This document shows, in pieces, positions 1 to 64,000 of a stretch of 64,000 nucleotides of DNA. The position numbers and the translations under genes are program-made. Under the pieces are notes generated by a model, which saw nothing but the letters and a program-made list of their open reading frames with translations, was not told the origin of the DNA and ran no database searches. The first letter of the stretch is position 1. Each line of letters opens with the position of its first letter. The stretch comes from Asaia lannensis NBRC 102526 (lineage in GTDB: Bacteria > Pseudomonadota > Alphaproteobacteria > Acetobacterales > Acetobacteraceae): contig NZ_JAMXQU010000004.1 of the NCBI RefSeq assembly GCF_024054035.1, forward strand, positions 62,001-126,000. Reading direction: 5' to 3'.

Positions 1-1
1 G

Positions 2-835
2 CCGATGGGCAATATCGTCACATGGCCGCTGCACGGTCGCATGGACATGCGTAACCATCGCAAGATTGTGGTGATCGATAACCGTCTGACCTATTGCGGC
101 AGCCAGAACTGCGCCGACCCGGAATTCCGGGTCAAGGCACGCTTTGCGCCCTGGGTCGATCTCATGGCCCGTTTCGAGGGGCCTGTGGTTCTGCAGAACC
201 AGCACCTTTTTGCCACGGACTGGATGGCACATACCGATGAGGATCTCGGTCCGCTTCTGGCTTCCGCTCCCGTAATCGAGGGCGAAGGCTTCGTGGCGCA
301 GGTGATCGGGACGAGTGCCGCACTACGTTATGCGGCAATGCCCGAAGTCTTCACGTCGCTGATGAATGCGTCGGCGCGCGAACTGACGATCACGACCCCC
401 TATTATGTGCCTGACGAGCCGATACAGGCAGCTCTGTGTGCCGCGGCACGGCGCGGCGTCAAGGTCACCATGACCGTACCGACGCGCAACGATTCATGGA
501 TCGTTGCAGGGGCCAGCCGCAGCTATTACCGCGAACTTCTCGAGGCAGGCGTTCGTCTGTTCGAATATCCGCTCGGCCTGCTTCATACCAAGGCACTGAC
601 GCTCGATGGACGTATGACCATGATTGGCTCGGCCAATCTGGACAGACGCAGTTTCGACCTCAATTTTGAAAACAACATCCTGCTCGCGGATGAGGAATTT
701 ACCCGTGCGATCAGGGAGCGGCAGCAGAGTTATCTCGACGCAGCTGTTGAGGTCACGCTTGAAGAGGTGCGCGCCTGGCCGTGGTACAGGCAGCTCTGGA
801 ACAATACATTGGCCATGATCGGTCCCGTTCTCTGA
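2..835 (+). CDS. cls: Cardiolipin synthase, C-terminal part (cut by left window edge)
   Basis: Phospholipase D superfamily enzyme that joins phospholipids into cardiolipin at the inner membrane. The frame is open to the left edge, so the N-terminal membrane segments lie outside the window. Counting from the first visible Met (base 5), the first HKD motif has H18, K20 and D25 and the second has H194, K196 and D201; each is followed by G-S-x-N. Both active-site halves are therefore intact. It converges on pabC. Another PLD-superfamily phospholipase cannot be excluded from a fragment, but motif spacing and length fit Cls. Confidence 0.85.
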   Translation, partial: PMGNIVTWPLHGRMDMRNHRKIVVIDNRLTYCGSQNCADPEFRVKARFAPWVDLMARFEGPVVLQNQHLFATDWMAHTDEDLGPLLASAPVIEGEGFVAQVIGTSAALRYAAMPEVFTSLMNASARELTITTPYYVPDEPIQAALCAAARRGVKVTMTVPTRNDSWIVAGASRSYYRELLEAGVRLFEYPLGLLHTKALTLDGRMTMIGSANLDRRSFDLNFENNILLADEEFTRAIRERQQSYLDAAVEVTLEEVRAWPWYRQLWNNTLAMIGPVL

Positions 836-852
836 GGGGATAGCACATGAAA

Positions 853-889
853 AGGCTTGTCCTCCTTCGTGCCTGTTTCAGGCGAGCCT
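853..889. terminator. Possible terminator between cls and pabC
   Basis: A short hairpin, GCCTG-TTT-CAGGC (871-883), sits inside a wider AGGCT/AGCCT pair (853-857 and 885-889). It lies between two convergent genes. There is no clean T-run, so the call rests on the dyad and the position only. Confidence 0.35.
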
Positions 890-897
890 GAATGTCT

Positions 898-1707
898 TTA
901 ATCGGGTGCGCAGAACAGCAGCCCCTCGATACGAGCCTGACATTGCGCATCCTGGGGCAGGGGGTGTGCGCCGATCCGGCTTATCGCTCGGACTGACAGG
1001 CTGTTGATGAGCCAGGCTGCCTGCGCATTGCGAAGATCGTCCGGCGTCAGACGACGCTCGATGCCCCACCCGCTTTCGAGCAAAGCCGCGCGCGCCGTTC
1101 CTGCCAGAGCGCCGTCATCGAGCGGAGGGGTCAGCAGGGTTTCACCATCCGATACGATCAGGGTCGCGGCGCTGGCTTCGGCGATATGACAGCCATCGGC
1201 AGACATCAGTAGAGCATCGTCATATCCTGCCTTGTCCGCCTCCATACGGGCGAGAATCTGGGGCAGGTAGTTGAGGTGCTTGATGCGGCTGAGCGGCGAG
1301 GCCCCGTCGCGACGGTACCGACTAAAGTGCAGGCGGCAAGGTCCGGATGGTGCAGGTAAAGCCGCTTGGGTAATCAGCAGGGTCGTTTCCGGCATGGCGG
1401 GGGGAAGAAGCCCCCGTGGTCCGACGCCGCGTGTGAGCGTCAGGCGCAGAGCGGCCTGCATGGCCCCATTGGCCGAACTGACCTCATGAAGGGCGTGACG
1501 AAGCAGGTCGGTATCAGGGAGCGGAATTTGCAGCAGCGATGCCCCTTCTGCCAGACGGCGCAGATGGGCCTCTAGACGCAGAATTCTGCCTTTTTCCAGC
1601 CTCATAGTCTCGAACAGGCCATCGCCCAGCAGAAAGCCGCGATCTGTCGGGTCGATCCGGACCGATCCCGCTTCGACCAGAGAGGCATTGTGCCAGACGA
1701 AGTTCAT
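898..1707 (-). CDS. pabC: Aminodeoxychorismate lyase (class IV aminotransferase)
   Basis: A 269-residue protein with the class IV PLP fold. It probably splits 4-amino-4-deoxychorismate into p-aminobenzoate and pyruvate for folate synthesis. The early D-R-G-F-L-L-G-D-G-L-F-E-T segment and the lysine in S-R-I-K-H-L-N-Y, the likely PLP Schiff-base residue, are family hallmarks. The ATG at 1707 overlaps the pabB stop by four bases (ATGA), which implies translational coupling and sets the start; the longer frame reaching 1746 would run into pabB. A branched-chain or D-amino acid aminotransferase has the same fold, but pairing with pabB favours PabC. Confidence 0.85.
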   Translation of the reverse strand: MNFVWHNASLVEAGSVRIDPTDRGFLLGDGLFETMRLEKGRILRLEAHLRRLAEGASLLQIPLPDTDLLRHALHEVSSANGAMQAALRLTLTRGVGPRGLLPPAMPETTLLITQAALPAPSGPCRLHFSRYRRDGASPLSRIKHLNYLPQILARMEADKAGYDDALLMSADGCHIAEASAATLIVSDGETLLTPPLDDGALAGTARAALLESGWGIERRLTPDDLRNAQAAWLINSLSVRAISRIGAHPLPQDAQCQARIEGLLFCAPD

Positions 1708-2981
1708 GGCTGAAATACCCTGCGTAATGCCTCCGCCTTGAGGCAAAGTTCTTCATATTCGCGCTCGGGGTCCGACAAAGTGGTGATGCCGCATCCTGCA
1801 CCAAGCGTAAGCGCACCCGATTTCAGGACGAGGCTGCGTATGATCACGCTGCTATCCAGTGCGCCATCCGCCCCGATGCGGAACAGCGTACCGCAATAGG
1901 CCCCGCGTGCCGAACGTTCGATGCGGTCGATCACCTTGAGCGCCTGATGTTTGGGTGCGCCAGTGACAGAGCCGGGGGGAAGCGTCGCACGCAGCAGATC
2001 CAGCGCTGACAGATGATGCGCGAGCCGCCCTGTCACGGACGAGACGAGGTGATGAACATGGGCGAAGCGCTCGACCTCGCACAGAACGGGCACCGTAACC
2101 GAGCCAGTTTGTGCCACGCGGCCGATATCGTTGCGCATCAGATCGGTGATCATCAGGTTTTCGGCATATTCCTTGTCGTCGCACGCCAGAGCCGCAGCGA
2201 TGGCAGTATTTTCCTCCGGGCTTTGCCCGAGGGGCGCTGTTCCCTTGATAGGACGTGTTTCGATAAGCCCGTCAGCATCCATTTCGAGAAAACGCTCGAC
2301 CGAGGCGCTGAGCAGGGCGAAACCGGGCAGGGTGAACAGCGCACCGAACGGGGCTGGGGAGTGGCGTCGCAGGCTGCGATATATCGCCGCAGCTTCAAGG
2401 GTCGGATCGACAGAAGCCCGAAACTGTGTGGTCAGATTGGCCTGGAACAGTTCCCCTGCATCGATCCGTGCAACCACTTCACGCACGCTTGCGCAATACG
2501 CTTCACGATCCAGATCGGGTGCGAAATCGAGCGAAGGCATGGGAGTGGAGGCCGCCGAACAGCGGGGCAACTCGACCGGCATGGGCGCATCGCAAAAACT
2601 TGCCCAGTAAAGCTTCTTGTTCGGGCGATCGAAAGCAAAGGCCCCGTCGTAAAGCGCTGCATTCAGACCGGGGATAGAGGGGCTATGGCGTGAAATGATG
2701 TTCTCGAGCGCCAGACCGGCCTCGTAGCTCGCCAGACCGATTAGCCCTCCCGCAAAGGGGACAGATCCTGTCGCGGTCCGGTCCGGTCGAAGGGCTTCAA
2801 GGCCCGCCCATCCATCAGGATGGTCGGAAACAAGCGTATGACGCGGCGCACAACAGAAATAGGACCAGCGCGACCGGGCGTTGACCGGTCCGCCGCTATC
2901 GAGCAGGACGGACCACGGCTCGTTGCCGTAACGGGCGATAAAGGCATCCGGTGAACGCCAGGGAAGTTCCTGAACCAGCAT
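1704..2981 (-). CDS. pabB: Aminodeoxychorismate synthase component I
   Basis: A 425-residue chorismate-binding enzyme that, with a PabA glutaminase, aminates chorismate in p-aminobenzoate synthesis. The P-I-K-G-T motif (K246) is the lysine signature separating PabB from anthranilate synthase TrpE. The C-terminal chorismate-binding half is complete (G-A-P-K, then A-Y-C-G and A-G-C-G-I). No fused PabA domain is present, so the glutaminase subunit must be encoded elsewhere. It overlaps pabC by four bases and lies 185 bases downstream of the phosphoesterase gene on the same strand, possibly one transcript. Confidence 0.92.
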   Translation of the reverse strand: MLVQELPWRSPDAFIARYGNEPWSVLLDSGGPVNARSRWSYFCCAPRHTLVSDHPDGWAGLEALRPDRTATGSVPFAGGLIGLASYEAGLALENIISRHSPSIPGLNAALYDGAFAFDRPNKKLYWASFCDAPMPVELPRCSAASTPMPSLDFAPDLDREAYCASVREVVARIDAGELFQANLTTQFRASVDPTLEAAAIYRSLRRHSPAPFGALFTLPGFALLSASVERFLEMDADGLIETRPIKGTAPLGQSPEENTAIAAALACDDKEYAENLMITDLMRNDIGRVAQTGSVTVPVLCEVERFAHVHHLVSSVTGRLAHHLSALDLLRATLPPGSVTGAPKHQALKVIDRIERSARGAYCGTLFRIGADGALDSSVIIRSLVLKSGALTLGAGCGITTLSDPEREYEELCLKAEALRRVFQP

Positions 2982-3166
2982 CAGCCGTCCTGTACAGGCG
3001 TGCGCGCGCGATCTGGAGCGCAGCGTATGGCCGAAGGCGAGACAGGAAGGAAAGATGGCATTTCCCGGCCTTACCGTGGCACAGGGAGCGCGTCCAGTCA
3101 GGATATCGCCCCTGTTCCCGACTTGTCGGATACGGTTCTGCTACGGCCTGTTTACCATGTGTCGGT

Positions 3167-4120
3167 TCAGGTGTTTTTAGGATCGACCGATCTGAATCCG
3201 TAGGTGACATAATCCGGAACGACCCGGCCCTGCTCGACCCGGACGGTCAGGTAGCCTTCGGGCGTACCCAGACGTGTGCCATGCCACCAGTTGCCCGAGA
3301 CAGCCCCGCCCGTGATATAGGGCACACCATGCCATGTGACCGTTTCGAGCACATGGGTATGGCCCTGAAAAACACCGATCACATTGTAATGGTCGAAAAG
3401 CTCCAGAACCTGCCAGGCGTTCTTGACGCGTGTGCCCTGGTGAGCGGGCGCCTTGCCCGGCGGGGGAGCGTAATCCTCGACCGCAGTGACGAGCGGAATA
3501 TGGGTGGAAACGATCACGGGCATGCCGACGGGCATCGCAGCCAGATCACGTGACAGCCAGGCGATCTGTTCCGGGTCGACATAACCCTCATAGGAGCGGT
3601 CCGGTGTGATGCCGATCGAGTCCAGCACGACGAAATGCACGCCCTTATGGGTGAAGGAGTAATAGGGCGCGCCGAAATTATCGGTGTAGTATTTCTTGCC
3701 ATAGAGCGGATCGCTCGGCGCGATGCCGCTTTTGGTATACACCCCCATGACATCGTGATTGCCCATCGTGTTATGGACATCGTGACCCAGTGTATCGGCC
3801 GTCTGCTTGTACAGGTCCATCAGGGTAAGCGCGCGTGATTTCGGCACACCCAGAGCATCGAAAACATGATCGCCACCCTGGATCGTGAAATCGGCGTTTG
3901 CCGCACGCGCCTGCCTGAAACAGTCGAGACATCCTTTGGACGCGTTCAGCTCCGGCTGGATATGGGTGTCGGTGAGGAAGATAAAGGTAAAGGCGTCATG
4001 GGTCAGCATGGCGGGGCGTTGCGGCGCCAGCGCAAGGGCGCGATCCGAAAAGCCGATGGTCCCGGCAGCGAGGCCGGTCAGGGCGGCGGAGCGTAAAAAT
4101 CTGCGTCTGGGTATGAGCAT
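3167..4120 (-). CDS. Tat-exported calcineurin-like metallophosphoesterase
   Basis: A 317-residue binuclear metallophosphoesterase. The N-terminus carries R-R-R-F-L-R-S and a hydrophobic stretch ending A-L-A, a twin-arginine signal, so the enzyme should fold in the cytoplasm and act in the periplasm. The metal-binding motifs are in canonical order: D-T-H, G-G-D-H, G-N-H-D, a later S-T-H, and G-H-T-H. The substrate cannot be read from sequence; relatives hydrolyse phosphodiesters or phosphomonoesters. It lies upstream of pabB on the same strand, with no evident functional link. Confidence 0.85.
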   Translation of the reverse strand: MLIPRRRFLRSAALTGLAAGTIGFSDRALALAPQRPAMLTHDAFTFIFLTDTHIQPELNASKGCLDCFRQARAANADFTIQGGDHVFDALGVPKSRALTLMDLYKQTADTLGHDVHNTMGNHDVMGVYTKSGIAPSDPLYGKKYYTDNFGAPYYSFTHKGVHFVVLDSIGITPDRSYEGYVDPEQIAWLSRDLAAMPVGMPVIVSTHIPLVTAVEDYAPPPGKAPAHQGTRVKNAWQVLELFDHYNVIGVFQGHTHVLETVTWHGVPYITGGAVSGNWWHGTRLGTPEGYLTVRVEQGRVVPDYVTYGFRSVDPKNT

Positions 4121-4319
4121 GGGAACACTCTCGTTCTGGCGTTGGATCGACCGTCATGCGGCCAATGACAATCACGCAGGGATAATCGCTCCGCCCTGTG
4201 TGTTGGGTGAAGTTTCGGTGAAAGACACAGCACGGAAAAGGATCATGACCCGGCCATTCGCGGCGTTGCGCAAAAAGAAATTCGGGGCTGACGCGCGATA
4301 TGGTTCAAGCCAGGCAGCT

Positions 4320-4940
4320 CTAACGCAGGATATAGAGCGCGGCTGCCGTGCTGGTATCGACCAGAGACAGGAATAATAACTGTGCGCTCTTGCTGTTTTT
4401 GTCGCGCGCAAAGGCTTTCAGCGCCTCGCTATAGGCCGTTGCCCATCCGGCAACGATCAGCGATGCGGCCAGTGCCGGGGCAGGATCGGTGGGCGCGCGG
4501 TCGAGAGCGTCGATCAGGCCGAGACGTATGTCTTCCGCCATCTCGTCCCGAAAGGCGCGTGCCCGGGATTTGAGTGTCTCGCTTGCGGCCAGTGTCCGGG
4601 CGAATTCCAGCGTTTGCGACGAAAAACGCAGAAAAGGAGCCTCTTCGGCAATGAGACGATGAGCCAGCTGGCGCAGGGCTTCGAGCGGATGAGGCGAGGT
4701 ATAGCCTGCAAGGGTCTCGCGCAGCATCTGGCGTAACGCAGGCTCGCGATCGAAAAACAGATCTTCCTTGCGTGCAAAATGATTGAACACCGTCATGCGC
4801 CCGACATCTGCCGCTTCGGCAACGGCATCGATCGTGACCGCATCGAAGCCTTTCTCGGCAAAGAGTGCCGTCGCGATATTGGAAATACGCTGTCTGGTGG
4901 CAAGGCGTCTGCGGCTGTGACGATCATCGGGTGTTGACAT
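4320..4940 (-). CDS. TetR/AcrR-family transcriptional regulator
   Basis: A 206-residue regulator with an N-terminal TetR helix-turn-helix (about residues 12-60: R-Q-R-I-S-N-I-A, then G-F-D-A-V-T-I and the recognition helix V-G-R-M-T-V-F-N-H-F) and a variable ligand-binding C-terminal half. It is divergent from the flavin monooxygenase gene with only 50 bases between the two starts. It is therefore probably the local repressor of that gene and of itself, responding to the aromatic substrate or product. Confidence 0.88.
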   Translation of the reverse strand: MSTPDDRHSRRRLATRQRISNIATALFAEKGFDAVTIDAVAEAADVGRMTVFNHFARKEDLFFDREPALRQMLRETLAGYTSPHPLEALRQLAHRLIAEEAPFLRFSSQTLEFARTLAASETLKSRARAFRDEMAEDIRLGLIDALDRAPTDPAPALAASLIVAGWATAYSEALKAFARDKNSKSAQLLFLSLVDTSTAAALYILR

Positions 4941-4963
4941 GACCTGACACTAACAGAAAACTA

Positions 4964-4972
4964 TACCGGGTA
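4964..4972. promoter_or_regulatory. Candidate TetR operator between 4940 and 4991
   Basis: The 50-base divergent gap holds the odd-centred palindrome TACC-G-GGTA flanked by A/T-rich sequence. It lies where a repressor could block both promoters. The arms are short, so this is only a candidate. Confidence 0.35.
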
Positions 4973-4990
4973 CAATTATGGATTCGGTCT

Positions 4991-6517
4991 ATGACATATG
5001 TTGATGTGGCGATTATCGGCGCGGGGCCCGTGGGCATGTTGCTTGCCATCGAGCTTTCCCTGACCGGCACATCCTGTCTCCTGCTGGAAGCAGATCGGGA
5101 ACCTGAAGATGTTCAGAAAGCCCTGTCTGTCGGCCCTCTGGGGGCAGAGGCCCTGATGAGACGCGGGTTCGGTGCTGAACTCGACGCCATGGAGGCGCGA
5201 ACCATCGCCATGACGCGTTCATCGGCATCAAGCGCCGGGGGCGGATGGGCAAGGCCGCTGACAGGGGTAAAACGTTTTTCCGGTCATTTTGCCGGTATTC
5301 CCCTGCCTGCGCAGGAGGTCGACGATCTGCGTCCCACAAGGTTCATCGATCAGCGTTTTCTTCAGCAGATGCTCCTTGCCGACATCGTACGCAGAGACAT
5401 TCCATTCTGGCGTGGCTGCCGCGTGACGGGGATAGAGCACCGGCAGGATGGCGTGATGCTCGACCTGTTCCATGAGCCGGATCAAAGCGACACGCGGTGC
5501 CGTAAACTCTCATGCCGTTATGTCGTGGGATGCGATGGTGGACGCAGCTTTCTGCGCAAACGGGGAGGTTTTGCCTTTCCCGGTACGCCGCCCAGTCTGG
5601 GATTTTATCAGGTTTTTGCGACATTCGAGCACGCACAAGACGTGCCGCAATCCGGCTGGCAGATGCAGCCCGGTGGTGTGCTGGCCTACGGGCCCATACC
5701 GGATCGCCTGTTTCTGGTAGATTTTTCGGGACCACCGGCTGAGGCACAGGCTGTTCCCGACCGGACGCAGGTCGAGCAGGCGCTCGCACGCGTATGCGGC
5801 CGCCCGATTGTCCTGAAAGACTATCACGGGGGACGATGTTGGACCGATCATACGCGCCTCGTGGACACCTACCGCAAGGGCAATCTGTTTCTTGCAGGCG
5901 ATGCCGCACATATCCATGCGCCTTTCGGCGGGCAGGGGCTGGGGCTCGGCCTGTGCGATGCGGCCAATCTGGGGTGGAAACTCGGTGCTGTCCTGTCCGG
6001 GCGGGCGCCTCAGACGCTTCTGGATAGCTATACGGCTGAGCGGCGGCCCGTAGCTGAAGCTGTGCTGGCCAATACACAGGCGCAGATGGCCCTCATGCGG
6101 CCTGATACGCAGTCGCGTGCACTGCGGCGCCTGATGGTGGATATGCTCACTGAATCCTCTGCCGGGGCCCGGCTTAGCGCAGAGATGAAGGGATTTGCGA
6201 TACGCTACGATCTCGAAGGAAAGCGCTGCGACGATACGCAAACAGGTGCGCTGGTGGCAGACCGGATCCTTGCCGATGGGCACCGTCTTTATTCTCTGAT
6301 GCAGGACGGTGCGGCGGTACTTCTCCATCCTGCGGGAGAAGCGCCTCCTCCTGTCTCAATGCCCGAGCGAGTGATCGCTGCGGGATGGACCGAGAATTCT
6401 CTGGCCTTGATCCGGCCCGATGGCTGCCTGGCATGGCAGGGCGAGAGATATGACCGTGCAGGGTGCCAGCAGGCTCTGACACAATGGTTTGGTATGGGGG
6501 CGGCCCCTGTGTCCTGA
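4991..6517 (+). CDS. FAD-dependent aromatic-ring monooxygenase (PheA/TfdB family)
   Basis: A 508-residue class A flavoprotein hydroxylase, likely acting on a phenol-like aromatic with NAD(P)H and oxygen. The N-terminal G-A-G-P-V-G Rossmann motif binds the ADP part of FAD (near residue 12). The second FAD motif is N-L-F-L-A-G-D-A-A-H followed by P-F-G-G-Q-G-L, typical of the PheA/TfdB group. The C-terminal roughly 100 residues match the thioredoxin-like tail of these enzymes. The ribosome site before 4991 is weak. It is divergent from a TetR regulator, consistent with substrate induction. The exact substrate is unknown. Confidence 0.88.
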   Translation: MTYVDVAIIGAGPVGMLLAIELSLTGTSCLLLEADREPEDVQKALSVGPLGAEALMRRGFGAELDAMEARTIAMTRSSASSAGGGWARPLTGVKRFSGHFAGIPLPAQEVDDLRPTRFIDQRFLQQMLLADIVRRDIPFWRGCRVTGIEHRQDGVMLDLFHEPDQSDTRCRKLSCRYVVGCDGGRSFLRKRGGFAFPGTPPSLGFYQVFATFEHAQDVPQSGWQMQPGGVLAYGPIPDRLFLVDFSGPPAEAQAVPDRTQVEQALARVCGRPIVLKDYHGGRCWTDHTRLVDTYRKGNLFLAGDAAHIHAPFGGQGLGLGLCDAANLGWKLGAVLSGRAPQTLLDSYTAERRPVAEAVLANTQAQMALMRPDTQSRALRRLMVDMLTESSAGARLSAEMKGFAIRYDLEGKRCDDTQTGALVADRILADGHRLYSLMQDGAAVLLHPAGEAPPPVSMPERVIAAGWTENSLALIRPDGCLAWQGERYDRAGCQQALTQWFGMGAAPVS

Positions 6518-6595
6518 GAGGCTCGACGGGACGAAGATTGACGCCGTCCTGCATTCAGGTCGTTATGCACCCGGACCGTTTTGGCAGGAGGCAGG

Positions 6596-8392
6596 ATGCG
6601 CAGGCAGATCAGCAACAGAAGAGCGACGTGCGGTGCAAGGGCGCTCGTTTTCGGCATTGCACTTGGTATCGCGACGCTTGCGCCGACCTGCGCTGCACAT
6701 GCCGATGATATCGGAGCAATTGTCAGGGATTACGATCGCTTCACCGCGACGCTCGATCCCGTCTCTGCCGCGGCACGAGGAGATCACGATGCTGCCGAAT
6801 GCTGGCCGGATGTCAGCCCTTCGGGCGAGGCTGACGAACTGAATCGGAGACGCGCATTCAAAAAGCGCCTCGACCGGATCGATCTCAGCACCCTGACGGG
6901 TGAGGATCGTCTCAACGCACAGCTGATGATCTGGGAGAACGATCTGGCAATAGAAGGGCAGAAATTCGACCCGTCACGCATGCCTTTTACCAGCGATGAG
7001 GGTTTTTATCAGGAGGTCGGATACGCCGCCGATAATACGCCCTTGCAGAGCGAGGCCGATGCAAAACGCTGGTTGATACGCATGAGCCGTATTCCGGCCT
7101 ATGATGCCCAGCAGATTGCCAATATGAGGCGCGGTATTGCGACCGGTTTTGTGCAGCCGCGTCTGATTGCGGAAATTGCCGCCCGCACCGTTCAGGCGCA
7201 GGCCGATCTGCCCGAGCGTGAAAACGCTGCCCTGCGTCCTTTCGACACGCTGCCAGCATCCATCCCCGAGGGGACACGCAAAACGCTGCGCGCTGAGGGT
7301 GCACGCATCGTTCATGAGCAGATCAAACCGGCCGAACAGGCACTCGCGCGGTTTTTCAGCCAGGAATATCTGCCGGCGAGCCGACAGACGCTGGGCGCCT
7401 CGGCCCTGCCGGACGGACGCGCCTATTATGCCTATCTCGTGAAAAGCGAGACCACCACGACTTTGTCCCCCGACCGTATTTTTGATATCGGCCAGTCGGA
7501 AATAGCCCGTATCCATCATGAAATGCAGCTTCAGATGGATGCTGTCGGGTTCAAGGGGGATTTCAAGGCCTTCGTGGCCCATATCAAGGCCGACCCGCAT
7601 TTCTATGTCACGACACGTCTGGCCCTGCTCGAAAAAGCGAGTTTTCTGGCCAAGAAAATCGATAATGAACTGCCACGGCTGATCGGCAAGCTGCCGCGTC
7701 TGACCTACGGCGTACGTGAAGTGCCGCGCGCCATCGAAGAGGGCTATACGACCGGTCGTTACGATCCAGGCAGTCCGACGCTTGGTATTTCAGGCGGATT
7801 GATGATCAACACCTCGCATCTCGATCAGAGGCCGCTTTACGAATTGCCATCTCTGGTGGCGCATGAAGGCGTGCCGGGGCACCATATCCAGATTGCGCTT
7901 GCGCAGGAAATGACCGATCTGCCCGGCTTCAGGCGTGATTACGCCACGACAGCCTTTGTCGAGGGGTGGGCGCTGTATTCCGAGCAGCTTGTCAATGAGA
8001 TCGGGCTTTATCCGACCGCGTATGAGCGGTTCGGACAGCTCTCGATGGAAATGTGGCGCGCCTGTCGTCTGGTGATGGATGTCGGTATTCACTGGAAAAA
8101 CTGGTCACGCGATCAGGCCCTTGCCTGCCTGCGCGATAACACGGCTCTGGCTGAGAAAAACATCCAGAACGAGACTAACCGATACATTTCATGGCCCGGT
8201 CAGGCGCTGGGGTACAAGATTGGGGAAATGACCATTCTCGATTTGCGTCATCAGGCGGAAAACGCGCTTGGCGCGCGTTTCGACGAGAGGCGCTTTCACG
8301 ATCTGGTGCTGGACGAGGGGGCTATGCCTCTCGCTCTCCTGCGTCAGAGAGTGCAGGACTGGATCGCTCAGGAAAAGACACGACCTTACTGA
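6596..8392 (+). CDS. DUF885-family secreted metallopeptidase-like protein
   Basis: A 598-residue member of the DUF885 family. The motif H423-E-G-V-P-G-H429-H430 is the zinc-peptidase-like signature of this group, and a downstream glutamate-rich helix (F-V-E-G-W-A-L-Y-S-E) supplies a probable metal ligand. The ATG at 6596 follows AGGAGG at 6586; a TTG start at 6581 would leave that site inside the gene. A basic, hydrophobic N-terminus ending A-H-A-D-D is a Sec signal peptide, so the protein is probably periplasmic. Substrate unknown. It lies 78 bases after the monooxygenase on the same strand. Confidence 0.85.
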   Translation: MRRQISNRRATCGARALVFGIALGIATLAPTCAAHADDIGAIVRDYDRFTATLDPVSAAARGDHDAAECWPDVSPSGEADELNRRRAFKKRLDRIDLSTLTGEDRLNAQLMIWENDLAIEGQKFDPSRMPFTSDEGFYQEVGYAADNTPLQSEADAKRWLIRMSRIPAYDAQQIANMRRGIATGFVQPRLIAEIAARTVQAQADLPERENAALRPFDTLPASIPEGTRKTLRAEGARIVHEQIKPAEQALARFFSQEYLPASRQTLGASALPDGRAYYAYLVKSETTTTLSPDRIFDIGQSEIARIHHEMQLQMDAVGFKGDFKAFVAHIKADPHFYVTTRLALLEKASFLAKKIDNELPRLIGKLPRLTYGVREVPRAIEEGYTTGRYDPGSPTLGISGGLMINTSHLDQRPLYELPSLVAHEGVPGHHIQIALAQEMTDLPGFRRDYATTAFVEGWALYSEQLVNEIGLYPTAYERFGQLSMEMWRACRLVMDVGIHWKNWSRDQALACLRDNTALAEKNIQNETNRYISWPGQALGYKIGEMTILDLRHQAENALGARFDERRFHDLVLDEGAMPLALLRQRVQDWIAQEKTRPY

Positions 8393-8450
8393 ACGATGCT
8401 GGGGTTCCGGGCCTCGCGCTGGGGCCGCCATTCACCCTGACACGAAGTTG

Positions 8451-8480
8451 CTCCCGGCGAGCTGAAACGCTCACCGGGAG
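8451..8480. terminator. Bidirectional hairpin between convergent genes
   Basis: CTCCCGG (8451-8457) pairs with CCGGGAG (8474-8480), and GAGC with GCTC inside. It lies between the DUF885 gene and the convergent reductase gene, so it can serve both. No long T-run. Confidence 0.55.
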
Positions 8481-8511
8481 GATCGTCCGGTCTGGAATCG
8501 GAGTCAGACGA

Positions 8512-9258
8512 TCAACGCACGCCGCCGGACGCAAGCAGTGTTTCGCCTGTGAGCCAGCGGGCGTCGTCCGAGGCCAGAAAGACGGCAATCGGTCCGATAT
8601 CCTGCACCTCACCCGTGCGACCGAGCGGGGTCTGGGCAATGATCGCCTGTTCCATCTCGGAGCCGATAACGCTTGCCGTATTGGTCCCTTCCGTCTTGAT
8701 CAGGCCGGGATTGATTGAATTGACACGGATCTGGCGCGGGCCGAGCTCACGGGAAAGCGTGCCGGTAATGGCATCGATCGCCCCCTTGGTGCCGGTGTAG
8801 ACGGCGGTCTGGGGCGGAGTGACACGCGTGACGACCGAGCTGATATTGATGATGCTGCTTCCTTCGCCGAGATGCGGGCTTGCTGCCTGCGTCACGAGAA
8901 GTGTGCCCAGCACATTGATATTGAACAGACGATGGAAATGCTCTTCGGTGATCTCTTCGATCCCGGCAAACTCATAAACGCCCGAATTGTTGACGACGAT
9001 ATCGAGGCGTCCGAATGACTTGATGGCGGTATCGATGATATGGGCGGCATCGGTTTTTTTCGACACATCGCCTTGCGTAGCGACGGCTTTGCCGCCTGCG
9101 GCGGTAATCGCCGCAACGACCTTGTCCGCACCCTCGCGGCTGGAGGCGTAATTGACCACAACCGAGGCGCCTGCCTCGGCAAGTGCTCTGGCTATCTCGG
9201 CGCCGATGCCTTTTGACGCGCCAGTGACGACAGCGACTTTACCTGCAAGTTTGCTCAT
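8512..9258 (-). CDS. Short-chain dehydrogenase/reductase
   Basis: A 248-residue classical SDR using NAD(P)H to reduce or oxidise a carbonyl/alcohol substrate. The cofactor motif is T-G-A-S-K-G-I-G (12-19), followed by N-N-S-G (90-93), an active-site serine near 141, and Y154-x-x-x-K158. It resembles FabG-like 3-oxoacyl reductases and glucose dehydrogenases, which sequence alone does not separate. A solitary copy away from fatty acid genes argues against the housekeeping FabG. It is divergent from a TetR regulator that probably controls it. Confidence 0.88.
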   Translation of the reverse strand: MSKLAGKVAVVTGASKGIGAEIARALAEAGASVVVNYASSREGADKVVAAITAAGGKAVATQGDVSKKTDAAHIIDTAIKSFGRLDIVVNNSGVYEFAGIEEITEEHFHRLFNINVLGTLLVTQAASPHLGEGSSIINISSVVTRVTPPQTAVYTGTKGAIDAITGTLSRELGPRQIRVNSINPGLIKTEGTNTASVIGSEMEQAIIAQTPLGRTGEVQDIGPIAVFLASDDARWLTGETLLASGGVR

Positions 9259-9344
9259 GATGATCGAACCTGTTCAAAGATGCGGCCGTGCGGTGGAAAC
9301 GATCGGCAGCAAAAAATTTCAGAATGACGAGGCGGGTTTAATTG

Positions 9345-9360
9345 TGGAGCGTTCGTTCCA
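9345..9360. promoter_or_regulatory. Candidate operator for the 9411 TetR regulator
   Basis: An imperfect 16-base dyad with outer arms TGGA and TCCA and inner CG...CG pairs (12 of 16 positions symmetric) lies in the 152-base divergent gap between the reductase and regulator genes. Size and symmetry fit a TetR-type operator. Confidence 0.45.
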
Positions 9361-9410
9361 ACATCATGCATATGAGAAGCCTGAAGCAGGTTTCAAGGAT
9401 TAATGGAGCG

Positions 9411-10049
9411 ATGACACCAAAAAAAGATTCTCCCCCACGGCGCGGCCGTGGACGCCCACCCGGTTTCGACCGCGCGCGCGCGCTCGGACAGGCTATGACC
9501 CTGTTCTGGGATCGTGGTTATGAGGGGACGAGCTTCGACGATCTGATTGCCGTGATGGGGATCAGCGCATCGAGCTTCTACAATTCCTTCACGAGCAAGG
9601 AGGCGCTCTATATCGAGGCCGTCGAGGCCTATGCCCGAAAGGCAGGACGCTGGTTCACCGAGGCGCTCGAACGTGAGGGGACGACGCGAGACGCGTTCGG
9701 TGCCCTGCTGACAGCTGCAGCCTCGGCCTTCACCTGTCCGGATACGCCGGCAGGCTGCATGATTGCCGTCGCGGCCACGCAATGCTCACCAGCACAATCC
9801 AGGCTGCGCGACATGATGATCGCCCAGCGCCATATGGCCGAGGATCTCATGCAGGCGCGCCTGCGTCGGGGTATTGCCGAAGGCGATCTGCCTGAGACGG
9901 TCGATGTGGGCCTCATGGCTGCGTATTTCGGGGCTGTGATGACCGGTATGGGCGTCCAGGCGAGAGACGGGGCATCTTTCGAAACCCTGAATGCCATAGG
10001 AGAGCTGGCGCTTTGCGCGCTATCGGGAAAAAACCGGTTGGCTATTTGA
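9411..10049 (+). CDS. TetR/AcrR-family transcriptional regulator
   Basis: A 212-residue regulator. An Arg/Pro-rich N-terminal arm (R-R-G-R-G-R-P-P) precedes a TetR helix-turn-helix with G-Y-E-G-T-S-F-D-D-L and the recognition helix S-A-S-S-F-Y-N-S-F. The C-terminal half, with C-P-D-T-P-A-G-C-M, is typical of the YcdC/AcuR-like branch. The ATG at 9411 is preceded by GGAG and starts at the natural arm; the frame continues upstream to 9342 but would cross the operator. The divergent reductase is the likely target. Confidence 0.88.
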   Translation: MTPKKDSPPRRGRGRPPGFDRARALGQAMTLFWDRGYEGTSFDDLIAVMGISASSFYNSFTSKEALYIEAVEAYARKAGRWFTEALEREGTTRDAFGALLTAAASAFTCPDTPAGCMIAVAATQCSPAQSRLRDMMIAQRHMAEDLMQARLRRGIAEGDLPETVDVGLMAAYFGAVMTGMGVQARDGASFETLNAIGELALCALSGKNRLAI

Positions 10050-10238
10050 AAATCACGGCAGGGAACTGGACAGGTGCTGCATAGTGCTCGTTATTATTTG
10101 AAAAATAAGTGAAGCGAACGTGCGTTGAAGAATATGAACGCGGACTTTAGATAGCGCGCTGAACAGAAGCATTAACTGCGTACATCATCAGGGGGTCGCA
10201 TCGGGCGCTCTCTCCCGGTTATCATCCAGAAAGTGACG

Positions 10239-11549
10239 ATGCGGCCCATGTCTACAGATAATACTGCTCCCATGACCCAGTCTCCCGCACCCCAGTCTTC
10301 GGATCAGCCTGCCGACCAGACGCCACCTGCTGCGCCCGCTCAGCCTGCTGTCATCAACCCCTATGTTCTGCCGCCAGACCTGCCGACCAACGATGCAGGG
10401 CAGGGGATCCATTTCGACTTCAACTGGGGCGCACGCGTTCTGCTGCCAAAACGTCCTGACGGGCGCTGGCGGGCAACGCTCACGGATCTCGACAATTCCA
10501 CGATCATCTTTCAGGGCGAGCTGGAAGAAGGGCATCTGTCGTCCACCAAGAAATTCTTTATCCGCTTTGCAATCGATGTCGAGCGTCTGTCACCGGACGG
10601 CACCGAGACCAAGGTATTGCGTCATGAATTCGATGCGCGCGGCAAGATCGTGCTTGTTCAGCTGCCGGTCGGCACGCTTGGCGACACGATGGGCTGGTTT
10701 CCCTATGTCGCGCGCTTTGCAGAGCAGAGCGGTGCGCGGGTCATCTGCACCATGGCCAAGGTGATCATTCCCCTGTTCGCCAAGGCCTATCCCGGGATCG
10801 AGCTCACAACGAAGGAAGAATTCGAGCAGAGCCCGCTCAGATCGCAGGTTTACGCCAGCTATAATATCGGTCTGTTTTTCGAAGACGACGATACCATCCA
10901 CCAGCCCTGCGATTTCCGCTATGTCGGCCTGCATCGTACGGCAGGCTATATTCTGGGTGTCGATCCGACGGAAGCGCCCCCCAGGATTGTGCTCGATGAC
11001 GATACGCGGCCCATCGAGGAGCCATATGTCTGTATCGCGACACAGGCCTCGGCCCAGTGCAAATACTGGAATAATCCGGGCGGCTGGCTGGGGGTTATTA
11101 CCTATCTGAAAAAGCAGGGCTACAGGGTAATCTGTATCGACCAGAAGCCGTTCAGCGGTGCTGGGATCGTCTGGAACCAGATCCCTAACGGCGCCGAAGA
11201 TGAGACAGGCAACCGACCGCTGAGCGAACGGGCGCGCTGGCTCAAGCATGCCGATCTTTTCATCGGTCTCAGCTCGGGTCTGTCCTGGCTGGCCTGGGCC
11301 ATGGGCACAAAAACGGTCATGATCTCGGGGTTCACGCACCCGAACAACGAGTTCTACACGCCATGGCGTATCATCACCTGGCATTCCTGCAATTCGTGCT
11401 GGAACGATCCGCGTCACAAATTCGACCATAACGATTTTCTGTGGTGCCCGAGACACGCCAATACCGATCGTCAGTTCGAATGCTCTAAACTCATCTCGAC
11501 CGACGTCGTCACGAAGACCATCGCTCAGGCCCTCGATCTGCAGGTCTGA
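10239..11549 (+). CDS. Autotransporter strand-loop-strand O-heptosyltransferase (TibC/AAH family)
   Basis: A 436-residue protein of the TibC/AAH family, which transfers heptose from ADP-heptose onto serines of beta-helical adhesin repeats in the cytoplasm. A Pro/Ala-rich tail of about 45 residues precedes the enzyme. Four cysteines near the C-terminus (C384, C387, C403, C415, spaced C-x2-C-x15-C-x11-C) match the iron-binding finger known in TibC; G-L-S-S-G-L-S-W-L-A is the probable nucleotide-sugar site. GTG 10233, ATG 10239 and ATG 10248 are all possible starts. No adhesin gene is adjacent; the best candidate target starts at 24486. ADP-heptose must come from genes elsewhere. Confidence 0.85.
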   Translation: MRPMSTDNTAPMTQSPAPQSSDQPADQTPPAAPAQPAVINPYVLPPDLPTNDAGQGIHFDFNWGARVLLPKRPDGRWRATLTDLDNSTIIFQGELEEGHLSSTKKFFIRFAIDVERLSPDGTETKVLRHEFDARGKIVLVQLPVGTLGDTMGWFPYVARFAEQSGARVICTMAKVIIPLFAKAYPGIELTTKEEFEQSPLRSQVYASYNIGLFFEDDDTIHQPCDFRYVGLHRTAGYILGVDPTEAPPRIVLDDDTRPIEEPYVCIATQASAQCKYWNNPGGWLGVITYLKKQGYRVICIDQKPFSGAGIVWNQIPNGAEDETGNRPLSERARWLKHADLFIGLSSGLSWLAWAMGTKTVMISGFTHPNNEFYTPWRIITWHSCNSCWNDPRHKFDHNDFLWCPRHANTDRQFECSKLISTDVVTKTIAQALDLQV

Positions 11550-11869
11550 AACCTGTTGCTATCGCCGCGAGAACCATTGCGGTTCTCGCTGGCGTTTCCG
11601 GCGGCCCTTCTCAGACGAGGCAGTACCTGGAATGAAAATCCGCAGGTAGGGTCGCGCGGGAAGCATTATCGAACACGATGAAGGTCGGGCTTGTCTGTCG
11701 GGTCAGTCCGACCGGGCGTCGCCATGCGATGACGCGCTCCGGCCTGGTTCAGGCAGGGTTTCAGTCGTGTCGCGCGTTCGACCTGGCGTGTCTGTCGCCG
11801 CAGCTTGAGGGTGGCCCGGTCGAATGGGCCGTTTGTGGTCTTGTGGTCGCCGGAAGCGCGATGGCAGGG
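11550..11869. other. Intergenic region between heptosyltransferase and mazG
   Basis: This 320-base gap between convergent genes holds the hairpin at 11567-11589. An 83-codon frame from 11678 runs into the mazG 3' end and has no recognisable content or ribosome site. I see no RNA gene. Confidence 0.5.
11567..11589 (+). terminator. Hairpin after the heptosyltransferase gene
   Basis: A perfect 9-bp stem, GCGAGAACC / GGTTCTCGC, with a 5-base loop, 18 bases after the stop codon. The following T content is low. Confidence 0.6.
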
Positions 11870-12700
11870 TCAGGCGGCAGTCAGCGCGGCAAGTCTGATC
11901 TTGACGTCACGCCAGAGCGCCTCCTGTGAAGCAAGGTCCAGTTCGGCCAGCGTGCTTCCTGTCTCGGCGAGAACGGCTTCCATCGTTTCCACGCGCCGGG
12001 TAAATTTTGCATTGCCGTGTCTCAGGCAGGCTTCAGGATCGAGGCCGAGTTTTCGCGCAAGACTGGCAACCGTGAAAAGGACGTCGCCGATTTCGTCTTC
12101 GAGGCGGGCCTTGTCGCCGCCGGGCAGTTCTGCGCGTACCTCGTTGAGTTCCTCATCGATCTTTTCGAGAACCTGCTCCGGTGTTTCCCAGTCAAAGCCG
12201 ACACGCGCTGCGCGTTTTCCCAGCTTTTCGGCCCGTATCAGAGCGGGCAGAGCAGGCGCAATGCCTGCCAGAATGCCGTATTCCGCTTTTGCGTCGCGTT
12301 CGGCCTGCTTGTTGCGTTCCCACAGATCGGGGTCGAGTGCCTGATCGCCGAACACATGGGGGTGGCGACGGATCATCTTGTCGCCAATCATGCGTGCGAC
12401 GTCAGCAAAATCGAAGCGACCGGCCTCCTGTGCAATGCGTGCCTGATAGACGACCTGAAGCAGAAGGTCGCCCAGCTCGTCCGGGAGGGCTTTCCAGTCC
12501 TGCCGGGCAATGGTGTCCATCACCTCATAGGCTTCCTCGATGGCGAAGGGGGCGATCGTCTCATGGGTTTGCACCCTGTCCCAGGCGCAACCCGTCTGTG
12601 GGTCGCGCAGACGCTCCATAATGGCGATCAGCCGATCGAGTGCTGCTGCGGCGTCGTGTTCCGAGGTCCCGGATGAGGGTTGGGAGGCTGTCTGGGTCAA
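11870..12700 (-). CDS. mazG: Nucleoside triphosphate pyrophosphohydrolase MazG
   Basis: A 276-residue all-alpha NTP pyrophosphohydrolase that cleaves (d)NTPs to NMP and PPi, cleaning aberrant nucleotides. It has two MazG repeats, the first with I-E-E-A-Y-E and D-E-L-G-D and the second with D-E-E-L-N-E and D-E-I-G-D; these acidic clusters bind magnesium. The start is TTG at 12700, preceded by GGAG; the next Met (12619) would remove the D-R-L-I-A-I segment conserved in the family. It lies 53 bases downstream of the exported methyltransferase gene on the same strand. Confidence 0.92.
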   Translation of the reverse strand: MTQTASQPSSGTSEHDAAAALDRLIAIMERLRDPQTGCAWDRVQTHETIAPFAIEEAYEVMDTIARQDWKALPDELGDLLLQVVYQARIAQEAGRFDFADVARMIGDKMIRRHPHVFGDQALDPDLWERNKQAERDAKAEYGILAGIAPALPALIRAEKLGKRAARVGFDWETPEQVLEKIDEELNEVRAELPGGDKARLEDEIGDVLFTVASLARKLGLDPEACLRHGNAKFTRRVETMEAVLAETGSTLAELDLASQEALWRDVKIRLAALTAA

Positions 12701-12753
12701 GGGAGGCTCCGGGTGCAGTGGTGTCTTGCCCCGGAGTATAGGCAGCCCTCAGG

Positions 12754-13584
12754 TCAGTGGCCATTGCCCTTGTCGAACGGCTTCTGGAATTTAAGGACAG
12801 CCTGATCCGTGCGGCCTCTGATCGATTTGTCGAAAACGGGCAGGCGATGGGTATCATCGCCATTATGCAGAACGGGACTGCTGGTCACGAGCTGAAAACC
12901 GACGCTTTCCACCTGTTTGATCACCAGTGCCGGGTCGATACGGTGCAATGTTGTCGGCGCGATCGTTCCTGAGCCCGGTTCGGCTACATGATCGATGACC
13001 ATGAAGATGCCGCCGGGTTTGAGTGCCTGATAGATGGCACGGTCCATACGCTGCGCCGTTTCCGGACCCATGCTTCCATAGACATCGTGATAATTCTGCG
13101 AGGTCCACACCAGATCGAGCGGTTGGGAGACGTGAAAGTCCACGATCGGTGTCATGACGACAGAGACATTGCCATAAGCAGGTGTGGCGGCAATGGCCTG
13201 AGCCGTCTGGGCAAGCTGCGGATGGCGTGCAGCCATTTCGGCAGGAATGACAGCGTAGACATGGCCCCCCGCACCGACTTCCAGACTGAGCAGGCGCGTG
13301 AAATAGCCGCTACCCGGCATCAGGTCGGCCACGACGGCGTTTCTGGGCAGAGGCACCAGAGACAGGAGATCGAGCGGTTTACGCAAGGCGTCGCGTGCGC
13401 GATCGGTCTCCGGTCTGACCGGCGATGAAAGCAGTTCAGGCCCCGGTTGAGCGGCCATACTGTCTTTCGGTGTGTCGCGGTTCGCCGCGGCAGCGTGAGA
13501 GGGCGGTGCTGACAAGACCCCGTTGAGCAGCAACGCGCCCGTCAGGGCGCCGGTAAGAGAGAGAAAAGACTTCATTCCGGCCAT
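12754..13584 (-). CDS. Class I SAM-dependent methyltransferase with an export signal
   Basis: A protein of about 273-276 residues. The N-terminus (starting at 13584 or, two codons on, at the better-spaced ATG at 13575) is a hydrophobic signal peptide ending S-H-A-A-A. A Rossmann methyltransferase domain follows, with motif I V-A-D-L-M-P-G-S-G-Y-F-T and a later L-K-P-G-G. It belongs to the group of predicted exported methyltransferases (COG4798-like). How SAM would reach the periplasm is unclear, so the real activity may differ. Substrate unknown. Flanked by mazG and an amino acid permease on the same strand. Confidence 0.75.
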   Translation of the reverse strand: MAGMKSFLSLTGALTGALLLNGVLSAPPSHAAAANRDTPKDSMAAQPGPELLSSPVRPETDRARDALRKPLDLLSLVPLPRNAVVADLMPGSGYFTRLLSLEVGAGGHVYAVIPAEMAARHPQLAQTAQAIAATPAYGNVSVVMTPIVDFHVSQPLDLVWTSQNYHDVYGSMGPETAQRMDRAIYQALKPGGIFMVIDHVAEPGSGTIAPTTLHRIDPALVIKQVESVGFQLVTSSPVLHNGDDTHRLPVFDKSIRGRTDQAVLKFQKPFDKGNGH

Positions 13585-13629
13585 CCTGACTTTGGCCCTC
13601 TAAGAGAGGGTCGGGGCTTTGAGACTGTC

Positions 13630-15006
13630 TTATCTGTTTCGCCTGCACAAGGCGTAGAGCCCCATGATTACGGCGACACTCGCCAGACTGGCGAGAATGG
13701 TCTGGCGCTGGGCCGGTTGAACGAGCATGGCCATCACCACAAGGCCCACGGCGCCAAGCGTGCCGATGTTCAGGCTCGTTCCGAAAGGCAGGGTAAATGC
13801 CCTGTTCTGCGGATCCCGCAGGCGGAAGATGCGATGCGAGGAGACGATCAGGCCGTAGATCAGCAGCATGACGGCACCGGTCGCCCCCAGAAGAAAAGCG
13901 AAGATCAGCTTGGGTGAGAGGATCGAGCAGAACGCCACAAGCAGGCCGATAAGGCTCGAAAACGTCACGGCACGTTGTGGGACCTGCATTTTGGACAGCT
14001 GGGCGAACCAGCGGGGTGCATCGCCAAGCTCGCCCAGGCCACGCAGGGTGCGCGATGTGATGTAGATGCTCGAATTGAGACAGGAGAGAATGGCGGTGAA
14101 GACAACGACCTGCATCAGTGTCGCGGCACCCGGAACGCCGATATGGCGCATGACTGTTACGAAGGGCGAGTAGCCGGGTTCGATGGCCGTCCAGGGGACG
14201 AGTGTCAGGATCAATATGATCGAGAGCACATAGAACAGGGTGACGCGCACGCCGATGGTGCGTGTCACGCGGGCCAGGTTCTCTTCGGCATTCTCCGATT
14301 CTGCAGCGGCGACCGTCGCGGATTCCGACCCGATCATGGAAAAAAGAACGGTCGGAACGGTTGCGAGGACAGCACCCCAGCCATGGGGAAACAGGCCGTC
14401 ATGGCTGAAAACGTTATGAACGACCTTCGGGTGCGGGCCGATGAAATGGCTCAGACTGAGCAGGCCGAGTGCACAGAAGGCAATAATCGTAGCGACCTTG
14501 ATCAGCGAAAGCCAGAATTCGCACTCACCGAACACGCGCACCGAAACAAGGTTGATAAGATTGACCGCGATGATCAGCGACGGTGCGAGAATCCAGATAG
14601 GCAGAGCGACCCAGTCCTGCAGGGCGATTCCGGCGCCGATCGCCTCGGAGCCGATTGTGACGACCCAGAACAGCCAGTAGAGCCAGCCGGACAGAAAACC
14701 TGCCCAGTTTCCGTGGGCTGCGCGTATGCAGTCGATGAACGTGCCGATTCCCGGTCTGGCGAGAAGCATTTCACCCAGCATGCGGATCACGATGACGACC
14801 AGAAGACCCGTGCCGATATAGGTCAGAAGAATGGCAGGGCCAGCGGCGGCGATAGCGGCAGAACTGCCGATGAACAGGCCAGCACCGATAACACCGCCAA
14901 GCGCGATCATGGCAATATGGCGGTCTTTGAGCTTGCCGCCTTGCAGCAGGGGCGGTTCCCCCTCATGGGGAAAACCTTGGTGGGAGAGAGTATCTTTATC
15001 CATCAT
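13630..15006 (-). CDS. Amino acid permease (APC superfamily, AAT-like)
   Basis: A 458-residue inner-membrane transporter with about twelve hydrophobic segments. The first helix has G-G-V-I-G-A-G-L-F-I-G, the unwound substrate-binding segment of amino acid permeases. The N-S-S-I-Y-I-T-S-R-T-L loop is typical of the GABA/proline/aromatic amino acid branch. The substrate, imported by proton symport, cannot be decided from sequence. ATGs at 15006 and 15003 are adjacent. The methyltransferase gene follows 45 bases downstream. Confidence 0.87.
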   Translation of the reverse strand: MMDKDTLSHQGFPHEGEPPLLQGGKLKDRHIAMIALGGVIGAGLFIGSSAAIAAAGPAILLTYIGTGLLVVIVIRMLGEMLLARPGIGTFIDCIRAAHGNWAGFLSGWLYWLFWVVTIGSEAIGAGIALQDWVALPIWILAPSLIIAVNLINLVSVRVFGECEFWLSLIKVATIIAFCALGLLSLSHFIGPHPKVVHNVFSHDGLFPHGWGAVLATVPTVLFSMIGSESATVAAAESENAEENLARVTRTIGVRVTLFYVLSIILILTLVPWTAIEPGYSPFVTVMRHIGVPGAATLMQVVVFTAILSCLNSSIYITSRTLRGLGELGDAPRWFAQLSKMQVPQRAVTFSSLIGLLVAFCSILSPKLIFAFLLGATGAVMLLIYGLIVSSHRIFRLRDPQNRAFTLPFGTSLNIGTLGAVGLVVMAMLVQPAQRQTILASLASVAVIMGLYALCRRNR

Positions 15007-15073
15007 ATGTTGGACAAAGCCATGTAAATGCTTACTTCGTCCAGATGGAATATTTTAGTGAAGGAATGAATTG

Positions 15074-15979
15074 ATGACACGGGTCTTCATCGACGGTGAG
15101 GCTGGAACGACAGGACTGGGCATCAGGGAACGTCTGCGCGGCCTGCCTGTCGAGGTTCTCTCGATCGATCCTGCCAGACGAAAGGACCCGCAGGCGCGAC
15201 GCGAGATGATGGCGCGTGCCGATCTCGTCGTTCTGTGCCTGCCCGATGATGCCTCGCGTGAGGCCGTGGCGCTTGCCGAAGGGCTGGAAGATGTACGCAT
15301 GCTCGATGCCAGCTCCGCTCATCGTGTGGCCGATGGCTGGACCTATGGCTTTCCCGAGCTCGATTCCGGGCAGGCTGCGCGTATCGAAACGGCCCGCTAT
15401 GTGTCCAATCCCGGCTGTTACCCGACAGGCGCGATCGCCCTGCTTCGCCCTCTCGTCGATGCCGGTCTGATCCCTGCCGACCAACCTCTGACGATCAATG
15501 CTGTCAGTGGTTATAGCGGCGGCGGACGGAGCGAGATCGAGGCCCACGATCAGAATGGCGGCCCCGCTTTCGAGCTTTATGGGCTCGGCCTTGAGCACAA
15601 GCATGTGCCCGAGATCATGCGTTTTTCGGGGCTCGAATGCCGTCCGCTTTTCGTGCCGTCGATCGGTCACTTCGCTCAGGGAATGATCGTCTCCATCCCG
15701 CTTCATCTGGCATCGCTGCCCGGTCACGTTACCGGGGCGGATCTTGAGGCCTGTCTGCGCGCGCGGTACGAGGGGGCCAGCCAGGTGAGCATCGAGTCAC
15801 CCGATATCGCCCGGCTCGATGCCGCCGTTCTGGCAGGCCGTGACACGATGGAGTTGCGTGTGCACAGCAATGACGCGCGCCGCCAGGCTGTGCTTACGGC
15901 CCGCCTCGATAATCTGGGCAAGGGGGCGTCAGGGGCGGCTCTGCAGAATATCCGTCTGATGTGCGGCGTCGCGGCGTAA
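15074..15979 (+). CDS. argC: N-acetyl-gamma-glutamyl-phosphate reductase, short class
   Basis: A 301-residue NADPH enzyme for the third step of arginine synthesis, reducing N-acetylglutamyl phosphate to the semialdehyde. An N-terminal D-G-E-A-G-T-T-G-L dinucleotide motif is followed by N-P-G-C115-Y-P-T holding the catalytic cysteine, then S-G-Y-S-G-G-G. The length marks the shorter class 2 form rather than the roughly 340-residue type. The ATG at 15074 has AAGGA 8 bases upstream; the TTG just before is less likely. It is divergent from the permease with a gap of 67 bases. Confidence 0.93.
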
Positions 15980-16015
15980 AGTCGGCGTAACGGCAAATTC
16001 ATCGCAAGCCCCAGC

Positions 16016-16040
16016 GAACCCGGAACGGTGTTTCCGGTTC
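16016..16040 (+). terminator. Probable argC terminator hairpin
   Basis: GAACC-c-GGAAC pairs with GTT-t-CCGGTTC with single-base bulges, 36 bases after the argC stop. T-richness follows only loosely. Confidence 0.45.
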
Positions 16041-16190
16041 TCATCTGTTCTGGAGTGGAAGGGTCTTTCGGCAGCGTCTCATGCCGGTTGCGCATGCCCA
16101 CTCCACAAAAACGGCATACAGTGTCTGCATCGCGATTGGGGTATCGGAAACATAGGGGGTGTCTCTGGGCCCCGGGAGACTGGGAGACGA

Positions 16191-18218
16191 ATGAGGGCAC
16201 CCTCCGCACAATCCGTATCAGGTAGCAGCGACAACCATGTTCTGGATTGGCTGCCCTTGCTGGCCTGTCATGTCGATGGCGATGGACGCATCTCCTATCT
16301 GAACGGGAACTGGGCCAGTTTTTCCGGCCTGGACCGCAGGCCCGGTGCGCTGAACTGGACCGAACTGATCGATGGCGCGGACAGGCCTCTCCCCTGCCGT
16401 TGTCCCGATGCGCTGGATTACTGCATCCAGCGTCACGTGATCTTGCGCCATCACGACGGAGAGCCTGTGGAAACGGATCTGCACTGGCAGAAACTGGGCC
16501 TGCAGGAAGGAGGTGGATGGATTTTATTCGCCCATCCGGAGGCCGATTTTCCGCTGCTGCAATCGGGCCTGTCCCGTCTGTCCGGCGTCAGGCCCGCAGG
16601 TGAGCGCGCGGCGGGTCACGCTTCAGTCAGCGGCCTCGCGACGGGAAGGGGGCCGGCAGAACGAGGGGAGACGGCGGGAGAGGTTCCGGATCGCGCCAGA
16701 GGGGCGCGCGACGCTGGTGGCCGCGATACCGGTGGGCACGATACGGGGAAGCACGATACAGGCGCCTCCACGACCGACACCCTGTTCGAGCCAGCTTCCC
16801 GGGCCGAGGGCATAACGGGGAGCCTTCCCCTGCCACCGCCTGGTGCCTCTCTCGGCGCAAAAGAAAGCCGGTTCCTGCACACGACGCATCGTCCGGAGGT
16901 GGGGGACGAGGAGGGAGGACCGACAAAAGACCGGCTGACAGGGCTACCGACATGGCGCGCTTTCGAAGGCGAAGCGGAAGCCCTTCTGGCGGCAGCCGCG
17001 TCTAAGAGCAGGACAATTGGATATCTGCTTGTCGATATCGATTATCTCGGCGATCTGAACGATCTCTACGGCAACGATATCGGCGATCTCGTGCTGCGTC
17101 TCGTCGCCGATCGCCTGACCCTGCTCACGGCAGGGGGCGGGTTGATGACAAGAAGCGGCGATGATGAATTCACGGTTCTCATTACGGGCGAAGTCAGCCC
17201 TGAGACGCTGGCAGCCCATGCCCAGGCCCTGCTGAGCTTTGTCGACCTGCCTATCAGGATCGGGACGCAGCAGATCACATTCGGGCTGAGTATCGGGGCA
17301 GCCCTTTTCCCGCAGGATGGCGATACGCTTGCACGGCTGCAGCATCACGCGGTTCTTGCCGTCAATGACGTCAAGGCACGCGGTCGGGGTGGCTACAGGC
17401 TGTTCGATCCTGGCATGGTCAGGCCCGGCGACGGGGTAACGGCACAATCGAACCTGATAAGACATATGTTGCGAGAAGATCTGGTGTATCCGGCCTATCA
17501 GGCCATGGTGCGTCTGTCAGACAACCGGATTATCGGTGCCGAAGCCCTGATGCGCTGGAAGCATGAAGGGGGGCGGGTTTCCGGCCCCGAAGCGTTCCCG
17601 GAGATCTTCCGCTCCTACGATCTGGCAACGCGTGTCTCGGCCCGTGTCCACGAGCGTGTTTTTCAGGATCTCGTCCAGTGGCAGCGTATGGGCATCATGC
17701 CGCCGCATATCTCCATCAATGTCGCGCCGGTGGAATTCATGCAGGACGATTACGCCGAGAAGCTGCTTGCGCGTCTCGACCGTTTCGGTCTTCCGGCGAA
17801 GCTGATCGAACTCGAACTGACAGAGCATGTGCTCTATCAGAACAGCGATCAGTTTATCCATCGTGCGCTGACGCTGCTTCGACGGGCCGGCATGCGGATC
17901 ACGCTCGACGATTTCGGGACAGGCTATTCCTCGCTGAGCTTCCTGCGCGATTTCCCTGTTTCATCTATCAAGATCGATCGCAGCTTCATCCGTCAGATCT
18001 GCACAGAGGCATCGATGGAGGTGATTGTCGAGGCGATCATCCGTTTCGGGCAGGCTGTATCGGTCGATGTCGTTGCTGAAGGGGTCGAGACGGCTGAACA
18101 GCTTGCCATGCTGCGACGTATCGGATGCCCTGTGGCGCAGGGCTATCTGTTCTCGCCTCCGGTGGTATCGAGCCGATTTGCCGCATTGCTGGGCGGGTCA
18201 CGGCTCCTGCCCTTGTGA
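16191..18218 (+). CDS. PAS-GGDEF-EAL protein, probable c-di-GMP phosphodiesterase with degenerate GGDEF
   Basis: A 675-residue signalling protein: a PAS-like sensor (about 10-115), a long low-complexity linker (about 130-245), a GGDEF domain (about 250-400) and a C-terminal EAL domain (about 420-670). The cyclase motif reads R-S-G-D-D-E-F (321-327), so the second glycine of GGDEF is Asp and cyclase activity is doubtful; it may bind GTP as a regulator. The EAL domain keeps E451-A-L, D-D-F-G-T-G-Y-S-S, K-I-D-R and A-E-G-V-E-T, so c-di-GMP hydrolysis looks intact. GGGAGA precedes the ATG. No membrane segment is seen. Confidence 0.88.
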   Translation: MRAPSAQSVSGSSDNHVLDWLPLLACHVDGDGRISYLNGNWASFSGLDRRPGALNWTELIDGADRPLPCRCPDALDYCIQRHVILRHHDGEPVETDLHWQKLGLQEGGGWILFAHPEADFPLLQSGLSRLSGVRPAGERAAGHASVSGLATGRGPAERGETAGEVPDRARGARDAGGRDTGGHDTGKHDTGASTTDTLFEPASRAEGITGSLPLPPPGASLGAKESRFLHTTHRPEVGDEEGGPTKDRLTGLPTWRAFEGEAEALLAAAASKSRTIGYLLVDIDYLGDLNDLYGNDIGDLVLRLVADRLTLLTAGGGLMTRSGDDEFTVLITGEVSPETLAAHAQALLSFVDLPIRIGTQQITFGLSIGAALFPQDGDTLARLQHHAVLAVNDVKARGRGGYRLFDPGMVRPGDGVTAQSNLIRHMLREDLVYPAYQAMVRLSDNRIIGAEALMRWKHEGGRVSGPEAFPEIFRSYDLATRVSARVHERVFQDLVQWQRMGIMPPHISINVAPVEFMQDDYAEKLLARLDRFGLPAKLIELELTEHVLYQNSDQFIHRALTLLRRAGMRITLDDFGTGYSSLSFLRDFPVSSIKIDRSFIRQICTEASMEVIVEAIIRFGQAVSVDVVAEGVETAEQLAMLRRIGCPVAQGYLFSPPVVSSRFAALLGGSRLLPL

Positions 18219-18272
18219 GGCCCGGTATCCGTTGCCTTTTGGGCGGATACTCGCTAACACTTCGCGCATCGT

Positions 18273-18356
18273 GCGAGAGTGACGGAACGGTAGACGTAGT
18301 CGGCTCAAAATCGACCGCCGCAAGGCATGGGGGTTCGAATCCCCCCTCTCGTACCA
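18273..18356 (+). tRNA. tRNA-Leu (anticodon CAA)
   Basis: Folds as a class II tRNA. Acceptor arm GCGAGAG pairs with CTCTCGT, anticodon stem GTCGG/TCGAC encloses loop CTCAAAA with anticodon CAA (18306-18308), a long variable arm follows, and the T arm is GGGGG-TTCGAAT-CCCCC. CCA is encoded at 18354-18356. It reads UUG codons. Confidence 0.93.
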
Positions 18357-18458
18357 GATTTTTCATCGAAAGAATGTGAGCGACCCGGGCATGACTTGCG
18401 CCTTTGGGTCTGCCTCCGGCATATCTCGCGAAGTTTCTTCCAGCTTGCCGGACCCATC

Positions 18459-19619
18459 ATGCCCCAACGCCCAGTCAGGAAACCTGCCCGACCGTTCTTT
18501 TCGTCAGGCCCTTGCGCAAAGCGTCCGGGCTGGACCCTGCACGCACTCGATGGCGCTCTGCTGGGGCGGTCGCATCGTGCGCCCGAAGGACGGGCGCGCC
18601 TCAAGGAGGTGATCGATCGGTCGCACGTTCTGCTCGGTGTCCCCGACGACTGGAAAATCGGCATCGTCCCTGCCTCCGATACCGGTGCGGTTGAAATGAT
18701 TCTCTGGGCGCTTGCCGGCGACCGGCCTGTCGACGTCGTGTCTTTCGAGAGTTTCTCGGGCCTCTGGGCACAGGATCTGCGCGATGTGCTCAAACTCGAC
18801 AATCTGACCGTTCATGAAGCGCCCTATGGGTCTTTGCCCGACCTGTCGCGTATCGACTGGTCGCACGACGTCGTTCTGACATGGAACGGGACGACATCGG
18901 GAGTCTGTCTGCCCGGTCGTGACGCGATCCCGGCCGCGCATGACGGTCTGGTGATCTGCGATGCGACCTCGGCCGCCTTTGCAATGGATCTCCCCTGGGA
19001 TCGTCTCGATATCGTGACGTGGTCATGGCAGAAGGCGCTCGGCGGTGAGGCGGCTCATGGCATGGTGGCGCTCAGCCCGCGTGCCGTTGCCCGTCTGGAG
19101 CAGGCCACACCGCGTGCGCTGCCGAAAATTTTCCGGCTTACGAATGGCAAAGGTCTGATCTCTGCCATTTTCCAGGGCGATACGATCAATACCCCGTCGA
19201 TGCTTTGTGTCGAAGATGCGCTGGACGGCCTGAAATGGGCTGACTCCATCGGGGGGCTCGAAGCGCTCAAGGCCCGGTCACGGGCAAATTTCGATCATGT
19301 TGCGCGATGGGTCGACCAGACTGACTGGGTTGAGTTTCTCGCAAAGGACCCTGACCAGCGTTCGACCACATCGATCTGCCTGCGCATCGTGGCACCCTGG
19401 TTTTCGGCAAAGCCGGTCGAGATACAGCATAAGATCGTCAAGCGTCTTACCGCCCTGATCGCAGAGGAACACGCAGGGTACGATCTGGCATCTTATCGCG
19501 ATGCCCCTCCGGGTCTGCGCATCTGGGGCGGGGCAACCGTTGATGCAGAGGATATCGAGGCGCTTCTCCCCTGGCTCGACTGGGCCTATGAGGGTGTCAG
19601 CATGGAATATGACGCATGA
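18459..19619 (+). CDS. serC: Phosphoserine aminotransferase
   Basis: A 386-residue class V PLP aminotransferase converting 3-phosphohydroxypyruvate to phosphoserine in serine synthesis, and probably the matching step of pyridoxal phosphate synthesis. W-S-W-Q-K-A-L-G-G holds the PLP lysine; the N-terminal F-S-S-G-P-C and the S-D-T-G-A segment fit the SerC branch common in alphaproteobacteria. The ATG at 18459 is used because the frame upstream runs back into the tRNA. The stop overlaps the hisZ start by four bases, so the two are coupled. Confidence 0.9.
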
Positions 19620-20761
19620 AACTGACTGACGAGCCTGATACAGCCCTTTTGCCCTCCGGCTTTATCGATCTGCTGCAACACGAGGCGGAAGCCGAGGCGC
19701 AGGGGATCGAATCCGTCATGGATGTGTTTGCATCGCACGGCTATGAGCGCGTCCGTCCGCCCCTTCTCGAATTCGAGACGTCGCTTTTGCATGGGGCCGG
19801 TCAGGCACTGGAGGAACAGAGCTTCCGCCTGATGGATCCGGATTCCCGTCGCATGATGGCGCTTCGCCCCGACATGACGACGCAGATCGCCCGTATAGCC
19901 GCAACGCGCCTTGCAGCCAGCGCCCGCCCGCTGCGTCTGTCCTATGCCGGCTCCTGCATTCTCATCGGCACGCCCGGACGTGAGGGCGAGCGTCAGATCA
20001 GCCAGGCAGGGATCGAGCTGATCGGCATCGATTCCATCGAGGCGGATTGCGAGATCGTGCTGATCGCCGCTGAAGCGCTCGAACGCCTGGGGATCGAGGA
20101 CTACTCCTTCGATCTGTCCTGTCCGGCACTCGTGCAGGCGCTGGTCGGTCTCTCCGGTTATACCGGTACGCGCCGTGCACAGCTCGTTCATGCGCTCGAC
20201 CGCAAGGATATGGCTGCGGTGGCCGAGCTGGGTGGTCCCGTTGCCGATGTGCTGACGTCGCTTGTTGAGGCCTGCGGGCCCGCGGATACGGCCCTGGCTA
20301 TTCTCGATGCACTCGATCTGCCCGAAGGGATACGCGTTCATGCAGATCGCCTGACGGCGGTCGTGCGGGCCATACAGTCGCGTTCACCGTCGCTTCGTCT
20401 GACTGTAGACCCCGCGGAATTCCGTGGCTGGCAGTATCACACCGGTGTTTGCATGACAGTTTTCGCGCGCAGCCAGCGCGAGGAGCTGGGGCGCGGCGGA
20501 CGCTATCAGGCACAGGGCGACGAACCCGCCTGCGGCCTGACCTTCCGCCCCGAAGTGCTGCTGCGCGCCGCTCGCCCGATCGCGCTTCGTCCGCGCGTCT
20601 ATATCGCGCCCGAGGCACTGGATTCCGAAGGTGCGGCACGGCTGCGCAGTGAGGGCTACGCCACGGTCGCCGGTCTCGATGCGGTCGAGGATCTCGCTGT
20701 CGAGGCTCGTCGTCTCAATTGCCCCTTCGTTTTCGTCGCTGACGAACTCATCACGCTGTAA
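19616..20761 (+). CDS. hisZ: ATP phosphoribosyltransferase regulatory subunit
   Basis: A 381-residue HisRS-like protein that, without aminoacylating tRNA, activates the short form of HisG at the first step of histidine synthesis. The class II synthetase core is recognisable: R-P-P-L-L-E-F-E near residue 50, then M-A-L-R-P-D-M-T near 82 and a glycine-rich G-R-G-G-R-Y motif 3. The tRNA-binding C-terminal domain of true HisRS is missing, as expected. It overlaps serC by ATGA and is followed 12 bases on by purA, so serC-hisZ-purA is probably one operon. A short HisG should be encoded elsewhere. Confidence 0.92.
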
Positions 20762-20773
20762 AAGGATAAGAGC

Positions 20774-22063
20774 ATGTCCAACGTCACCGTCATCGGCACC
20801 CAGTGGGGTGACGAAGGCAAGGGAAAGATCGTGGACTGGCTGGCCAGCCGTGCGGATATCGTCGTCCGCTTCCAGGGCGGTCACAATGCCGGTCATACAC
20901 TGGTGGTGGGCGATCAGGTCTACAAGCTCTCTCTGCTGCCGTCGGGGCTGGTGCGCGGCAAGACCGGCGTGATCGGCAACGGTGTGGTGGTCGATCCTGA
21001 AGCCCTGCTTTCGGAAATCGACCGCGTGTCGGCTCAGGGTCTGGTGGTCAATCCGGAGACGCTCTGGGTTGCCGATAACGTGCCGCTTATCCTGCCGCTG
21101 CACGTAGCGACCGACCGTGCGCGCGAAGCCGCACGCGGCGATCGCAAGATCGGCACGACGGGCCGCGGCATCGGTCCCGCCTATGAGGACAAGGTGGCCC
21201 GTCGCGCCATTCGCCTGTGCGATCTGGCCGAGCCCGAAACGCTGGACTGGAAGCTCGATGAGCTTCTTTTGCATCACAACACGCTTCTGGCCGGGCTCGG
21301 TGCGCCGACCTTCACCAAGCAGGAGATTCTCGATCATCTGGCAAAGCTCGCTCCGCGCGTGCTGCCTTTCGCCTGTTCGGTCTGGGAGCGTCTGGACGAG
21401 GCCCGTCGCGCCGGGCGTCGTATCCTGTTCGAGGGCGCACAGGCGGTCATGCTCGATGTCGATCATGGCACCTATCCTTTCGTGACCAGCTCGAACACGG
21501 TTGCGGCTGTTGCTGCCAGCGGGAGCGGTGTCGGTCCCGGCACGGTAGGTTTCGTACTCGGTATCGCCAAAGCCTATACGACCCGCGTGGGTGAGGGGCC
21601 GTTCCCCTCCGAGCTTTTCGACGATGTCGGCCAGAAGCTGGGCGAACGCGGGCGTGAATTCGGGACCGTGACAGGGCGTGCGCGTCGCTGCGGCTGGTTC
21701 GATGCCGTGCTCGTGCGTCGTGCCGCACGTGTCGGTGGTGTGAACGGTATTGCGCTCACCAAGCTCGATGTGCTCGACGGGTTCGAGGAAGTGAAGATCT
21801 GTGTCGGATATGAGCTGGACGGCAAGATGATTACGTCTTTCCCTTCCAGCCCCGCGGCTCAGGCACGTCTGAAGCCCGTTTTCGAGTCCATGCCCGGCTG
21901 GCAGGAAACGACTTTCGGTGCACGCAGCTGGGCCGATCTGCCTGCTGCCGCCATCAAGTATATCCGCCGTATCGAAGAGCTGATCGAGGCGCCGGTAACG
22001 CTTCTGTCGACCAGTCCCGAGCGCGACGACACCATTCTGATGCGCGATCCGTTCGAGGACTGA
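20774..22063 (+). CDS. purA: Adenylosuccinate synthase
   Basis: A 429-residue GTP-dependent enzyme joining IMP and aspartate to adenylosuccinate, the first committed step to AMP. The N-terminal G-D-E-G-K-G-K loop with the catalytic Asp, G-G-H-N-A-G-H-T with the catalytic His, and the later G-T-T-G-R-G-I-G-P and R-R-C-G-W motifs are all present. Length matches the family. AAAGGATAAG lies before the ATG. Last gene of the serC-hisZ-purA unit; a strong terminator follows. Confidence 0.97.
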
Positions 22064-22090
22064 GCGCAGGATATCTCTCCACGAGACTGG

Positions 22091-22116
22091 AAAACGGGCC
22101 GAAAGGCCCGTTTTTT
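22091..22116 (+). terminator. Strong intrinsic terminator after purA
   Basis: AAAACGGGCC-GAAA-GGCCCGTTTT forms a 10-bp stem with a GAAA tetraloop and runs into six T residues. Textbook Rho-independent terminator; the A-rich 5' arm lets it also stop transcripts from the AraC-type gene on the other strand. Confidence 0.92.
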
Positions 22117-22152
22117 ATTGATGAGCCGGTCAGGCCGTCACGCTATCCGGTT

Positions 22153-22941
22153 TTATCGTCCGGCGGGGCGCTTATGCGTGAGCGGACGCGTGCCTGTCAC
22201 CCGCAGGAAAGCCGCCGAAAATGCGCCGAGGCTCTCATATCCGGCGGCAGCAGCGACATCGGAGACGCTGTCGCCACGGGCGAGCTGCTCCATGGCCTGA
22301 ATCATGCGCAGTCTCTGCCGCCATGCCGAAAAGCTCAGTCCTGTATCCGGTCCGAAATGACGTATGAAAGACCGTTGGGACATTCCGGCCAAGGTTGCCC
22401 ATTGCAGCAGCTTCCGGTTATCCGACGGATCGTCGCAAAGGGCCTGCGCCACGCGTTTAAGCCTTGGATCCTGCGGGAAGGGGAGCGCAGCCGTTTCCCG
22501 GGGAAGAGCGCAGAATTCGTCCCAGAAACTCTCGGCCAGACGTTCTGTGACCGCTGACCAGAGGGCGGGGCGGGCTATATCGGACAGGCGTTCAGCCTGC
22601 GCGTTGAGCAGGGTGGTTCCCTGAGAGAGAAAGGGAGCGGAAGGCAGATCAGTGCAGCGAAAGGGGGCAATATACAGACTCCAGCCACTGATAGCGCCAT
22701 GCGAGCGTGCCTCGTGAGGAAGATCGGGGGGCAACCAGAGAAACTGCCCGGCACCGATTGTCCAGTAGGCCCGATCCGTACGCAGGGCCATCACACCATG
22801 GGTGATACCGAAAATCTGGCCCCGCGCATGATTGTGCAGCCGGGCGACACGCCTGCTGGTCTGTGCCATGCGGCCGCCGAGCAGCCATGGCGCGGCGGAA
22901 TGGCCTGATTCGGGCGGTGACATGCTCAGTTTGGCGTCCAT
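22153..22941 (-). CDS. AraC-family transcriptional regulator
   Basis: A 262-residue regulator. The N-terminal half is a cupin-like sensor (L-H-N-H-A-R-G-Q, then L-W-L-P-P-D-L-P-H-E), and the last 100 residues hold the double AraC helix-turn-helix (W-A-T-L-A-G-M-S-Q-R-S-F-I-R-H-F, then V-S-D-V-A-A-A-A-G-Y-E-S). This fits the group of one-domain cupin sensors for small molecules. It is divergent from the 3-hydroxyisobutyrate dehydrogenase-like gene across a 105-base gap, the likely target. Ligand unknown. Confidence 0.88.
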   Translation of the reverse strand: MDAKLSMSPPESGHSAAPWLLGGRMAQTSRRVARLHNHARGQIFGITHGVMALRTDRAYWTIGAGQFLWLPPDLPHEARSHGAISGWSLYIAPFRCTDLPSAPFLSQGTTLLNAQAERLSDIARPALWSAVTERLAESFWDEFCALPRETAALPFPQDPRLKRVAQALCDDPSDNRKLLQWATLAGMSQRSFIRHFGPDTGLSFSAWRQRLRMIQAMEQLARGDSVSDVAAAAGYESLGAFSAAFLRVTGTRPLTHKRPAGR

Positions 22942-23046
22942 GAGTCGATTTATGGCCCGTATGCGTAAGAAAGCCAGAAAAGATCATTCTAGGATCGCCC
23001 TGTGCTCTTCAACGGGAGGGGCGCCTACGGATGGAGTTCTGCGGTC

Positions 23047-23925
23047 ATGAAAATTGGGTTTATGGGCCTTGGGGCCATGGGTCAGGCTATGGCCATGCGT
23101 CTGCTCGATGCCGGGCATGAACTGGTTGTCTATAATCGTACAAAAGAGAAGACGCGGCTTTTTGTGGAAAAGGGGGCCAAGGCGGCGGACACCCCTGCCG
23201 CGCTCGCAGCACAGGTCGATCTCGTCATATCCATGTTGTTCGACGATGCGACGACGCAGGCAGCCTGTTTCGGAGAGCACGGCATTGCGAGCGCTATGCG
23301 TCCGGGGGCGGTGCATATCTGTTGCAGCACCCTGTCTCTCGATCAGATACGCCTTTTGCGTGACGGTCATGCCGAACGGGGACAGGGCTTCCTGATGGCC
23401 AATGTGCTGGGGCGTCCACCGGCAGCGCAGGCGGGAGATCTCTTCGTGCTTGCCGCGGGCGAGGACACACTGATCAGGCGATACGAGCCGGTTTTTGCCT
23501 GTATCGGCCAACGTCTGTTCGTGGTCGGACCCGACCCGCTCCAGGCAGGGCTGATCAAGCTCAGTCTGAATTTCATGATCTATACAACGATAGAGCAGAT
23601 GGCAGAGGTCTTTGTTCTCAACGAAAAGCTGGGCACCGATCCGTCGATCGTTTTCGATATCATGACCAACAGCTTTTTCACGGCGCCGGTGCACAGGAAT
23701 TACGGTTCCCTGATGGTGGAGCAGGCCTACGACAACCCCGGCGCGCCGATGAGTCTGGGGCTCAAGGATGTCAAGATGGCCATCGATGCGGCGGCGGCAC
23801 TGAGCACAAGTATTCCCTATGCGAATATTGTGCGTGACAGGATGGATCGATCCATCGAGGCGGGTGACGAAGCGCGTGATTTCGTCGCGCTTATCGAGCA
23901 GGTCAGGCGCGATAACGCGAAATAG
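23047..23925 (+). CDS. NAD(P)-dependent 3-hydroxyisobutyrate dehydrogenase-like enzyme
   Basis: A 292-residue beta-hydroxyacid dehydrogenase. The N-terminal Rossmann motif G-L-G-A-M-G (6-11) and V-V-Y-N-R-T-K mark cofactor binding; an arginine after the second strand suggests NADP preference. The all-alpha C-terminal domain has the family lysine in L-I-K-L-S-L-N-F and ends with S-L-G-L-K-D-V-K. Candidates include 3-hydroxyisobutyrate, tartronate semialdehyde or succinic semialdehyde/glyoxylate reduction. The ATG at 23047 begins the fold; GGAG lies 13 bases upstream. Confidence 0.87.
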   Translation: MKIGFMGLGAMGQAMAMRLLDAGHELVVYNRTKEKTRLFVEKGAKAADTPAALAAQVDLVISMLFDDATTQAACFGEHGIASAMRPGAVHICCSTLSLDQIRLLRDGHAERGQGFLMANVLGRPPAAQAGDLFVLAAGEDTLIRRYEPVFACIGQRLFVVGPDPLQAGLIKLSLNFMIYTTIEQMAEVFVLNEKLGTDPSIVFDIMTNSFFTAPVHRNYGSLMVEQAYDNPGAPMSLGLKDVKMAIDAAAALSTSIPYANIVRDRMDRSIEAGDEARDFVALIEQVRRDNAK

Positions 23926-24485
23926 AGGATGAGAGACGAGAAGTGTTAACACTTCTCGCCTTGGGTGAAGTGCCAATCTTTACTTGATGGTCAAGTAATC
24001 AAGCCCGCGTGAAAAAGTAACTGATAGATTGTTTTGTTCATAAAGTGAGTTTGTAATGGTAAAACCTCGTTAAATTCCATCTTATTCGGTATTTTGATGG
24101 TTAATAACCAACAATTTCTTAATGAAATGAAAAAAATTTTCTTATTATAGAAACGATGAATAAAGGGTCCTCGATGTCTTTAAACTGTCCAAAACTAGTG
24201 ACCAGATTGTGGGATTGCTGCATGAGTATATTAGTTAAAAAAACAATAACATAAGTACTCATTTAAATAAAAAACGTCATTAGATAGTAAAAAATCATCA
24301 CCCAAGAGCCTTGGCGATTCGTCCACTTCCATTGTCTTTGTGTTGGCCTGTATGTTGGCCCAATAACAACTGACTTCCCTGCGTCGATACGAACTGATTG
24401 GCTTGAAGGCTCGGGAAATCTGCGCCTGTTTTGCCTGTCTTACTTCGATCTTCGTTCGGAAACGTCGATAATAAAAGGAAGTGAT
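23926..24485. other. AT-rich 560-base intergenic region upstream of the Hint adhesin
   Basis: The longest gene-free stretch in the window. Apart from the palindrome at its left end, bases from about 23990 to 24300 are strongly AT-rich with A- and T-runs, unlike the flanking genes. From about 24300 composition returns towards average, up to the ribosome site AAGGAAG before 24486. An 89-codon minus-strand frame from 24567 down to 24298 starts inside the adhesin gene and resembles nothing I know. The region probably holds the adhesin promoter and may bind a nucleoid protein; acquisition with the adhesin is also possible. Confidence 0.5.
23937..23958. terminator. Perfect 22-base palindrome after the dehydrogenase gene
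   Basis: Two 11-base arms, CGAGAAGTGTT and AACACTTCTCG, meet with no spacer 11 bases after the stop codon. It can act as a terminator, though it lacks a T-run and a loop, so a protein-binding dyad is equally possible. Confidence 0.5.
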
Positions 24486-27155
24486 ATGGCAGCGCTAACT
24501 GGTTACTGGTCTGCGGTGAATGTAAACGGACAGACGATGTTCCAGAGTGGAACCACGTCTGTCGCACCGCCTGTCACCTTCGGGACGCACGCGAACCTCA
24601 CGATCACCAGCGGTGCGACATTATCCGGCCTCACCGGATCGAGCATGATTGTCACGGTGCAGTCCGGTGGAACTCTGGCAGGCAACAACCTGACGGGTGG
24701 AACACTCGGCGTCGCCAATGGTGGTGTGCTCAGCGGCAATATCCTGAACGGTGTAGGCACGACGCTGAGTTCAGGCGCGCAGTCGATAGGCGATACGTTT
24801 CAGGCCGTGGGGACGGGGATCATCTGGTCCTATGCGCTCAGAGGGGCAACCGTCACCGATGCGACAGTCGACACCAAGGGCTATCTGCAGCTTCAGTCGG
24901 GGGCTACAGGGTCCAATATCACGGCGATCAATGGCGGCTCCGCCTCTCTCGCGGCTGACACGACAACCGGCTTTCAGGCACTGAACGGTGGTTATGTCGC
25001 TTCCGGGAACATGACGTTCTCCGGCTATTCGGGCAATGGAGATGTCGTTCCTACGGGGGCTGTCCTGAATGGCATATGGTCGGCGGTCAATGTCAATGGA
25101 ACGACAGTATACCAGAACGCCACGACGACCGTCAGCGGTCCGGTCATTCTCAATGCCGGTGCCTCTCTGTACGTCAAGAGTGGTGCAAACGTATCGGGCC
25201 TAACCTGTATTTCAAACGCTATCGTTACTGTCAGCGTCTACGCGGGCGGAAGCGTCACATCGTCGCATATCACCCGTGCCTATGTCCGGGTCGATAACGG
25301 AGCCTCTCTCAGTCATAACCAGCTCGATGGGTGTGACGTCACCCTGAGTACCGGCGCGAGCTCCACCGACGACACCTATTCGTGGTACAACTTCGCAGTA
25401 CAGTCTGTGAAGGTTGCCAGTGGCGCGACGATCAGCAGTGCAACCGTCAACAACAATACGACTGTCAGCGCAGCCACGGGCGCCAATGTGAACGGTCTTC
25501 AGGTTTTTTCGGGCGGCTCTGCCGTCTTCGCTTCGGGGGTCAATCTTTCCGGATTTCATGCCGATGCCGGGACGTATCTGGCAACCTATACCTCTATCGG
25601 TGGCACAGTCACCATCCCCACCACGCCGCCCAGTCAGCCGGGTACCGTCCTGACGCATGTCTGGAGCGCGGTTCTGTCAAATGGCGTGACCGTTTTCAAG
25701 AATGCGCTCAGCTCGGTTTCGGCGCCGGTTTCACTTACCGCCGGTACCGTTCTGTACATCACCAGCGGTGCGGTCGTCAGCGGTCTGAACAGCCTCGCGA
25801 ATACGATCTATGTGCAGAATGGCGGGACATTGCTCGATTCATACATCGCAAACGGGCTGGTCAACGTGAGTTCCGGAGGGATAACGAACGGGAACAAGTT
25901 CAATTCCGATTTTGTCACCGTTATGTCCGGCGGGAGTTCGGTGAACGATATCTTCTACAATAGCGGATATACGTCCGACACCTCGACCATCCAGGCGGGG
26001 GGCACCATGATCAATGGGCAGGTGGGCTCGGGGGCCACTGTCTCTGCAGGTATCGGATCCGTTGTACAGGATCCTTCGGTCGGGACCGGAGGCTATCTGA
26101 TCGTCAACAAGGCTGCGAACGACGTATGTTTCGTCAAAGGGACGCGCATCCTGACCGATCGGGGCGAAGTTCCGGTTGAGGATATCCGTGTGGGCGATGC
26201 GATTGCCTGCCAGGGAGAAAATGGCGTCGAGTTCCGGCCTGCGATCTGGGTGGGCAGCCGTTTCAACCGTCTGGAGCCATGGCAGCCCCTCGACCTGGCC
26301 GGATATCCCGTACGTATCGAGGCAGGCGCTTTCGGCGATGGCGTGCCGACGCGGGATCTCTTTGTAACGCCGGAGCACTGTTTTGCTTTCGAAGGGCGTA
26401 TGCTCCCCATTCGCATGCTCGTGAATGGCACGACAATCGCTTATGACACGTCGATCAGGAGCTACGAATATTTCCATATCGAGCTGGCCGATCACGCAAT
26501 CATCTTCGCCGAAGGCGCAGCAACCGAGAGCTATATCGATACAGGCAACCGTCGCAGTTTTACGCAGAACGGAAACCTGACGAGCCTGTCCCGGTCCGAG
26601 GGCACGCCGGATACGCCGCGTTATGCGTTACCGCTCGACGTAAGTCGCGATTTTGCTGAGCCACTTTACCGTCGTCTGGCCGGAGGGGCGTGTCTTGAGC
26701 AGGATAACCGGGATGACCTGACGCAGGATCCGGATCTGATGCTGATCGATATTCACGGGCACCGCTTCAGACCCGTAAGGCGTGAGGCGACCCGCGTTGT
26801 CTTCATGCTCCCTCAGGGCAGCGAGCACGTACGTCTCGTCTCACGGGCGTCGCGTCCGTGCGATACGATCGGGCCGTTCGTCGATGACAGACGGCGGCTG
26901 GGTGTGCTCGTCGGGCGTATCGATCAGTTTTCCAGCCTAAAACATCGCGAAATCACGGGTCATCTGACAACGGAGACGCTGAGAGGCTGGCATGCGATCG
27001 AGGCCGAGGCCTGCCGCTGGATGGATGGCGACTGTATCTTGCCACTTCACCTCGATAGTGCTGCGGCGGGCGCTGTCGTCAGTATCGAAATTCTGGCTGC
27101 CGGGCCTTATCTGGTCGAGAGCCGAGTGGAAGAAAGGGCGATCTCGGTGGCCTGA
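24486..27155 (+). CDS. Adhesin-like protein with strand-loop-strand repeats and a Hint domain
   Basis: An 889-residue protein. Residues 8 to about 540 form three units of about 150-195 residues, each starting W-S-A-V (W8, W198, W393) and continuing with Ser/Thr/Gly-rich strand-loop-strand repeats of the AIDA/TibA autotransporter kind. A Hint (Hedgehog/intein) domain follows: D-V-C548-F-V-K-G-T-R-I with the nucleophilic cysteine, and T628-P-E-H631. About 200 residues (roughly 690-889) close the protein. There is no Sec signal peptide and no beta-barrel, which suggests type I export through the C-terminus. Hint autocleavage or attachment is plausible, not shown. AAGGAAG precedes the ATG. Confidence 0.87.
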   Translation: MAALTGYWSAVNVNGQTMFQSGTTSVAPPVTFGTHANLTITSGATLSGLTGSSMIVTVQSGGTLAGNNLTGGTLGVANGGVLSGNILNGVGTTLSSGAQSIGDTFQAVGTGIIWSYALRGATVTDATVDTKGYLQLQSGATGSNITAINGGSASLAADTTTGFQALNGGYVASGNMTFSGYSGNGDVVPTGAVLNGIWSAVNVNGTTVYQNATTTVSGPVILNAGASLYVKSGANVSGLTCISNAIVTVSVYAGGSVTSSHITRAYVRVDNGASLSHNQLDGCDVTLSTGASSTDDTYSWYNFAVQSVKVASGATISSATVNNNTTVSAATGANVNGLQVFSGGSAVFASGVNLSGFHADAGTYLATYTSIGGTVTIPTTPPSQPGTVLTHVWSAVLSNGVTVFKNALSSVSAPVSLTAGTVLYITSGAVVSGLNSLANTIYVQNGGTLLDSYIANGLVNVSSGGITNGNKFNSDFVTVMSGGSSVNDIFYNSGYTSDTSTIQAGGTMINGQVGSGATVSAGIGSVVQDPSVGTGGYLIVNKAANDVCFVKGTRILTDRGEVPVEDIRVGDAIACQGENGVEFRPAIWVGSRFNRLEPWQPLDLAGYPVRIEAGAFGDGVPTRDLFVTPEHCFAFEGRMLPIRMLVNGTTIAYDTSIRSYEYFHIELADHAIIFAEGAATESYIDTGNRRSFTQNGNLTSLSRSEGTPDTPRYALPLDVSRDFAEPLYRRLAGGACLEQDNRDDLTQDPDLMLIDIHGHRFRPVRREATRVVFMLPQGSEHVRLVSRASRPCDTIGPFVDDRRRLGVLVGRIDQFSSLKHREITGHLTTETLRGWHAIEAEACRWMDGDCILPLHLDSAAAGAVVSIEILAAGPYLVESRVEERAISVA
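24507..26120 (+). repeat. Three tandem protein repeat units inside the adhesin gene
   Basis: Units begin at 24507, 25077 and 25662, each opening with Trp-Ser-Ala-Val, then N-G and a Thr-rich strand, then S-G-A-x-x-S-G-L. Similarity is at protein level; the DNA copies have diverged, so these are old duplications rather than a slipping DNA repeat. Confidence 0.75.
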
Positions 27156-27456
27156 AGAAGGCCCCCTTTGCCTCCCTGTGGGGGCAGAGGGGCAAGAGGC
27201 AGGCCATATCAGCGACACGCGCGACATATCCGAAGCGCCTGCGCTCCATCTGGGCTGTGGGTCTCATTTTCTTGCCCGCGACCCGGAAGGATGCGGTCGA
27301 CGCATCGTGGCGCCCGGTGAGGCCGACGGGGAGGGACAGCGCGCGTAACGCATCCAGGGTGTCGGTATGGACGGCGAGCGAGACCCATATCCGGACGGAA
27401 CAGGGAGGCTATGAAAAAGACAGGCCACGCAGTTCCGGCGTGACCTGTCTTTTTAC
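27156..27456. other. Intergenic region between adhesin and rpoH
   Basis: 301 bases between convergent genes. Apart from the terminator at 27414-27454 I see no gene. Short frames here have no recognisable content. Confidence 0.5.
27414..27454. terminator. Bidirectional intrinsic terminator (adhesin / rpoH)
   Basis: AAAAAGACAGG with CACGC pairs with GCGTG and CCTGTCTTTTT around a 7-base loop, with one mismatch. The A-run and T-run on opposite sides allow termination on both strands, serving rpoH from the right and the adhesin from the left. Confidence 0.85.
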
Positions 27457-28371
27457 TCAGGCAGGAACATGATGATGAAGGGAGAAGCCCTCATCCTGCT
27501 TGCGACGCAGTTCGACTTCAGCCGCCATCGCCTTCTGCAGCTTTTCGAAAGCCCGTGCCTCGATCTGGCGGATACGCTCGCGCGACACGCCATATTCGTG
27601 CGAAAGCTCTTCGAGCGTCGAAGGCTCGTCCTTGAGGCGACGCTCTGTCAGGATATGACGTTCGCGGTCGTTGAGCGATTTCATGGCTTCGCTGAGCAGG
27701 GCCTGACGACCTGTCATTTCCTCAGCTTCGCCGAGAGTCGTTTCCTGACTCTCCTGATCGTCTACGAGCCAGTCCTGCCATTCGCCTTCGCTGTCGCTGC
27801 GCAGGGGCGCATTGAGACTGTGATCCGGCGCTGACAGACGCTGATTCATCGAGACGACGTCCTGCTCCGGCACGCCAAGGGTCGTGGCGATCTTGTCGAC
27901 CTGTTCGGGCTTCAGGTCGCCATCGTCGATCGCCTGCATCTGACCCTTGAGGCGGCGCAGGTTGAAGAACAGTTTCTTCTGCGAGGCGGTCGTGCCCATT
28001 TTGACGAGCGACCAGCTGTGCAGGATGTATTCTTGCATTGCCGCGCGGATCCACCACATAGCATAGGTGGCCAGACGGAAGCCGCGATCCGGATCGAAGC
28101 GCTTGACGGCCTGCATCATGCCGATATTGCCTTCGCTGATCAGTTCGTTCAGCGGAAGGCCATAGCCGCGATAACCCATGGCGATTTTCGCAACGAGACG
28201 CAGATGGGATGTGACGAGTTTATGCGCCGCGGAGTCGTCCTCTTTGTCGCGCCAGCGACGGGCGAGTTCGACTTCTTCCTGCGGGGTCAGAATGGGAAAT
28301 TTGCGGATGTCCTGGAGATACCGTGTGAGATTGTTCTCAGGACCTATGGACATGACGGCGGAAGAGGCCAT
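27457..28371 (-). CDS. rpoH: RNA polymerase heat-shock sigma factor
   Basis: A 304-residue sigma-70 family factor directing heat-shock transcription. Region 2 (R-F-D-P-D-R-G-F-R-L-A-T-Y-A-M-W-W-I-R) is followed by Q-K-K-L-F-F-N-L-R-R, the RpoH box that separates it from RpoD, and a C-terminal region 4 helix-turn-helix (Y-G-V-S-R-E-R-I-R-Q-I). The ATG at 28371 has GGAG about 10 bases upstream. The leader contains mutually exclusive pairings around this ribosome site, suggesting translational control. Confidence 0.95.
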   Translation of the reverse strand: MASSAVMSIGPENNLTRYLQDIRKFPILTPQEEVELARRWRDKEDDSAAHKLVTSHLRLVAKIAMGYRGYGLPLNELISEGNIGMMQAVKRFDPDRGFRLATYAMWWIRAAMQEYILHSWSLVKMGTTASQKKLFFNLRRLKGQMQAIDDGDLKPEQVDKIATTLGVPEQDVVSMNQRLSAPDHSLNAPLRSDSEGEWQDWLVDDQESQETTLGEAEEMTGRQALLSEAMKSLNDRERHILTERRLKDEPSTLEELSHEYGVSRERIRQIEARAFEKLQKAMAAEVELRRKQDEGFSLHHHVPA

Positions 28372-28450
28372 TGGGCTGCAACTCCTTTCGCCCGGACTGG
28401 AGAGGAACCATCTATACGGAGTAACTCCTGATTGGTTCCCGGTACCGGGT
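28372..28450 (-). promoter_or_regulatory. Structured rpoH leader, candidate translational switch or RNA thermometer
   Basis: Read on the minus strand, the leader has GGAGT-T-ACTCC (28428-28418) nested in an outer GGAACCA/TGGTTCC stem (28439-28404). A second AGGAGTT, the Shine-Dalgarno itself, lies at 28386-28380. The single ACTCC can pair with either GGAGT copy, so the two structures exclude each other. A 12-base palindrome at 28438-28449 lies further up. Known enterobacterial rpoH messages are thermosensors; that this one is so is inferred. Confidence 0.4.
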
Positions 28451-28672
28451 GACGCATGGGTGAGGAAGGACTTACGTCACCGCATGACACCCTCCCATTG
28501 AGCGATCTCATACGGCACGTCCGTTCCGGCGGCGCGTCAGCTCGTCGGATTGGCTAGGAGTGGATCATACAGGTTTTTGCGAGTCAAGAAAACGTACCAC
28601 ATTACTCCCAATTAACCTGGGCGACATTTTTCCCTGCCCGATCCGTGCGCGGGCCCGTAGTCCGACCCGCTG
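28372..28672. other. rpoH upstream region (301 bases)
   Basis: Contains the structured leader and a wider GGTGACG/CGTCACC dyad (28448-28454 and 28475-28481). A TTGACT and a TATGAT on the minus strand near 28562-28587 are only 12 bases apart, too close for a standard sigma-70 promoter. No gene seen. Confidence 0.45.
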
Positions 28673-29677
28673 TCAGGCGCGCCGACCGGCACTGCCGCCT
28701 GCACGCAAGACCTTGAGAAGAGTCTGGAAATCCTCAGGTGGCTCAGAGGTGAAAAGCAGGGTCTCACCGCTACGTGGATGCGTGAAACCGAGTCTGGCGG
28801 CATGAAGCGCCTGACGTGGAAAATCCAGTGCAGCCCGTTTTGCCGCCTCTCCAAGACCGCGTGCCGCGGCCGGGATGCGGCGCAGATAGACAGGATCGCC
28901 CAGAAGCGGGTGGCCGGCCTGTGAGAGGTGGACCCGTATCTGGTGCGTGCGCCCGGTAGCCAGTTTGCATTCGATCAGGCTGACCGAGGCGTCGAAGGCC
29001 TCAAGGCAACGGACATGGGTCAGTGCATGTTTGCCGCCCTGTGCGACCACGGTCATGCGCTTGCGATCGCGTTTGTCACGCCCGATGGCACCGTCATAGC
29101 TGATCTGTGCAGGGAGTAACCCCCAGGCAAGTGCCTGATAGGCACGGTCGATGTTACGTGCGGCGAAGGCATCGGAAAGCGCATTATGGGCGAGAGGCGT
29201 CTTTGCCACCACCATGAGCCCGGAAGTATCCTTGTCCAGACGATGAACGATACCGGGGCGTTTTTCGCCGCCTATGCCTTCGAGATCCTCGCCGCAATGG
29301 CCGAGCAGGGCATTGACCAGCGTACCTGTTTCGTTGCCGGGCGCCGGATGCACCACAAGGCCTGCCGGCTTGTCGAGAACGATCAGGTCCCTGTCCTCGA
29401 AGAGGATCGGCAGCGCATGGTCTTCTGCCTGTGGGCGGGCAGGCGTTGCGGGCGGAACGATCAGGGTGAAGTGGCGTCCCGCTCTGGTGGTTTCGGAAGG
29501 CTCGCGTATGATGGCACCGTCGCAGAAAACCTGTCCGGCCTCGATCAGGGATTTGACACGCGAGCGGGACAGACTGCCGATGGATTCAGCCAGAAACCGG
29601 TCCAGGCGCTGGCCTGCCTGCTCAGGCGTGACGAGAAACTCGAATCGGTCGGCTTGGGGCGAATGATCATCCATCAT
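28673..29677 (-). CDS. rluD: 23S rRNA pseudouridine synthase (RluD-like)
   Basis: A 334-residue pseudouridine synthase that probably modifies the large-subunit rRNA helix 69 loop. An N-terminal S4 RNA-binding domain (R-L-D-R-F-L-A-E, about 25-85) precedes the catalytic domain with H-R-L-D-K-D-T-S-G carrying the catalytic Asp, then G-R-T-H-Q-I-R-V-H. Starts at 29677 and 29674 are adjacent ATGs after GGGA; the TTG at 29692 is less likely. RluC is the main alternative within the family. It is divergent from a small membrane protein gene 33 bases away. Confidence 0.92.
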   Translation of the reverse strand: MMDDHSPQADRFEFLVTPEQAGQRLDRFLAESIGSLSRSRVKSLIEAGQVFCDGAIIREPSETTRAGRHFTLIVPPATPARPQAEDHALPILFEDRDLIVLDKPAGLVVHPAPGNETGTLVNALLGHCGEDLEGIGGEKRPGIVHRLDKDTSGLMVVAKTPLAHNALSDAFAARNIDRAYQALAWGLLPAQISYDGAIGRDKRDRKRMTVVAQGGKHALTHVRCLEAFDASVSLIECKLATGRTHQIRVHLSQAGHPLLGDPVYLRRIPAAARGLGEAAKRAALDFPRQALHAARLGFTHPRSGETLLFTSEPPEDFQTLLKVLRAGGSAGRRA

Positions 29678-29710
29678 ACGTCCCTTTACCAATTAGGATT
29701 GTTTCCCGCC

Positions 29711-30070
29711 ATGACCACGCCTCCGCCTCCCGTTTCACGCGCCCTGATGGCTGCCGTCATCGGTATGGGCGTCCTTATCGTTCTGGGGACGGCCGGACTG
29801 ATCGGGGTCGTTATCCATCGCGCCATGGCGCCTGCAACGGCTCATATGACCGCTGCCGGATCGTCCGTTCCTGCCTTGCCCATCGCTTCCGGGGGGGACG
29901 CACACGGGGCGCCGGTCTCCGTCTACCGGGGCGGGGGGCATGTGCTGTCGCAGGCCGTGCGTCCCGATGGCAGTATCTCGCTGGTGCTGGATACCCCTGC
30001 GGGGCAGCAGGTCGTGATCTGGAGCCCTGAGACCAATCGCATCGTGGGGCGTTTCAGCCTGGCGGAGTAG
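29711..30070 (+). CDS. Small single-pass membrane protein of unknown function
   Basis: A 119-residue protein with a short proline-rich cytoplasmic start (T-T-P-P-P-P-V-S), one transmembrane helix (about residues 11-36) and a periplasmic part whose last 50 residues look like paired beta strands (S-I-S-L-V-L-D-T-P, then V-I-W-S-P-E-T-N-R-I-V-G). Similar small membrane proteins lie beside rluD in other alphaproteobacteria, possibly the DUF6476 group; I am not certain. Function unknown. The long frame upstream from 29186 is antisense to rluD and is not part of the gene. Confidence 0.7.
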   Translation: MTTPPPPVSRALMAAVIGMGVLIVLGTAGLIGVVIHRAMAPATAHMTAAGSSVPALPIASGGDAHGAPVSVYRGGGHVLSQAVRPDGSISLVLDTPAGQQVVIWSPETNRIVGRFSLAE

Positions 30071-30081
30071 GCGTTCTCGGG

Positions 30082-32229
30082 TCAGTCGAGCGTGGAGAGG
30101 GCGTCGGCTACATCCGGGTCGAGGCCGAGATCGCGATAGATGACCGACATGGGTACGATCTCGTCCCACTGACTGAAAGCCTTTTTATCCATACCGAGAT
30201 GATGGGGCATCAGCACGATCGGTGGCGGATCATCCATGAACCTGATGCGCAGCGCGTTCCATCGTGGCGCGATATGCCTGTGATAAACGGTCGAGAGCGC
30301 GCACTGGTCGATACACCAGTTTGTCGGGTTCGATGAATGATACGTTCCGACGATGTAATCGTGTAGTTCCTGAGCGATGACAGGCACAAGGGCGGTTTCG
30401 CCAAAATAGGAAACCCCCGCACCGAAGCCCCAGGGCTCTCCGGCAATCTGCCTGCCATCCCTGTCATAGGCGTAGAGCCTGAAGCCGTAATCGAAATCCC
30501 TCGTGAGTGCATCCGCGAGCGCAACGAAATCTGCCGGAAACAGGGCGTCTGCATCGAGGGTCATCACGGGCCCGCTCATCAGTCGCGTGACTTCGGGTAG
30601 TAGCAGATAGCGCAGGCAGGAAAAGCTGGCTGGATCGCAGTGACGGAGCGAGCCCTGGGCGAAGGCGAGCGCAACCGGGCTGCGGTGGCGCTGCAACGCA
30701 TCGGATACAGCAGCAAGAAACCCGACATGCCTGTCCGTTCCTCCGGCGAGACCCACAACAAGCTGGATCGAACCGGGCTGGAGCCAGTCTGGTCGCTCGG
30801 CCTGAATGCAGGCCTGTATCAGCGAGGCGATAAGGCGTGGAAGAAAGGCGAAGTAACGCTGGTCGCAGCCTACCGCCAGAACAAGTTTCTTTTCAGCTTT
30901 CTCTCCGGCGCGGTTCTGCGGCATCCCGTACCAACGCCATGAATCGATGTTGAGCGGACGAGGGCCGGGATCGAAAGGCTCAGAGCTACGCCATGTGTAG
31001 AGCCCGGCATTGAAATGCGCGACATAGCGTTTGTTCGCACGGGAAAGGCTACGCGCCATACTGTAGTGAGCATCGGCCTTGTCGCGTTCGCCTTCGAGCC
31101 ACGCCTTGTGACCTTCCAGCAGGGCGAGGCTATGCGATTGCCCGTTCAGGCGTCTTTCCTCGTCAAGAAAGACCTGTCTTTTGTCCGCAGGGCAATGTCC
31201 CCATTTTTCCTCAAGCCGCGCGGTGTAGAGAGAATGCGACTGGAAATCGAGCTGAGGGGGCAGGCGTTCCGGAACGAGGAGATCGTCGAAGCCGGGATCC
31301 AGCGGTCGCCCAAGCATTTTCTCGAGGTGCGGCCACAGGGAGGCATGACAGAACGGACGACCGAGGCACTCACGGAACTCGGATGGAGAGAAGGCATCGC
31401 TGCAGGAAGAAGCACCTTCGATGATATCCGCGATGTCATTCAGTGCCTTTGTGCAGCCGATCTCGTCACCCAGCATACGCGCGTGAAGTGCAGACAGAGC
31501 GAGCGCTTCGATCTCGTACGAAGTGCCTTGCAGTGCAGCGATGCAAAGCGCTGCTTCGTCGTCGAGACCGATCAGGAGACAGAGCCGGGCGAGGAAGAAC
31601 AGGTGCCGTATCTCGGTCACATCGGTCATGGTCAGCAGAAGCTGCCGTGAAAGATCGAGCGGATCGGCCCAGGGTGAACGCCCGCAACCCTGATCCGACC
31701 CCACTCTTCCGAGTATGGGCAGGATGCTCGCGATTGCCCTGTCGAATGCAGGGCTGGGCCAGCGGACTGCCTGAGCATGGTTGTCGAGATGCATGATCTC
31801 TCCGTCGCAGGACAGGCAAAGCAGGTGTAGCGGAATACGTGCCTCACCCAGCACGAAGACGAACGCCTCCAGTCTGGGGCGCAGGATCTCACCGCTTTCC
31901 AGCAACCAGTTATGCGCACAGGCTGCGGTCAGGGAGGGGAGGATTCCGGCATCGATGATGAGGAAGTGCTCCCACGCTGCGCAATGCCCGACTGCCAGAA
32001 AAGTTTTTCCCTCGCGGCAGCTGATATGCAGTGGGCCGGCCCTGAGCGCCATGACAGGCATGTCGTTTTCAAAACCGGCAGGCACCAGTTCAAATGGCAG
32101 ATCGTGTCCCGATGCGATTTCCACAGGCTGCGCGCGACCGGCGACGACATCCTCGATCGATGCCGGAAGGAGCATTCCTCCCTGACGACAGACGATTGCG
32201 CCATGCCAGCTGAGCAGAATGTCGGTCAT
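30082..32229 (-). CDS. Large protein with a GT-A glycosyltransferase-like C-terminal domain
   Basis: A 715-residue protein I do not recognise as a whole. The first 330 residues have no clear motif; the middle (about 340-430) is helical and TPR-like. From about residue 450 it resembles a nucleotide-sugar transferase: hydrophobic strand K-K-L-V-L-A-V-G-C, then V-M-T-L-D559-A-D561-A-L-F, a DxD metal site with usual strand context, then W-C-I-D-Q and a late H-H-L-G. No signal peptide, so probably cytoplasmic. Given the heptosyltransferase, the adhesin and the secretion cluster nearby it may act on a surface protein or glycan. Inference only. Confidence 0.6.
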   Translation of the reverse strand: MTDILLSWHGAIVCRQGGMLLPASIEDVVAGRAQPVEIASGHDLPFELVPAGFENDMPVMALRAGPLHISCREGKTFLAVGHCAAWEHFLIIDAGILPSLTAACAHNWLLESGEILRPRLEAFVFVLGEARIPLHLLCLSCDGEIMHLDNHAQAVRWPSPAFDRAIASILPILGRVGSDQGCGRSPWADPLDLSRQLLLTMTDVTEIRHLFFLARLCLLIGLDDEAALCIAALQGTSYEIEALALSALHARMLGDEIGCTKALNDIADIIEGASSCSDAFSPSEFRECLGRPFCHASLWPHLEKMLGRPLDPGFDDLLVPERLPPQLDFQSHSLYTARLEEKWGHCPADKRQVFLDEERRLNGQSHSLALLEGHKAWLEGERDKADAHYSMARSLSRANKRYVAHFNAGLYTWRSSEPFDPGPRPLNIDSWRWYGMPQNRAGEKAEKKLVLAVGCDQRYFAFLPRLIASLIQACIQAERPDWLQPGSIQLVVGLAGGTDRHVGFLAAVSDALQRHRSPVALAFAQGSLRHCDPASFSCLRYLLLPEVTRLMSGPVMTLDADALFPADFVALADALTRDFDYGFRLYAYDRDGRQIAGEPWGFGAGVSYFGETALVPVIAQELHDYIVGTYHSSNPTNWCIDQCALSTVYHRHIAPRWNALRIRFMDDPPPIVLMPHHLGMDKKAFSQWDEIVPMSVIYRDLGLDPDVADALSTLD

Positions 32230-32307
32230 CGGTTATTTACCTTGCCTGAAACCCGTTGGATCGCATCAGATACCGTATGCGGTGCAGAGTGCATGACGGA
32301 TGGCCGG

Positions 32308-32604
32308 TCATCCCGCCAGAACAGCATCCATCAATCCCGGGAACCGCGCGTCCAGATCCTTTTTGCGCAGGGAGTTGAAATGCTGCACGCCCTGAATGCG
32401 GGTGTGCAGCAATCCGCTTTCTCGCAGAACCTGAAAATGATGCGACATGCTCGAACGCGGCCGGTCGCCGAGGAGCGCTGCGCAACTTGCTTCGGGAACC
32501 GAACCCAGGTGTTGGACGATTTCCAATCGAATGGGATCGGCGAGGCCGCGCAGAACACCCAGGAGGGTCATGCTCTCGGCAGAAGGGTGAACGTAGTCAG
32601 GCAT
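32308..32604 (-). CDS. ArsR-family transcriptional repressor
   Basis: A 98-residue winged-helix regulator. L-A-D-P-I-R-L-E-I-V-Q-H-L starts the DNA-binding domain and R-S-S-M-S-H-H-F-Q-V-L-R-E-S-G-L is the recognition helix. The metal-binding E-L-C-V-C-D box is absent, so it probably senses something other than arsenite, perhaps an electrophile or redox signal. The ATG at 32604 is chosen; the frame upstream opens only with a GTG at 32667 that overlaps a GGAG. It is divergent from the old yellow enzyme gene, with clear dyads between. Confidence 0.87.
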   Translation of the reverse strand: MPDYVHPSAESMTLLGVLRGLADPIRLEIVQHLGSVPEASCAALLGDRPRSSMSHHFQVLRESGLLHTRIQGVQHFNSLRKKDLDARFPGLMDAVLAG

Positions 32605-32640
32605 GAGCGCGGTCCGGTTCCAGAAAAGCGTGGGGGAGGG

Positions 32641-32657
32641 GTTGTCGTTCGGACAAC
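32641..32657. promoter_or_regulatory. Second dyad in the arsR/OYE gap
   Basis: GTTGTC and GACAAC arms, 6 bases each with a 5-base spacer. It lies on the regulator side of the gap and may be a second operator or a leader hairpin of the arsR-type gene. Confidence 0.3.
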
Positions 32658-32678
32658 GCGTACCCACTCCTAATATTG

Positions 32679-32694
32679 TTCGATTAAAATCGAA
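32679..32694. promoter_or_regulatory. Candidate ArsR operator
   Basis: TTCGATT-AA-AATCGAA: perfect 7-base arms with a 2-base centre, 35 bases before the reductase ATG. Position and A/T-rich symmetry fit an ArsR-family operator over the reductase promoter. Confidence 0.55.
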
Positions 32695-32728
32695 TTAAAC
32701 CCCCACGGGTTCATGAGGACATAGCATT

Positions 32729-33808
32729 ATGACAACTCTGTTCGATCCGATCCAGCTTGGTGCGATCCATGCCAAGAACCGTATCCTGATGTCGCCGCTC
32801 ACGCGCGGCCGCGGGACACGCGAGCATGTGCCCACGCCGATCATGGCCGAGTATTATGCCCAGCGCGCCAGCGCCGGTCTTATCATCTCGGAGGCGACAG
32901 GCATCAGCCGTGAAGGGCTGGGCTGGCCCTACGCACCAGGCATCTGGTCGCAGGAGCAGGTCGAGGCCTGGAAGCCGATCACCAAGGCGGTACATGACAA
33001 GGGTGGCAAGATCGTTGTCCAGCTCTGGCACATGGGTCGGATGGTCCATTCCAGCGTTACAGGTCAGCAGCCCGTTTCCAGCTCCGCAACGACTGCGCCG
33101 GGGCAGATCCACACCTATGAGGGCAAGCAGGATCCCGAACAGGCACGCGCCCTGACGAAGGCAGATATCACGCGCATTCTGGGTGAGTACGAAGTGGCGG
33201 CACGCAATGCCATCGCGGCCGGTTTCGACGGTGTGCAGATCCATGCGGCCAATGGCTATCTGATCGACGAGTTTCTGCGTGACGGCACCAACCACCGCAC
33301 GGACGAATATGGCGGCTCGCCGGAAAACCGTATCCGTTTCCTGCGTGAAGTGACCGAGCGCGTCATTGCCACCATCGGCGCGGATCGTACGTCAGTCCGT
33401 CTTTCTCCGAACGGCGATACGCAGGGCTGCATCGATAGCGCACCCGAGACGGTATTCGTCCCGGCGGCAAAAATTCTGAACGATCTCGGTATTGGCTTCC
33501 TCGAGCTGCGCGAACCCGGTCAGGATGGCACGTTCGGCAAGACCGACCAGCCCAAGCTCCACGGCCCCATTCGCAAGGTATTCAGCCATCCCCTGGTCCT
33601 GAATCAGGATTATACGCGCGAAGAGGCAATCGAAACCGTTGCCAATGGCATAGCGGATGCCATCGCTTTCGGTCGCAAATTCATTGCCAACCCTGATCTT
33701 CCCCGTCGTCTGGAGGAAAATCTTCCTCTCCAGCAGGATGATATGAAGACATGGTACAGTCGTGGCGCTGAAGGATATACGGATTATCCATTTTATAACG
33801 AATCATGA
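32729..33808 (+). CDS. Old yellow enzyme family alkene reductase (NemA-like)
   Basis: A 359-residue FMN-dependent (beta/alpha)8-barrel ene-reductase that reduces activated alkenes such as enones and possibly nitroesters or N-ethylmaleimide using NAD(P)H. S-P-L-T-R is the flavin segment, I-H-A-A-N-G-Y-L-I-D-E-F-L holds the His/Asn pair that binds the substrate oxygen, and F-G-R-K-F-I-A-N-P-D is the C-terminal FMN-phosphate site. It is probably repressed by the divergent ArsR-type regulator and induced by electrophiles. Confidence 0.92.
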   Translation: MTTLFDPIQLGAIHAKNRILMSPLTRGRGTREHVPTPIMAEYYAQRASAGLIISEATGISREGLGWPYAPGIWSQEQVEAWKPITKAVHDKGGKIVVQLWHMGRMVHSSVTGQQPVSSSATTAPGQIHTYEGKQDPEQARALTKADITRILGEYEVAARNAIAAGFDGVQIHAANGYLIDEFLRDGTNHRTDEYGGSPENRIRFLREVTERVIATIGADRTSVRLSPNGDTQGCIDSAPETVFVPAAKILNDLGIGFLELREPGQDGTFGKTDQPKLHGPIRKVFSHPLVLNQDYTREEAIETVANGIADAIAFGRKFIANPDLPRRLEENLPLQQDDMKTWYSRGAEGYTDYPFYNES

Positions 33809-33895
33809 CATTCGCTTGATTGCCTCGGCGAAACGTTGACGGCGAGAAGGCTTTAGGTTCCAGAGAGATACAATTCGTTTCTTTCTGGAACTTTC

Positions 33896-34768
33896 ATGAA
33901 CAAGCTCCCTGTATCCGTTGCCTCTCTTCTCTCCGTCCTGTCGGTAGGATCCGCTCTGGCCGACCCCGTGCCCGTTGTTGCGGTCAATCGCGAAATCGGC
34001 CTTTCGATGGCGGGGATTTTCGACAACATGGTCGGTGGTTATGGGTCGCGGTCGCACAGTACTGGCGGTCAGTGGAGCCGTCCGTACAGCTATACTTCGC
34101 AGTCCCGGTCACGGCGTATCGGATGGGTGCCCGGCTTTCAGCTCGATGCATCTAGCATGGTCGATGTCGGGCACATGCATAACCTTTATGCATCTGCACT
34201 GTTCCGTCTTGGTTCAGGAACGCGCAACGATAAGTACGCCCATACCTATACATCGACCTACGGTCAGGACTCCTGGCAAGTGGGAGGCGGGGACGATGCG
34301 CGCTCAACCTATACGCGCGGAGAAATCGGTAAAGGATTTCTGTTCCTGAACGACAAGGCGCTCGTGACGCCCTTTGTACAGGGCGGCTATGACAGCTACG
34401 GCTATTCGACCTTCGGTGGACAGAATGCGTTCTTCGTTGGACTGGGCCTGAATGCGGATTACGCGTTGACCGATCGCCTCGTGCTGCGCGGCCGTTTCGG
34501 CTGGGCCGAAATCCTCGATACCACGACCTACCGTGTCAGCAGTTCGACCACCCGCCCGCGATGGGAAGGCAGTCTAGGTGTGGATTATCGCATGACCCAC
34601 CACTGGCATCTGACTGCCGGGGGAGATTATGCCTATACGTCTTACGGCCATGATGCCTACCACGAACGCTATCAGACGATCAGCGAAGGACAGATTTTCG
34701 ATAGCGGGTCATCGAGCGGCATACAGAATGGCCTGACCCTGCATGCAGGACTTGCCTACGCCTATTGA
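33896..34768 (+). CDS. Outer-membrane beta-barrel protein
   Basis: A 290-residue protein with a Sec signal peptide (cleavage after A-L-A near residue 22) and, after that, alternating polar/aromatic strands rich in Gly and Tyr (G-L-G-L-N-A-D-Y-A-L, L-R-G-R-F-G-W-A-E-I, L-H-A-G-L-A-Y-A-Y). The last residue is an aromatic Tyr, a beta-barrel assembly signal. It resembles small autotransporter-like or porin-like barrels with no passenger; function unknown. The gene follows the reductase by 87 bases on the same strand. Confidence 0.75.
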   Translation: MNKLPVSVASLLSVLSVGSALADPVPVVAVNREIGLSMAGIFDNMVGGYGSRSHSTGGQWSRPYSYTSQSRSRRIGWVPGFQLDASSMVDVGHMHNLYASALFRLGSGTRNDKYAHTYTSTYGQDSWQVGGGDDARSTYTRGEIGKGFLFLNDKALVTPFVQGGYDSYGYSTFGGQNAFFVGLGLNADYALTDRLVLRGRFGWAEILDTTTYRVSSSTTRPRWEGSLGVDYRMTHHWHLTAGGDYAYTSYGHDAYHERYQTISEGQIFDSGSSSGIQNGLTLHAGLAYAY

Positions 34769-34788
34769 GGCCTTGCGGAGCCGCAGGC
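34768..34788. terminator. Hairpin between convergent barrel gene and ydcF
   Basis: GGCCT-t-GCG pairs with CGC-AGGCC, starting at the barrel gene stop. A short stem without a T-run. Confidence 0.45.
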
Positions 34789-34810
34789 CATTTCACGGCT
34801 CCTGCGCGGC

Positions 34811-35563
34811 TCAGCGCCCTGTCTGAGCCGCGAAAGCCTGCGCGAGAACTGCGTGATCTTCCAGAATGTTACGCGGAATATCTATATGGCCGATGAAGCC
34901 TTTCCCTTTTGGACCGTAGCCGTCGACCGTGTCGTGGAGGCGTGGAACTTCGCCCAGGATCAAAGAGAGATAACGCTCAACTGTCCACGCCTCTGCGGTA
35001 AGAGCCGTACCAAGCTGAGGCGTGAAGGGCGGAGATGAGAAAAACCGTGTAGAGTGGCCTGCCCAGACGTGATGAAATGTCGCATCGGTTCTGCGCTGTA
35101 ACAGAGGGTCCTGCACAAGGACGACATGATGGGGTGTCAGACCCATCTCTTCGAGCATGGCTTGGCTGAACGCGGCGTTTTCGCCCGTATTGGTCGAGCG
35201 TGTTTCGAGTATGATCTGGTCTGAGGGCAGAAGAGAATCCACTGCAATCAGTTTCGCCAGGAGTTCCGCTTCTCCAAGCCCGGCAAGTGTGGATTCCGGA
35301 CAGCCGAGACGGGCGGCGATAGCGGTCATCAGCGGCGGTGTGGAATGGCCCGTTCCGCCCGTGATCAGCAAAAGACAGTCATGCTGGCGCGCCAGACTGG
35401 TCGCGTGATCCACGCAGGCCAGTACGCCATTGCCCGCAAGGCAGACGAGGTCGATCCGGCCGGGCGCATCGTCGACGCTGGTCAAGGCCAGATAGGCAGC
35501 GATGCGATCTGCCGCCCCCCTGATTTCTGGTCGTTGAAGAGCGGAAAAATCAGGCTGTGTCAT
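34811..35563 (-). CDS. ydcF: YdcF-like DUF218 protein
   Basis: A 250-residue protein of the DUF218/YdcF family, a Rossmann-like fold that binds nucleotides such as SAM in the E. coli homologue. Recognisable stretches are L-V-C-L-A-G-N-G-V-L, I-T-G-G-T-G-H-S-T, E-T-R-S-T-N-T-G-E-N-A, V-V-L-V-Q-D-P-L-L-Q-R-R-T, and W-T-V-E-R-Y-L-S-L with P-R-L-H-D-T-V-D-G-Y-G-P-K-G near the end. The ATG at 35563 aligns with the family N-terminus; the frame runs upstream into metH. Function in the cell unknown. It is 143 bases downstream of metH on the same strand. Confidence 0.85.
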   Translation of the reverse strand: MTQPDFSALQRPEIRGAADRIAAYLALTSVDDAPGRIDLVCLAGNGVLACVDHATSLARQHDCLLLITGGTGHSTPPLMTAIAARLGCPESTLAGLGEAELLAKLIAVDSLLPSDQIILETRSTNTGENAAFSQAMLEEMGLTPHHVVLVQDPLLQRRTDATFHHVWAGHSTRFFSSPPFTPQLGTALTAEAWTVERYLSLILGEVPRLHDTVDGYGPKGKGFIGHIDIPRNILEDHAVLAQAFAAQTGR

Positions 35564-35675
35564 CTCGGTCCCGCAGGTATCGGCCCCCAGGAGCCGATAC
35601 AGGGAGAAGCCGGCTGGGGGTATGCCTCCCGCAATGGTGGGAAGCATGGGTTGAACGCGTTTCATTCTAAGACCC

Positions 35676-35696
35676 GATGCCGCAATGCGCGGCATC
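35676..35696 (-). terminator. Hairpin after metH
   Basis: GATGCCGC / GCGGCATC, an 8-bp perfect stem with a 5-base loop, 10 bases after the metH stop. The T-run on the minus strand is weak, so ydcF may still receive read-through. Confidence 0.55.
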
Positions 35697-35705
35697 ACAC
35701 TCAGG

Positions 35706-38700
35706 TCAGACGGTGAAGTATTTGGCGCGTGGATTGAGCATGACCAGTGCGGAAGTCGATTGCTCGGGATGGAGCTGGTAGCCGTCCGAAAGCGACACGC
35801 CAATGCGTTCGGCATCGAGCAGCTTCAGAATGGGCTCCTGATCTTCAAGGCGTGGGCATGCCGGGTAGCCGAACGAGTAGCGCGAGCCGCGATAGGATTG
35901 TGCCAGCATCTTTTCCATGTCGCGATCGTCTTCACCGGCAAAGCCGAGCTCGGCCCGGATACGCTTGTGGGTATATTCCGCCATCGCTTCGGCCATCTCC
36001 ACCGAGAGCCCGTGCAGGTAAAGATAATCCTGATAACGGTTGGCCTCGAACCAGTCCCGCGCCAGATCCGATGCCTTCTGACCGACCGTCACGACCTGAA
36101 GTCCCACCACGTCGCGCTGGGCATCGTCGATATCGCGCACGAAATCCGCAATGCATTCGCCGTCTTCGCGCGGCTGGCGAGGCAGGGCAAAGCGCGCGGC
36201 CTCCGTCACGCCATCTTCATGGAACAGCACAAGATCGTTGCCTTCACCGGCAGCCTTCCAGTAGCCGTATATGGCCTGAGGCTTGAGAATGGCCTCTTCC
36301 GCGCAAAGTGCCAGCATACGCTTGAGCACGGGGCGGAGCTCCTGCTTGGCGTAGACCATGAACTCTTCGAGCGAGCGTCCCTGCTTACGGAAGCCCCACT
36401 GGAACTGGTACAGCGAGCGCTCATTCAGGAAGGGCAGCACGGCAGCAGGCGTGGCCTCGACGACGCGTGCGCCCCAGAAAGGCGGTACGGGCACCGGCTC
36501 GCCACCGGCCACACGGTTGCGGCGCGCGCGTGCGGCCTCCTTGTCTATGGGGGCGAAGCCGCGTGTCTCGGCCAGCTCCGGCGCACGTTCGGTCTTGCGC
36601 TGCTTGCCCGCCCGACGTGTCTGGATGGCGCTCAGATAGTCGTCGAACTGGTCGTTCACGACCTTGTCCATTAGCGAAAGCCCATCGAAGGCATCGCGCG
36701 CATAGGCCACACGGCCCGGTGCTTCGATGCCATAGGAGCGGGCGCATTCGTCTTCGACATAATTGCGTGTCAGCGCCGCACCGCCGAGGAAAACCGGAAC
36801 ATCGATGCCCTGTCGCGCCATTTCCTCCAGATTTTCGCGCATGATCACGGTCGATTTCACCAGCAGGCCGGACATGCCGATAGCCTGTGCATTATGCTCG
36901 CGCGCGGCGGCAATCATGTCGGCCAGAGGCACCTTGATGCCGAGATTGATGACGCGATAGCCGTTATTGGTGAGGATGATATCGACGAGGTTCTTGCCGA
37001 TATCGTGCACGTCGCCCTTGACGGTGGCGAGCACCATCGTGCCGCGTGCCTGACCCTCAACGCGCTCCATATAGGGTTCGAGCCAGGCCACGGCGGTTTT
37101 CATGGTTTCTGCCGATTGCAGCACGAAGGGCAGTTGCATCTTGCCTGCGCCGAACAGCTCGCCCACCACCTTCATGCCATCCAGAAGCACGGTATTGATG
37201 ATGTCGAGCGGCGGCATTTCTTCCATGGCGGCGGCCAGATCGTCTTCGATGCCTTTGCGGTCGCCATCGACAATACGATCCTTCAGGCGTTCGGCCGGGG
37301 TTTCGGCGCGTCGTTTCAGCACTGCATCGGCGGCTTTGCGGCCTGCGAAAAGCTCCAGCAGTTTCTGGAGCGGATCGTAGTCCTCGCTGCGTCGGTCGAA
37401 GATCAGATCCTCGGCCACCTTTACTTCCTCAGCAGCAATCAGATGCAGCGGGCGAATCTTGCTGACATGCACGATGGCACCCGTCATGCCCGCCTTGACG
37501 GCATGATCGAGAAAGACCGAGTTCAGAACGGCGCGGGCCGCTGGATTGAGGCCAAAGGAGATGTTCGACAGACCGAGAATGATCTGGATATCGGGGAAGC
37601 GTTCGCGGATCATGCGAATGCCTTCGAGTGTCCAGACACCCAGTTTGCGGTCGTCTTCCACACCGGTGGCAATGGTGAAGGTCAGCGGGTCGATCATCAG
37701 ATCGGATTGCGGCAGACCGTGCTTGGTGCAGGCGAAATCGACCAGACGCTCGGCAATGCGTAGTTTGTCTTCCGGCGTTTTGGCCATGCCCACTTCATCG
37801 ATGGTAAGCGCAATCACCGCAGCCCCGAACTTGCGCGCCAGAATCATGCGGTCTTCGGCATGGCCCTCGCCATCCTCGAAATTGATCGAGTTGATGATGG
37901 GCTTGCCGCCGTGCAGCTTGAGCGCAGCCTCGATGACCGGCGTTTCGGTGGAATCGATCACGAGAGGCGCATTCACCGAGGATGTGAAGCGCGTGACGAC
38001 TTCATTCATCTCGGCGATTTCATTGCGTCCGACGAAGGCTGTGCAGAGATCGAGCGCATTGGAGCCTTCGGCGGCCTGCTCGCGACCGACGGCAACGCAG
38101 CCATCCCAGTCGCCTGCCTCCTGAAGCTCACGCCATTTCTTGGACCCGTTGGCGTTGCAGCGCTCGCCGATGGAGAAATAGGAGTTCTCCTGTCGCAGTG
38201 GCGTCTGGGTGTAGAGGCTGGCTACAGACGGCACCCAGTGATGGATGCGCTTGACCGGAGCCGGGCGATGGCTTGCGCCGCCGCGCTTGCGGAGCATTCC
38301 ATCCAGCGCCTGGATATGGGGCGTGGAGGTACCGCAGCATCCGCCGACCAGATTGAGTCCGTCTTCGACGATGAAGCGCTCGACCCAGCTTGCCATCTCA
38401 CCGGGGGTGAGGGGATAGTGCGTGGTGCCATTCACCAGCTCGGGCAGGCCTGCATTGGGCTGGATGGAAATCAGGCCGGGCCAGTTCTCGGACAGCCATT
38501 TCACGTGTTCCGCCATTTCCTGCGGGCCGGTGGCGCAGTTCATGCCGATAAGCGGCACGTCCAGCGCGTGAATGGTGGTGGCGGCTGCGGCAATATCCGG
38601 GCCGACCAGAAGTGTGCCGGTTGTCTCGACCGTGACCTGCACGAAAATGGGTGCATCCGAACCAAGCTCGCGCCGTGCGGCCTTGGCGGCGTTTACCGCA

Positions 38701-39206
38701 GCCTTGATCTGCAGCGTGTCCTGGCACGTTTCTATAAGGAAAGCATCGACACCGCCATCGATCAGCCCACGGCATTGTTCGATGATGCCGGCTTCGAGCG
38801 TGTCATAATCGATATTGGCCAGGCTGGGGAGTTTGGTGCCCGGACCGATAGAGCCCACGACATAGCGATGACGCCCGTCGCTGAATGTCTCTGCCGCCTC
38901 GCGTGCCAGTTCGGCAGATTTGCGGTTGATCTCACGCGCACGGTCCTGAAGGCCGAATTCGGCAAGCGTGACGATCGAGCCGCCGAATGTATTGGTCTCG
39001 ACCATATCCGCACCGACTTCGAAATAGCCGCGATGGATTTCGCGCACGAGTTCGGGTCGAGAGAGCGTCAGGATTTCGGTGCAGTTCTCCTGCCCCCAGT
39101 AATCGCGCTCGACTTCAAGATCGAGCATCTGAATGCGTGATCCCATACCTCCATCGCAGAGCAGGACATTGTCGCGCAGGGCATCGAGAAGATGGGGGCG
39201 TGTCAT
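35706..39206 (-). CDS. metH: Cobalamin-dependent methionine synthase
   Basis: A 1166-residue, four-module enzyme moving a methyl group from methyltetrahydrofolate to homocysteine through cobalamin. The homocysteine domain has the three zinc cysteines C224, C290 and C291 (N-C-A-T-G and V-G-G-C-C-G-T-S). The pterin domain follows, then the cobalamin module with D-V-H-D-I-G-K-N and its axial histidine, and the SAM-binding reactivation domain near the end (Y-S-F-G-Y-P-A-C-P). All domains are intact. The ATG at 39206 is taken; a GTG at 39239 would add 11 residues. No cobalamin riboswitch is visible upstream. Confidence 0.96.
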   Translation of the reverse strand: MTRPHLLDALRDNVLLCDGGMGSRIQMLDLEVERDYWGQENCTEILTLSRPELVREIHRGYFEVGADMVETNTFGGSIVTLAEFGLQDRAREINRKSAELAREAAETFSDGRHRYVVGSIGPGTKLPSLANIDYDTLEAGIIEQCRGLIDGGVDAFLIETCQDTLQIKAAVNAAKAARRELGSDAPIFVQVTVETTGTLLVGPDIAAAATTIHALDVPLIGMNCATGPQEMAEHVKWLSENWPGLISIQPNAGLPELVNGTTHYPLTPGEMASWVERFIVEDGLNLVGGCCGTSTPHIQALDGMLRKRGGASHRPAPVKRIHHWVPSVASLYTQTPLRQENSYFSIGERCNANGSKKWRELQEAGDWDGCVAVGREQAAEGSNALDLCTAFVGRNEIAEMNEVVTRFTSSVNAPLVIDSTETPVIEAALKLHGGKPIINSINFEDGEGHAEDRMILARKFGAAVIALTIDEVGMAKTPEDKLRIAERLVDFACTKHGLPQSDLMIDPLTFTIATGVEDDRKLGVWTLEGIRMIRERFPDIQIILGLSNISFGLNPAARAVLNSVFLDHAVKAGMTGAIVHVSKIRPLHLIAAEEVKVAEDLIFDRRSEDYDPLQKLLELFAGRKAADAVLKRRAETPAERLKDRIVDGDRKGIEDDLAAAMEEMPPLDIINTVLLDGMKVVGELFGAGKMQLPFVLQSAETMKTAVAWLEPYMERVEGQARGTMVLATVKGDVHDIGKNLVDIILTNNGYRVINLGIKVPLADMIAAAREHNAQAIGMSGLLVKSTVIMRENLEEMARQGIDVPVFLGGAALTRNYVEDECARSYGIEAPGRVAYARDAFDGLSLMDKVVNDQFDDYLSAIQTRRAGKQRKTERAPELAETRGFAPIDKEAARARRNRVAGGEPVPVPPFWGARVVEATPAAVLPFLNERSLYQFQWGFRKQGRSLEEFMVYAKQELRPVLKRMLALCAEEAILKPQAIYGYWKAAGEGNDLVLFHEDGVTEAARFALPRQPREDGECIADFVRDIDDAQRDVVGLQVVTVGQKASDLARDWFEANRYQDYLYLHGLSVEMAEAMAEYTHKRIRAELGFAGEDDRDMEKMLAQSYRGSRYSFGYPACPRLEDQEPILKLLDAERIGVSLSDGYQLHPEQSTSALVMLNPRAKYFTV

Positions 39207-39246
39207 GATGGCAGTGGGTCTCGCTGGAAAATCGGGCACGGATGAA

Positions 39247-39258
39247 GTGTCGCGACAC
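39247..39258. promoter_or_regulatory. 12-base perfect palindrome upstream of metH
   Basis: GTGTCGCGACAC, fully self-complementary, 40 bases before the metH ATG and in the divergent gap shared with the 39361 gene. Could be a regulator site. Confidence 0.35.
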
Positions 39259-39360
39259 AGGGTGCTACGGTTGCATGCCTTTTTTCAGAGGCAGGTGTTT
39301 ATGTCCAGTGTGCGCATGAGCTAGCGTAGTGTCGGCACGGTCGCCGGGAAAGGAAAAGCG

Positions 39361-39729
39361 TTGAGCGTGGATGGGCGTATACCGCTTCTGATTGTGGATG
39401 ACCGCACCGGGATCGACGATGCTGTCATGCATCGCCGGGGCGAGGGCGCTCTTCTCGATATGAGAGAAGACGGTGGTGAGGAGGGATGGCTCGTGCACCG
39501 TCGTCTCGCCTCGGAGGCTGCCGCGTTGTGGAAACATGACCGGTTCTGTGCGTGCTGTGTGGGTCAGCAACCTGTTCAGGCCGCACTCACCCAGCTTTTT
39601 CTGGACCGTGTGCGCGGTGTATGTCCGCATTTTTCATTTGCGGTGCTGTTTTGCGTATCGTGTAGCGCACACGCTCTTCGTGAATTGCTGCAACAAGAAG
39701 TCTTAGTCAGCGCGCGTTACCGAATTTAA
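39361..39729 (+). CDS. Hypothetical cysteine-rich protein
   Basis: A 122-residue protein of unknown function. It starts at a TTG preceded by AAAGGAAA at 8 bases or less. Visible features are I-V-D-D-R-T-G-I, C-A-C-C in the middle (F-C-A-C-C-V-G-Q), C-V-S-C further on, and a C-terminal V-S-A-R-Y-R-I. The paired cysteines could bind a metal. A resemblance to proteins found near CobW-type GTPases in other Acetobacteraceae is from memory and weak. It is divergent from metH and lies 200 bases before the secretion operon. Confidence 0.55.
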   Translation: MSVDGRIPLLIVDDRTGIDDAVMHRRGEGALLDMREDGGEEGWLVHRRLASEAAALWKHDRFCACCVGQQPVQAALTQLFLDRVRGVCPHFSFAVLFCVSCSAHALRELLQQEVLVSARYRI

Positions 39730-39929
39730 ATTCTATGTATTTTTTCTACGATCTGGAGGGAATTTACATAGTTACTGTGACGGAATATGAAGAGATCACC
39801 TGCCGAGGCGAGCGATTTCTATGACTTATGGTGAAAACGGAAGATTCCCGCTCGACAAGGAGAGGGGTTTTCGCGCTATTCGGGCGGTCTGAAGTCTGAG
39901 CGGCTTAGTGAGATACAAGAGGAAGCTTC

Positions 39930-42164
39930 GTGAACCATCGTGATGGCGTCGCTGCGGACAGCGAAACCCAGAACCCCGTCTATATCCGGCTTCGCGCCGC
40001 GATGGCTGCTGCCAAGTTCCATGGTCTGGATCTTGATATGCGCGATTTCGCGGCAGAGCCGGGGGAGGCCTCGCCGTCTCCGGCCTCCCTTGCGCGCTGG
40101 CTGAACGATAACGGTGCCGTGGCCAAGGGGATGCGTATCAAGTGGCGCTATCTCGTTCGCATGCAGAATACGCCGCCCATCGTTCTGATGTTCCGGGACG
40201 GGTCGGCTGCTCTGATGGTGCGGGCCGATCCCGAGAAGAATATTGTCTGGCTGCGCGATCCTCTGGGCGATGAGGGGAGTGTTCCGGTAGCGGTCGATGA
40301 GTTACGCCTCACGCAGGTCTGGACCGGCGATATCCTGCTGGTAAAGAGACGGCGCGATTTGTCCGAAGCCGATGCACCGTTCGACCTGATGTGGTTCGTA
40401 CGCGTTGTTATGCGCGAGAAGCAGTCGCTGCGTGATATCCTGTTTGCATCGATGGTGTTGTCTGTTCTGCAGATCTTTCCGGCGATGATCGTCATGCAGG
40501 TGCTCGACCGTGTGGTGAATTACCACTCCATGTCGACCCTCGTGTCCATCACAGCAATTGTCGTCATTCTCAGCTTCTATGAGACGCTTCTGACTTATGG
40601 GCGCCGCGAACTGACGCTGGTCATGACGACACGCGTTGATACGCGTATCTCGCTTCATGCGTTCAATCGTCTGCTCGCCTTGCCACTCGAATTCTATGAA
40701 CGAGAGCAGACGGGACGTATTCTCGGCCGTTACATGGCGATTTACAAAGTCCGTGACTTCCTTACAGGAAAGCTCATGTCGACCTTTCTCGACATGTTTA
40801 CACTGCTGGTCATCCTGCCGATCCTGTTCTGGATGAGCTCGACACTGGCCTGGATGACGGTAGCCTGTGCCGGTCTGATCGGTCTTGTGATCGTGATTTT
40901 CCTGACGCCTATGACGCGTGTTTACAACAAGATGATCCGTGCAGAGATGGAACGCAGTTCTATCCTATACGAGACCGTCGCGGGTATCCGCACCGTCAAG
41001 ACGCTGGCTCTGGAGCCGACCCGCCGCGAAAAGTGGGATGAGACGACTGCAGATGTCATCCGCTGGAAACTGGCTGCCGGAAGAATGCAGAACTGGCCTG
41101 CGACACTGGTCATGCCGCTCGATATGTTTATCAATCGCGGCATTATCCTTGTGGGCGCCTATCTGATTTTGACGGGTTCGAGCAGCATTCAGCCTGGTGC
41201 GCTCATGGCGTTCATGATGTTGGGTGGCCGTGTTGCCGCGCCTCTCGTCGGGCTGGCAAAAATCCTCGAAGATGTGAATGAGGTCATGACCTCACTGGGT
41301 GAGGCCGGTCTCGTCCTGAACCAGCCGACCGAGACCAAGGCGCTCACCTCGGGTTTGAGGCCGCCGATCAAGGGGGCGCTCTCTTTCTCACAGGTCGATT
41401 TCAGCTATCCCGGCACGACCATCAAGGCGCTGAACGACGTCAATTTCGAGATCCCGGCGGGTACCATGCTCGGTCTTGTTGGGCGTTCGGGCTCGGGTAA
41501 GTCGACCGTAACACGCCTGCTGCAGGGTGTGAGCCGTAGCTACACCGGTTACCTCCGTCTAGACGGGGTCGAGCTCCGAGAAATCAATCTGAGCCATTTG
41601 CGCCGTTCTTTCGGCGTGGTGCTTCAGGACAACTTCCTTTTCCGTGGCACGGTGCGCGATAACATTACAGCGGGCCGTCCGGGCTATACGATGGATGACG
41701 TCATCCGCGCGGCACGCCTCGCCGGTGCCGAGGAATTCATCGACCGCATGCCTGCGGGATACGACACGCCGATCGAGGAAGGCTCCACCAATATCTCGGG
41801 TGGACAAAGGCAGCGCCTTGCTATTGCGCGCGCCGTGATCAGCGATCCCAAGCTCATGATCCTCGATGAAGCGACATCTGCGCTCGATCCCGAGAGTGAA
41901 GCGCTGGTCAATGCCAATCTGCAGCGTATCGGCAAGGGGCGTACGATGGTTATCGTCTCCCACCGCCTGTCATCGCTGGTCGACTGTCATCAGATCTGCG
42001 TCATGGACAAGGGCAAGGTTGTCGATGTGGCGCCCCATAACGTGCTGCTCGAACGTTGCGAGATCTATCGCATGCTCTGGATGCAACAGAACCGTCATGA
42101 ACATAGCACCCGTAACCAAGGCACCGATCACAACGATGATCCCATGCTGATGGATGAGGAATAA
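39930..42164 (+). CDS. Type I secretion ABC exporter with inactive C39-like domain (HlyB type)
   Basis: A 744-residue inner-membrane exporter. Residues 1 to about 145 form a C39 peptidase-like domain with no catalytic cysteine at its start, so it recognises but does not cleave the substrate, as in HlyB. Six membrane helices follow (about 165-430), then an ABC domain with Walker A G-R-S-G-S-G-K-S-T (518-526), signature I-S-G-G-Q (622-626) and Walker B M-I-L-D-E. The start is GTG at 39930 after GAGGAAG. Three bases separate it from the HlyD gene. No outer-membrane channel or substrate is adjacent. Confidence 0.92.
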   Translation: MNHRDGVAADSETQNPVYIRLRAAMAAAKFHGLDLDMRDFAAEPGEASPSPASLARWLNDNGAVAKGMRIKWRYLVRMQNTPPIVLMFRDGSAALMVRADPEKNIVWLRDPLGDEGSVPVAVDELRLTQVWTGDILLVKRRRDLSEADAPFDLMWFVRVVMREKQSLRDILFASMVLSVLQIFPAMIVMQVLDRVVNYHSMSTLVSITAIVVILSFYETLLTYGRRELTLVMTTRVDTRISLHAFNRLLALPLEFYEREQTGRILGRYMAIYKVRDFLTGKLMSTFLDMFTLLVILPILFWMSSTLAWMTVACAGLIGLVIVIFLTPMTRVYNKMIRAEMERSSILYETVAGIRTVKTLALEPTRREKWDETTADVIRWKLAAGRMQNWPATLVMPLDMFINRGIILVGAYLILTGSSSIQPGALMAFMMLGGRVAAPLVGLAKILEDVNEVMTSLGEAGLVLNQPTETKALTSGLRPPIKGALSFSQVDFSYPGTTIKALNDVNFEIPAGTMLGLVGRSGSGKSTVTRLLQGVSRSYTGYLRLDGVELREINLSHLRRSFGVVLQDNFLFRGTVRDNITAGRPGYTMDDVIRAARLAGAEEFIDRMPAGYDTPIEEGSTNISGGQRQRLAIARAVISDPKLMILDEATSALDPESEALVNANLQRIGKGRTMVIVSHRLSSLVDCHQICVMDKGKVVDVAPHNVLLERCEIYRMLWMQQNRHEHSTRNQGTDHNDDPMLMDEE

Positions 42165-42167
42165 GCC

Positions 42168-43637
42168 ATGAGCAACAAGGATATCGTTCCCGAAAGCGGG
42201 AAAGAAGAAGGCAAGAAAGAGGAAACTCGGGAAATCCAGCAGCACGTACCGCGTGCGGCCGATGATCCTTTTTCCCCCCAGGGTCTGCCGATTGCTCTCC
42301 TTGAGTTCCACTCGCCGAGTGCGGCGCTGGTCAACATGCCGCCGACAGCATCGGCACGCTATATTATCTGGCTGGTGAGTGCTCTTTTCATTTCCGGACT
42401 TGTCGCGGCGGCCGTATTCCCCCTCAACAAGGTCGTCAGTACGCCCGGGCGTCTGGTCGCCGTGAGCAATAACCTCGTTATTCAGCCCATGGAAATGTCC
42501 ATTATCCGCTCGATCGACGTGGAACTGGGGCAGTACGTCAAAAAAGGTCAGGTACTTGCGCATCTGGATCCGACGATCACCAAGGCAGATATCGTCAATC
42601 TCAAGGCACAACGTGATTCCTATCAGGCGACGATCACGCGGCTGCATGCTGAGGCTGACGGTAAACCCTACACGCCCGACCTGAATGACACATCCTCTGT
42701 GCGTGAAGCAGCAGCCTTTGCGCGCCGCAAAGCCGAATATACGGCGAAGGTCGACCAGTTTGATCAGGAGATTGCCGCGCTGCAAAGCCAGATCACGGGC
42801 TCTCTTGCGAGTGCTGCCATGCATCAGAGTCGTGGGCGTGTCGCTAATGAAGTGCTGCAGATGCGCCGGCGTCTCCAAGCTGATCAGGTGGGTAGCAAGC
42901 TTTCGACGCTGGCCGCACAAAGCGAGTTGATGGACTCGGAGCGCGCGCAGATCGAGGCGCAGCAGACGGCCGCAGCCACCAAAGCCAAGCTGGCCGCCGC
43001 CCAGGCGGAACGCGACGCCTATGTCGAGAACTGGAAGGCGCAGGTTTACACGCAGATCGCCGAGGTGCAGCATCGCCTCGATGAATCCGTCGGCGACTAC
43101 GAGAAAGCCGCTCTGAGAAACAAGCTGGTGGTTCTCAAATCGCCTGACGATGGTGTCGTGCTGAATATTGCCAAGCTGTCTGTCGGGTCGATCATTTCGC
43201 CCGCGCAGGTGCTCATGAGCATCGTGCCGACTGGTGCGGCGCTTGAAGTCGAGGCGGTGCTTAAAGGAAACGATGCCGGTTTCGTCAAGCTGGGCGATCA
43301 TGCATTGCTGAAATTCGCGACGTTTCCCTACACACAGTATGGAGGCGCAGAGGGTACTGTGCGCCTTATCAGCGCCGACTCGTTTACACCGGCAGACATG
43401 AAGGCCGGTGCTACGGGACAGGCGCCGACAGGGGACGAAGACCCTTCGCAGAGTGGCTTCTATCGTGTGCGCCTTCGTATCGACCGCTACACGTTGCACG
43501 GCGTTCCGAGCTTCTTTCATCCAATCCCCGGTATGGCCGTCTCTGCCGATATCCAGGTCGGTAAACGCACCATGCTGCAATATCTCTTCAGCCGCGTTAT
43601 CCCTGCTGCAACGAACGGTATGAGAGAGCCCAACTAG
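42168..43637 (+). CDS. HlyD-family membrane fusion protein
   Basis: A 489-residue periplasmic adaptor joining the ABC exporter to an outer-membrane channel. A cytoplasmic tail of about 60 residues is followed by one membrane helix (about 62-86), a lipoyl half-motif (V-E-L-G-Q-Y-V-K-K-G-Q-V-L-A-H-L-D), a long coiled coil (about 140-330) rich in Ala, Gln and Glu, the second lipoyl half (L-K-S-P-D-D-G-V-V), and a C-terminal barrel. It is part of the secretion operon, 27 bases before the Sel1-repeat gene. Confidence 0.92.
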   Translation: MSNKDIVPESGKEEGKKEETREIQQHVPRAADDPFSPQGLPIALLEFHSPSAALVNMPPTASARYIIWLVSALFISGLVAAAVFPLNKVVSTPGRLVAVSNNLVIQPMEMSIIRSIDVELGQYVKKGQVLAHLDPTITKADIVNLKAQRDSYQATITRLHAEADGKPYTPDLNDTSSVREAAAFARRKAEYTAKVDQFDQEIAALQSQITGSLASAAMHQSRGRVANEVLQMRRRLQADQVGSKLSTLAAQSELMDSERAQIEAQQTAAATKAKLAAAQAERDAYVENWKAQVYTQIAEVQHRLDESVGDYEKAALRNKLVVLKSPDDGVVLNIAKLSVGSIISPAQVLMSIVPTGAALEVEAVLKGNDAGFVKLGDHALLKFATFPYTQYGGAEGTVRLISADSFTPADMKAGATGQAPTGDEDPSQSGFYRVRLRIDRYTLHGVPSFFHPIPGMAVSADIQVGKRTMLQYLFSRVIPAATNGMREPN

Positions 43638-43664
43638 GCCAGCGATGATCCAGAGGAGAGTAGG

Positions 43665-45422
43665 GTGGCTTTGAAAACACGCTTGGCATCGATGGTTTCA
43701 CGCGATGCCAAGCTCAGACACGCGATCACCCAGATCGAATCAGGCGAGAACGCGGTCAAGGGATTTGCTCAGCTTGGCCAGCTGGCTACGCAGGGCAATG
43801 TCGAGGCGCAATACCGTACGGGCAAGGCCTATCTCGAGGGGTGGGGAACGCCCCCAAGTCTCGAGGGCGGCACCCGATGGATAAGAAAGGCTGCCGAGGC
43901 CGGTCACGTTCAGGCCCGGCTTATGCTGGCGACCCTCTATCTCATGGGGTTTCCAGAGGATTTCGATGAAAACCGCCCCACGGTCCTTGCGGATAATCGG
44001 GAGCGAAAACGTATCCCCGATTTCGCTCAGGCTGCCCACTGGAGCCGCCTTGCAGCCGAAGCCGGGCAGCCCGATGCCCAGGCACTGCTGGGCTATGTGC
44101 TGACCAATGGTCCCGAGGATCTGCGCGATCTCCCCCAGGCAAGAGACTGGTATGAAAAAGCTGCTGCAGGCGGTTCAGCCCAGGGGCATCTCGGTCTCGG
44201 CATAGCCCTGCATACGCATCCCGATGGGCCGGATGACGTGAAGCGTGGGACTGCCGAGCTGGATCTTGCGGCGAAAGCCGATCTGGCAACGGCCTTCTAC
44301 TTCCTTGCGTGGATCAATGAGCAGGGAATCGGGCAGGAGCGGGATTTTGCGGCAGCCGCGCGCTATTTCGAGAGGGCCGCAGAGCGGGGTGTCGTCCAGG
44401 CACAGACCCGCTATGCACTGTACCTGTTGCAGGGCAAGGGTGTTGCGAGACGCCTGGATCGGGCAGAAACATGGTTGCGACGCGGCGCCATGGGGGGCGA
44501 TGCGGAAGCGGCGGCACTGCTGGGCGATCTGCATATCCGTGGCGAGGATATGGCGCCCAATTATCTCGAGGCGGCCACCTGGTACCAGATTGCGGCTGAG
44601 CTCGGCCATGGCGCCGCGGCACGTGGGCTCGGACTGCTGTATCTGACCGGGACGGGCGTACAGCGCGATCCTGACGAGGCCGCGAAATGGTTTCGTGTAT
44701 CGGCTGAATGCGGCGATCGCGTTGCTGATGCCGATCTCGGCAATCTTGCCCTGACCGGTGTCGGCAATGAGGAGGATCGCGAGGCCATGCAGAGGCGCTT
44801 CCAAAAGGCCGCTGAAGAGGGCGATCTTGTCGGGGCGTTCAATCTCGGCGTCTGCTACGCGGAAGGCGTTGGAACCACCCGTGACGATTCACAGGCGGCG
44901 TACTGGATGCAGCGCGCAGCCGATGGTGTGGTCAATGCGCAGTACTGGCTGGGTAGAATGCATCTTGAAGGGCGCGGTGTGGCTGAAGATATCGGTCTTG
45001 CCATGCAATGGCTTGAACGGGCTGCGCAGGCGCGCATGCAGGAGGCCATGAGCCTGCTTGCCCAGATTCTGGTTTCAGGTCGGGCGCCCCAGGGGCAGGA
45101 CCATGCCAGGGCCTTGTCCCTGTATCGGCAGGCGGCAGAGCAGGGCAATGTCGATGCCATGTTCTCCGTGGGGGCCATGCTTGGCGGCGGGCACGATGTT
45201 GCAACTGACCGGCACGAAGCACAGCACTGGTTCAGGCTTGCGGCAGAGAGGGGGCATGGTCTGGGTCAGCTGATGCTGGGGCGCTATCTCAAACGGGGCC
45301 TCGCGGGCGAAGTTAATCCGCTGGAGGCGCGTATCTGGCTGGAACGTGCCCAGTCGCAGGGAATCGAGGGCGCCACGGCAGAACTGAGCAAACTCGAACG
45401 GCGCCTCGGTGGACGTGACTGA
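43665..45422 (+). CDS. Sel1-repeat (TPR-like) protein
   Basis: A 585-residue all-helical protein of about thirteen Sel1-like repeats, each of about 36 residues with the G-x-x-Y-x-x-G-x-G-V and A-x-x-W-x-x-x-A-A-x-x-G pattern, for instance A-Q-Y-W-L-G-R-M-H-L-E-G-R-G-V. No signal peptide or catalytic motif. Such proteins act as scaffolds. Its place in the secretion operon suggests a cytoplasmic assembly or glycosylation partner. The GTG start at 43665 has GAGGAG 7 bases upstream; the 3' end overlaps the next gene by 14 bases. Confidence 0.85.
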   Translation: MALKTRLASMVSRDAKLRHAITQIESGENAVKGFAQLGQLATQGNVEAQYRTGKAYLEGWGTPPSLEGGTRWIRKAAEAGHVQARLMLATLYLMGFPEDFDENRPTVLADNRERKRIPDFAQAAHWSRLAAEAGQPDAQALLGYVLTNGPEDLRDLPQARDWYEKAAAGGSAQGHLGLGIALHTHPDGPDDVKRGTAELDLAAKADLATAFYFLAWINEQGIGQERDFAAAARYFERAAERGVVQAQTRYALYLLQGKGVARRLDRAETWLRRGAMGGDAEAAALLGDLHIRGEDMAPNYLEAATWYQIAAELGHGAAARGLGLLYLTGTGVQRDPDEAAKWFRVSAECGDRVADADLGNLALTGVGNEEDREAMQRRFQKAAEEGDLVGAFNLGVCYAEGVGTTRDDSQAAYWMQRAADGVVNAQYWLGRMHLEGRGVAEDIGLAMQWLERAAQARMQEAMSLLAQILVSGRAPQGQDHARALSLYRQAAEQGNVDAMFSVGAMLGGGHDVATDRHEAQHWFRLAAERGHGLGQLMLGRYLKRGLAGEVNPLEARIWLERAQSQGIEGATAELSKLERRLGGRD

Positions 45423-48360
45423 CGGGGCACCGCTTTCGTCAAGACGGCCTCCACCAGTCCAGTCCGGCTACGGTCATACGGTCACGCCGCAGGATCGCGC
45501 CGATTGGCAGCGTTGGCACGATGCCAAAGCGCAGGATGCCTATAAGCGTGGGACGGATGCGGTCCATCGTGGTGATACAGCGCAGGCCGTATACTGGCTG
45601 GGTCGTGCGTCACGTATGGCCCATAACAATCCCAACGTCATTTTCGCCTATGGAATGGCGTTGCTCGCAGCAGGCCAATGGGATGGCGCAGCGAAACGCA
45701 TGGTCTGGATTGCCAGACGTTTCGTCATGCGCAAGGCCCTCGTCGGGCAGGCCATTGCGCTTTCCCACCTGGGACGGATGCAAGAGGCGGTCGGGATTTT
45801 CGCGTCCATGCTCTCCCGCTACGCCCCGGCCGAAGAGGCGATGGCCTGGGTTCGACTCTTCACAGCGCATTCCGGCCAGGTTGGCTGGTGTGCGACGAGC
45901 AATGACGGCGTAGTGCGAGGCGAATGTCCTGGTCTGGTCACCATTCGTCTCGATGGTGAAATTGTGGCTGTCGACCAACAGCTGCCTTATGCACTGCCGC
46001 GTGGATGGGAAAAAGCTGGGCGCCTCGATGTCGAGAGCGACGGCAAGTCGTTGTATGGCTCCCCTATCGATCTGACATCTATTCGTCTGATGCATGGTTT
46101 TGTGACGGTGCGCCACCACAGGCTTGAAGGGTGGATCTGGTATCCGGCCGATCCCGACTTTACGCCGCATGTCCTCATCGCCGCAGGGGAAAAACGATAC
46201 GACATTACGGCATCCAAGCTGGAGCAGACAGCGCTTCTCGAAAAGCCGCTTGCCCGCCCGCGCCGTTTCAGTATCTCACTGGACGACCTTCCCTCGGGTG
46301 TCATTACACTGACTGACCGTTACGGGCAGGCTCTGACCGGCAGCCCGCTTTGTTCCGAAGCTGTTGCGCTTCTCGACCTCACGTCACCTGCTCTTTCTCA
46401 GTATAATCTTACAGAGACGGATACGCTTCGATCGGTCGAAAAACCTGCGTTTCCCCAAGTTCAGCCCCGTGTGCCTGGATGCGTTGTCATTATTCCGGCT
46501 TACCGCAACCTTCTTCTCACAAGGCAATGCATCGAAGCTGTCCTGAACGCGGGATCGGACGATATCGAATGTATCGTGATCGACGATGCAAGTCCTGAGC
46601 AGGATCTGCGCAACTGTCTTGCCGGACTCGCCGCGCAAGGAAAAATCACCCTTATCCGTCATGACAGCAACCGGGGATTTACGGCGAGCGCCAATGAAGG
46701 CCTCATGCGCGCTGCCGGTCGGGACGTCATCCTGCTCAACAGCGATGCGCTGTTGCCCCATGGAGGTATCGCGCGCCTCCGGGCATGGCTGGACAAGGAT
46801 GAGCGCATCGGGACCGTCACGCCTTTTTCGAACGATGCGACCATTCTCTCCTATCCCTCCGTTACCCATCCCAACCCGACGCCGCACAGACGCGAGGGCG
46901 CATCGCTCGACAGGATATTTGCGTCTCTGCCCGATGCGGGTCTTATCGATCTGCCAACGGGAAACGGGTTCTGTATGGCGATACGAGGGGACTGTCTGCT
47001 TCAGACCGGGCTGCTGAACGTCGCCGTGTTCGCACAGGGATATGGCGAGGAAAACGATTTCTGTTGCAGGGCATCGGCCTTCGGGTGGCGTCATGTAGCG
47101 GCAACGGATCTGTTTGTGCGTCATATCGGCTCCGTTTCATTCGGGCGTACGCGTACGCTTCTTCTCGAACGTAACCTGCGTATGCTGCACGCACTTCACC
47201 CCCGCTATGAAAAGGCTGTGGCACGTTTCATCGAGTCCGATCCTCTGGCGCCGATACGACGTAATGCAGGGCTGGTGCGTATGCTTGCCCGACGCAAGGC
47301 AGCCGGGTCATGCCTGATCATGGTGACACACGATTCAGGTGGCGGGGTGGAACGTGTGGTGCAGAACAGAAGGCAGCAAGCTGAAGCAGCAGGCAGCCAG
47401 GTCATAATCATACGCCCCCATCAGAAAGGGTGCCGGGTCGAGGATTGCGGGGGTGACACGACCAATCTTGTTTTCGATCTGCCATGCGAATGGGTGGATT
47501 TCATTGCTGTGCTCAGACGTCTGAACGCCGGGCGTATCGAGTGGCACCACCTTCTCGGTCATGCACCGATGATGGTCGATCTCGCCGCTGCGCTCGATCT
47601 GCGCTGGGACATCGTGCTGCATGACTACATATGGTTCTGTCCCCGTATCTGTCTTGTCGGGCCGAATGGCCATTATTGCGGTGAGCCCTCTCTTGCCGGG
47701 TGTGAATCCTGTGTGATGCAGCAGGGATCGCTGATCGATGCGCATCTTTCCGTCGCTGAACTCGTTACACGCTCAGACCGGATCCTGCGCGACGCAAACA
47801 GGGTGCTTTCAGGATCTCACGATCTCAGAAGACGCATGCGTCGCCATTTCCCGGAGCTTGAGGTGGAGATAGAGGAACTTGAAACAGGGATCTTTCCCGA
47901 AACGAGACAATCGCGACCGCTCGATGGCGGGAGGCGCCGTATCTGCATTCCCGGAGCCATCGGTCGTGAAAAAGGTTATGAGATCGTTCTGCAACTCGCT
48001 GAAGATGCCGCAAGGCGTAACCTCCCGCTCGACTACGTCGTTGCGGGCTATACGATCGACGATGACAGGTTAATGGCGACCGGCCATGTTCTGATATCGG
48101 GAGAGTATCGGGAAGACGAAGCGAAAACAGTCATCGAATCGTTCAACTGCGATCTCGGTCTCATACCGTCGATCTGGCCCGAAACCTGGTGTTTTGCCCT
48201 GTCGAATTTATGGGACGCCGGTTTGCGGGCAGTCAGTTTCGATCTGGGGGCGCAATCGGAGCGGATACAGGCGAGCGGTCGGGGTTGCATCGTGCCATTA
48301 GGTATGCCTGTGTCGCTATTGAGTAACGTGTTGCTACACTTGGCACATCAAATGATATAG
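45409..48360 (+). CDS. Fused GT2-GT4 glycosyltransferase with helical N-terminal part
   Basis: A 983-residue cytoplasmic protein. The first 345 residues hold a short TPR-like stretch (about 30-130) and a beta-rich region. A GT2 domain starts at V355-P-G-C-V-V-I-I-P-A-Y, with I-D-D-A-S-P and N-S-D-A-L-L (444-449) as nucleotide-sugar and metal sites and a later G-Y-G-E-E-N-D-F. From about residue 640 a second, GT4-like domain follows, with H-D-S-G-G-G-V-E-R-V, a cysteine cluster (C-P-R-I-C...C-E-S-C) and G-R-E-K-G-Y. Two sugar transfers in one chain are implied. The GTG start overlaps the Sel1 gene, so translation is probably coupled. Confidence 0.82.
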   Translation: MDVTDGAPLSSRRPPPVQSGYGHTVTPQDRADWQRWHDAKAQDAYKRGTDAVHRGDTAQAVYWLGRASRMAHNNPNVIFAYGMALLAAGQWDGAAKRMVWIARRFVMRKALVGQAIALSHLGRMQEAVGIFASMLSRYAPAEEAMAWVRLFTAHSGQVGWCATSNDGVVRGECPGLVTIRLDGEIVAVDQQLPYALPRGWEKAGRLDVESDGKSLYGSPIDLTSIRLMHGFVTVRHHRLEGWIWYPADPDFTPHVLIAAGEKRYDITASKLEQTALLEKPLARPRRFSISLDDLPSGVITLTDRYGQALTGSPLCSEAVALLDLTSPALSQYNLTETDTLRSVEKPAFPQVQPRVPGCVVIIPAYRNLLLTRQCIEAVLNAGSDDIECIVIDDASPEQDLRNCLAGLAAQGKITLIRHDSNRGFTASANEGLMRAAGRDVILLNSDALLPHGGIARLRAWLDKDERIGTVTPFSNDATILSYPSVTHPNPTPHRREGASLDRIFASLPDAGLIDLPTGNGFCMAIRGDCLLQTGLLNVAVFAQGYGEENDFCCRASAFGWRHVAATDLFVRHIGSVSFGRTRTLLLERNLRMLHALHPRYEKAVARFIESDPLAPIRRNAGLVRMLARRKAAGSCLIMVTHDSGGGVERVVQNRRQQAEAAGSQVIIIRPHQKGCRVEDCGGDTTNLVFDLPCEWVDFIAVLRRLNAGRIEWHHLLGHAPMMVDLAAALDLRWDIVLHDYIWFCPRICLVGPNGHYCGEPSLAGCESCVMQQGSLIDAHLSVAELVTRSDRILRDANRVLSGSHDLRRRMRRHFPELEVEIEELETGIFPETRQSRPLDGGRRRICIPGAIGREKGYEIVLQLAEDAARRNLPLDYVVAGYTIDDDRLMATGHVLISGEYREDEAKTVIESFNCDLGLIPSIWPETWCFALSNLWDAGLRAVSFDLGAQSERIQASGRGCIVPLGMPVSLLSNVLLHLAHQMI

Positions 48361-48424
48361 CTTTTACTAAGCATTAGCTGGTGTTATACATCCCTTTATT
48401 CCTCAGGAGAGGGTTTTAGTCACA

Positions 48425-48449
48425 TTGTGCAAAATTATGGTATGCACAA
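48425..48449. promoter_or_regulatory. Inverted repeat upstream of the 48475 gene
   Basis: TTGTGCA and TGCACAA, perfect 7-base arms with an 11-base A/T-rich spacer, 25 bases before the ATG. It looks like a dimeric regulator site and suggests a separate promoter for this gene. Confidence 0.45.
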
Positions 48450-48474
48450 ATAAATCGAAGATGGGTCAGTGCAA

Positions 48475-49410
48475 ATGTCCAATTCCGCGAATTCTTCCGG
48501 GACAGAGCAGGTCGTTCAGCTCAAGGTTCACGCTTCTCTGATGACATTCGATGCGGGACTGTATTGCGTGTTTCTGCCGCCCGAATATGCGGCGCAGAGC
48601 ATCAATGGATATCCTGCTGTAACCGTGGCACAGGCCCCGAACATGCCGAATGGCATCGTGACGATCAAAACCTTCGATGATGACGGCGTTATCAGCAGCA
48701 GTCATGGGAGCGGTGCCGGTGCGGCTCTGGTGCGCGTGGCGCGTGGGCCAGCTCAGGTCATGGTCACGACCTATCAGGCTCCGGATAGCAGCCTGCCTGT
48801 GCCCGGTATCCAGGTGGCCCGCCTCTCTGGTGAGCCGGTTGCTGCACCGGCCGCTGCAGCCGCGCCCGCACCAGCAGCACCGTCGGCTTCACAGGCTGCT
48901 GCCTCTCAGGCCGGTGCATCCGAAGCCAAGCCCGAAGTGGCAGCCCATATCCAGAGACGTGGCGATGTCCTTGCCCGTATCGGAGAATGGATGGGTGAGC
49001 CCGGTAGCCAGAACTGGATCGAAGGATTCGGTATTGCGCCCCAGAGCCTTGTTGCGCCTGAGGATATCGAATATCAGGCCGTTCTCGGAAAAGGCTGGCT
49101 GTCACCCTGGGCTGAAGCCGGTCAGTATTGTGGGTCGCGTGGCATGGCCCTGCCTATTCTGGGGCTTTGCGTTCGCCTGAAGAACGGTGCGGAAGAGAAA
49201 TACGATCTTTCGATCAGTGCGACATTCACGGACGGTACCCGTATAGGTCCGCTGGCGAACGGTGAGACTCTCGAAGCTGAATCCCTCGCACCGCTGGAAG
49301 CTTTCCAGGTCGAGATTGTGCCTCACAAGGCCGAAACCGCCCAGGAAGAGACATCTTCGCCCAAACCCGGCAAGAAGGCTTCGGCGCGTCGCAAGGCGAC
49401 AGTGGCCTGA
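48475..49410 (+). CDS. Hypothetical protein of the secretion/glycosylation locus
   Basis: A 311-residue protein I do not recognise. Residues 1-115 form a beta-rich domain. An Ala/Pro-rich linker (about 120-160) joins it to a second globular part (about 165-290) with W-I-E-G-F-G-I-A-P, W-L-S-P-W, Y-C-G-S-R-G and E-K-Y-D-L-S-I-S-A-T-F-T-D-G-T. The tail is basic (K-P-G-K-K-A-S-A-R-R-K). No signal peptide or membrane helix, so probably cytoplasmic. The C-terminal domain could be a carbohydrate-recognition fold, but that is a guess. GTG 48469 is an alternative start. Confidence 0.75.
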   Translation: MSNSANSSGTEQVVQLKVHASLMTFDAGLYCVFLPPEYAAQSINGYPAVTVAQAPNMPNGIVTIKTFDDDGVISSSHGSGAGAALVRVARGPAQVMVTTYQAPDSSLPVPGIQVARLSGEPVAAPAAAAAPAPAAPSASQAAASQAGASEAKPEVAAHIQRRGDVLARIGEWMGEPGSQNWIEGFGIAPQSLVAPEDIEYQAVLGKGWLSPWAEAGQYCGSRGMALPILGLCVRLKNGAEEKYDLSISATFTDGTRIGPLANGETLEAESLAPLEAFQVEIVPHKAETAQEETSSPKPGKKASARRKATVA

Positions 49411-49421
49411 CCGATTGACGC

Positions 49422-49450
49422 TCCCCTCATACGAAAGTCGTATGAGGGGA
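49422..49450 (+). terminator. Strong hairpin after the 48475 gene
   Basis: A perfect 13-bp stem (TCCCCTCATACGA with its complement) closed by a 3-base AAG loop, 11 bases after the stop. No T-run, but the stem is long and perfect. Confidence 0.65.
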
Positions 49451-49664
49451 ACCATCCACTCGATGGCCCGGGTTCGGAAGACTGCATGGATTTCGATGCC
49501 CGCAGACCGACCGGGCGCTCTTTCCGGTGCCTTGTGCAGCCAGTGTAGATAAGCTGAAAAGCAGCTGATTACGTGCGTCGATACGCTTTGCCAGCGCCTG
49601 TTTGAGATGCGCAGAGCCTCACGCTAGTTTCTGTCTGCCTGCATCAGAATGAAAGCTTCCGGTT

Positions 49665-50888
49665 TTGCGTTTCCTGTTCGTGCATCAGAATTTCCCCGGC
49701 CAGTTTCTGCATCTGGTCAGGCATCTTCATGAGCAGGGCGGTCATGAGATCGTTTTCATTTCCGAAGCCAATGAAGGGCATCTGCCCGGCGTCAGGCGCG
49801 TGCTCTACCGTCAGGATCGGGTGATTTCTCCTCACACCCATCCCTCCCTGCGTGAGCTTGAGATGGGGCTCAGTCGTGCAGAGGCTGTGGCACGGGCAGC
49901 CCAGACCCTGAAATCCCTGGGTTATGTGCCCGATATCATTATCGGCCATCACGGCTGGGGCGAGTTGCTGAATCTCGTCGATGTGTATCCGGCCACACCG
50001 ATCCTCGGATATTTCGAGTTCTTCTATCATACCGACAAGAATGATGTGGATTTCGATCCGGAATTCCCGCCGCGTCCCGATCTTGCGCCGGTTGTACGTG
50101 TCAAGAATGCCATCAATCTTCTGGCGCTCAATCTCAACCAGTACGGGCAGACGCCGACCCTTTTCCAGAAAGGGACATATCCGGATTGGGCCCATGACCG
50201 GATCAGTCTGCTGCGCGAAGGCGTAAATCTCGATCTCTGTGCGCCTGAGCCGGGATTGTTCGAAAAGGATGTCGCAATCGGGCCGCATCTCATACGCCCT
50301 AAGGACAAACTGATTACTTTCGTTGCGCGCAATCTCGAGCCGTATCGCGGCATTCACAGTTTCATGCGTGCGCTTCCCCGTATTCTCAGAGAACGCCCGG
50401 ATGCACGTGTTGTCCTTATTGGCGGGGATGGGACCAGCTATGGTGCGGCGCCGCCGCCAGATGCAGGAAGCTGGCGCGATATCTTCCTGCGGGAGGTTGC
50501 TGGACAGGTCGACCTGGATCGCGTCCATTTTCTCGGTAAGGTGGATTATGACACGTTCCGTCTGACGCTCAGGCGGTCGGATGCCCATGTCTATCTGACC
50601 TATCCGTTCGTGGCATCCTGGTCTTTGAGAGAAGCAATGGCGACAGGTTGCGCCATCGTCGGCAGTCGCACCGAACCGGTCGAGGAGTTCATTGCCGATC
50701 GCCGCAACGGATTGCTTGCACCTTTTCTGGAGCCGGACGGGATCGCTTCGGCCATTCTGGAGATCATCGAGGACAAGGCTCTGGCGAAGACCCTGCGTCG
50801 GGAAGCACGTCGCTACGCCGAATCCGAACTCTCGCTCGACGGCTACCTTGCAAACTACGACGCCCTGATTGCCTCCATCGTCAGGTAA
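49665..50888 (+). CDS. GT4-family glycosyltransferase
   Basis: A 407-residue GT-B fold glycosyltransferase. It starts F-L-F-V-H-Q-N-F-P-G-Q-F, a known GT4 N-terminal pattern, and has F-V-A-R-N-L-E-P-Y-R-G, V-L-I-G-G-D-G, and the sugar-nucleotide site S-L-R-E-A-M-A-T-G-C-A-I-V-G-S-R-T-E-P-V-E-E near residue 330. The start is TTG; its ribosome site is weak. Donor and acceptor unknown; it lies after the secretion and glycosylation cluster on the same strand, so a role on the same glycoprotein or polysaccharide is likely. Confidence 0.87.
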   Translation: MRFLFVHQNFPGQFLHLVRHLHEQGGHEIVFISEANEGHLPGVRRVLYRQDRVISPHTHPSLRELEMGLSRAEAVARAAQTLKSLGYVPDIIIGHHGWGELLNLVDVYPATPILGYFEFFYHTDKNDVDFDPEFPPRPDLAPVVRVKNAINLLALNLNQYGQTPTLFQKGTYPDWAHDRISLLREGVNLDLCAPEPGLFEKDVAIGPHLIRPKDKLITFVARNLEPYRGIHSFMRALPRILRERPDARVVLIGGDGTSYGAAPPPDAGSWRDIFLREVAGQVDLDRVHFLGKVDYDTFRLTLRRSDAHVYLTYPFVASWSLREAMATGCAIVGSRTEPVEEFIADRRNGLLAPFLEPDGIASAILEIIEDKALAKTLRREARRYAESELSLDGYLANYDALIASIVR

Positions 50889-50959
50889 AACGAGGGTGCA
50901 AACAGGGCGCTGAAGTCATTGCGCTATCTCTCCCCCACGCACTGGAGGAGAGTGGATGA

Positions 50960-52429
50960 TCAGAAGATTTCGATGTGGGATTTGAAGCCCAGTGTCGCCG
51001 CATCCTTCAGACCGGGCTGAGCGCCGGGACGGATGAAGTACTGGAAATCAGGTGCGAAGGTGATGCCGCGCCATACGCGGATCTGATACATGGCTTCGAT
51101 GACCATTCCGTTGGTCTGCGGGAAGAAGGAGCCATTGAGCAAGGTCTGATAACCCAGGCTCTGCTGGATCTGCTGGGCCGTTTTGACCTTTTTCGAGACC
51201 TGGATATAGCTGAAGTTCACACCCCAGGCGTCCAGTGGACGGGACTTCCAGAAACCACGGTCGAGCACGCCGAGCGAAAACTGACGTTCGCGCGTCTGTG
51301 TGACCGGCGAGTTATTATAGAACACGCCAAGCAGCGTGATGCCGGCATCGGGACCATTGCCCTTGTGACGCATGATCATCTGATCTGCCAGCGCATAGGC
51401 CGACCAGGAATTGTTGTGCACCTTGCGGGCCTGACCCGTGATGGCCCAGTAATTGTCGTTTACATCGTATAAAGCATCCGGATGCGGTGCCGTATCGACA
51501 ATTCCACCGAGCTTGTAATGGCCCGGCAGCTTGTCCTTACCGAAGATCGGCTCCCAGCCGAACTCCACAGGGGCGGCTTCGCCATTGATATCGGCGCCGT
51601 TCCACTTGAAGCCGGTACGCATCTGCTGGACGCCGTAGATACCCATCGTGTTGAAGTACACACCGGCCTGGAGATAGGTGTACTGCGACGGGCGCACACG
51701 AATGCGGGCTGCCCAGTTCGAATCCGGGTAGGACGAATGGCTGGTATTATCTGACGATGCTTTCGGGTTGCCGCAGAAAGCATTGTTCATGAAGTTGCAG
51801 TACAGCGGATTGGACGAGAAATCGGTCAGCAGCGGAATACGGCCGGCAGCGATATCGAGGTGTCCGTTGAAAAGCGTCTCTTCGCCGTAGAGGTAGACGA
51901 GATGAACCACCACATTGCCGCCGCCGCCGTAGATTTCCTGGCTGGGGTTCAGATTGTCGCCGAACATGCGGCTGGCGGGAATGCCATAGCGGCCGACGAA
52001 AACGGCGTGGGTCGAAAAGCCGCGAATACCCGCCAGCTTTTCCCAGTCGATATCGTTTTCGAAGCCGTACTGGCCGGCATTGCTGCTGCCCTGACGCAGG
52101 CCCAGACCTTTTGTCGGGCTCGTAATGGCACCTGCGAACTCGTTGGTGGTATCTAGCAGGATTGCAACGCCATGCTGACGAAGCCACGTATTCCAGCCCC
52201 ACGGGTCATCGAAAATGGCCTCTGGGTGGGGTAGCGGCGGAACGGACGAATCATGGAAATTATCCGTGCCAATGGGGCTCGACACGCGCACCGAAGGGGC
52301 AAGGCCCGTGCCGTTGGGAGCGCCGCCAGCGAGAGGCGACTGCGCCTGCGCGGAGGGAATGGCAGAGAAAGTGGCCAGGGCTGTGGTGACAATACCCAGA
52401 GCCTTGAAAGAAATACGGGTTAGAGACAT
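50960..52429 (-). CDS. oprB: Carbohydrate-selective porin, OprB family
   Basis: A 489-residue outer-membrane porin for sugars. A Sec signal peptide ends at S-A-Q-A near residue 29. The N-terminal periplasmic part (W-G-W-N-T-W-L-R-Q-H-G) and the barrel strands (G-L-G-L-R-Q-G, I-A-A-G-R-I-P, F-A-P-D-F-Q-Y-F-I-R-P-G) are typical of OprB, and the last residue is Phe as expected for outer-membrane insertion. Acetic acid bacteria use such porins to take up glucose and polyols for periplasmic oxidation. Confidence 0.93.
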   Translation of the reverse strand: MSLTRISFKALGIVTTALATFSAIPSAQAQSPLAGGAPNGTGLAPSVRVSSPIGTDNFHDSSVPPLPHPEAIFDDPWGWNTWLRQHGVAILLDTTNEFAGAITSPTKGLGLRQGSSNAGQYGFENDIDWEKLAGIRGFSTHAVFVGRYGIPASRMFGDNLNPSQEIYGGGGNVVVHLVYLYGEETLFNGHLDIAAGRIPLLTDFSSNPLYCNFMNNAFCGNPKASSDNTSHSSYPDSNWAARIRVRPSQYTYLQAGVYFNTMGIYGVQQMRTGFKWNGADINGEAAPVEFGWEPIFGKDKLPGHYKLGGIVDTAPHPDALYDVNDNYWAITGQARKVHNNSWSAYALADQMIMRHKGNGPDAGITLLGVFYNNSPVTQTRERQFSLGVLDRGFWKSRPLDAWGVNFSYIQVSKKVKTAQQIQQSLGYQTLLNGSFFPQTNGMVIEAMYQIRVWRGITFAPDFQYFIRPGAQPGLKDAATLGFKSHIEIF

Positions 52430-52588
52430 TTGGGCAATCCGCCAGTCGGATGAGGACGCAGGGTTCCGATACAGTGAGGGAGAAGGACATCCTTTCCTAA
52501 TCCCAACATGACCCTTTTATTACATTTGATTTAGTTTTTGCAACCGGGTGGCGCCCCGATTGCGCCTCACAGCGCTGTGAAACAAGAA

Positions 52589-52615
52589 ACCGGAAAGACG
52601 ATGTGTCTTTCCGGT
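52589..52615 (-). terminator. Terminator after ppa
   Basis: ACCGGAAAGAC / GTCTTTCCGGT, a perfect 11-bp stem with a 5-base loop, just beyond the ppa stop. On the minus strand the stem is followed by a T-containing stretch. Confidence 0.75.
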
Positions 52616-52640
52616 CACTGTTTATTACAACGCGTCGCTG

Positions 52641-53162
52641 TTACTTGGCAGCGTCAAGAGCAGCGAGGATAGCTTTCTTCGCTTCTTCCGGGCCTTCCCA
52701 GCCCGAGACTTTGACCCACTTGTTCGGTTCGAGATCTTTGTAGCGTTCAAAGAAGTGGCCGATGGCCTTCAATGTGATTTCAGGCAGATCATTGATCGTC
52801 TTCACATTGGTGTATTCGCTATGGATCTTGTCATGCGGCACGCAGATGATCTTCTCGTCCTGCCCGCTTTCATCTTCCATCTTGAGCATGCCGATGGGGC
52901 GTGCACGAATGACTGCGCCGGGCACGATCGGACCCGGTGCGAGAACGAGCGCATCGGCCGGGTCGCCGTCGGCGGCAAGCGTGTTGGGGATGAACCCGTA
53001 AGCTGCGGGGTAATACATCGGCGTGAAAAGGAAACGATCGACGAAAACGGCGCCGCTTTCCTTGTCTACTTCGTATTTGACGGAAGAACCCTGCGGGATC
53101 TCGATCACGACATTGATGTCATCGGGAACAGATTTGCCGGGGGAGATTTTTGTGACGTCCAT
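52641..53162 (-). CDS. ppa: Inorganic pyrophosphatase
   Basis: A 173-residue family I soluble pyrophosphatase hydrolysing PPi and so driving biosynthesis. The metal site D-G-D-P-A-D-A-L-V is present, with upstream I-E-I-P-Q-G-S-S-V-K-Y and Y-P-A-A-Y-G-F-I-P. Length matches bacterial hexameric enzymes. The ATG at 53162 is preferred to the GTG one codon earlier; AGGA lies 9 bases upstream. Confidence 0.96.
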   Translation of the reverse strand: MDVTKISPGKSVPDDINVVIEIPQGSSVKYEVDKESGAVFVDRFLFTPMYYPAAYGFIPNTLAADGDPADALVLAPGPIVPGAVIRARPIGMLKMEDESGQDEKIICVPHDKIHSEYTNVKTINDLPEITLKAIGHFFERYKDLEPNKWVKVSGWEGPEEAKKAILAALDAAK

Positions 53163-53310
53163 CACTTCAATTCCTGAAAGGGTTTATGCGATGGCGCAAT
53201 CCTAGCCGTTCGATGCTTTCCTGCACAGATGCCGTAACGTTATGTACCGCTCATATTGTTCCATCCGCCACATGGGCGACGGATACGCCATGCCGGGTTT
53301 CATGTGCGCG

Positions 53311-53625
53311 TTAGCGGTCGGTATGCCCCAGATCGCGTTCGGGAGCGATCACGTCGCGTACGCGCTGCTTGATCTCCTTGGGACCGGGGAAGCCGCCATC
53401 GCGCTTGCGCTCCCAGATCAGCGTATCGTCGAGCATGATGCTGAAATGTCCGCCCGTGTCGGGAATGAGCGCGACCTCACCGAGATCGGTTCCGAAGCTG
53501 GAAAGCAGTTCCTGCGCGATCCAGGCTGAGCGCAGCATCCAGTTGCACTGGGTGCAGTAGCGTATGGCGATACGCGGACGCGCTTCAGGAGAAGGGCGGT
53601 CCGAAGGCATGATATCGGCGCACAT
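53311..53625 (-). CDS. SelT/SelW/SelH-family redox protein (Cys form)
   Basis: A 104-residue thioredoxin-like protein of the Rdx family. Y-C-T-Q-C-N-W gives a C-x-x-C active site where vertebrate SelW has selenocysteine; R-S-A-W-I-A-Q-E-L-L and the end segment I-K-Q-R-V-R-D are typical. Probably cytoplasmic; its redox partner is not known. A Met five codons later is an alternative start. Confidence 0.87.
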   Translation of the reverse strand: MCADIMPSDRPSPEARPRIAIRYCTQCNWMLRSAWIAQELLSSFGTDLGEVALIPDTGGHFSIMLDDTLIWERKRDGGFPGPKEIKQRVRDVIAPERDLGHTDR

Positions 53626-53899
53626 ATGTCTGGAATCCTTTCAGCAGGGCGAACTTCGATCCAACCGCAACGTACAGCGTCCCGGCACGGTTAAGCCATT
53701 GTACAAGGCGTGCATATGTCAGGGACGCGAGCCGGCCTGGAGAGGAGCAGCCGGGTGAGACCCTTGCAGGGGGAGAACCGGCCCATCGCAAAAAGAGAAA
53801 AAAGGCGGCTTCGTCGTTCATAATAAAGGATCGGGCCGATTTCTTTGTCATGTCATCTTGCAAAAAAAGACGAATTGCGCGATCTCCTGCACAACCTGT

Positions 53900-53973
53900 G
53901 CGCCTGTAGCTCAATTGGTTAGAGCAGGCCGCTCATAACGGCTTGGTTGCGGGTTCGAGTCCTGCCGGGCGCA
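53900..53973 (+). tRNA. tRNA with anticodon CAU (probably tRNA-Ile2, possibly elongator Met)
   Basis: Cloverleaf: acceptor GCGCCTG with CGGGCGC, D arm TAGCTC...GAGC, anticodon stem GGCCG/CGGCT around CTCATAA with CAT, T arm GCGGG-TTCGAGT-CCTGC. CCA is not encoded. The anticodon arm and variable loop (CTTGGTTGC) resemble tRNA-Ile2, whose C34 is modified to lysidine, more than elongator tRNA-Met. Not fully decidable by eye. Confidence 0.8.
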
Positions 53974-54055
53974 GGGGTTTTACGCTCCGACAAGGAGCGC
54001 ACTCGAGCCGCGTTCTCGTCCTTTTCCATACGACCATTCCATCAGGAGATCCGTC

Positions 54056-55735
54056 ATGGCCGCCTATCAGTATGTCTATGTCATGAAGGACCTGACGAAG
54101 GCCTATCCGGGAGGCCGTGAGGTCTTCAAGGGAATCACGCTGTCCTTCCTTCCGGGCGTCAAGATCGGCGTGCTCGGTGTCAACGGTGCCGGTAAGTCCA
54201 CGCTGCTCAAGATCATGGCCGGTATCGAAAAGGAATATGGCGGTGAGGCCTGGGGCGCAGAAGGCGCACGCATCGGCTATCTGGAGCAGGAGCCCAAGCT
54301 CGACGAGTCCCTGACCGTGGGTGAGAACGTGGCACTTGGTTTCGGCGACCTGAAGCGTGCTGTCGATCGTTTCAACGAAATCTCGATGGCCTTTGCCGAG
54401 CCGATGACCGATGACGAGATGAACGCGCTTCTGGCCGAGCAGGCTGAACTGCAGGAAAAGATCGACGCCGGCGATGGCTGGGAGCTGGATCGCAAGCTCG
54501 AGATCGCACTCGAAGCCCTGCGCTGCCCACCTGCCGACAGCCCTGTCACCATGCTTTCCGGTGGTGAGCGCCGCCGCGTGGCGCTGTGCCGCCTGCTGCT
54601 TGAAAAGCCCGATCTGCTGCTGCTCGACGAACCGACCAACCATCTCGATGCCGAGAGCGTGGCCTGGCTCGAAAAGACCCTGCGCGACTACCAGGGCACC
54701 GTCATGGTCATCACCCATGACCGCTACTTCCTCGACAATGTCACGAACTGGATTCTCGAAATCGAGCGCGGTCGTGGTTATCCGTTCGAAGGCAATTACT
54801 CTTCCTGGCTGACCCAGAAGCGCAAGCGTCTGGCCCAGGAGGAGAAGGAAGAAAGCTCGCGCCAGCGCGCTCTTGCCGCCGAGCAGGAATGGATCAGCGC
54901 CTCACCCAAGGCCCGTCAGGCCAAGAGCAAGGCCCGTATCACCAAGTACGAGGAAATGCTGGCCGCCAGTCAGGAGCGTGCCGGTGGCACGGCCGATATC
55001 GTCATCACCCCCGGCCCCCGTCTGGGCGGCACGGTCATCGAGGCCGAGAACCTCTCGAAGGGCTTTGGTGATCGCCTGCTGATCGACGGTCTGAACTTCA
55101 AGCTGCCGCCGGGTGGTATCGTGGGCGTGATCGGGCCGAACGGTGCGGGTAAATCCACGCTGTTCAAGATGATCACGGGTCAGGATCAGCCGGATGGCGG
55201 TGCGCTCAAGATCGGTGACACGGTCAAGCTCGGTTATGTCGATCAGTCACGCGACTCGCTCGATGACAGCAAGACGGTCTGGGAAGAAATCTCGGGCGGT
55301 ACGGATGTCATCCAGCTGGGCAAGCGCACAGTGCCGTCGCGCGCCTATGTCGGTGCCTTCAACTTCAAGGGCGCCGATCAGCAGAAGCGCGTTGGCGTGC
55401 TGTCGGGTGGTGAGCGCAATCGCGTGCATCTGGCCAAGATGCTCAAGAAGGACAGCAATGTCATTCTGCTCGACGAACCGACAAACGATCTCGATGTCGA
55501 TACGCTGCGCGCGCTTGAAGACGCGCTGGCCGAGTTCGCCGGTTGCGCCGTGGTCATCTCGCATGATCGCTGGTTCCTTGATCGTCTGGCCACGCATATC
55601 CTCGCCTTCGAAGGCGATAGCCATGTCGAATGGTTCGAGGGTAACTTCCAGGATTATGAAGAAGACAAGCGCCGTCGTCTGGGCCCCGATTCCACAGAGC
55701 CGAGCCGCATCAAGTATCGTCCCATCGCGCGCTAA
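54056..55735 (+). CDS. ettA: Energy-dependent translational throttle ABC-F protein
   Basis: A 559-residue ABC-F protein that binds the ribosomal E site and gates the first elongation steps according to the ATP/ADP ratio. There are two ABC domains: Walker A G-V-N-G-A-G-K-S-T near residue 45 and G-P-N-G-A-G-K-S-T near 363, and signatures L-S-G-G-E-R-R-R and L-S-G-G-E-R-N-R. The P-site tRNA linker between them and the arm insertion in the first domain match EttA. No membrane segment. The start follows AGGAG. Confidence 0.95.
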   Translation: MAAYQYVYVMKDLTKAYPGGREVFKGITLSFLPGVKIGVLGVNGAGKSTLLKIMAGIEKEYGGEAWGAEGARIGYLEQEPKLDESLTVGENVALGFGDLKRAVDRFNEISMAFAEPMTDDEMNALLAEQAELQEKIDAGDGWELDRKLEIALEALRCPPADSPVTMLSGGERRRVALCRLLLEKPDLLLLDEPTNHLDAESVAWLEKTLRDYQGTVMVITHDRYFLDNVTNWILEIERGRGYPFEGNYSSWLTQKRKRLAQEEKEESSRQRALAAEQEWISASPKARQAKSKARITKYEEMLAASQERAGGTADIVITPGPRLGGTVIEAENLSKGFGDRLLIDGLNFKLPPGGIVGVIGPNGAGKSTLFKMITGQDQPDGGALKIGDTVKLGYVDQSRDSLDDSKTVWEEISGGTDVIQLGKRTVPSRAYVGAFNFKGADQQKRVGVLSGGERNRVHLAKMLKKDSNVILLDEPTNDLDVDTLRALEDALAEFAGCAVVISHDRWFLDRLATHILAFEGDSHVEWFEGNFQDYEEDKRRRLGPDSTEPSRIKYRPIAR

Positions 55736-55818
55736 GGGTTGAGGATGTCGGAGCGGTTCATCTCTGACATCCAGTCCGTCACTGTTCTGTCCGTTCGTCT
55801 GACGAAAGGGGGCGTCGC

Positions 55819-56361
55819 GTGACGCTCGGTCGTCAGATACGTACCCAGAGGCTTGTGCTACAGCCTGTCGGTTACGGCGATATGCAGGATATGATTCGCC
55901 TCAAGACCAATGGCGCCTCGTTCGGGCGTATGCTGGGCGGTGTACGCTCTGTCCGGCAGGTCGAGGACGAAATGGCCGATGACCTCTCCTTCTGGGCAAA
56001 GCGGGGCATCGGTATTTTCACGATCAGGGAAAATGGCCGTTTCGTCGGCATCACTGGGCTGCATGAGCGGCCGGACGGGCGTGGGCTGGGGCTTCGTTTC
56101 GCTCTGGTTCCGGAGGCGGCCGGGCGGGGGATCGCGCGCGAAGCTGCCGGTGCAGCCCTGCGGTTTGCCCTCGATGCAGGCATCGGACGCGTGGTCGGTG
56201 TGACACGCGAAGACAATATGCCCTCACGTATCGTGCTGGGCAGTATCGGCATGCATCATGTCGAAAGTTTCGAGCGCGATGGCTATCTGATGCTGGTTTA
56301 TGAAATCAGTCAGGATGCGGAGAATTTGTCGGACAGGGCCGAGAGGGGCAACGCGACCTGA
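55819..56361 (+). CDS. GNAT-family acetyltransferase (RimJ/RimL-like)
   Basis: A 180-residue acetyltransferase. The order R-T-Q-R-L-V-L-Q-P, then G-I-T-G-L-H, and the acetyl-CoA-binding segment L-V-P-E-A-A-G-R-G-I-A-R-E-A, then N-M-P-S-R-I-V-L-G-S-I-G-M, follows the RimJ/L group that acetylates protein N-termini or small molecules. GTG start. It follows ettA by 83 bases on the same strand. Substrate unknown. Confidence 0.87.
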   Translation: MTLGRQIRTQRLVLQPVGYGDMQDMIRLKTNGASFGRMLGGVRSVRQVEDEMADDLSFWAKRGIGIFTIRENGRFVGITGLHERPDGRGLGLRFALVPEAAGRGIAREAAGAALRFALDAGIGRVVGVTREDNMPSRIVLGSIGMHHVESFERDGYLMLVYEISQDAENLSDRAERGNAT

Positions 56362-56539
56362 AGTTGTCGGCATGGCTGCCATAAGCCAAACTGGTCGCGG
56401 GGCTGTTAGACAGGGCTGTCAGCGTATCAGCATTTCCGGCTGACAGGGTGCGACGACAGATCGGCCGTTATCGCACGGCAGAAGCAGCCGATCACGCCAA
56501 CAGATTAAAAAGACACAGGTTGTAAAGCGAGGGGGGGAA

Positions 56540-56566
56540 CCCTGCCGGTCTTGCAACCGGGCAGGG
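56540..56566 (-). terminator. Hairpin downstream of mlaC
   Basis: CCCTGCC-GGT pairs with ACC-g-GGCAGGG around a 6-base loop, with one bulged G. It lies just past the mlaC stop, without a T-run. Confidence 0.5.
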
Positions 56567-56575
56567 GCCGTACCG

Positions 56576-57193
56576 TCAGTGACGATGCGAGAGCTGGCGC
56601 TCCAGAGCGCTGATCAGGGTCGCGACATTGCCGCCATTGCGCGCAAGGTAAGAGCTGTAATCCTGACGCTGGGTCAGGCGCAGGCTCGTGCCTTCACCGA
56701 TCATGTCGACAATTTTCATGCCGCCATCATGAGCGATCAGCAGGCCCATATCGGCGACCGGCTGACCGGGACGCATGATCTGGGCGCTGACGAGTTCGCC
56801 GTTGGGGGTTGCGGTCTGACCGGTCACCTTGAAGCTCACACCACGATAGTCGCCGATCTTGTCCGTGACGGCATTGACCAGCACCTGATGGAACAGCTTG
56901 AGATAATGCTCCTGCTGCTCAGGTGTTGCGGTACGCCAGTAGCGTCCAAGGCAGAATTTGCCGATCAGGGCGATATCCACATTGTTCTGCAGCAGGGGGA
57001 GAACCTCCGCCTGCTTTTCGGACAGGGATTTGTCGCTGTTGATGATCCCGACGAGCTTGCCACCGAACGTGGTGACAAAGCCCTGTGCATCCTCTGCATG
57101 AGCCGGGCTGGTCAGCGCTGCAACCGAGATGAGCGCTGTGGTCAGAACGCCCAGAGCGGTGCGGCGAGAGAAGGAAAAGCAGGTTTTCAGCAT
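56576..57193 (-). CDS. mlaC: Phospholipid-binding protein MlaC
   Basis: A 205-residue periplasmic phospholipid carrier that moves lipids between the outer-membrane MlaA complex and the inner-membrane MlaFEDB transporter. A signal peptide ends A-H-A near residue 33. The mature part has the family pattern R-Y-W-R-T-A-T-P-E-Q-Q-E-H-Y-L, D-Y-R-G-V-S-F and D-M-I-G-E-G-T-S-L. It is 12 bases downstream of mlaA. The transporter genes mlaFED are not in the window. Confidence 0.92.
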   Translation of the reverse strand: MLKTCFSFSRRTALGVLTTALISVAALTSPAHAEDAQGFVTTFGGKLVGIINSDKSLSEKQAEVLPLLQNNVDIALIGKFCLGRYWRTATPEQQEHYLKLFHQVLVNAVTDKIGDYRGVSFKVTGQTATPNGELVSAQIMRPGQPVADMGLLIAHDGGMKIVDMIGEGTSLRLTQRQDYSSYLARNGGNVATLISALERQLSHRH

Positions 57194-57205
57194 GTCGGGA
57201 GGTCC

Positions 57206-58051
57206 TTAATTGTACCAGTCCGGCACGGTCGCCCGGTGGTCGTTGCGGAGCGCGTCAACCTGGCTGGCGCGGTTTTGCTGCCAGGCGCTTCTGATAAAGG
57301 CGTAGGGATCGAGCGAATCCTGCTCGACCTGATCGATCTCGTCAATATGAGACGAGAAGCCGCCCAGAACGCCAGCGATATTATAGGCCCAGTTGAAGGT
57401 CAGAAGCCCGTAACCGCGCGGCACGTAGTTGATGGGCGACAGACCCTGCGCAATGGCATAGCCGCCCGCGTCACGGAACGTGTTCGGGCCGATGCCGGGC
57501 AGGAAGAGATAGGGGCCACTCGGAACGCCCCATGTGGCGAGCGTCAGGCCGGGATCGCTGTCATGATGGGGATAGCCCAGCGATGTTGCCACGTCGAAAA
57601 AACCGGCAGCGCCGAGTGTCATGTTGATGACGTAACGCATGAAGTCGTCACCCGCACGTCGCGGCTTGCCCGCACCGACATCGCTGAAAAAGACCGTAGG
57701 GATGTACCAGGTCTGGTTCAGGTTATCGATCGAGTTGCGGATCGGCTTGGGAACGGCCCATGCCCATGCCTTGCCGATCGGGCGCAATGCCTTGTGATAC
57801 GCCCACATCTGAATGCCGTACATCTTGCGATTGACGGGCTCGTAAGGGTCGTTGGCTTCCTTGTAATCCGCCAGAGCCTCGGGGTCCTTGGGTGGTGGGT
57901 TGCGCCAGCTGGCGCAGGCGCTCAGGGAGAGAAGGGCAGTGAGCCCGACAAGAAGGCGGCCGCCCTTGCGCTGCGCGTGACGTGTCGTCCGGCTCTCGAC
58001 GGCAGATCCGGCCTCTGGCCGGTTATCGGAATCACCTAGCGGTGCGGTCAT
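57206..58051 (-). CDS. mlaA: Outer-membrane lipoprotein MlaA (VacJ)
   Basis: A 281-residue lipoprotein that removes misplaced phospholipids from the outer leaflet of the outer membrane. The hydrophobic segment ends L-S-A-C, a lipobox; a cytoplasmic arm of about 30 residues before it is longer than usual. The MlaA core is clear: D-P-Y-E-P-V-N-R, then P-K-P-I-R-N-S-I-D-N-L and a long Gly/Pro-rich segment. The ATG at 58051 is chosen after GGGGA; a GTG at 58102 is possible. First gene of the mlaA-mlaC unit. Confidence 0.92.
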   Translation of the reverse strand: MTAPLGDSDNRPEAGSAVESRTTRHAQRKGGRLLVGLTALLSLSACASWRNPPPKDPEALADYKEANDPYEPVNRKMYGIQMWAYHKALRPIGKAWAWAVPKPIRNSIDNLNQTWYIPTVFFSDVGAGKPRRAGDDFMRYVINMTLGAAGFFDVATSLGYPHHDSDPGLTLATWGVPSGPYLFLPGIGPNTFRDAGGYAIAQGLSPINYVPRGYGLLTFNWAYNIAGVLGGFSSHIDEIDQVEQDSLDPYAFIRSAWQQNRASQVDALRNDHRATVPDWYN

Positions 58052-58411
58052 CGCAATCCCCAAGTCGTGTAAGCGCGCTCGGTCGCGCCAGAAACTGCGC
58101 ACCTGCTCACGATCGTTTCGCCGAAAACTGGCACCCAGTCCCGGTCCTGTTACTTCTTTGCGTAGCCCGCAAGTGCGTGGCAGCAGGCCTGACCCGATGA
58201 AGGGTCAGACCCGCACTGTCTCGCGGGAGACGCAGCATCGTGGTTTTCTAGCACGATGTCTGTCAGACGCCAGACCGTAGATGCCAACTCATGCTGCACG
58301 CTTAGCGTTTGAGGGGGGCAAGGGTTGGGAAAAATGAACTTTATATACTTTGACACAGATCATTTCTCCGACCAGTGTGGCAACGAATCAACATATGGAA
58401 GCACCTTCTCC

Positions 58412-59563
58412 ATGAAAGCATTAGTGAAGAGCGCCGTAAGCGTAATGGCGCTCGCCGGGTTAATGGGTGGTGCGGCGCAGGCAGCGCCCGCTGTGACCGT
58501 CCAGTCCTGGGGCAAGACCCCGGCCGGTCAGGATGTAAAGATCATCACCCTGACGAACGATCACGCCATGACCGTACGCGTCATCACCTATGGCGGCGTT
58601 ATCCAGTCCGTCGAGGCACCCGATCGCGCCGGCCATGTTCAGGATGTGGTTCTGGGCTTCGGTACGCTTGATGGTTACACCAAGGACTCCGCTGAGGGCG
58701 GCCTGTTCTTCGGGGCGATCATCGGTCGTTATGCCAATCGTCTCGCCCACGGCACCTTCACCGTTGACGGCAAGAGCTATCATACCGACCTGACCGACCC
58801 GCCGAATGCGCTTCATGGCGGCAAGATCGGTTTCGACAAGCATGTCTGGACGCTGGTCGACACCAAGAAGACCGACAAGGGTGCTTCTGTCACGCTGCGT
58901 CTCGTGAGCCCTAATGGCGATCAGGGCTTCCCCGGCACGCTGACGACCGATGTGACCTATACGCTCGACGAGAACAACGCGCTCAGCCTGCATTATCAGG
59001 CGACCACCGATGCGCCGACCGTGCTGAACCTGACCAATCATTCCTACTGGAACCTGAATGGTGAAGGCTCGGGCTCAGTCGAGAACGAAGTCATGCAGAT
59101 CAAGGCGGAGCGCTACACCCCGACCGATGGCACATCGATCCCGACAGGTGAACTCGCCCCCGTTGCCGGAACGCCGCTCGACTTCCGCAAGCCTACCCGT
59201 ATCGGTGACCGTCTGCGCAGCGACTTTCCGCAGATGCTGATCGCACGCGGCTACGATCATAACTGGATCGTCGATGGGGCTTATGGAAAGGCACCGCGTT
59301 CGGCTGCGGTTATTTTCGATCCGGCTTCGGGCCGTACGCTGGAGGTTTCCACCAACCAGCCGGGGCTTCAGGTTTACACCTCGAACTCCCTGACCGGAAA
59401 ATATGCCGGAATTTCGCATCGCGCCTATCGTCAGACCGATGCTCTGGCACTTGAGGCCGAGCATTTCCCTGACAGCCCGAACCATCCTTCTTTCCCGAGC
59501 ACCGAGCTGCGTCCGGGTCAGAAGTTCGATTACACCACCACCTTCAAGCTCGGCACGCGCTAA
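58412..59563 (+). CDS. galM: Periplasmic aldose 1-epimerase (galactose mutarotase)
   Basis: A 383-residue mutarotase interconverting alpha and beta anomers of sugars. A signal peptide ends A-Q-A-A near residue 25, so it acts outside the cytoplasm. The catalytic segments are conserved: G-R-Y-A-N-R, L-T-N-H-S-Y-W-N-L with the acid histidine, and L-A-L-E-A-E-H-F-P-D with the base glutamate. ATG 58412 is preferred because GGAAG precedes it and the signal begins there. A periplasmic form fits membrane-bound sugar dehydrogenases that prefer one anomer. Confidence 0.93.
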   Translation: MKALVKSAVSVMALAGLMGGAAQAAPAVTVQSWGKTPAGQDVKIITLTNDHAMTVRVITYGGVIQSVEAPDRAGHVQDVVLGFGTLDGYTKDSAEGGLFFGAIIGRYANRLAHGTFTVDGKSYHTDLTDPPNALHGGKIGFDKHVWTLVDTKKTDKGASVTLRLVSPNGDQGFPGTLTTDVTYTLDENNALSLHYQATTDAPTVLNLTNHSYWNLNGEGSGSVENEVMQIKAERYTPTDGTSIPTGELAPVAGTPLDFRKPTRIGDRLRSDFPQMLIARGYDHNWIVDGAYGKAPRSAAVIFDPASGRTLEVSTNQPGLQVYTSNSLTGKYAGISHRAYRQTDALALEAEHFPDSPNHPSFPSTELRPGQKFDYTTTFKLGTR

Positions 59564-59583
59564 GGCGTCAGTCGGGTCTCCTG

Positions 59584-59603
59584 CGCCCCTCCCGTGAGGG
59601 GCG
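59584..59603 (+). terminator. Terminator-like hairpin after the mutarotase gene
   Basis: CGCCCCTC / GAGGGGCG, a perfect 8-bp GC-rich stem with a 4-base loop, 20 bases after the stop and facing the convergent TauE gene. Confidence 0.6.
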
Positions 59604-59637
59604 TGTCCCCGGAGAACGATTCCGGGCGCGCAGGAAA

Positions 59638-60654
59638 TCAGGCTTCATGCCGGTGGGAATGATGGCCATAGCCGTCACCCCCGGCATGCAAGCGGCGTTT
59701 CGTCACGAAAATACCCCTGTCGGCTGCCAGATGAAGCACAGTCAGTTCCGCTCCGGCCCGTCCCGTCCGGGGATCGGTTACCTGGGTGACGCGATGCTTG
59801 AGCTCGATCTCCATGGGATGCTCGAATTCGAGGGCCACACGATGGCGACGCCATGTCATGGCAAGCTCCGTCTCGCCATGGGCGCGTCCGTAGCTGAGTG
59901 ACATGGCATCGTCATGCACGATCTGTCTTGAGGCGCCGCTAAGCATCAGCACACCTGCGATCACTGCCGCCGCATGACCGATGCGACAGAATTGTGCATG
60001 GGTCAATAAAGGCAGGACCAGCTGCGTGACCTTGATGGCCGCAAGTGCGGCGATGCCGACGCAAAGTCCGGCCATCAGGACGGTCCGATCAAACAGACCG
60101 AACCGGACGTAAAGGACGAGCTTTATCGTATGCAGGAGGATCTCGTTGGCAGCGCGCGTTGCGATCAGAGCTTCTTTCTGCAGGCCGAGCTTCTGGTAGA
60201 ACCGGTTGAAGAGCAGCCCGGTCGCACCTGTGAAACCCGAAATAAACCCCGCCGCAAAACCGATGGCGGGCAGATAGCGCCAGATGCGGGTATCGAGCGC
60301 AGGCTTCTGGCTTCTTTTCAGAAGAAGAACCACGTTGCCGCAAAGGAAGAGGCCTAGAACCAGCTCAAGATAAACCGGGGGCATGAGGCGTAGGCAAAAC
60401 ACGCCGAGCGCGGCGGCTGGCAGAGACGCGGGCATGAAATACAGCACCACGCGCCAGTCGATGACGCGCCAGAATGAGACGATACGTCCGATGGTGCTGC
60501 ACATCGTACCGATGGACAGGGCGGCTGGAATTCTGGGCGCAGCCAGAACCAGACCCAGAACGGGCATGATCACGAGTCCTGCGCCACCGCCTGCCACCGA
60601 CGAGATGGTGAAGGCAGCACAGGAAAGGCAGAACAGCAGCAGAAAAACCATCAT
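59638..60654 (-). CDS. TauE/SafE-family membrane permease with C-terminal extension
   Basis: A 338-residue inner-membrane protein. Residues 1 to about 250 have about eight hydrophobic segments of the TauE/SafE family (G-G-G-A-G-L near residue 22 and G-F-I-S-G-F-T-G-A-T-G-L-L near 160), which exports sulfite, sulfoacetate or related anions. The last roughly 85 residues are a soluble extension ending H-H-S-H-R-H-E-A, not usual for the family and possibly metal-binding. Substrate unknown. Confidence 0.83.
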   Translation of the reverse strand: MMVFLLLFCLSCAAFTISSVAGGGAGLVIMPVLGLVLAAPRIPAALSIGTMCSTIGRIVSFWRVIDWRVVLYFMPASLPAAALGVFCLRLMPPVYLELVLGLFLCGNVVLLLKRSQKPALDTRIWRYLPAIGFAAGFISGFTGATGLLFNRFYQKLGLQKEALIATRAANEILLHTIKLVLYVRFGLFDRTVLMAGLCVGIAALAAIKVTQLVLPLLTHAQFCRIGHAAAVIAGVLMLSGASRQIVHDDAMSLSYGRAHGETELAMTWRRHRVALEFEHPMEIELKHRVTQVTDPRTGRAGAELTVLHLAADRGIFVTKRRLHAGGDGYGHHSHRHEA

Positions 60655-60792
60655 GATCCGAGGCTCTTTTCCGCAAGACAGGCTCGCCGGAAAATCCGGG
60701 CCCGTTCTTGCAAAGCCGTTCTACATGAGACTCTTTCTCAACATGCTTTCAAATCATGTCCGTCCGTTCGATTTGGGCGGCGGACAGATGCC

Positions 60793-61620
60793 CTAGAGCC
60801 TTCGATCTCGCTTGATACGGTCCCAGGCAGCATTGATACGCGCAACGCGATCTGCTGCCTTGGCCATGGCGTCGGGGCTGAGGTTTTTCTGGCCGAGCAC
60901 GTCGGGATGATGTTCCCTGATCAGCACGTGCCAGCGTGTCCTGACTTCCTGATCCGTCGCGCTGCGTGTCAGGCCGAGCTCGACATAGGCATCGTTCTCG
61001 TTGCTTGCCGAGCCGGAACGACCGGTTTCGGCGCGGTCCCACGCTCCGGGCGGCAGCCCGAATGCTGCATGAACCTTTTTCAGAAAAGTCGTTTCGGCAG
61101 GATGCAGCGGTGCCCCTGGCGGCAGGTCGGCACGCGCAATGACAAAAAGTGCCATAAGCAGCTGCTCAAGCGGCGCACGGTCCTTGGCAAAGCCTTTGCC
61201 CAGTTCGCGTGCATACATCTCGTAATCGTCGGTCCGGTCGCGCGCCCTGTCGAACAGCATCCCGACTTCACGCATGTTATCGGCAGGAAACTGGAACAGC
61301 GATCTGAATGTCGAGATTTCGGCCTTGTTTACCGGCCCGTCTATCTTGGCCATTTTGGCGCACAGAGCCACCAGGCCGATGGCATAAAGCTGATCGGTTT
61401 TGCCGAGCAGGGTCGACATCTTGGCCGCAGCCATGAAGGCCGCTCCATTCGGATCGGGCTGGCCTTTCGTGCGCCAGTGCTCGTGCCATCCGCCTGCCGG
61501 TGTTTCAAGCAGAGAGCCGCGATCGGCCGCATGACCGAGTGCGGCCCCCATAATGGCGCCCATCGGCCCGCCTACAGCGAAACCGGCCACGCCGCCGAAC
61601 ATTTTTCCCCAGAATGCCAT
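60793..61620 (-). CDS. DjlA-like DnaJ co-chaperone
   Basis: A 275-residue protein. The first 35 residues are glycine-rich and hydrophobic (F-G-G-V-A-G-F-A-V-G-G-P-M-G-A), a DjlA-type membrane anchor with dimer-forming glycines. A TerB-like helical domain follows (about 75-190), then a C-terminal J domain (about 210-275) with E-H-H-P-D, the HPD motif that stimulates DnaK. The gene is short for djlA but has all three parts. Confidence 0.88.
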   Translation of the reverse strand: MAFWGKMFGGVAGFAVGGPMGAIMGAALGHAADRGSLLETPAGGWHEHWRTKGQPDPNGAAFMAAAKMSTLLGKTDQLYAIGLVALCAKMAKIDGPVNKAEISTFRSLFQFPADNMREVGMLFDRARDRTDDYEMYARELGKGFAKDRAPLEQLLMALFVIARADLPPGAPLHPAETTFLKKVHAAFGLPPGAWDRAETGRSGSASNENDAYVELGLTRSATDQEVRTRWHVLIREHHPDVLGQKNLSPDAMAKAADRVARINAAWDRIKRDRRL

Positions 61621-61652
61621 ATCTCACCGGTAGCATGAGCGCGGGGGAGAGT

Positions 61653-64000
61653 TCAAACGATGGGTGCCTTGTGCCCCGAAGCCTCCGACGGGCTTTCTTT
61701 TTCCGGAAGCCGTTCCGTGCCGGGAGAGAGGCGGGGCAGGCTGCGTGACAGGGCATCGGTCAGGGCAGAAAGATCATAGGGCTTGGATAGAACGACGACC
61801 GAAGGGTCGCCCTGAACTGCATGGCTGTCGCCGGTTGCGAACACGATACCCGCATCCGGTCTGAGTGCTCTGGCCTGTTCGGCTATGACCTTGCCGGAAA
61901 GACCGGGCAAATTCACGTCGGTCAGCAGCACATCGACCGGCATCGTCTGAAGCACGATCAGGGCCTCTTCGTAGTTTTCGGCTTCCACCGTCAGATAGCC
62001 CGAGTCACGCAGCATTTCCGATGTGGCCTGACGGATCAGCCTGTCATCCTCGACCAGCAGAACCGTGATGCAGAGCGCCTGTGAAGGAGGCGCGCTCTGG
62101 CTTGCCTGTGCAGGAGGCTGCACTGTCTCATTCGAAGGGCGCGTTGTGTCATGACGGTCAGGGGGCGTAGGTACGTCTTTCACGCGCGCGCCCTGTCGCT
62201 GCTGCCTGTTTGCCAGAACATGACGGAATTTCCGCGCCAGTGCATCGCGCGTATAGGGCTTGGAAAGCAGTTCGACCCCCGCATCGAGGCGCCCGCCATG
62301 CACGATGGAGTTCTCCGTATAGCCGGAGGTGAACAGCACAGCGATGTCTGGCAGGCGTTCCCTGGCGCGCCGTGCCAGCTCAGGGCTCTTGAGCGGGCCG
62401 GGCATGACGACATCCGTGAACAGGATATCGATCGGCATGCCGCTTTCGATCACCACGAGCGCGTTGGCGGCATCGGTGGCCTTGAGCACCTGATAACCCA
62501 GATCGGATAGCATCTCGACCACGATCGCCCTGACCTCGTCATCGTCTTCGACGACCAGAACCGTTTCGCTCCCGCCTGTGGCAGGGGCCATATGATGCTG
62601 GATCTCGATATCCTCGGCATCCATCGCGCGCGGCAGATAGAGCTTGATGGTCGTGCCTTCGCCCGGCTCGGAATAGATATTGATATGACCGCCGGACTGC
62701 TTGACGAAGCCATAGACCATCGACAGGCCGAGACCGGAACCTTTCCCTTCCGCCTTGGTGGAGAAGAAGGGTTCGAATACCTTGGACAGGATTTCGGCTG
62801 TCATGCCCGAACCGGTATCGCTTACCGCCAGAAGCACATATTGCCCGGCTTTGACATCGTCATGCTGGCGCACATAGGCATCGTCCAGATGGGCGTTACC
62901 CAGTTCGATGGTGAGCTTGCCGTGACCGTCCATGGCGTCACGGGCATTGATCGCGAGATTGAGCAGGGCGTTCTCGATCTGGGCCGGATCGATAAACGTG
63001 TTCCACAATCCTGCTGAGACGACAGTCTCGATCTCGATGCCCTCGCCGATGGCGCGGCGCAGCATTTCATCCATTCCACGCACAAAACGCGTTGCGTTGA
63101 CGATCTTGGGCTCAAGGGCCTGACGTCGCCCGAAAGCCAGTAGTTGGCTGGCCAGACGCGATCCGCGCTGCACGCCACCCATGGCACTGCTGACATGGCG
63201 CTCGGCACGTTCGTTCCCGGCCACGTGACGGCTCAGCAGTTGCAGATTGCCGCTTATGACCTGAAGCAGGTTGTTGAAATCATGGGCCACGCCGCCGGTC
63301 AGCTTGCCGATGGACTCCATTTTCTGGGCCTGCGCGAGGCGTGTCTCGGCCTGTCGTCTTTCGGCAATTTCCTCGATAACCCGGTTTTCGAGCGTTTCGT
63401 TCAGCTTGCGAAGCTGCTCTTCCGCACGCTCGCGGTGGCGCACCTGCCGGGCAAGATCGGCTGCACGATCGCGCAGGGTTGCCTCGGCGGCGCGCTGATG
63501 GGTGATGTCGGTATGGACTCCTACCCATTCGGTGATTTCACCCGCCTCGTTGAGGATCGGCAGGGCCCTTATGGCGAAGTTGCGCCACTGTCCCTCGCGG
63601 TTGCGTACACGATGCTCATGCACGAACATCGACCTTGCGCTGACTGCGGCATTCCAGGCCATTACCGTGGCGGCGGCATCCTCCTCGTGAACGGCATTGG
63701 CCCAGCCGAATCCCTGATACTCCTCATAATCCTGACCCGTCAGCATGGACCAGCCATGCTGCTCGCCAGTCATTCTGCCATCGGCACTGTTCGTCCATAA
63801 TACGCCATGAACAGCCTCCATGGCCGTGCGAAAGCGCCTGTCGCTGGCTGCGACGTCGATAATGCGCCGTGTGCGTTCCTCGATATCGATACCGAGGATG
63901 TGCACTCCCGGAACAGATCCGTCTTCTGCCACGTGAGGCACATAGCGGAATTCGGTATGTCGGCCGCTACCGTCTCGTTGGGGCAAAACCGTCTCGGCCA
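61653..64000 (-). CDS. Hybrid histidine kinase with PAS and two receiver domains (cut by right window edge)
   Basis: The frame is open to base 64000, so the N-terminus is missing; 777 codons run from an in-frame TTG. Visible are the end of one PAS domain, a second PAS-PAC (about 45-165), a coiled coil, the phospho-acceptor helix G-G-V-A-H-D-F-N-N-L-L, the ATPase (N-A-R-D-A-M-D, then S-D-T-G-S-G-M and G-S-G-L-G-L-S) and two receivers, with D-I-L-F-T-D-V-V-M-P-G and D-V-L-L-T-D-V-N-L-P-G and lysines in S-K-P-Y. All key residues seem intact. Signal and output are unknown. Confidence 0.9.
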   Translation of the reverse strand, partial: AETVLPQRDGSGRHTEFRYVPHVAEDGSVPGVHILGIDIEERTRRIIDVAASDRRFRTAMEAVHGVLWTNSADGRMTGEQHGWSMLTGQDYEEYQGFGWANAVHEEDAAATVMAWNAAVSARSMFVHEHRVRNREGQWRNFAIRALPILNEAGEITEWVGVHTDITHQRAAEATLRDRAADLARQVRHRERAEEQLRKLNETLENRVIEEIAERRQAETRLAQAQKMESIGKLTGGVAHDFNNLLQVISGNLQLLSRHVAGNERAERHVSSAMGGVQRGSRLASQLLAFGRRQALEPKIVNATRFVRGMDEMLRRAIGEGIEIETVVSAGLWNTFIDPAQIENALLNLAINARDAMDGHGKLTIELGNAHLDDAYVRQHDDVKAGQYVLLAVSDTGSGMTAEILSKVFEPFFSTKAEGKGSGLGLSMVYGFVKQSGGHINIYSEPGEGTTIKLYLPRAMDAEDIEIQHHMAPATGGSETVLVVEDDDEVRAIVVEMLSDLGYQVLKATDAANALVVIESGMPIDILFTDVVMPGPLKSPELARRARERLPDIAVLFTSGYTENSIVHGGRLDAGVELLSKPYTRDALARKFRHVLANRQQRQGARVKDVPTPPDRHDTTRPSNETVQPPAQASQSAPPSQALCITVLLVEDDRLIRQATSEMLRDSGYLTVEAENYEEALIVLQTMPVDVLLTDVNLPGLSGKVIAEQARALRPDAGIVFATGDSHAVQGDPSVVVLSKPYDLSALTDALSRSLPRLSPGTERLPEKESPSEASGHKAPIV

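Follow-up and report, generated by a model that had tools for sequence, protein, structure and literature searches.

A family of Hint-tail proteins in acetic acid bacteria: candidate heptosylated, AIDA-like adhesins without a detected Sec signal or β-barrel

The stretch of the Asaia lannensis NBRC 102526 genome analyzed here spans 64,000 nucleotides (contig NZ_JAMXQU010000004.1, positions 62,001–126,000) and is referred to as “the window,” with positions counted from its first base. It carries a forward-strand gene whose 889-residue product has three parts: a repetitive N-terminal passenger, a Hint domain, and a C-terminal tail (Table 1). The ATG start codon lies just downstream of AAAGGAAGTGAT, a clear ribosome-binding site. 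An alternative upstream start that would add a signal peptide can be dismissed, because there is no in-frame ATG, GTG, or TTG between the stop codon at 24288 and this ATG. Conservation across the family described below dismisses a chance ORF.

Table 1. Features of the window. “Public alignment” and “own copies” are the two alignments defined in the text.
Feature	Position	Strand	Evidence
TibC/Aah-type O-heptosyltransferase (BAHT)	10233–11549	+	TIGR04414, 603 bits (cut-off 200)
Hint-tail candidate adhesin gene, 889 aa	24486–27155	+	ORF with ribosome-binding site; no in-frame start farther upstream
Passenger unit 1 (aa 1–193)	24486–25064	+	39% identity to unit 2, E 3e-27
Passenger unit 2 (aa 194–387)	25065–25646	+	37% identity to unit 3, E 3e-22
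Passenger unit 3, partial (aa 388–547)	25647–26126	+	36% identity to unit 1, E ~1e-18
Hint_2 domain (aa 548–686)	26127–26543	+	PF13403, 117.8 bits; fold match to 2lwy, Z 13.7
Cys548, expected N-S acyl shift residue	26127–26129	+	C in 80/80 rows of public alignment, 19/19 own copies
Asp603	26292–26294	+	Placed like Hedgehog catalytic Asp, by spacing only
TxEH motif (T628, H631)	26367–26378	+	T and H in 80/80 rows of public alignment, 19/19 own copies
E681-S682-Y683, at the place of the C-terminal HN of inteins	26526–26534	+	ESY in 80/80 rows of public alignment
Family-specific tail domain (aa 687–889)	26544–27152	+	DDRR.LGv and GW..E..RWT.G motifs; conserved in 19 own copies and aligned relatives
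Type I secretion ABC transporter (predicted)	39930–42164	+	Best NCBIfam model type_I_sec_HlyB, 523 bits, under cut-off of 725.55
HlyD-type adaptor	42168–43637	+	TIGR01843, 336.7 bits (cut-off 208.65)
Sel1-repeat protein of type I cluster	43665–45422	+	PF08238
Two glycosyltransferases (45409–48360, 49665–50888) and ChW-domain protein (48469–49410)	45409–50888	+	Pfam

The protein has neither of the two hallmarks of a type Va autotransporter, a Sec signal (judged from hydrophobicity alone) and a C-terminal β-barrel, in agreement with the original prediction. By the crude measure used, there is no hydrophobic start region: the best mean hydrophobicity over 11 residues within the first 35 is 1.02, vs 1.55–2.09 for four window proteins taken by eye as exported. 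The measure is not clean across the family, since some relatives score from 1.75 to ≥2.0; the median across 74 relatives is 1.05, with two at ≥2.0 and at least six others between 1.75 and 1.98. Pfam and NCBIfam profile searches returned no β-barrel family and no toxin family for the window protein. A genome-wide search for PF03797 autotransporter barrels, with E. coli and Caulobacter as positive controls, also found none.

Three imperfect units of ~190 residues make up the passenger; they are 36–39% identical to one another (E values from 1e-18 to 3e-27). The passenger was originally predicted to consist of strand-loop-strand repeats of the autotransporter kind. That label holds through homologues only, because TIGR04415, the model of the strand-loop-strand/O-heptosylation-target repeat, does not match the window protein itself, whether with E values up to 10 allowed or in a genome search at E 0.1. 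The homologues in question are encoded at two public loci (L084 and L162), each directly beside a heptosyltransferase gene, and their passengers are 38% identical to that of the window. The L084 passenger scores 25.3 bits with TIGR04415 (below the cut-off of 30) and 34.3 bits with AIDA-I. From these homologues, the window passenger appears to be an AIDA-like β-solenoid.

Pfam Hint_2 (PF13403) matches aa 547–686 with 117.8 bits against a cut-off of 28.4, placing the domain in that family. The first Hint residue is Cys548 and 203 residues (aa 687–889) follow the domain, so the predicted C-terminal arrangement of a Hint domain plus a 200-residue tail is borne out. An AlphaFold2 model of aa 539–889, built on an 80-row alignment, is confident (mean pLDDT 86.9, pTM 0.82). 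In VIA-align comparisons, the top solved match for the Hint part is the bacterial intein-like (BIL) domain 2lwy (Z 13.7, rmsd 2.3 over 119 residues), level with several inteins; Drosophila Hog (1at0) reaches Z 10.9. The defining features of the Hint superfamily, i.e., the fold, an N-terminal Cys, and TxxH, are all present, the latter two as C548 and T628/H631.

The window gene is one of many. The 3.22 Mb genome, in 27 contigs, has 20 Hint_2 genes scoring over the cut-off plus two fragments at contig edges, and a public scan with one peptide pattern yielded at least 577 confirmed relatives. Two alignments were used. The public alignment has 80 rows, comprising the window protein and 79 of the best 80 of the 577 public loci (one duplicate was dropped); all of these best 80 carry Acetobacteraceae names. 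The own-genome alignment comprises the 19 Hint_2 copies with complete ends, including the window gene. Relatives and own copies are 33–49% identical to the window protein. At the nucleotide level, the genome is 86.9% identical over 4.7 kb to a public locus of A. krungthepensis (L116) and 78.6% identical over 1.6 kb to one of Asaia sp. W19 (L092). The 19 own copies align across the Hint domain and the tail, and their passengers are diverse, ranging from ~144 to 547 residues. Because passengers differ while the Hint domain and tail are conserved, the Hint-tail portion is a carrier that stays constant, and the passenger is what varies. The family thus combines a variable passenger, a Hint_2 domain, and a constant tail, and it is large in the Acetobacteraceae. 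The original prediction had not included the 20 Hint_2 genes, the conservation of the tail, or the heptosyltransferase and type I adaptor in the same window.

Several passenger types in the family would suit surface proteins. Among the 69 passengers from the best 80 of 577 loci that are not linked to a BAHT gene, six of them cut by locus edges, matches at E 0.02 include AIDA-I (12) and TIGR04415 (8); at E 0.001, they include phage tail collar (8), AIDA stalk (6), and Fn3-associated (3) domains. The best explanation is that family members are surface or secreted proteins. In two relatives (L040 and L054), AIDA-I matches of 104.7 and 102.8 bits (against a cut-off of 1200 set for a complete AIDA-I) accompany 12 and 13 stretches of O-heptosylation-target repeat, yet the proteins end in Hint plus tail. 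These relatives support the predicted combination of an autotransporter-type passenger with a non-autotransporter C-terminus.

Conservation of the Hint active-site Cys, Thr, and His is complete in both alignments. Cys1, Thr81, His84, and Glu134 (Hint numbering) are invariant in 80/80 public rows and 19/19 own copies, although conservation in the public rows is inflated because loci chosen as the best 80 of 577 favor conserved members. Given the invariant Cys1 and TxEH motif, thioester chemistry by an N-S acyl shift at V547-C548 is expected from the known biochemistry of Hint domains, and self-cleavage at C548 is plausible for an intact predicted active site of this kind. At the place of the C-terminal HN of inteins, every public row has ESY; among the own copies, E is present in 19/19, S in 14/19, and Y in 12/19. 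Splicing is not expected, because ESY stands in place of HN, and a splicing intein or splicing BIL domain can be rejected. The family thus resembles BIL domains in fold, but differs from them in having ESY for the terminal HN, followed by a constant tail.

The tail is ~200 residues long, with DDRR, GW, and W..G as invariant columns. It contains nine short strands in the AlphaFold2 model and, modeled alone, reaches a pLDDT of 77 and a pTM of 0.64. Structure comparisons of the tail were uninformative (Foldseek best E 0.025, VIA-align best Z 6.1) and rule out no fold family; the best match in a sequence search of solved structures (PDB) has an E value of 0.31. Across 240 alphaproteobacterial genomes, with up to 18 candidates scored in each, the tail was matched at E 1e-6 in three, all of them Acetobacteraceae. 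Tails were also checked for an accompanying Hint domain. A first check of 30 loci gave one with a tail but no Hint domain in its 183-codon ORF (L153) and one with the Hint domain in another frame (L148); a further check of 20 loci gave one locus cut by its edge inside the Hint domain (L202). In a single gene (L145, also recovered as L197), a tail but no Hint domain occurs in an ORF that also encodes a family 2 glycosyltransferase domain. The remaining tails scored in these checks were accompanied by Hint. The L145 case is only a pointer toward glycans, and the idea of the tail as a generally glycosyltransferase-linked domain was rejected, L145 being the one clear case.

A candidate partner enzyme lies in the window. 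The BAHT protein aligns with TibC over aa 44–426 and has four cysteines at the 3-16-12 spacing of the TibC iron finger, formed by Cys339, 342, 358, and 370 according to PMC4358343. Both marks of a BAHT enzyme, a TIGR04414 match and the iron-finger cysteines, are thus found in it. Its gene is 12.9 kb from the Hint gene and not adjacent to it. The genome has three BAHT enzymes; the other two lie together, the nearer one 1.6 kb and 4.4 kb from two Hint genes. Among public loci, a whole or partial BAHT gene occurs within the retrieved flanking sequence at 11 of the best 80 of 577, and at none of 30 further, short loci searched alongside. It directly adjoins the Hint gene on the same strand at L040 (gap of 3 bases), L058 and L084 (gaps of <40 bases), and L162 (4-base overlap). 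The neighborhood maps keep the longest of overlapping frames, so some opposite-strand genes are hidden in them.

The association extends to whole genomes. Among 110 Acetobacteraceae genomes, with up to 28 candidates scored in each, BAHT is present in 27, a tail match at E 1e-10 in 56, and a strong tail match at E 1e-30 in 27. BAHT and a strong tail co-occur in 14 of the 110 (Fisher p 5e-4, relatedness ignored). In nine of these 14, they are ≤12 kb apart, vs ~1.6 expected at random placement; the 12 kb limit was chosen after the distances had been seen, and for some genomes the tail positions are those among the matches listed. Heptosylation is not general in the family, because BAHT is missing from 37 of the 56 genomes with a tail, and a tail is missing from 8 of the 27 genomes with BAHT.

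BAHT linkage also goes together with passenger type. At E 0.02, a threshold that also admitted chance families, TIGR04415 matches 8 of 11 BAHT-linked passengers vs 8 of 69 unlinked ones (Fisher p 5e-5, relatedness ignored, loci from the best 80 of 577). In the genome of the window, TIGR04415 has 13 matches at E 0.1, and every one lies inside one of five Hint ORFs, two of which pass the model’s cut-off; weak matches also occur in 3 of 14 control genomes. Of the traits of a BAHT substrate, a partner enzyme is present in the window, and O_hepto_targRPT repeats are found in homologues of the window protein only. Glycosylation of passengers, as originally proposed, gains support from the BAHT linkage and from these repeats; for the window protein, the distance of the BAHT gene and the missing TIGR04415 match weigh on the other side. 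The resemblance to AIDA-I and TibA with their BAHT enzymes (TibC, Aah) extends to AIDA-type passengers with target repeats in homologues and, in some relatives, to a TibC-type enzyme adjoining the gene or within the cluster. The window protein differs in having no detected Sec signal or β-barrel, and Hint plus tail at its C-terminus.

For export, the leading candidate is the type I cluster encoded 13 kb downstream of the Hint gene. Its HlyD is the only adaptor in the genome above the cut-off, with three weaker matches below it. Like type I RTX proteins, the window protein has no visible N-terminal signal and an acidic, Gly/Ser/Thr-rich passenger (pI 4.7); unlike them, it has no GGxGxD motif in that passenger. 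Four RTX-like proteins in the genome are candidate type I clients and likelier the standard ones; their existence rules out an orphan type I system obliged to serve the Hint proteins. One Hint gene has an RTX-like gene ~0.5 kb upstream, an adjacency kept in A. krungthepensis (L116). In another genome (G071), ~6 kb separate a Hint gene from a type I cluster, and the ABC protein of that cluster shares 71% identity with the one in the window. Co-occurrence is uninformative, because HlyD is present in 105 of 110 Acetobacteraceae genomes; in the five genomes without HlyD, the tail is not matched either (Fisher 0.026 at E 1e-10; 0.33 for strong matches). Type I export of Hint-tail proteins is a reasoned guess.

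Starting from what computation establishes, namely the architecture, the fold and key residues of Hint, the family, and the BAHT linkage in relatives, we propose the following course. The protein would be an AIDA-like, heptosylated adhesin carried by a Hint-tail module, and the module would cut or transfer the adhesin at Cys548. First, a BAHT enzyme would place heptose on passenger serines in the cytosol, as the linkage and the target repeats of homologues suggest. Second, the protein would be exported with neither Sec nor a barrel of its own, most likely by the type I system downstream, a route for which the case is about evenly poised. Third, outside the cell or during export, the intact Hint active site would form a thioester at Val547-Cys548; this would be resolved by water or by an acceptor that the tail holds, and the adhesin would be freed from the tail or fixed to the surface. 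We consider this explanation, taken whole, to have an even chance of being correct.

The two outcomes of the last step can each be taken as a special case. In one, the Hint domain is an autopeptidase only, the passenger is released by hydrolysis after export, and the tail is a discarded secretion signal. The intact Cys and TxEH together with the absence of a C-terminal HN fit this outcome, as does the C-terminal position of the tail in the aligned proteins, and Hint as a releasing autopeptidase has been argued for in polymorphic toxins (PMC3482391). However, a bare signal hardly needs ~200 residues with invariant columns, and the tail also occurs within the Hint-less glycosyltransferase of L145; simple release is tentative, though a serious contender. 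The likeness to polymorphic toxins, and to the Hint-processed MafB set beside them, is that one large secreted protein combines a variable module with a Hint domain located toward its C-terminus. In the proteins discussed here, by contrast, the variable module is N-terminal and adhesin-like and the constant tail is C-terminal; for the window protein, Pfam and NCBIfam give no toxin family.

In the other special case, the thioester is attacked by an alcohol (of a glycan, lipid, or glycolipid) that the tail presents, and the passenger becomes covalently anchored, much as in Hedgehog Hog, which pairs Hint with a sterol recognition region. The two share the Hint fold, Cys1, TxxH, a similarly spaced Asp, and a family-specific domain after Hint; the window protein differs in being bacterial, in its adhesin-like passenger, and in having no PDB sequence match to its tail better than the E value given above. 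Asp603 (Asp56 in Hint numbering) precedes Thr628 by 25 residues, and 79/80 public rows have D at this position. It is placed like the Hedgehog catalytic Asp, a match by spacing only: in human SHH, PMC7906309 gives D243, T267, and H270 as active-site residues, with a D243-T267 spacing of 24. Asp603 is, however, kept in 13 and absent in 6 of the 19 own copies. The tail within a family 2 glycosyltransferase ORF also favors this outcome, but that case is a single gene, and no fold match for the tail was found with Foldseek or VIA-align. The second BAHT-Hint cluster of the genome further encodes a glycosyltransferase and two AMP-binding enzymes, and a corresponding public cluster (L163) encodes two AMP-binding enzymes together with a polyketide synthase of 2013 residues. 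A Hog-like reaction could use an acyl or polyketide product as its acceptor, although neighboring genes prove no acceptor. On balance, this outcome seems unlikely. Its fullest form is a decidedly speculative idea: Hint plus tail would be a bacterial counterpart of Hog that joins the C-terminus of a heptosylated AIDA-type passenger to an alcohol of a surface glycan or lipid, made or activated by the clustered glycosyltransferase, AMP-ligase, and polyketide genes, and that replaces the autotransporter barrel as anchor.

Two further explanations depart from cutting or from export. Hint and tail might remain uncut and serve as a cap for folding or anchoring, with the catalytic residues kept for structure. 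Literature searches found no experiment on the family, which leaves room for such a cap, but invariance of Cys1, Thr, and His at 33–49% identity, although seen in a sample favoring conserved members, makes it improbable. A cytoplasmic protein, or one set free by lysis, instead of an exported adhesin would fit the absence of a recognized signal and a transporter that is a candidate, but is very improbable in view of passengers of AIDA, Fn3-associated, and collar type that fit surfaces, 20 diversified copies in the genome, and known BAHT substrates, TibA and AIDA-I, that are autotransporter adhesins (PMC4358343).

The proposal of a heptosylated adhesin on a Hint-tail carrier thus retains the main idea of the original prediction with more support; the architecture is real and unusual, and the family is large. 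Word-based searches of the open-access literature found no published description of the family and no paper combining “Hint domain” with “Acetobacteraceae.” Acetic acid bacteria inhabit plants, insects, and fermented food. If the proposed course is correct, the BAHT-AIDA system of glycosylated adhesins would not be bound to type V secretion, and a Hedgehog-like self-cleaving module would serve as the C-terminal carrier for a whole repertoire of surface proteins in these bacteria.

A type I ABC/HlyD pair is grouped in the window with a Sel1 protein, a ChW-domain protein and two glycosyltransferases, one a double enzyme of 983 aa and the other of family 4. This cluster's first five genes are present, with their order kept, at locus L165 of another genome (G008), where the ABC protein is 93% identical to that of the window. 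At L164, ABC and HlyD-like ORFs adjoin a Hint gene and a small ORF; by eye, the former have a C39-like start and a TolC-like neighbor, and the small ORF appears to carry a double-glycine leader. Four RTX-like proteins of the Asaia lannensis genome (L217, L218, L219, and L220) have in common a C-terminal motif approximating FLGVTDLKAS, which is perhaps a type I signal; this motif was not found at the C-terminal ends of the aligned Hint proteins.

Coordinates of clusters and ORFs in the window and at other loci
Location	Coordinates	Strand	Feature
Window	39930-50888		Type I secretion cluster: ABC/HlyD pair, Sel1 protein, glycosyltransferases, ChW-domain protein
Window	30082-32229	-	715-aa ORF
L022	1234-13755		O-heptosyltransferase and Hint gene cluster with AMP-binding enzymes
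L163	5499-18114		O-heptosyltransferase and Hint gene cluster with AMP-binding enzymes and polyketide synthase (2013 aa)
L166	4465-17855		O-heptosyltransferase and Hint gene cluster
L164	2951-11427		Hint gene with ABC and HlyD-like ORFs
L145	289-2574	-	Family 2 glycosyltransferase ORF with Hint-associated tail domain copy, without Hint

At E 0.01, neither Pfam nor NCBIfam yields a match for the 715-aa ORF; by eye, it is glycosyltransferase-like, with a DAD motif. A 2154-aa ORF at L166 resembles the L163 polyketide synthase, by eye only.

Over the passenger of the main gene (window 24001-26000), G+C falls to 52.5%, compared with ~60% in the surroundings. Passenger starts are much alike in eight Hint-tail proteins (L041, L078, L082, L096, L111, L113, L115, and L117), and L041 has phage tail collar and tail fiber family matches. 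Among 69 passengers from public Hint loci without a heptosyltransferase in the fetched flanks, 8 match PF07484 at E 0.001; these are probably the same eight.
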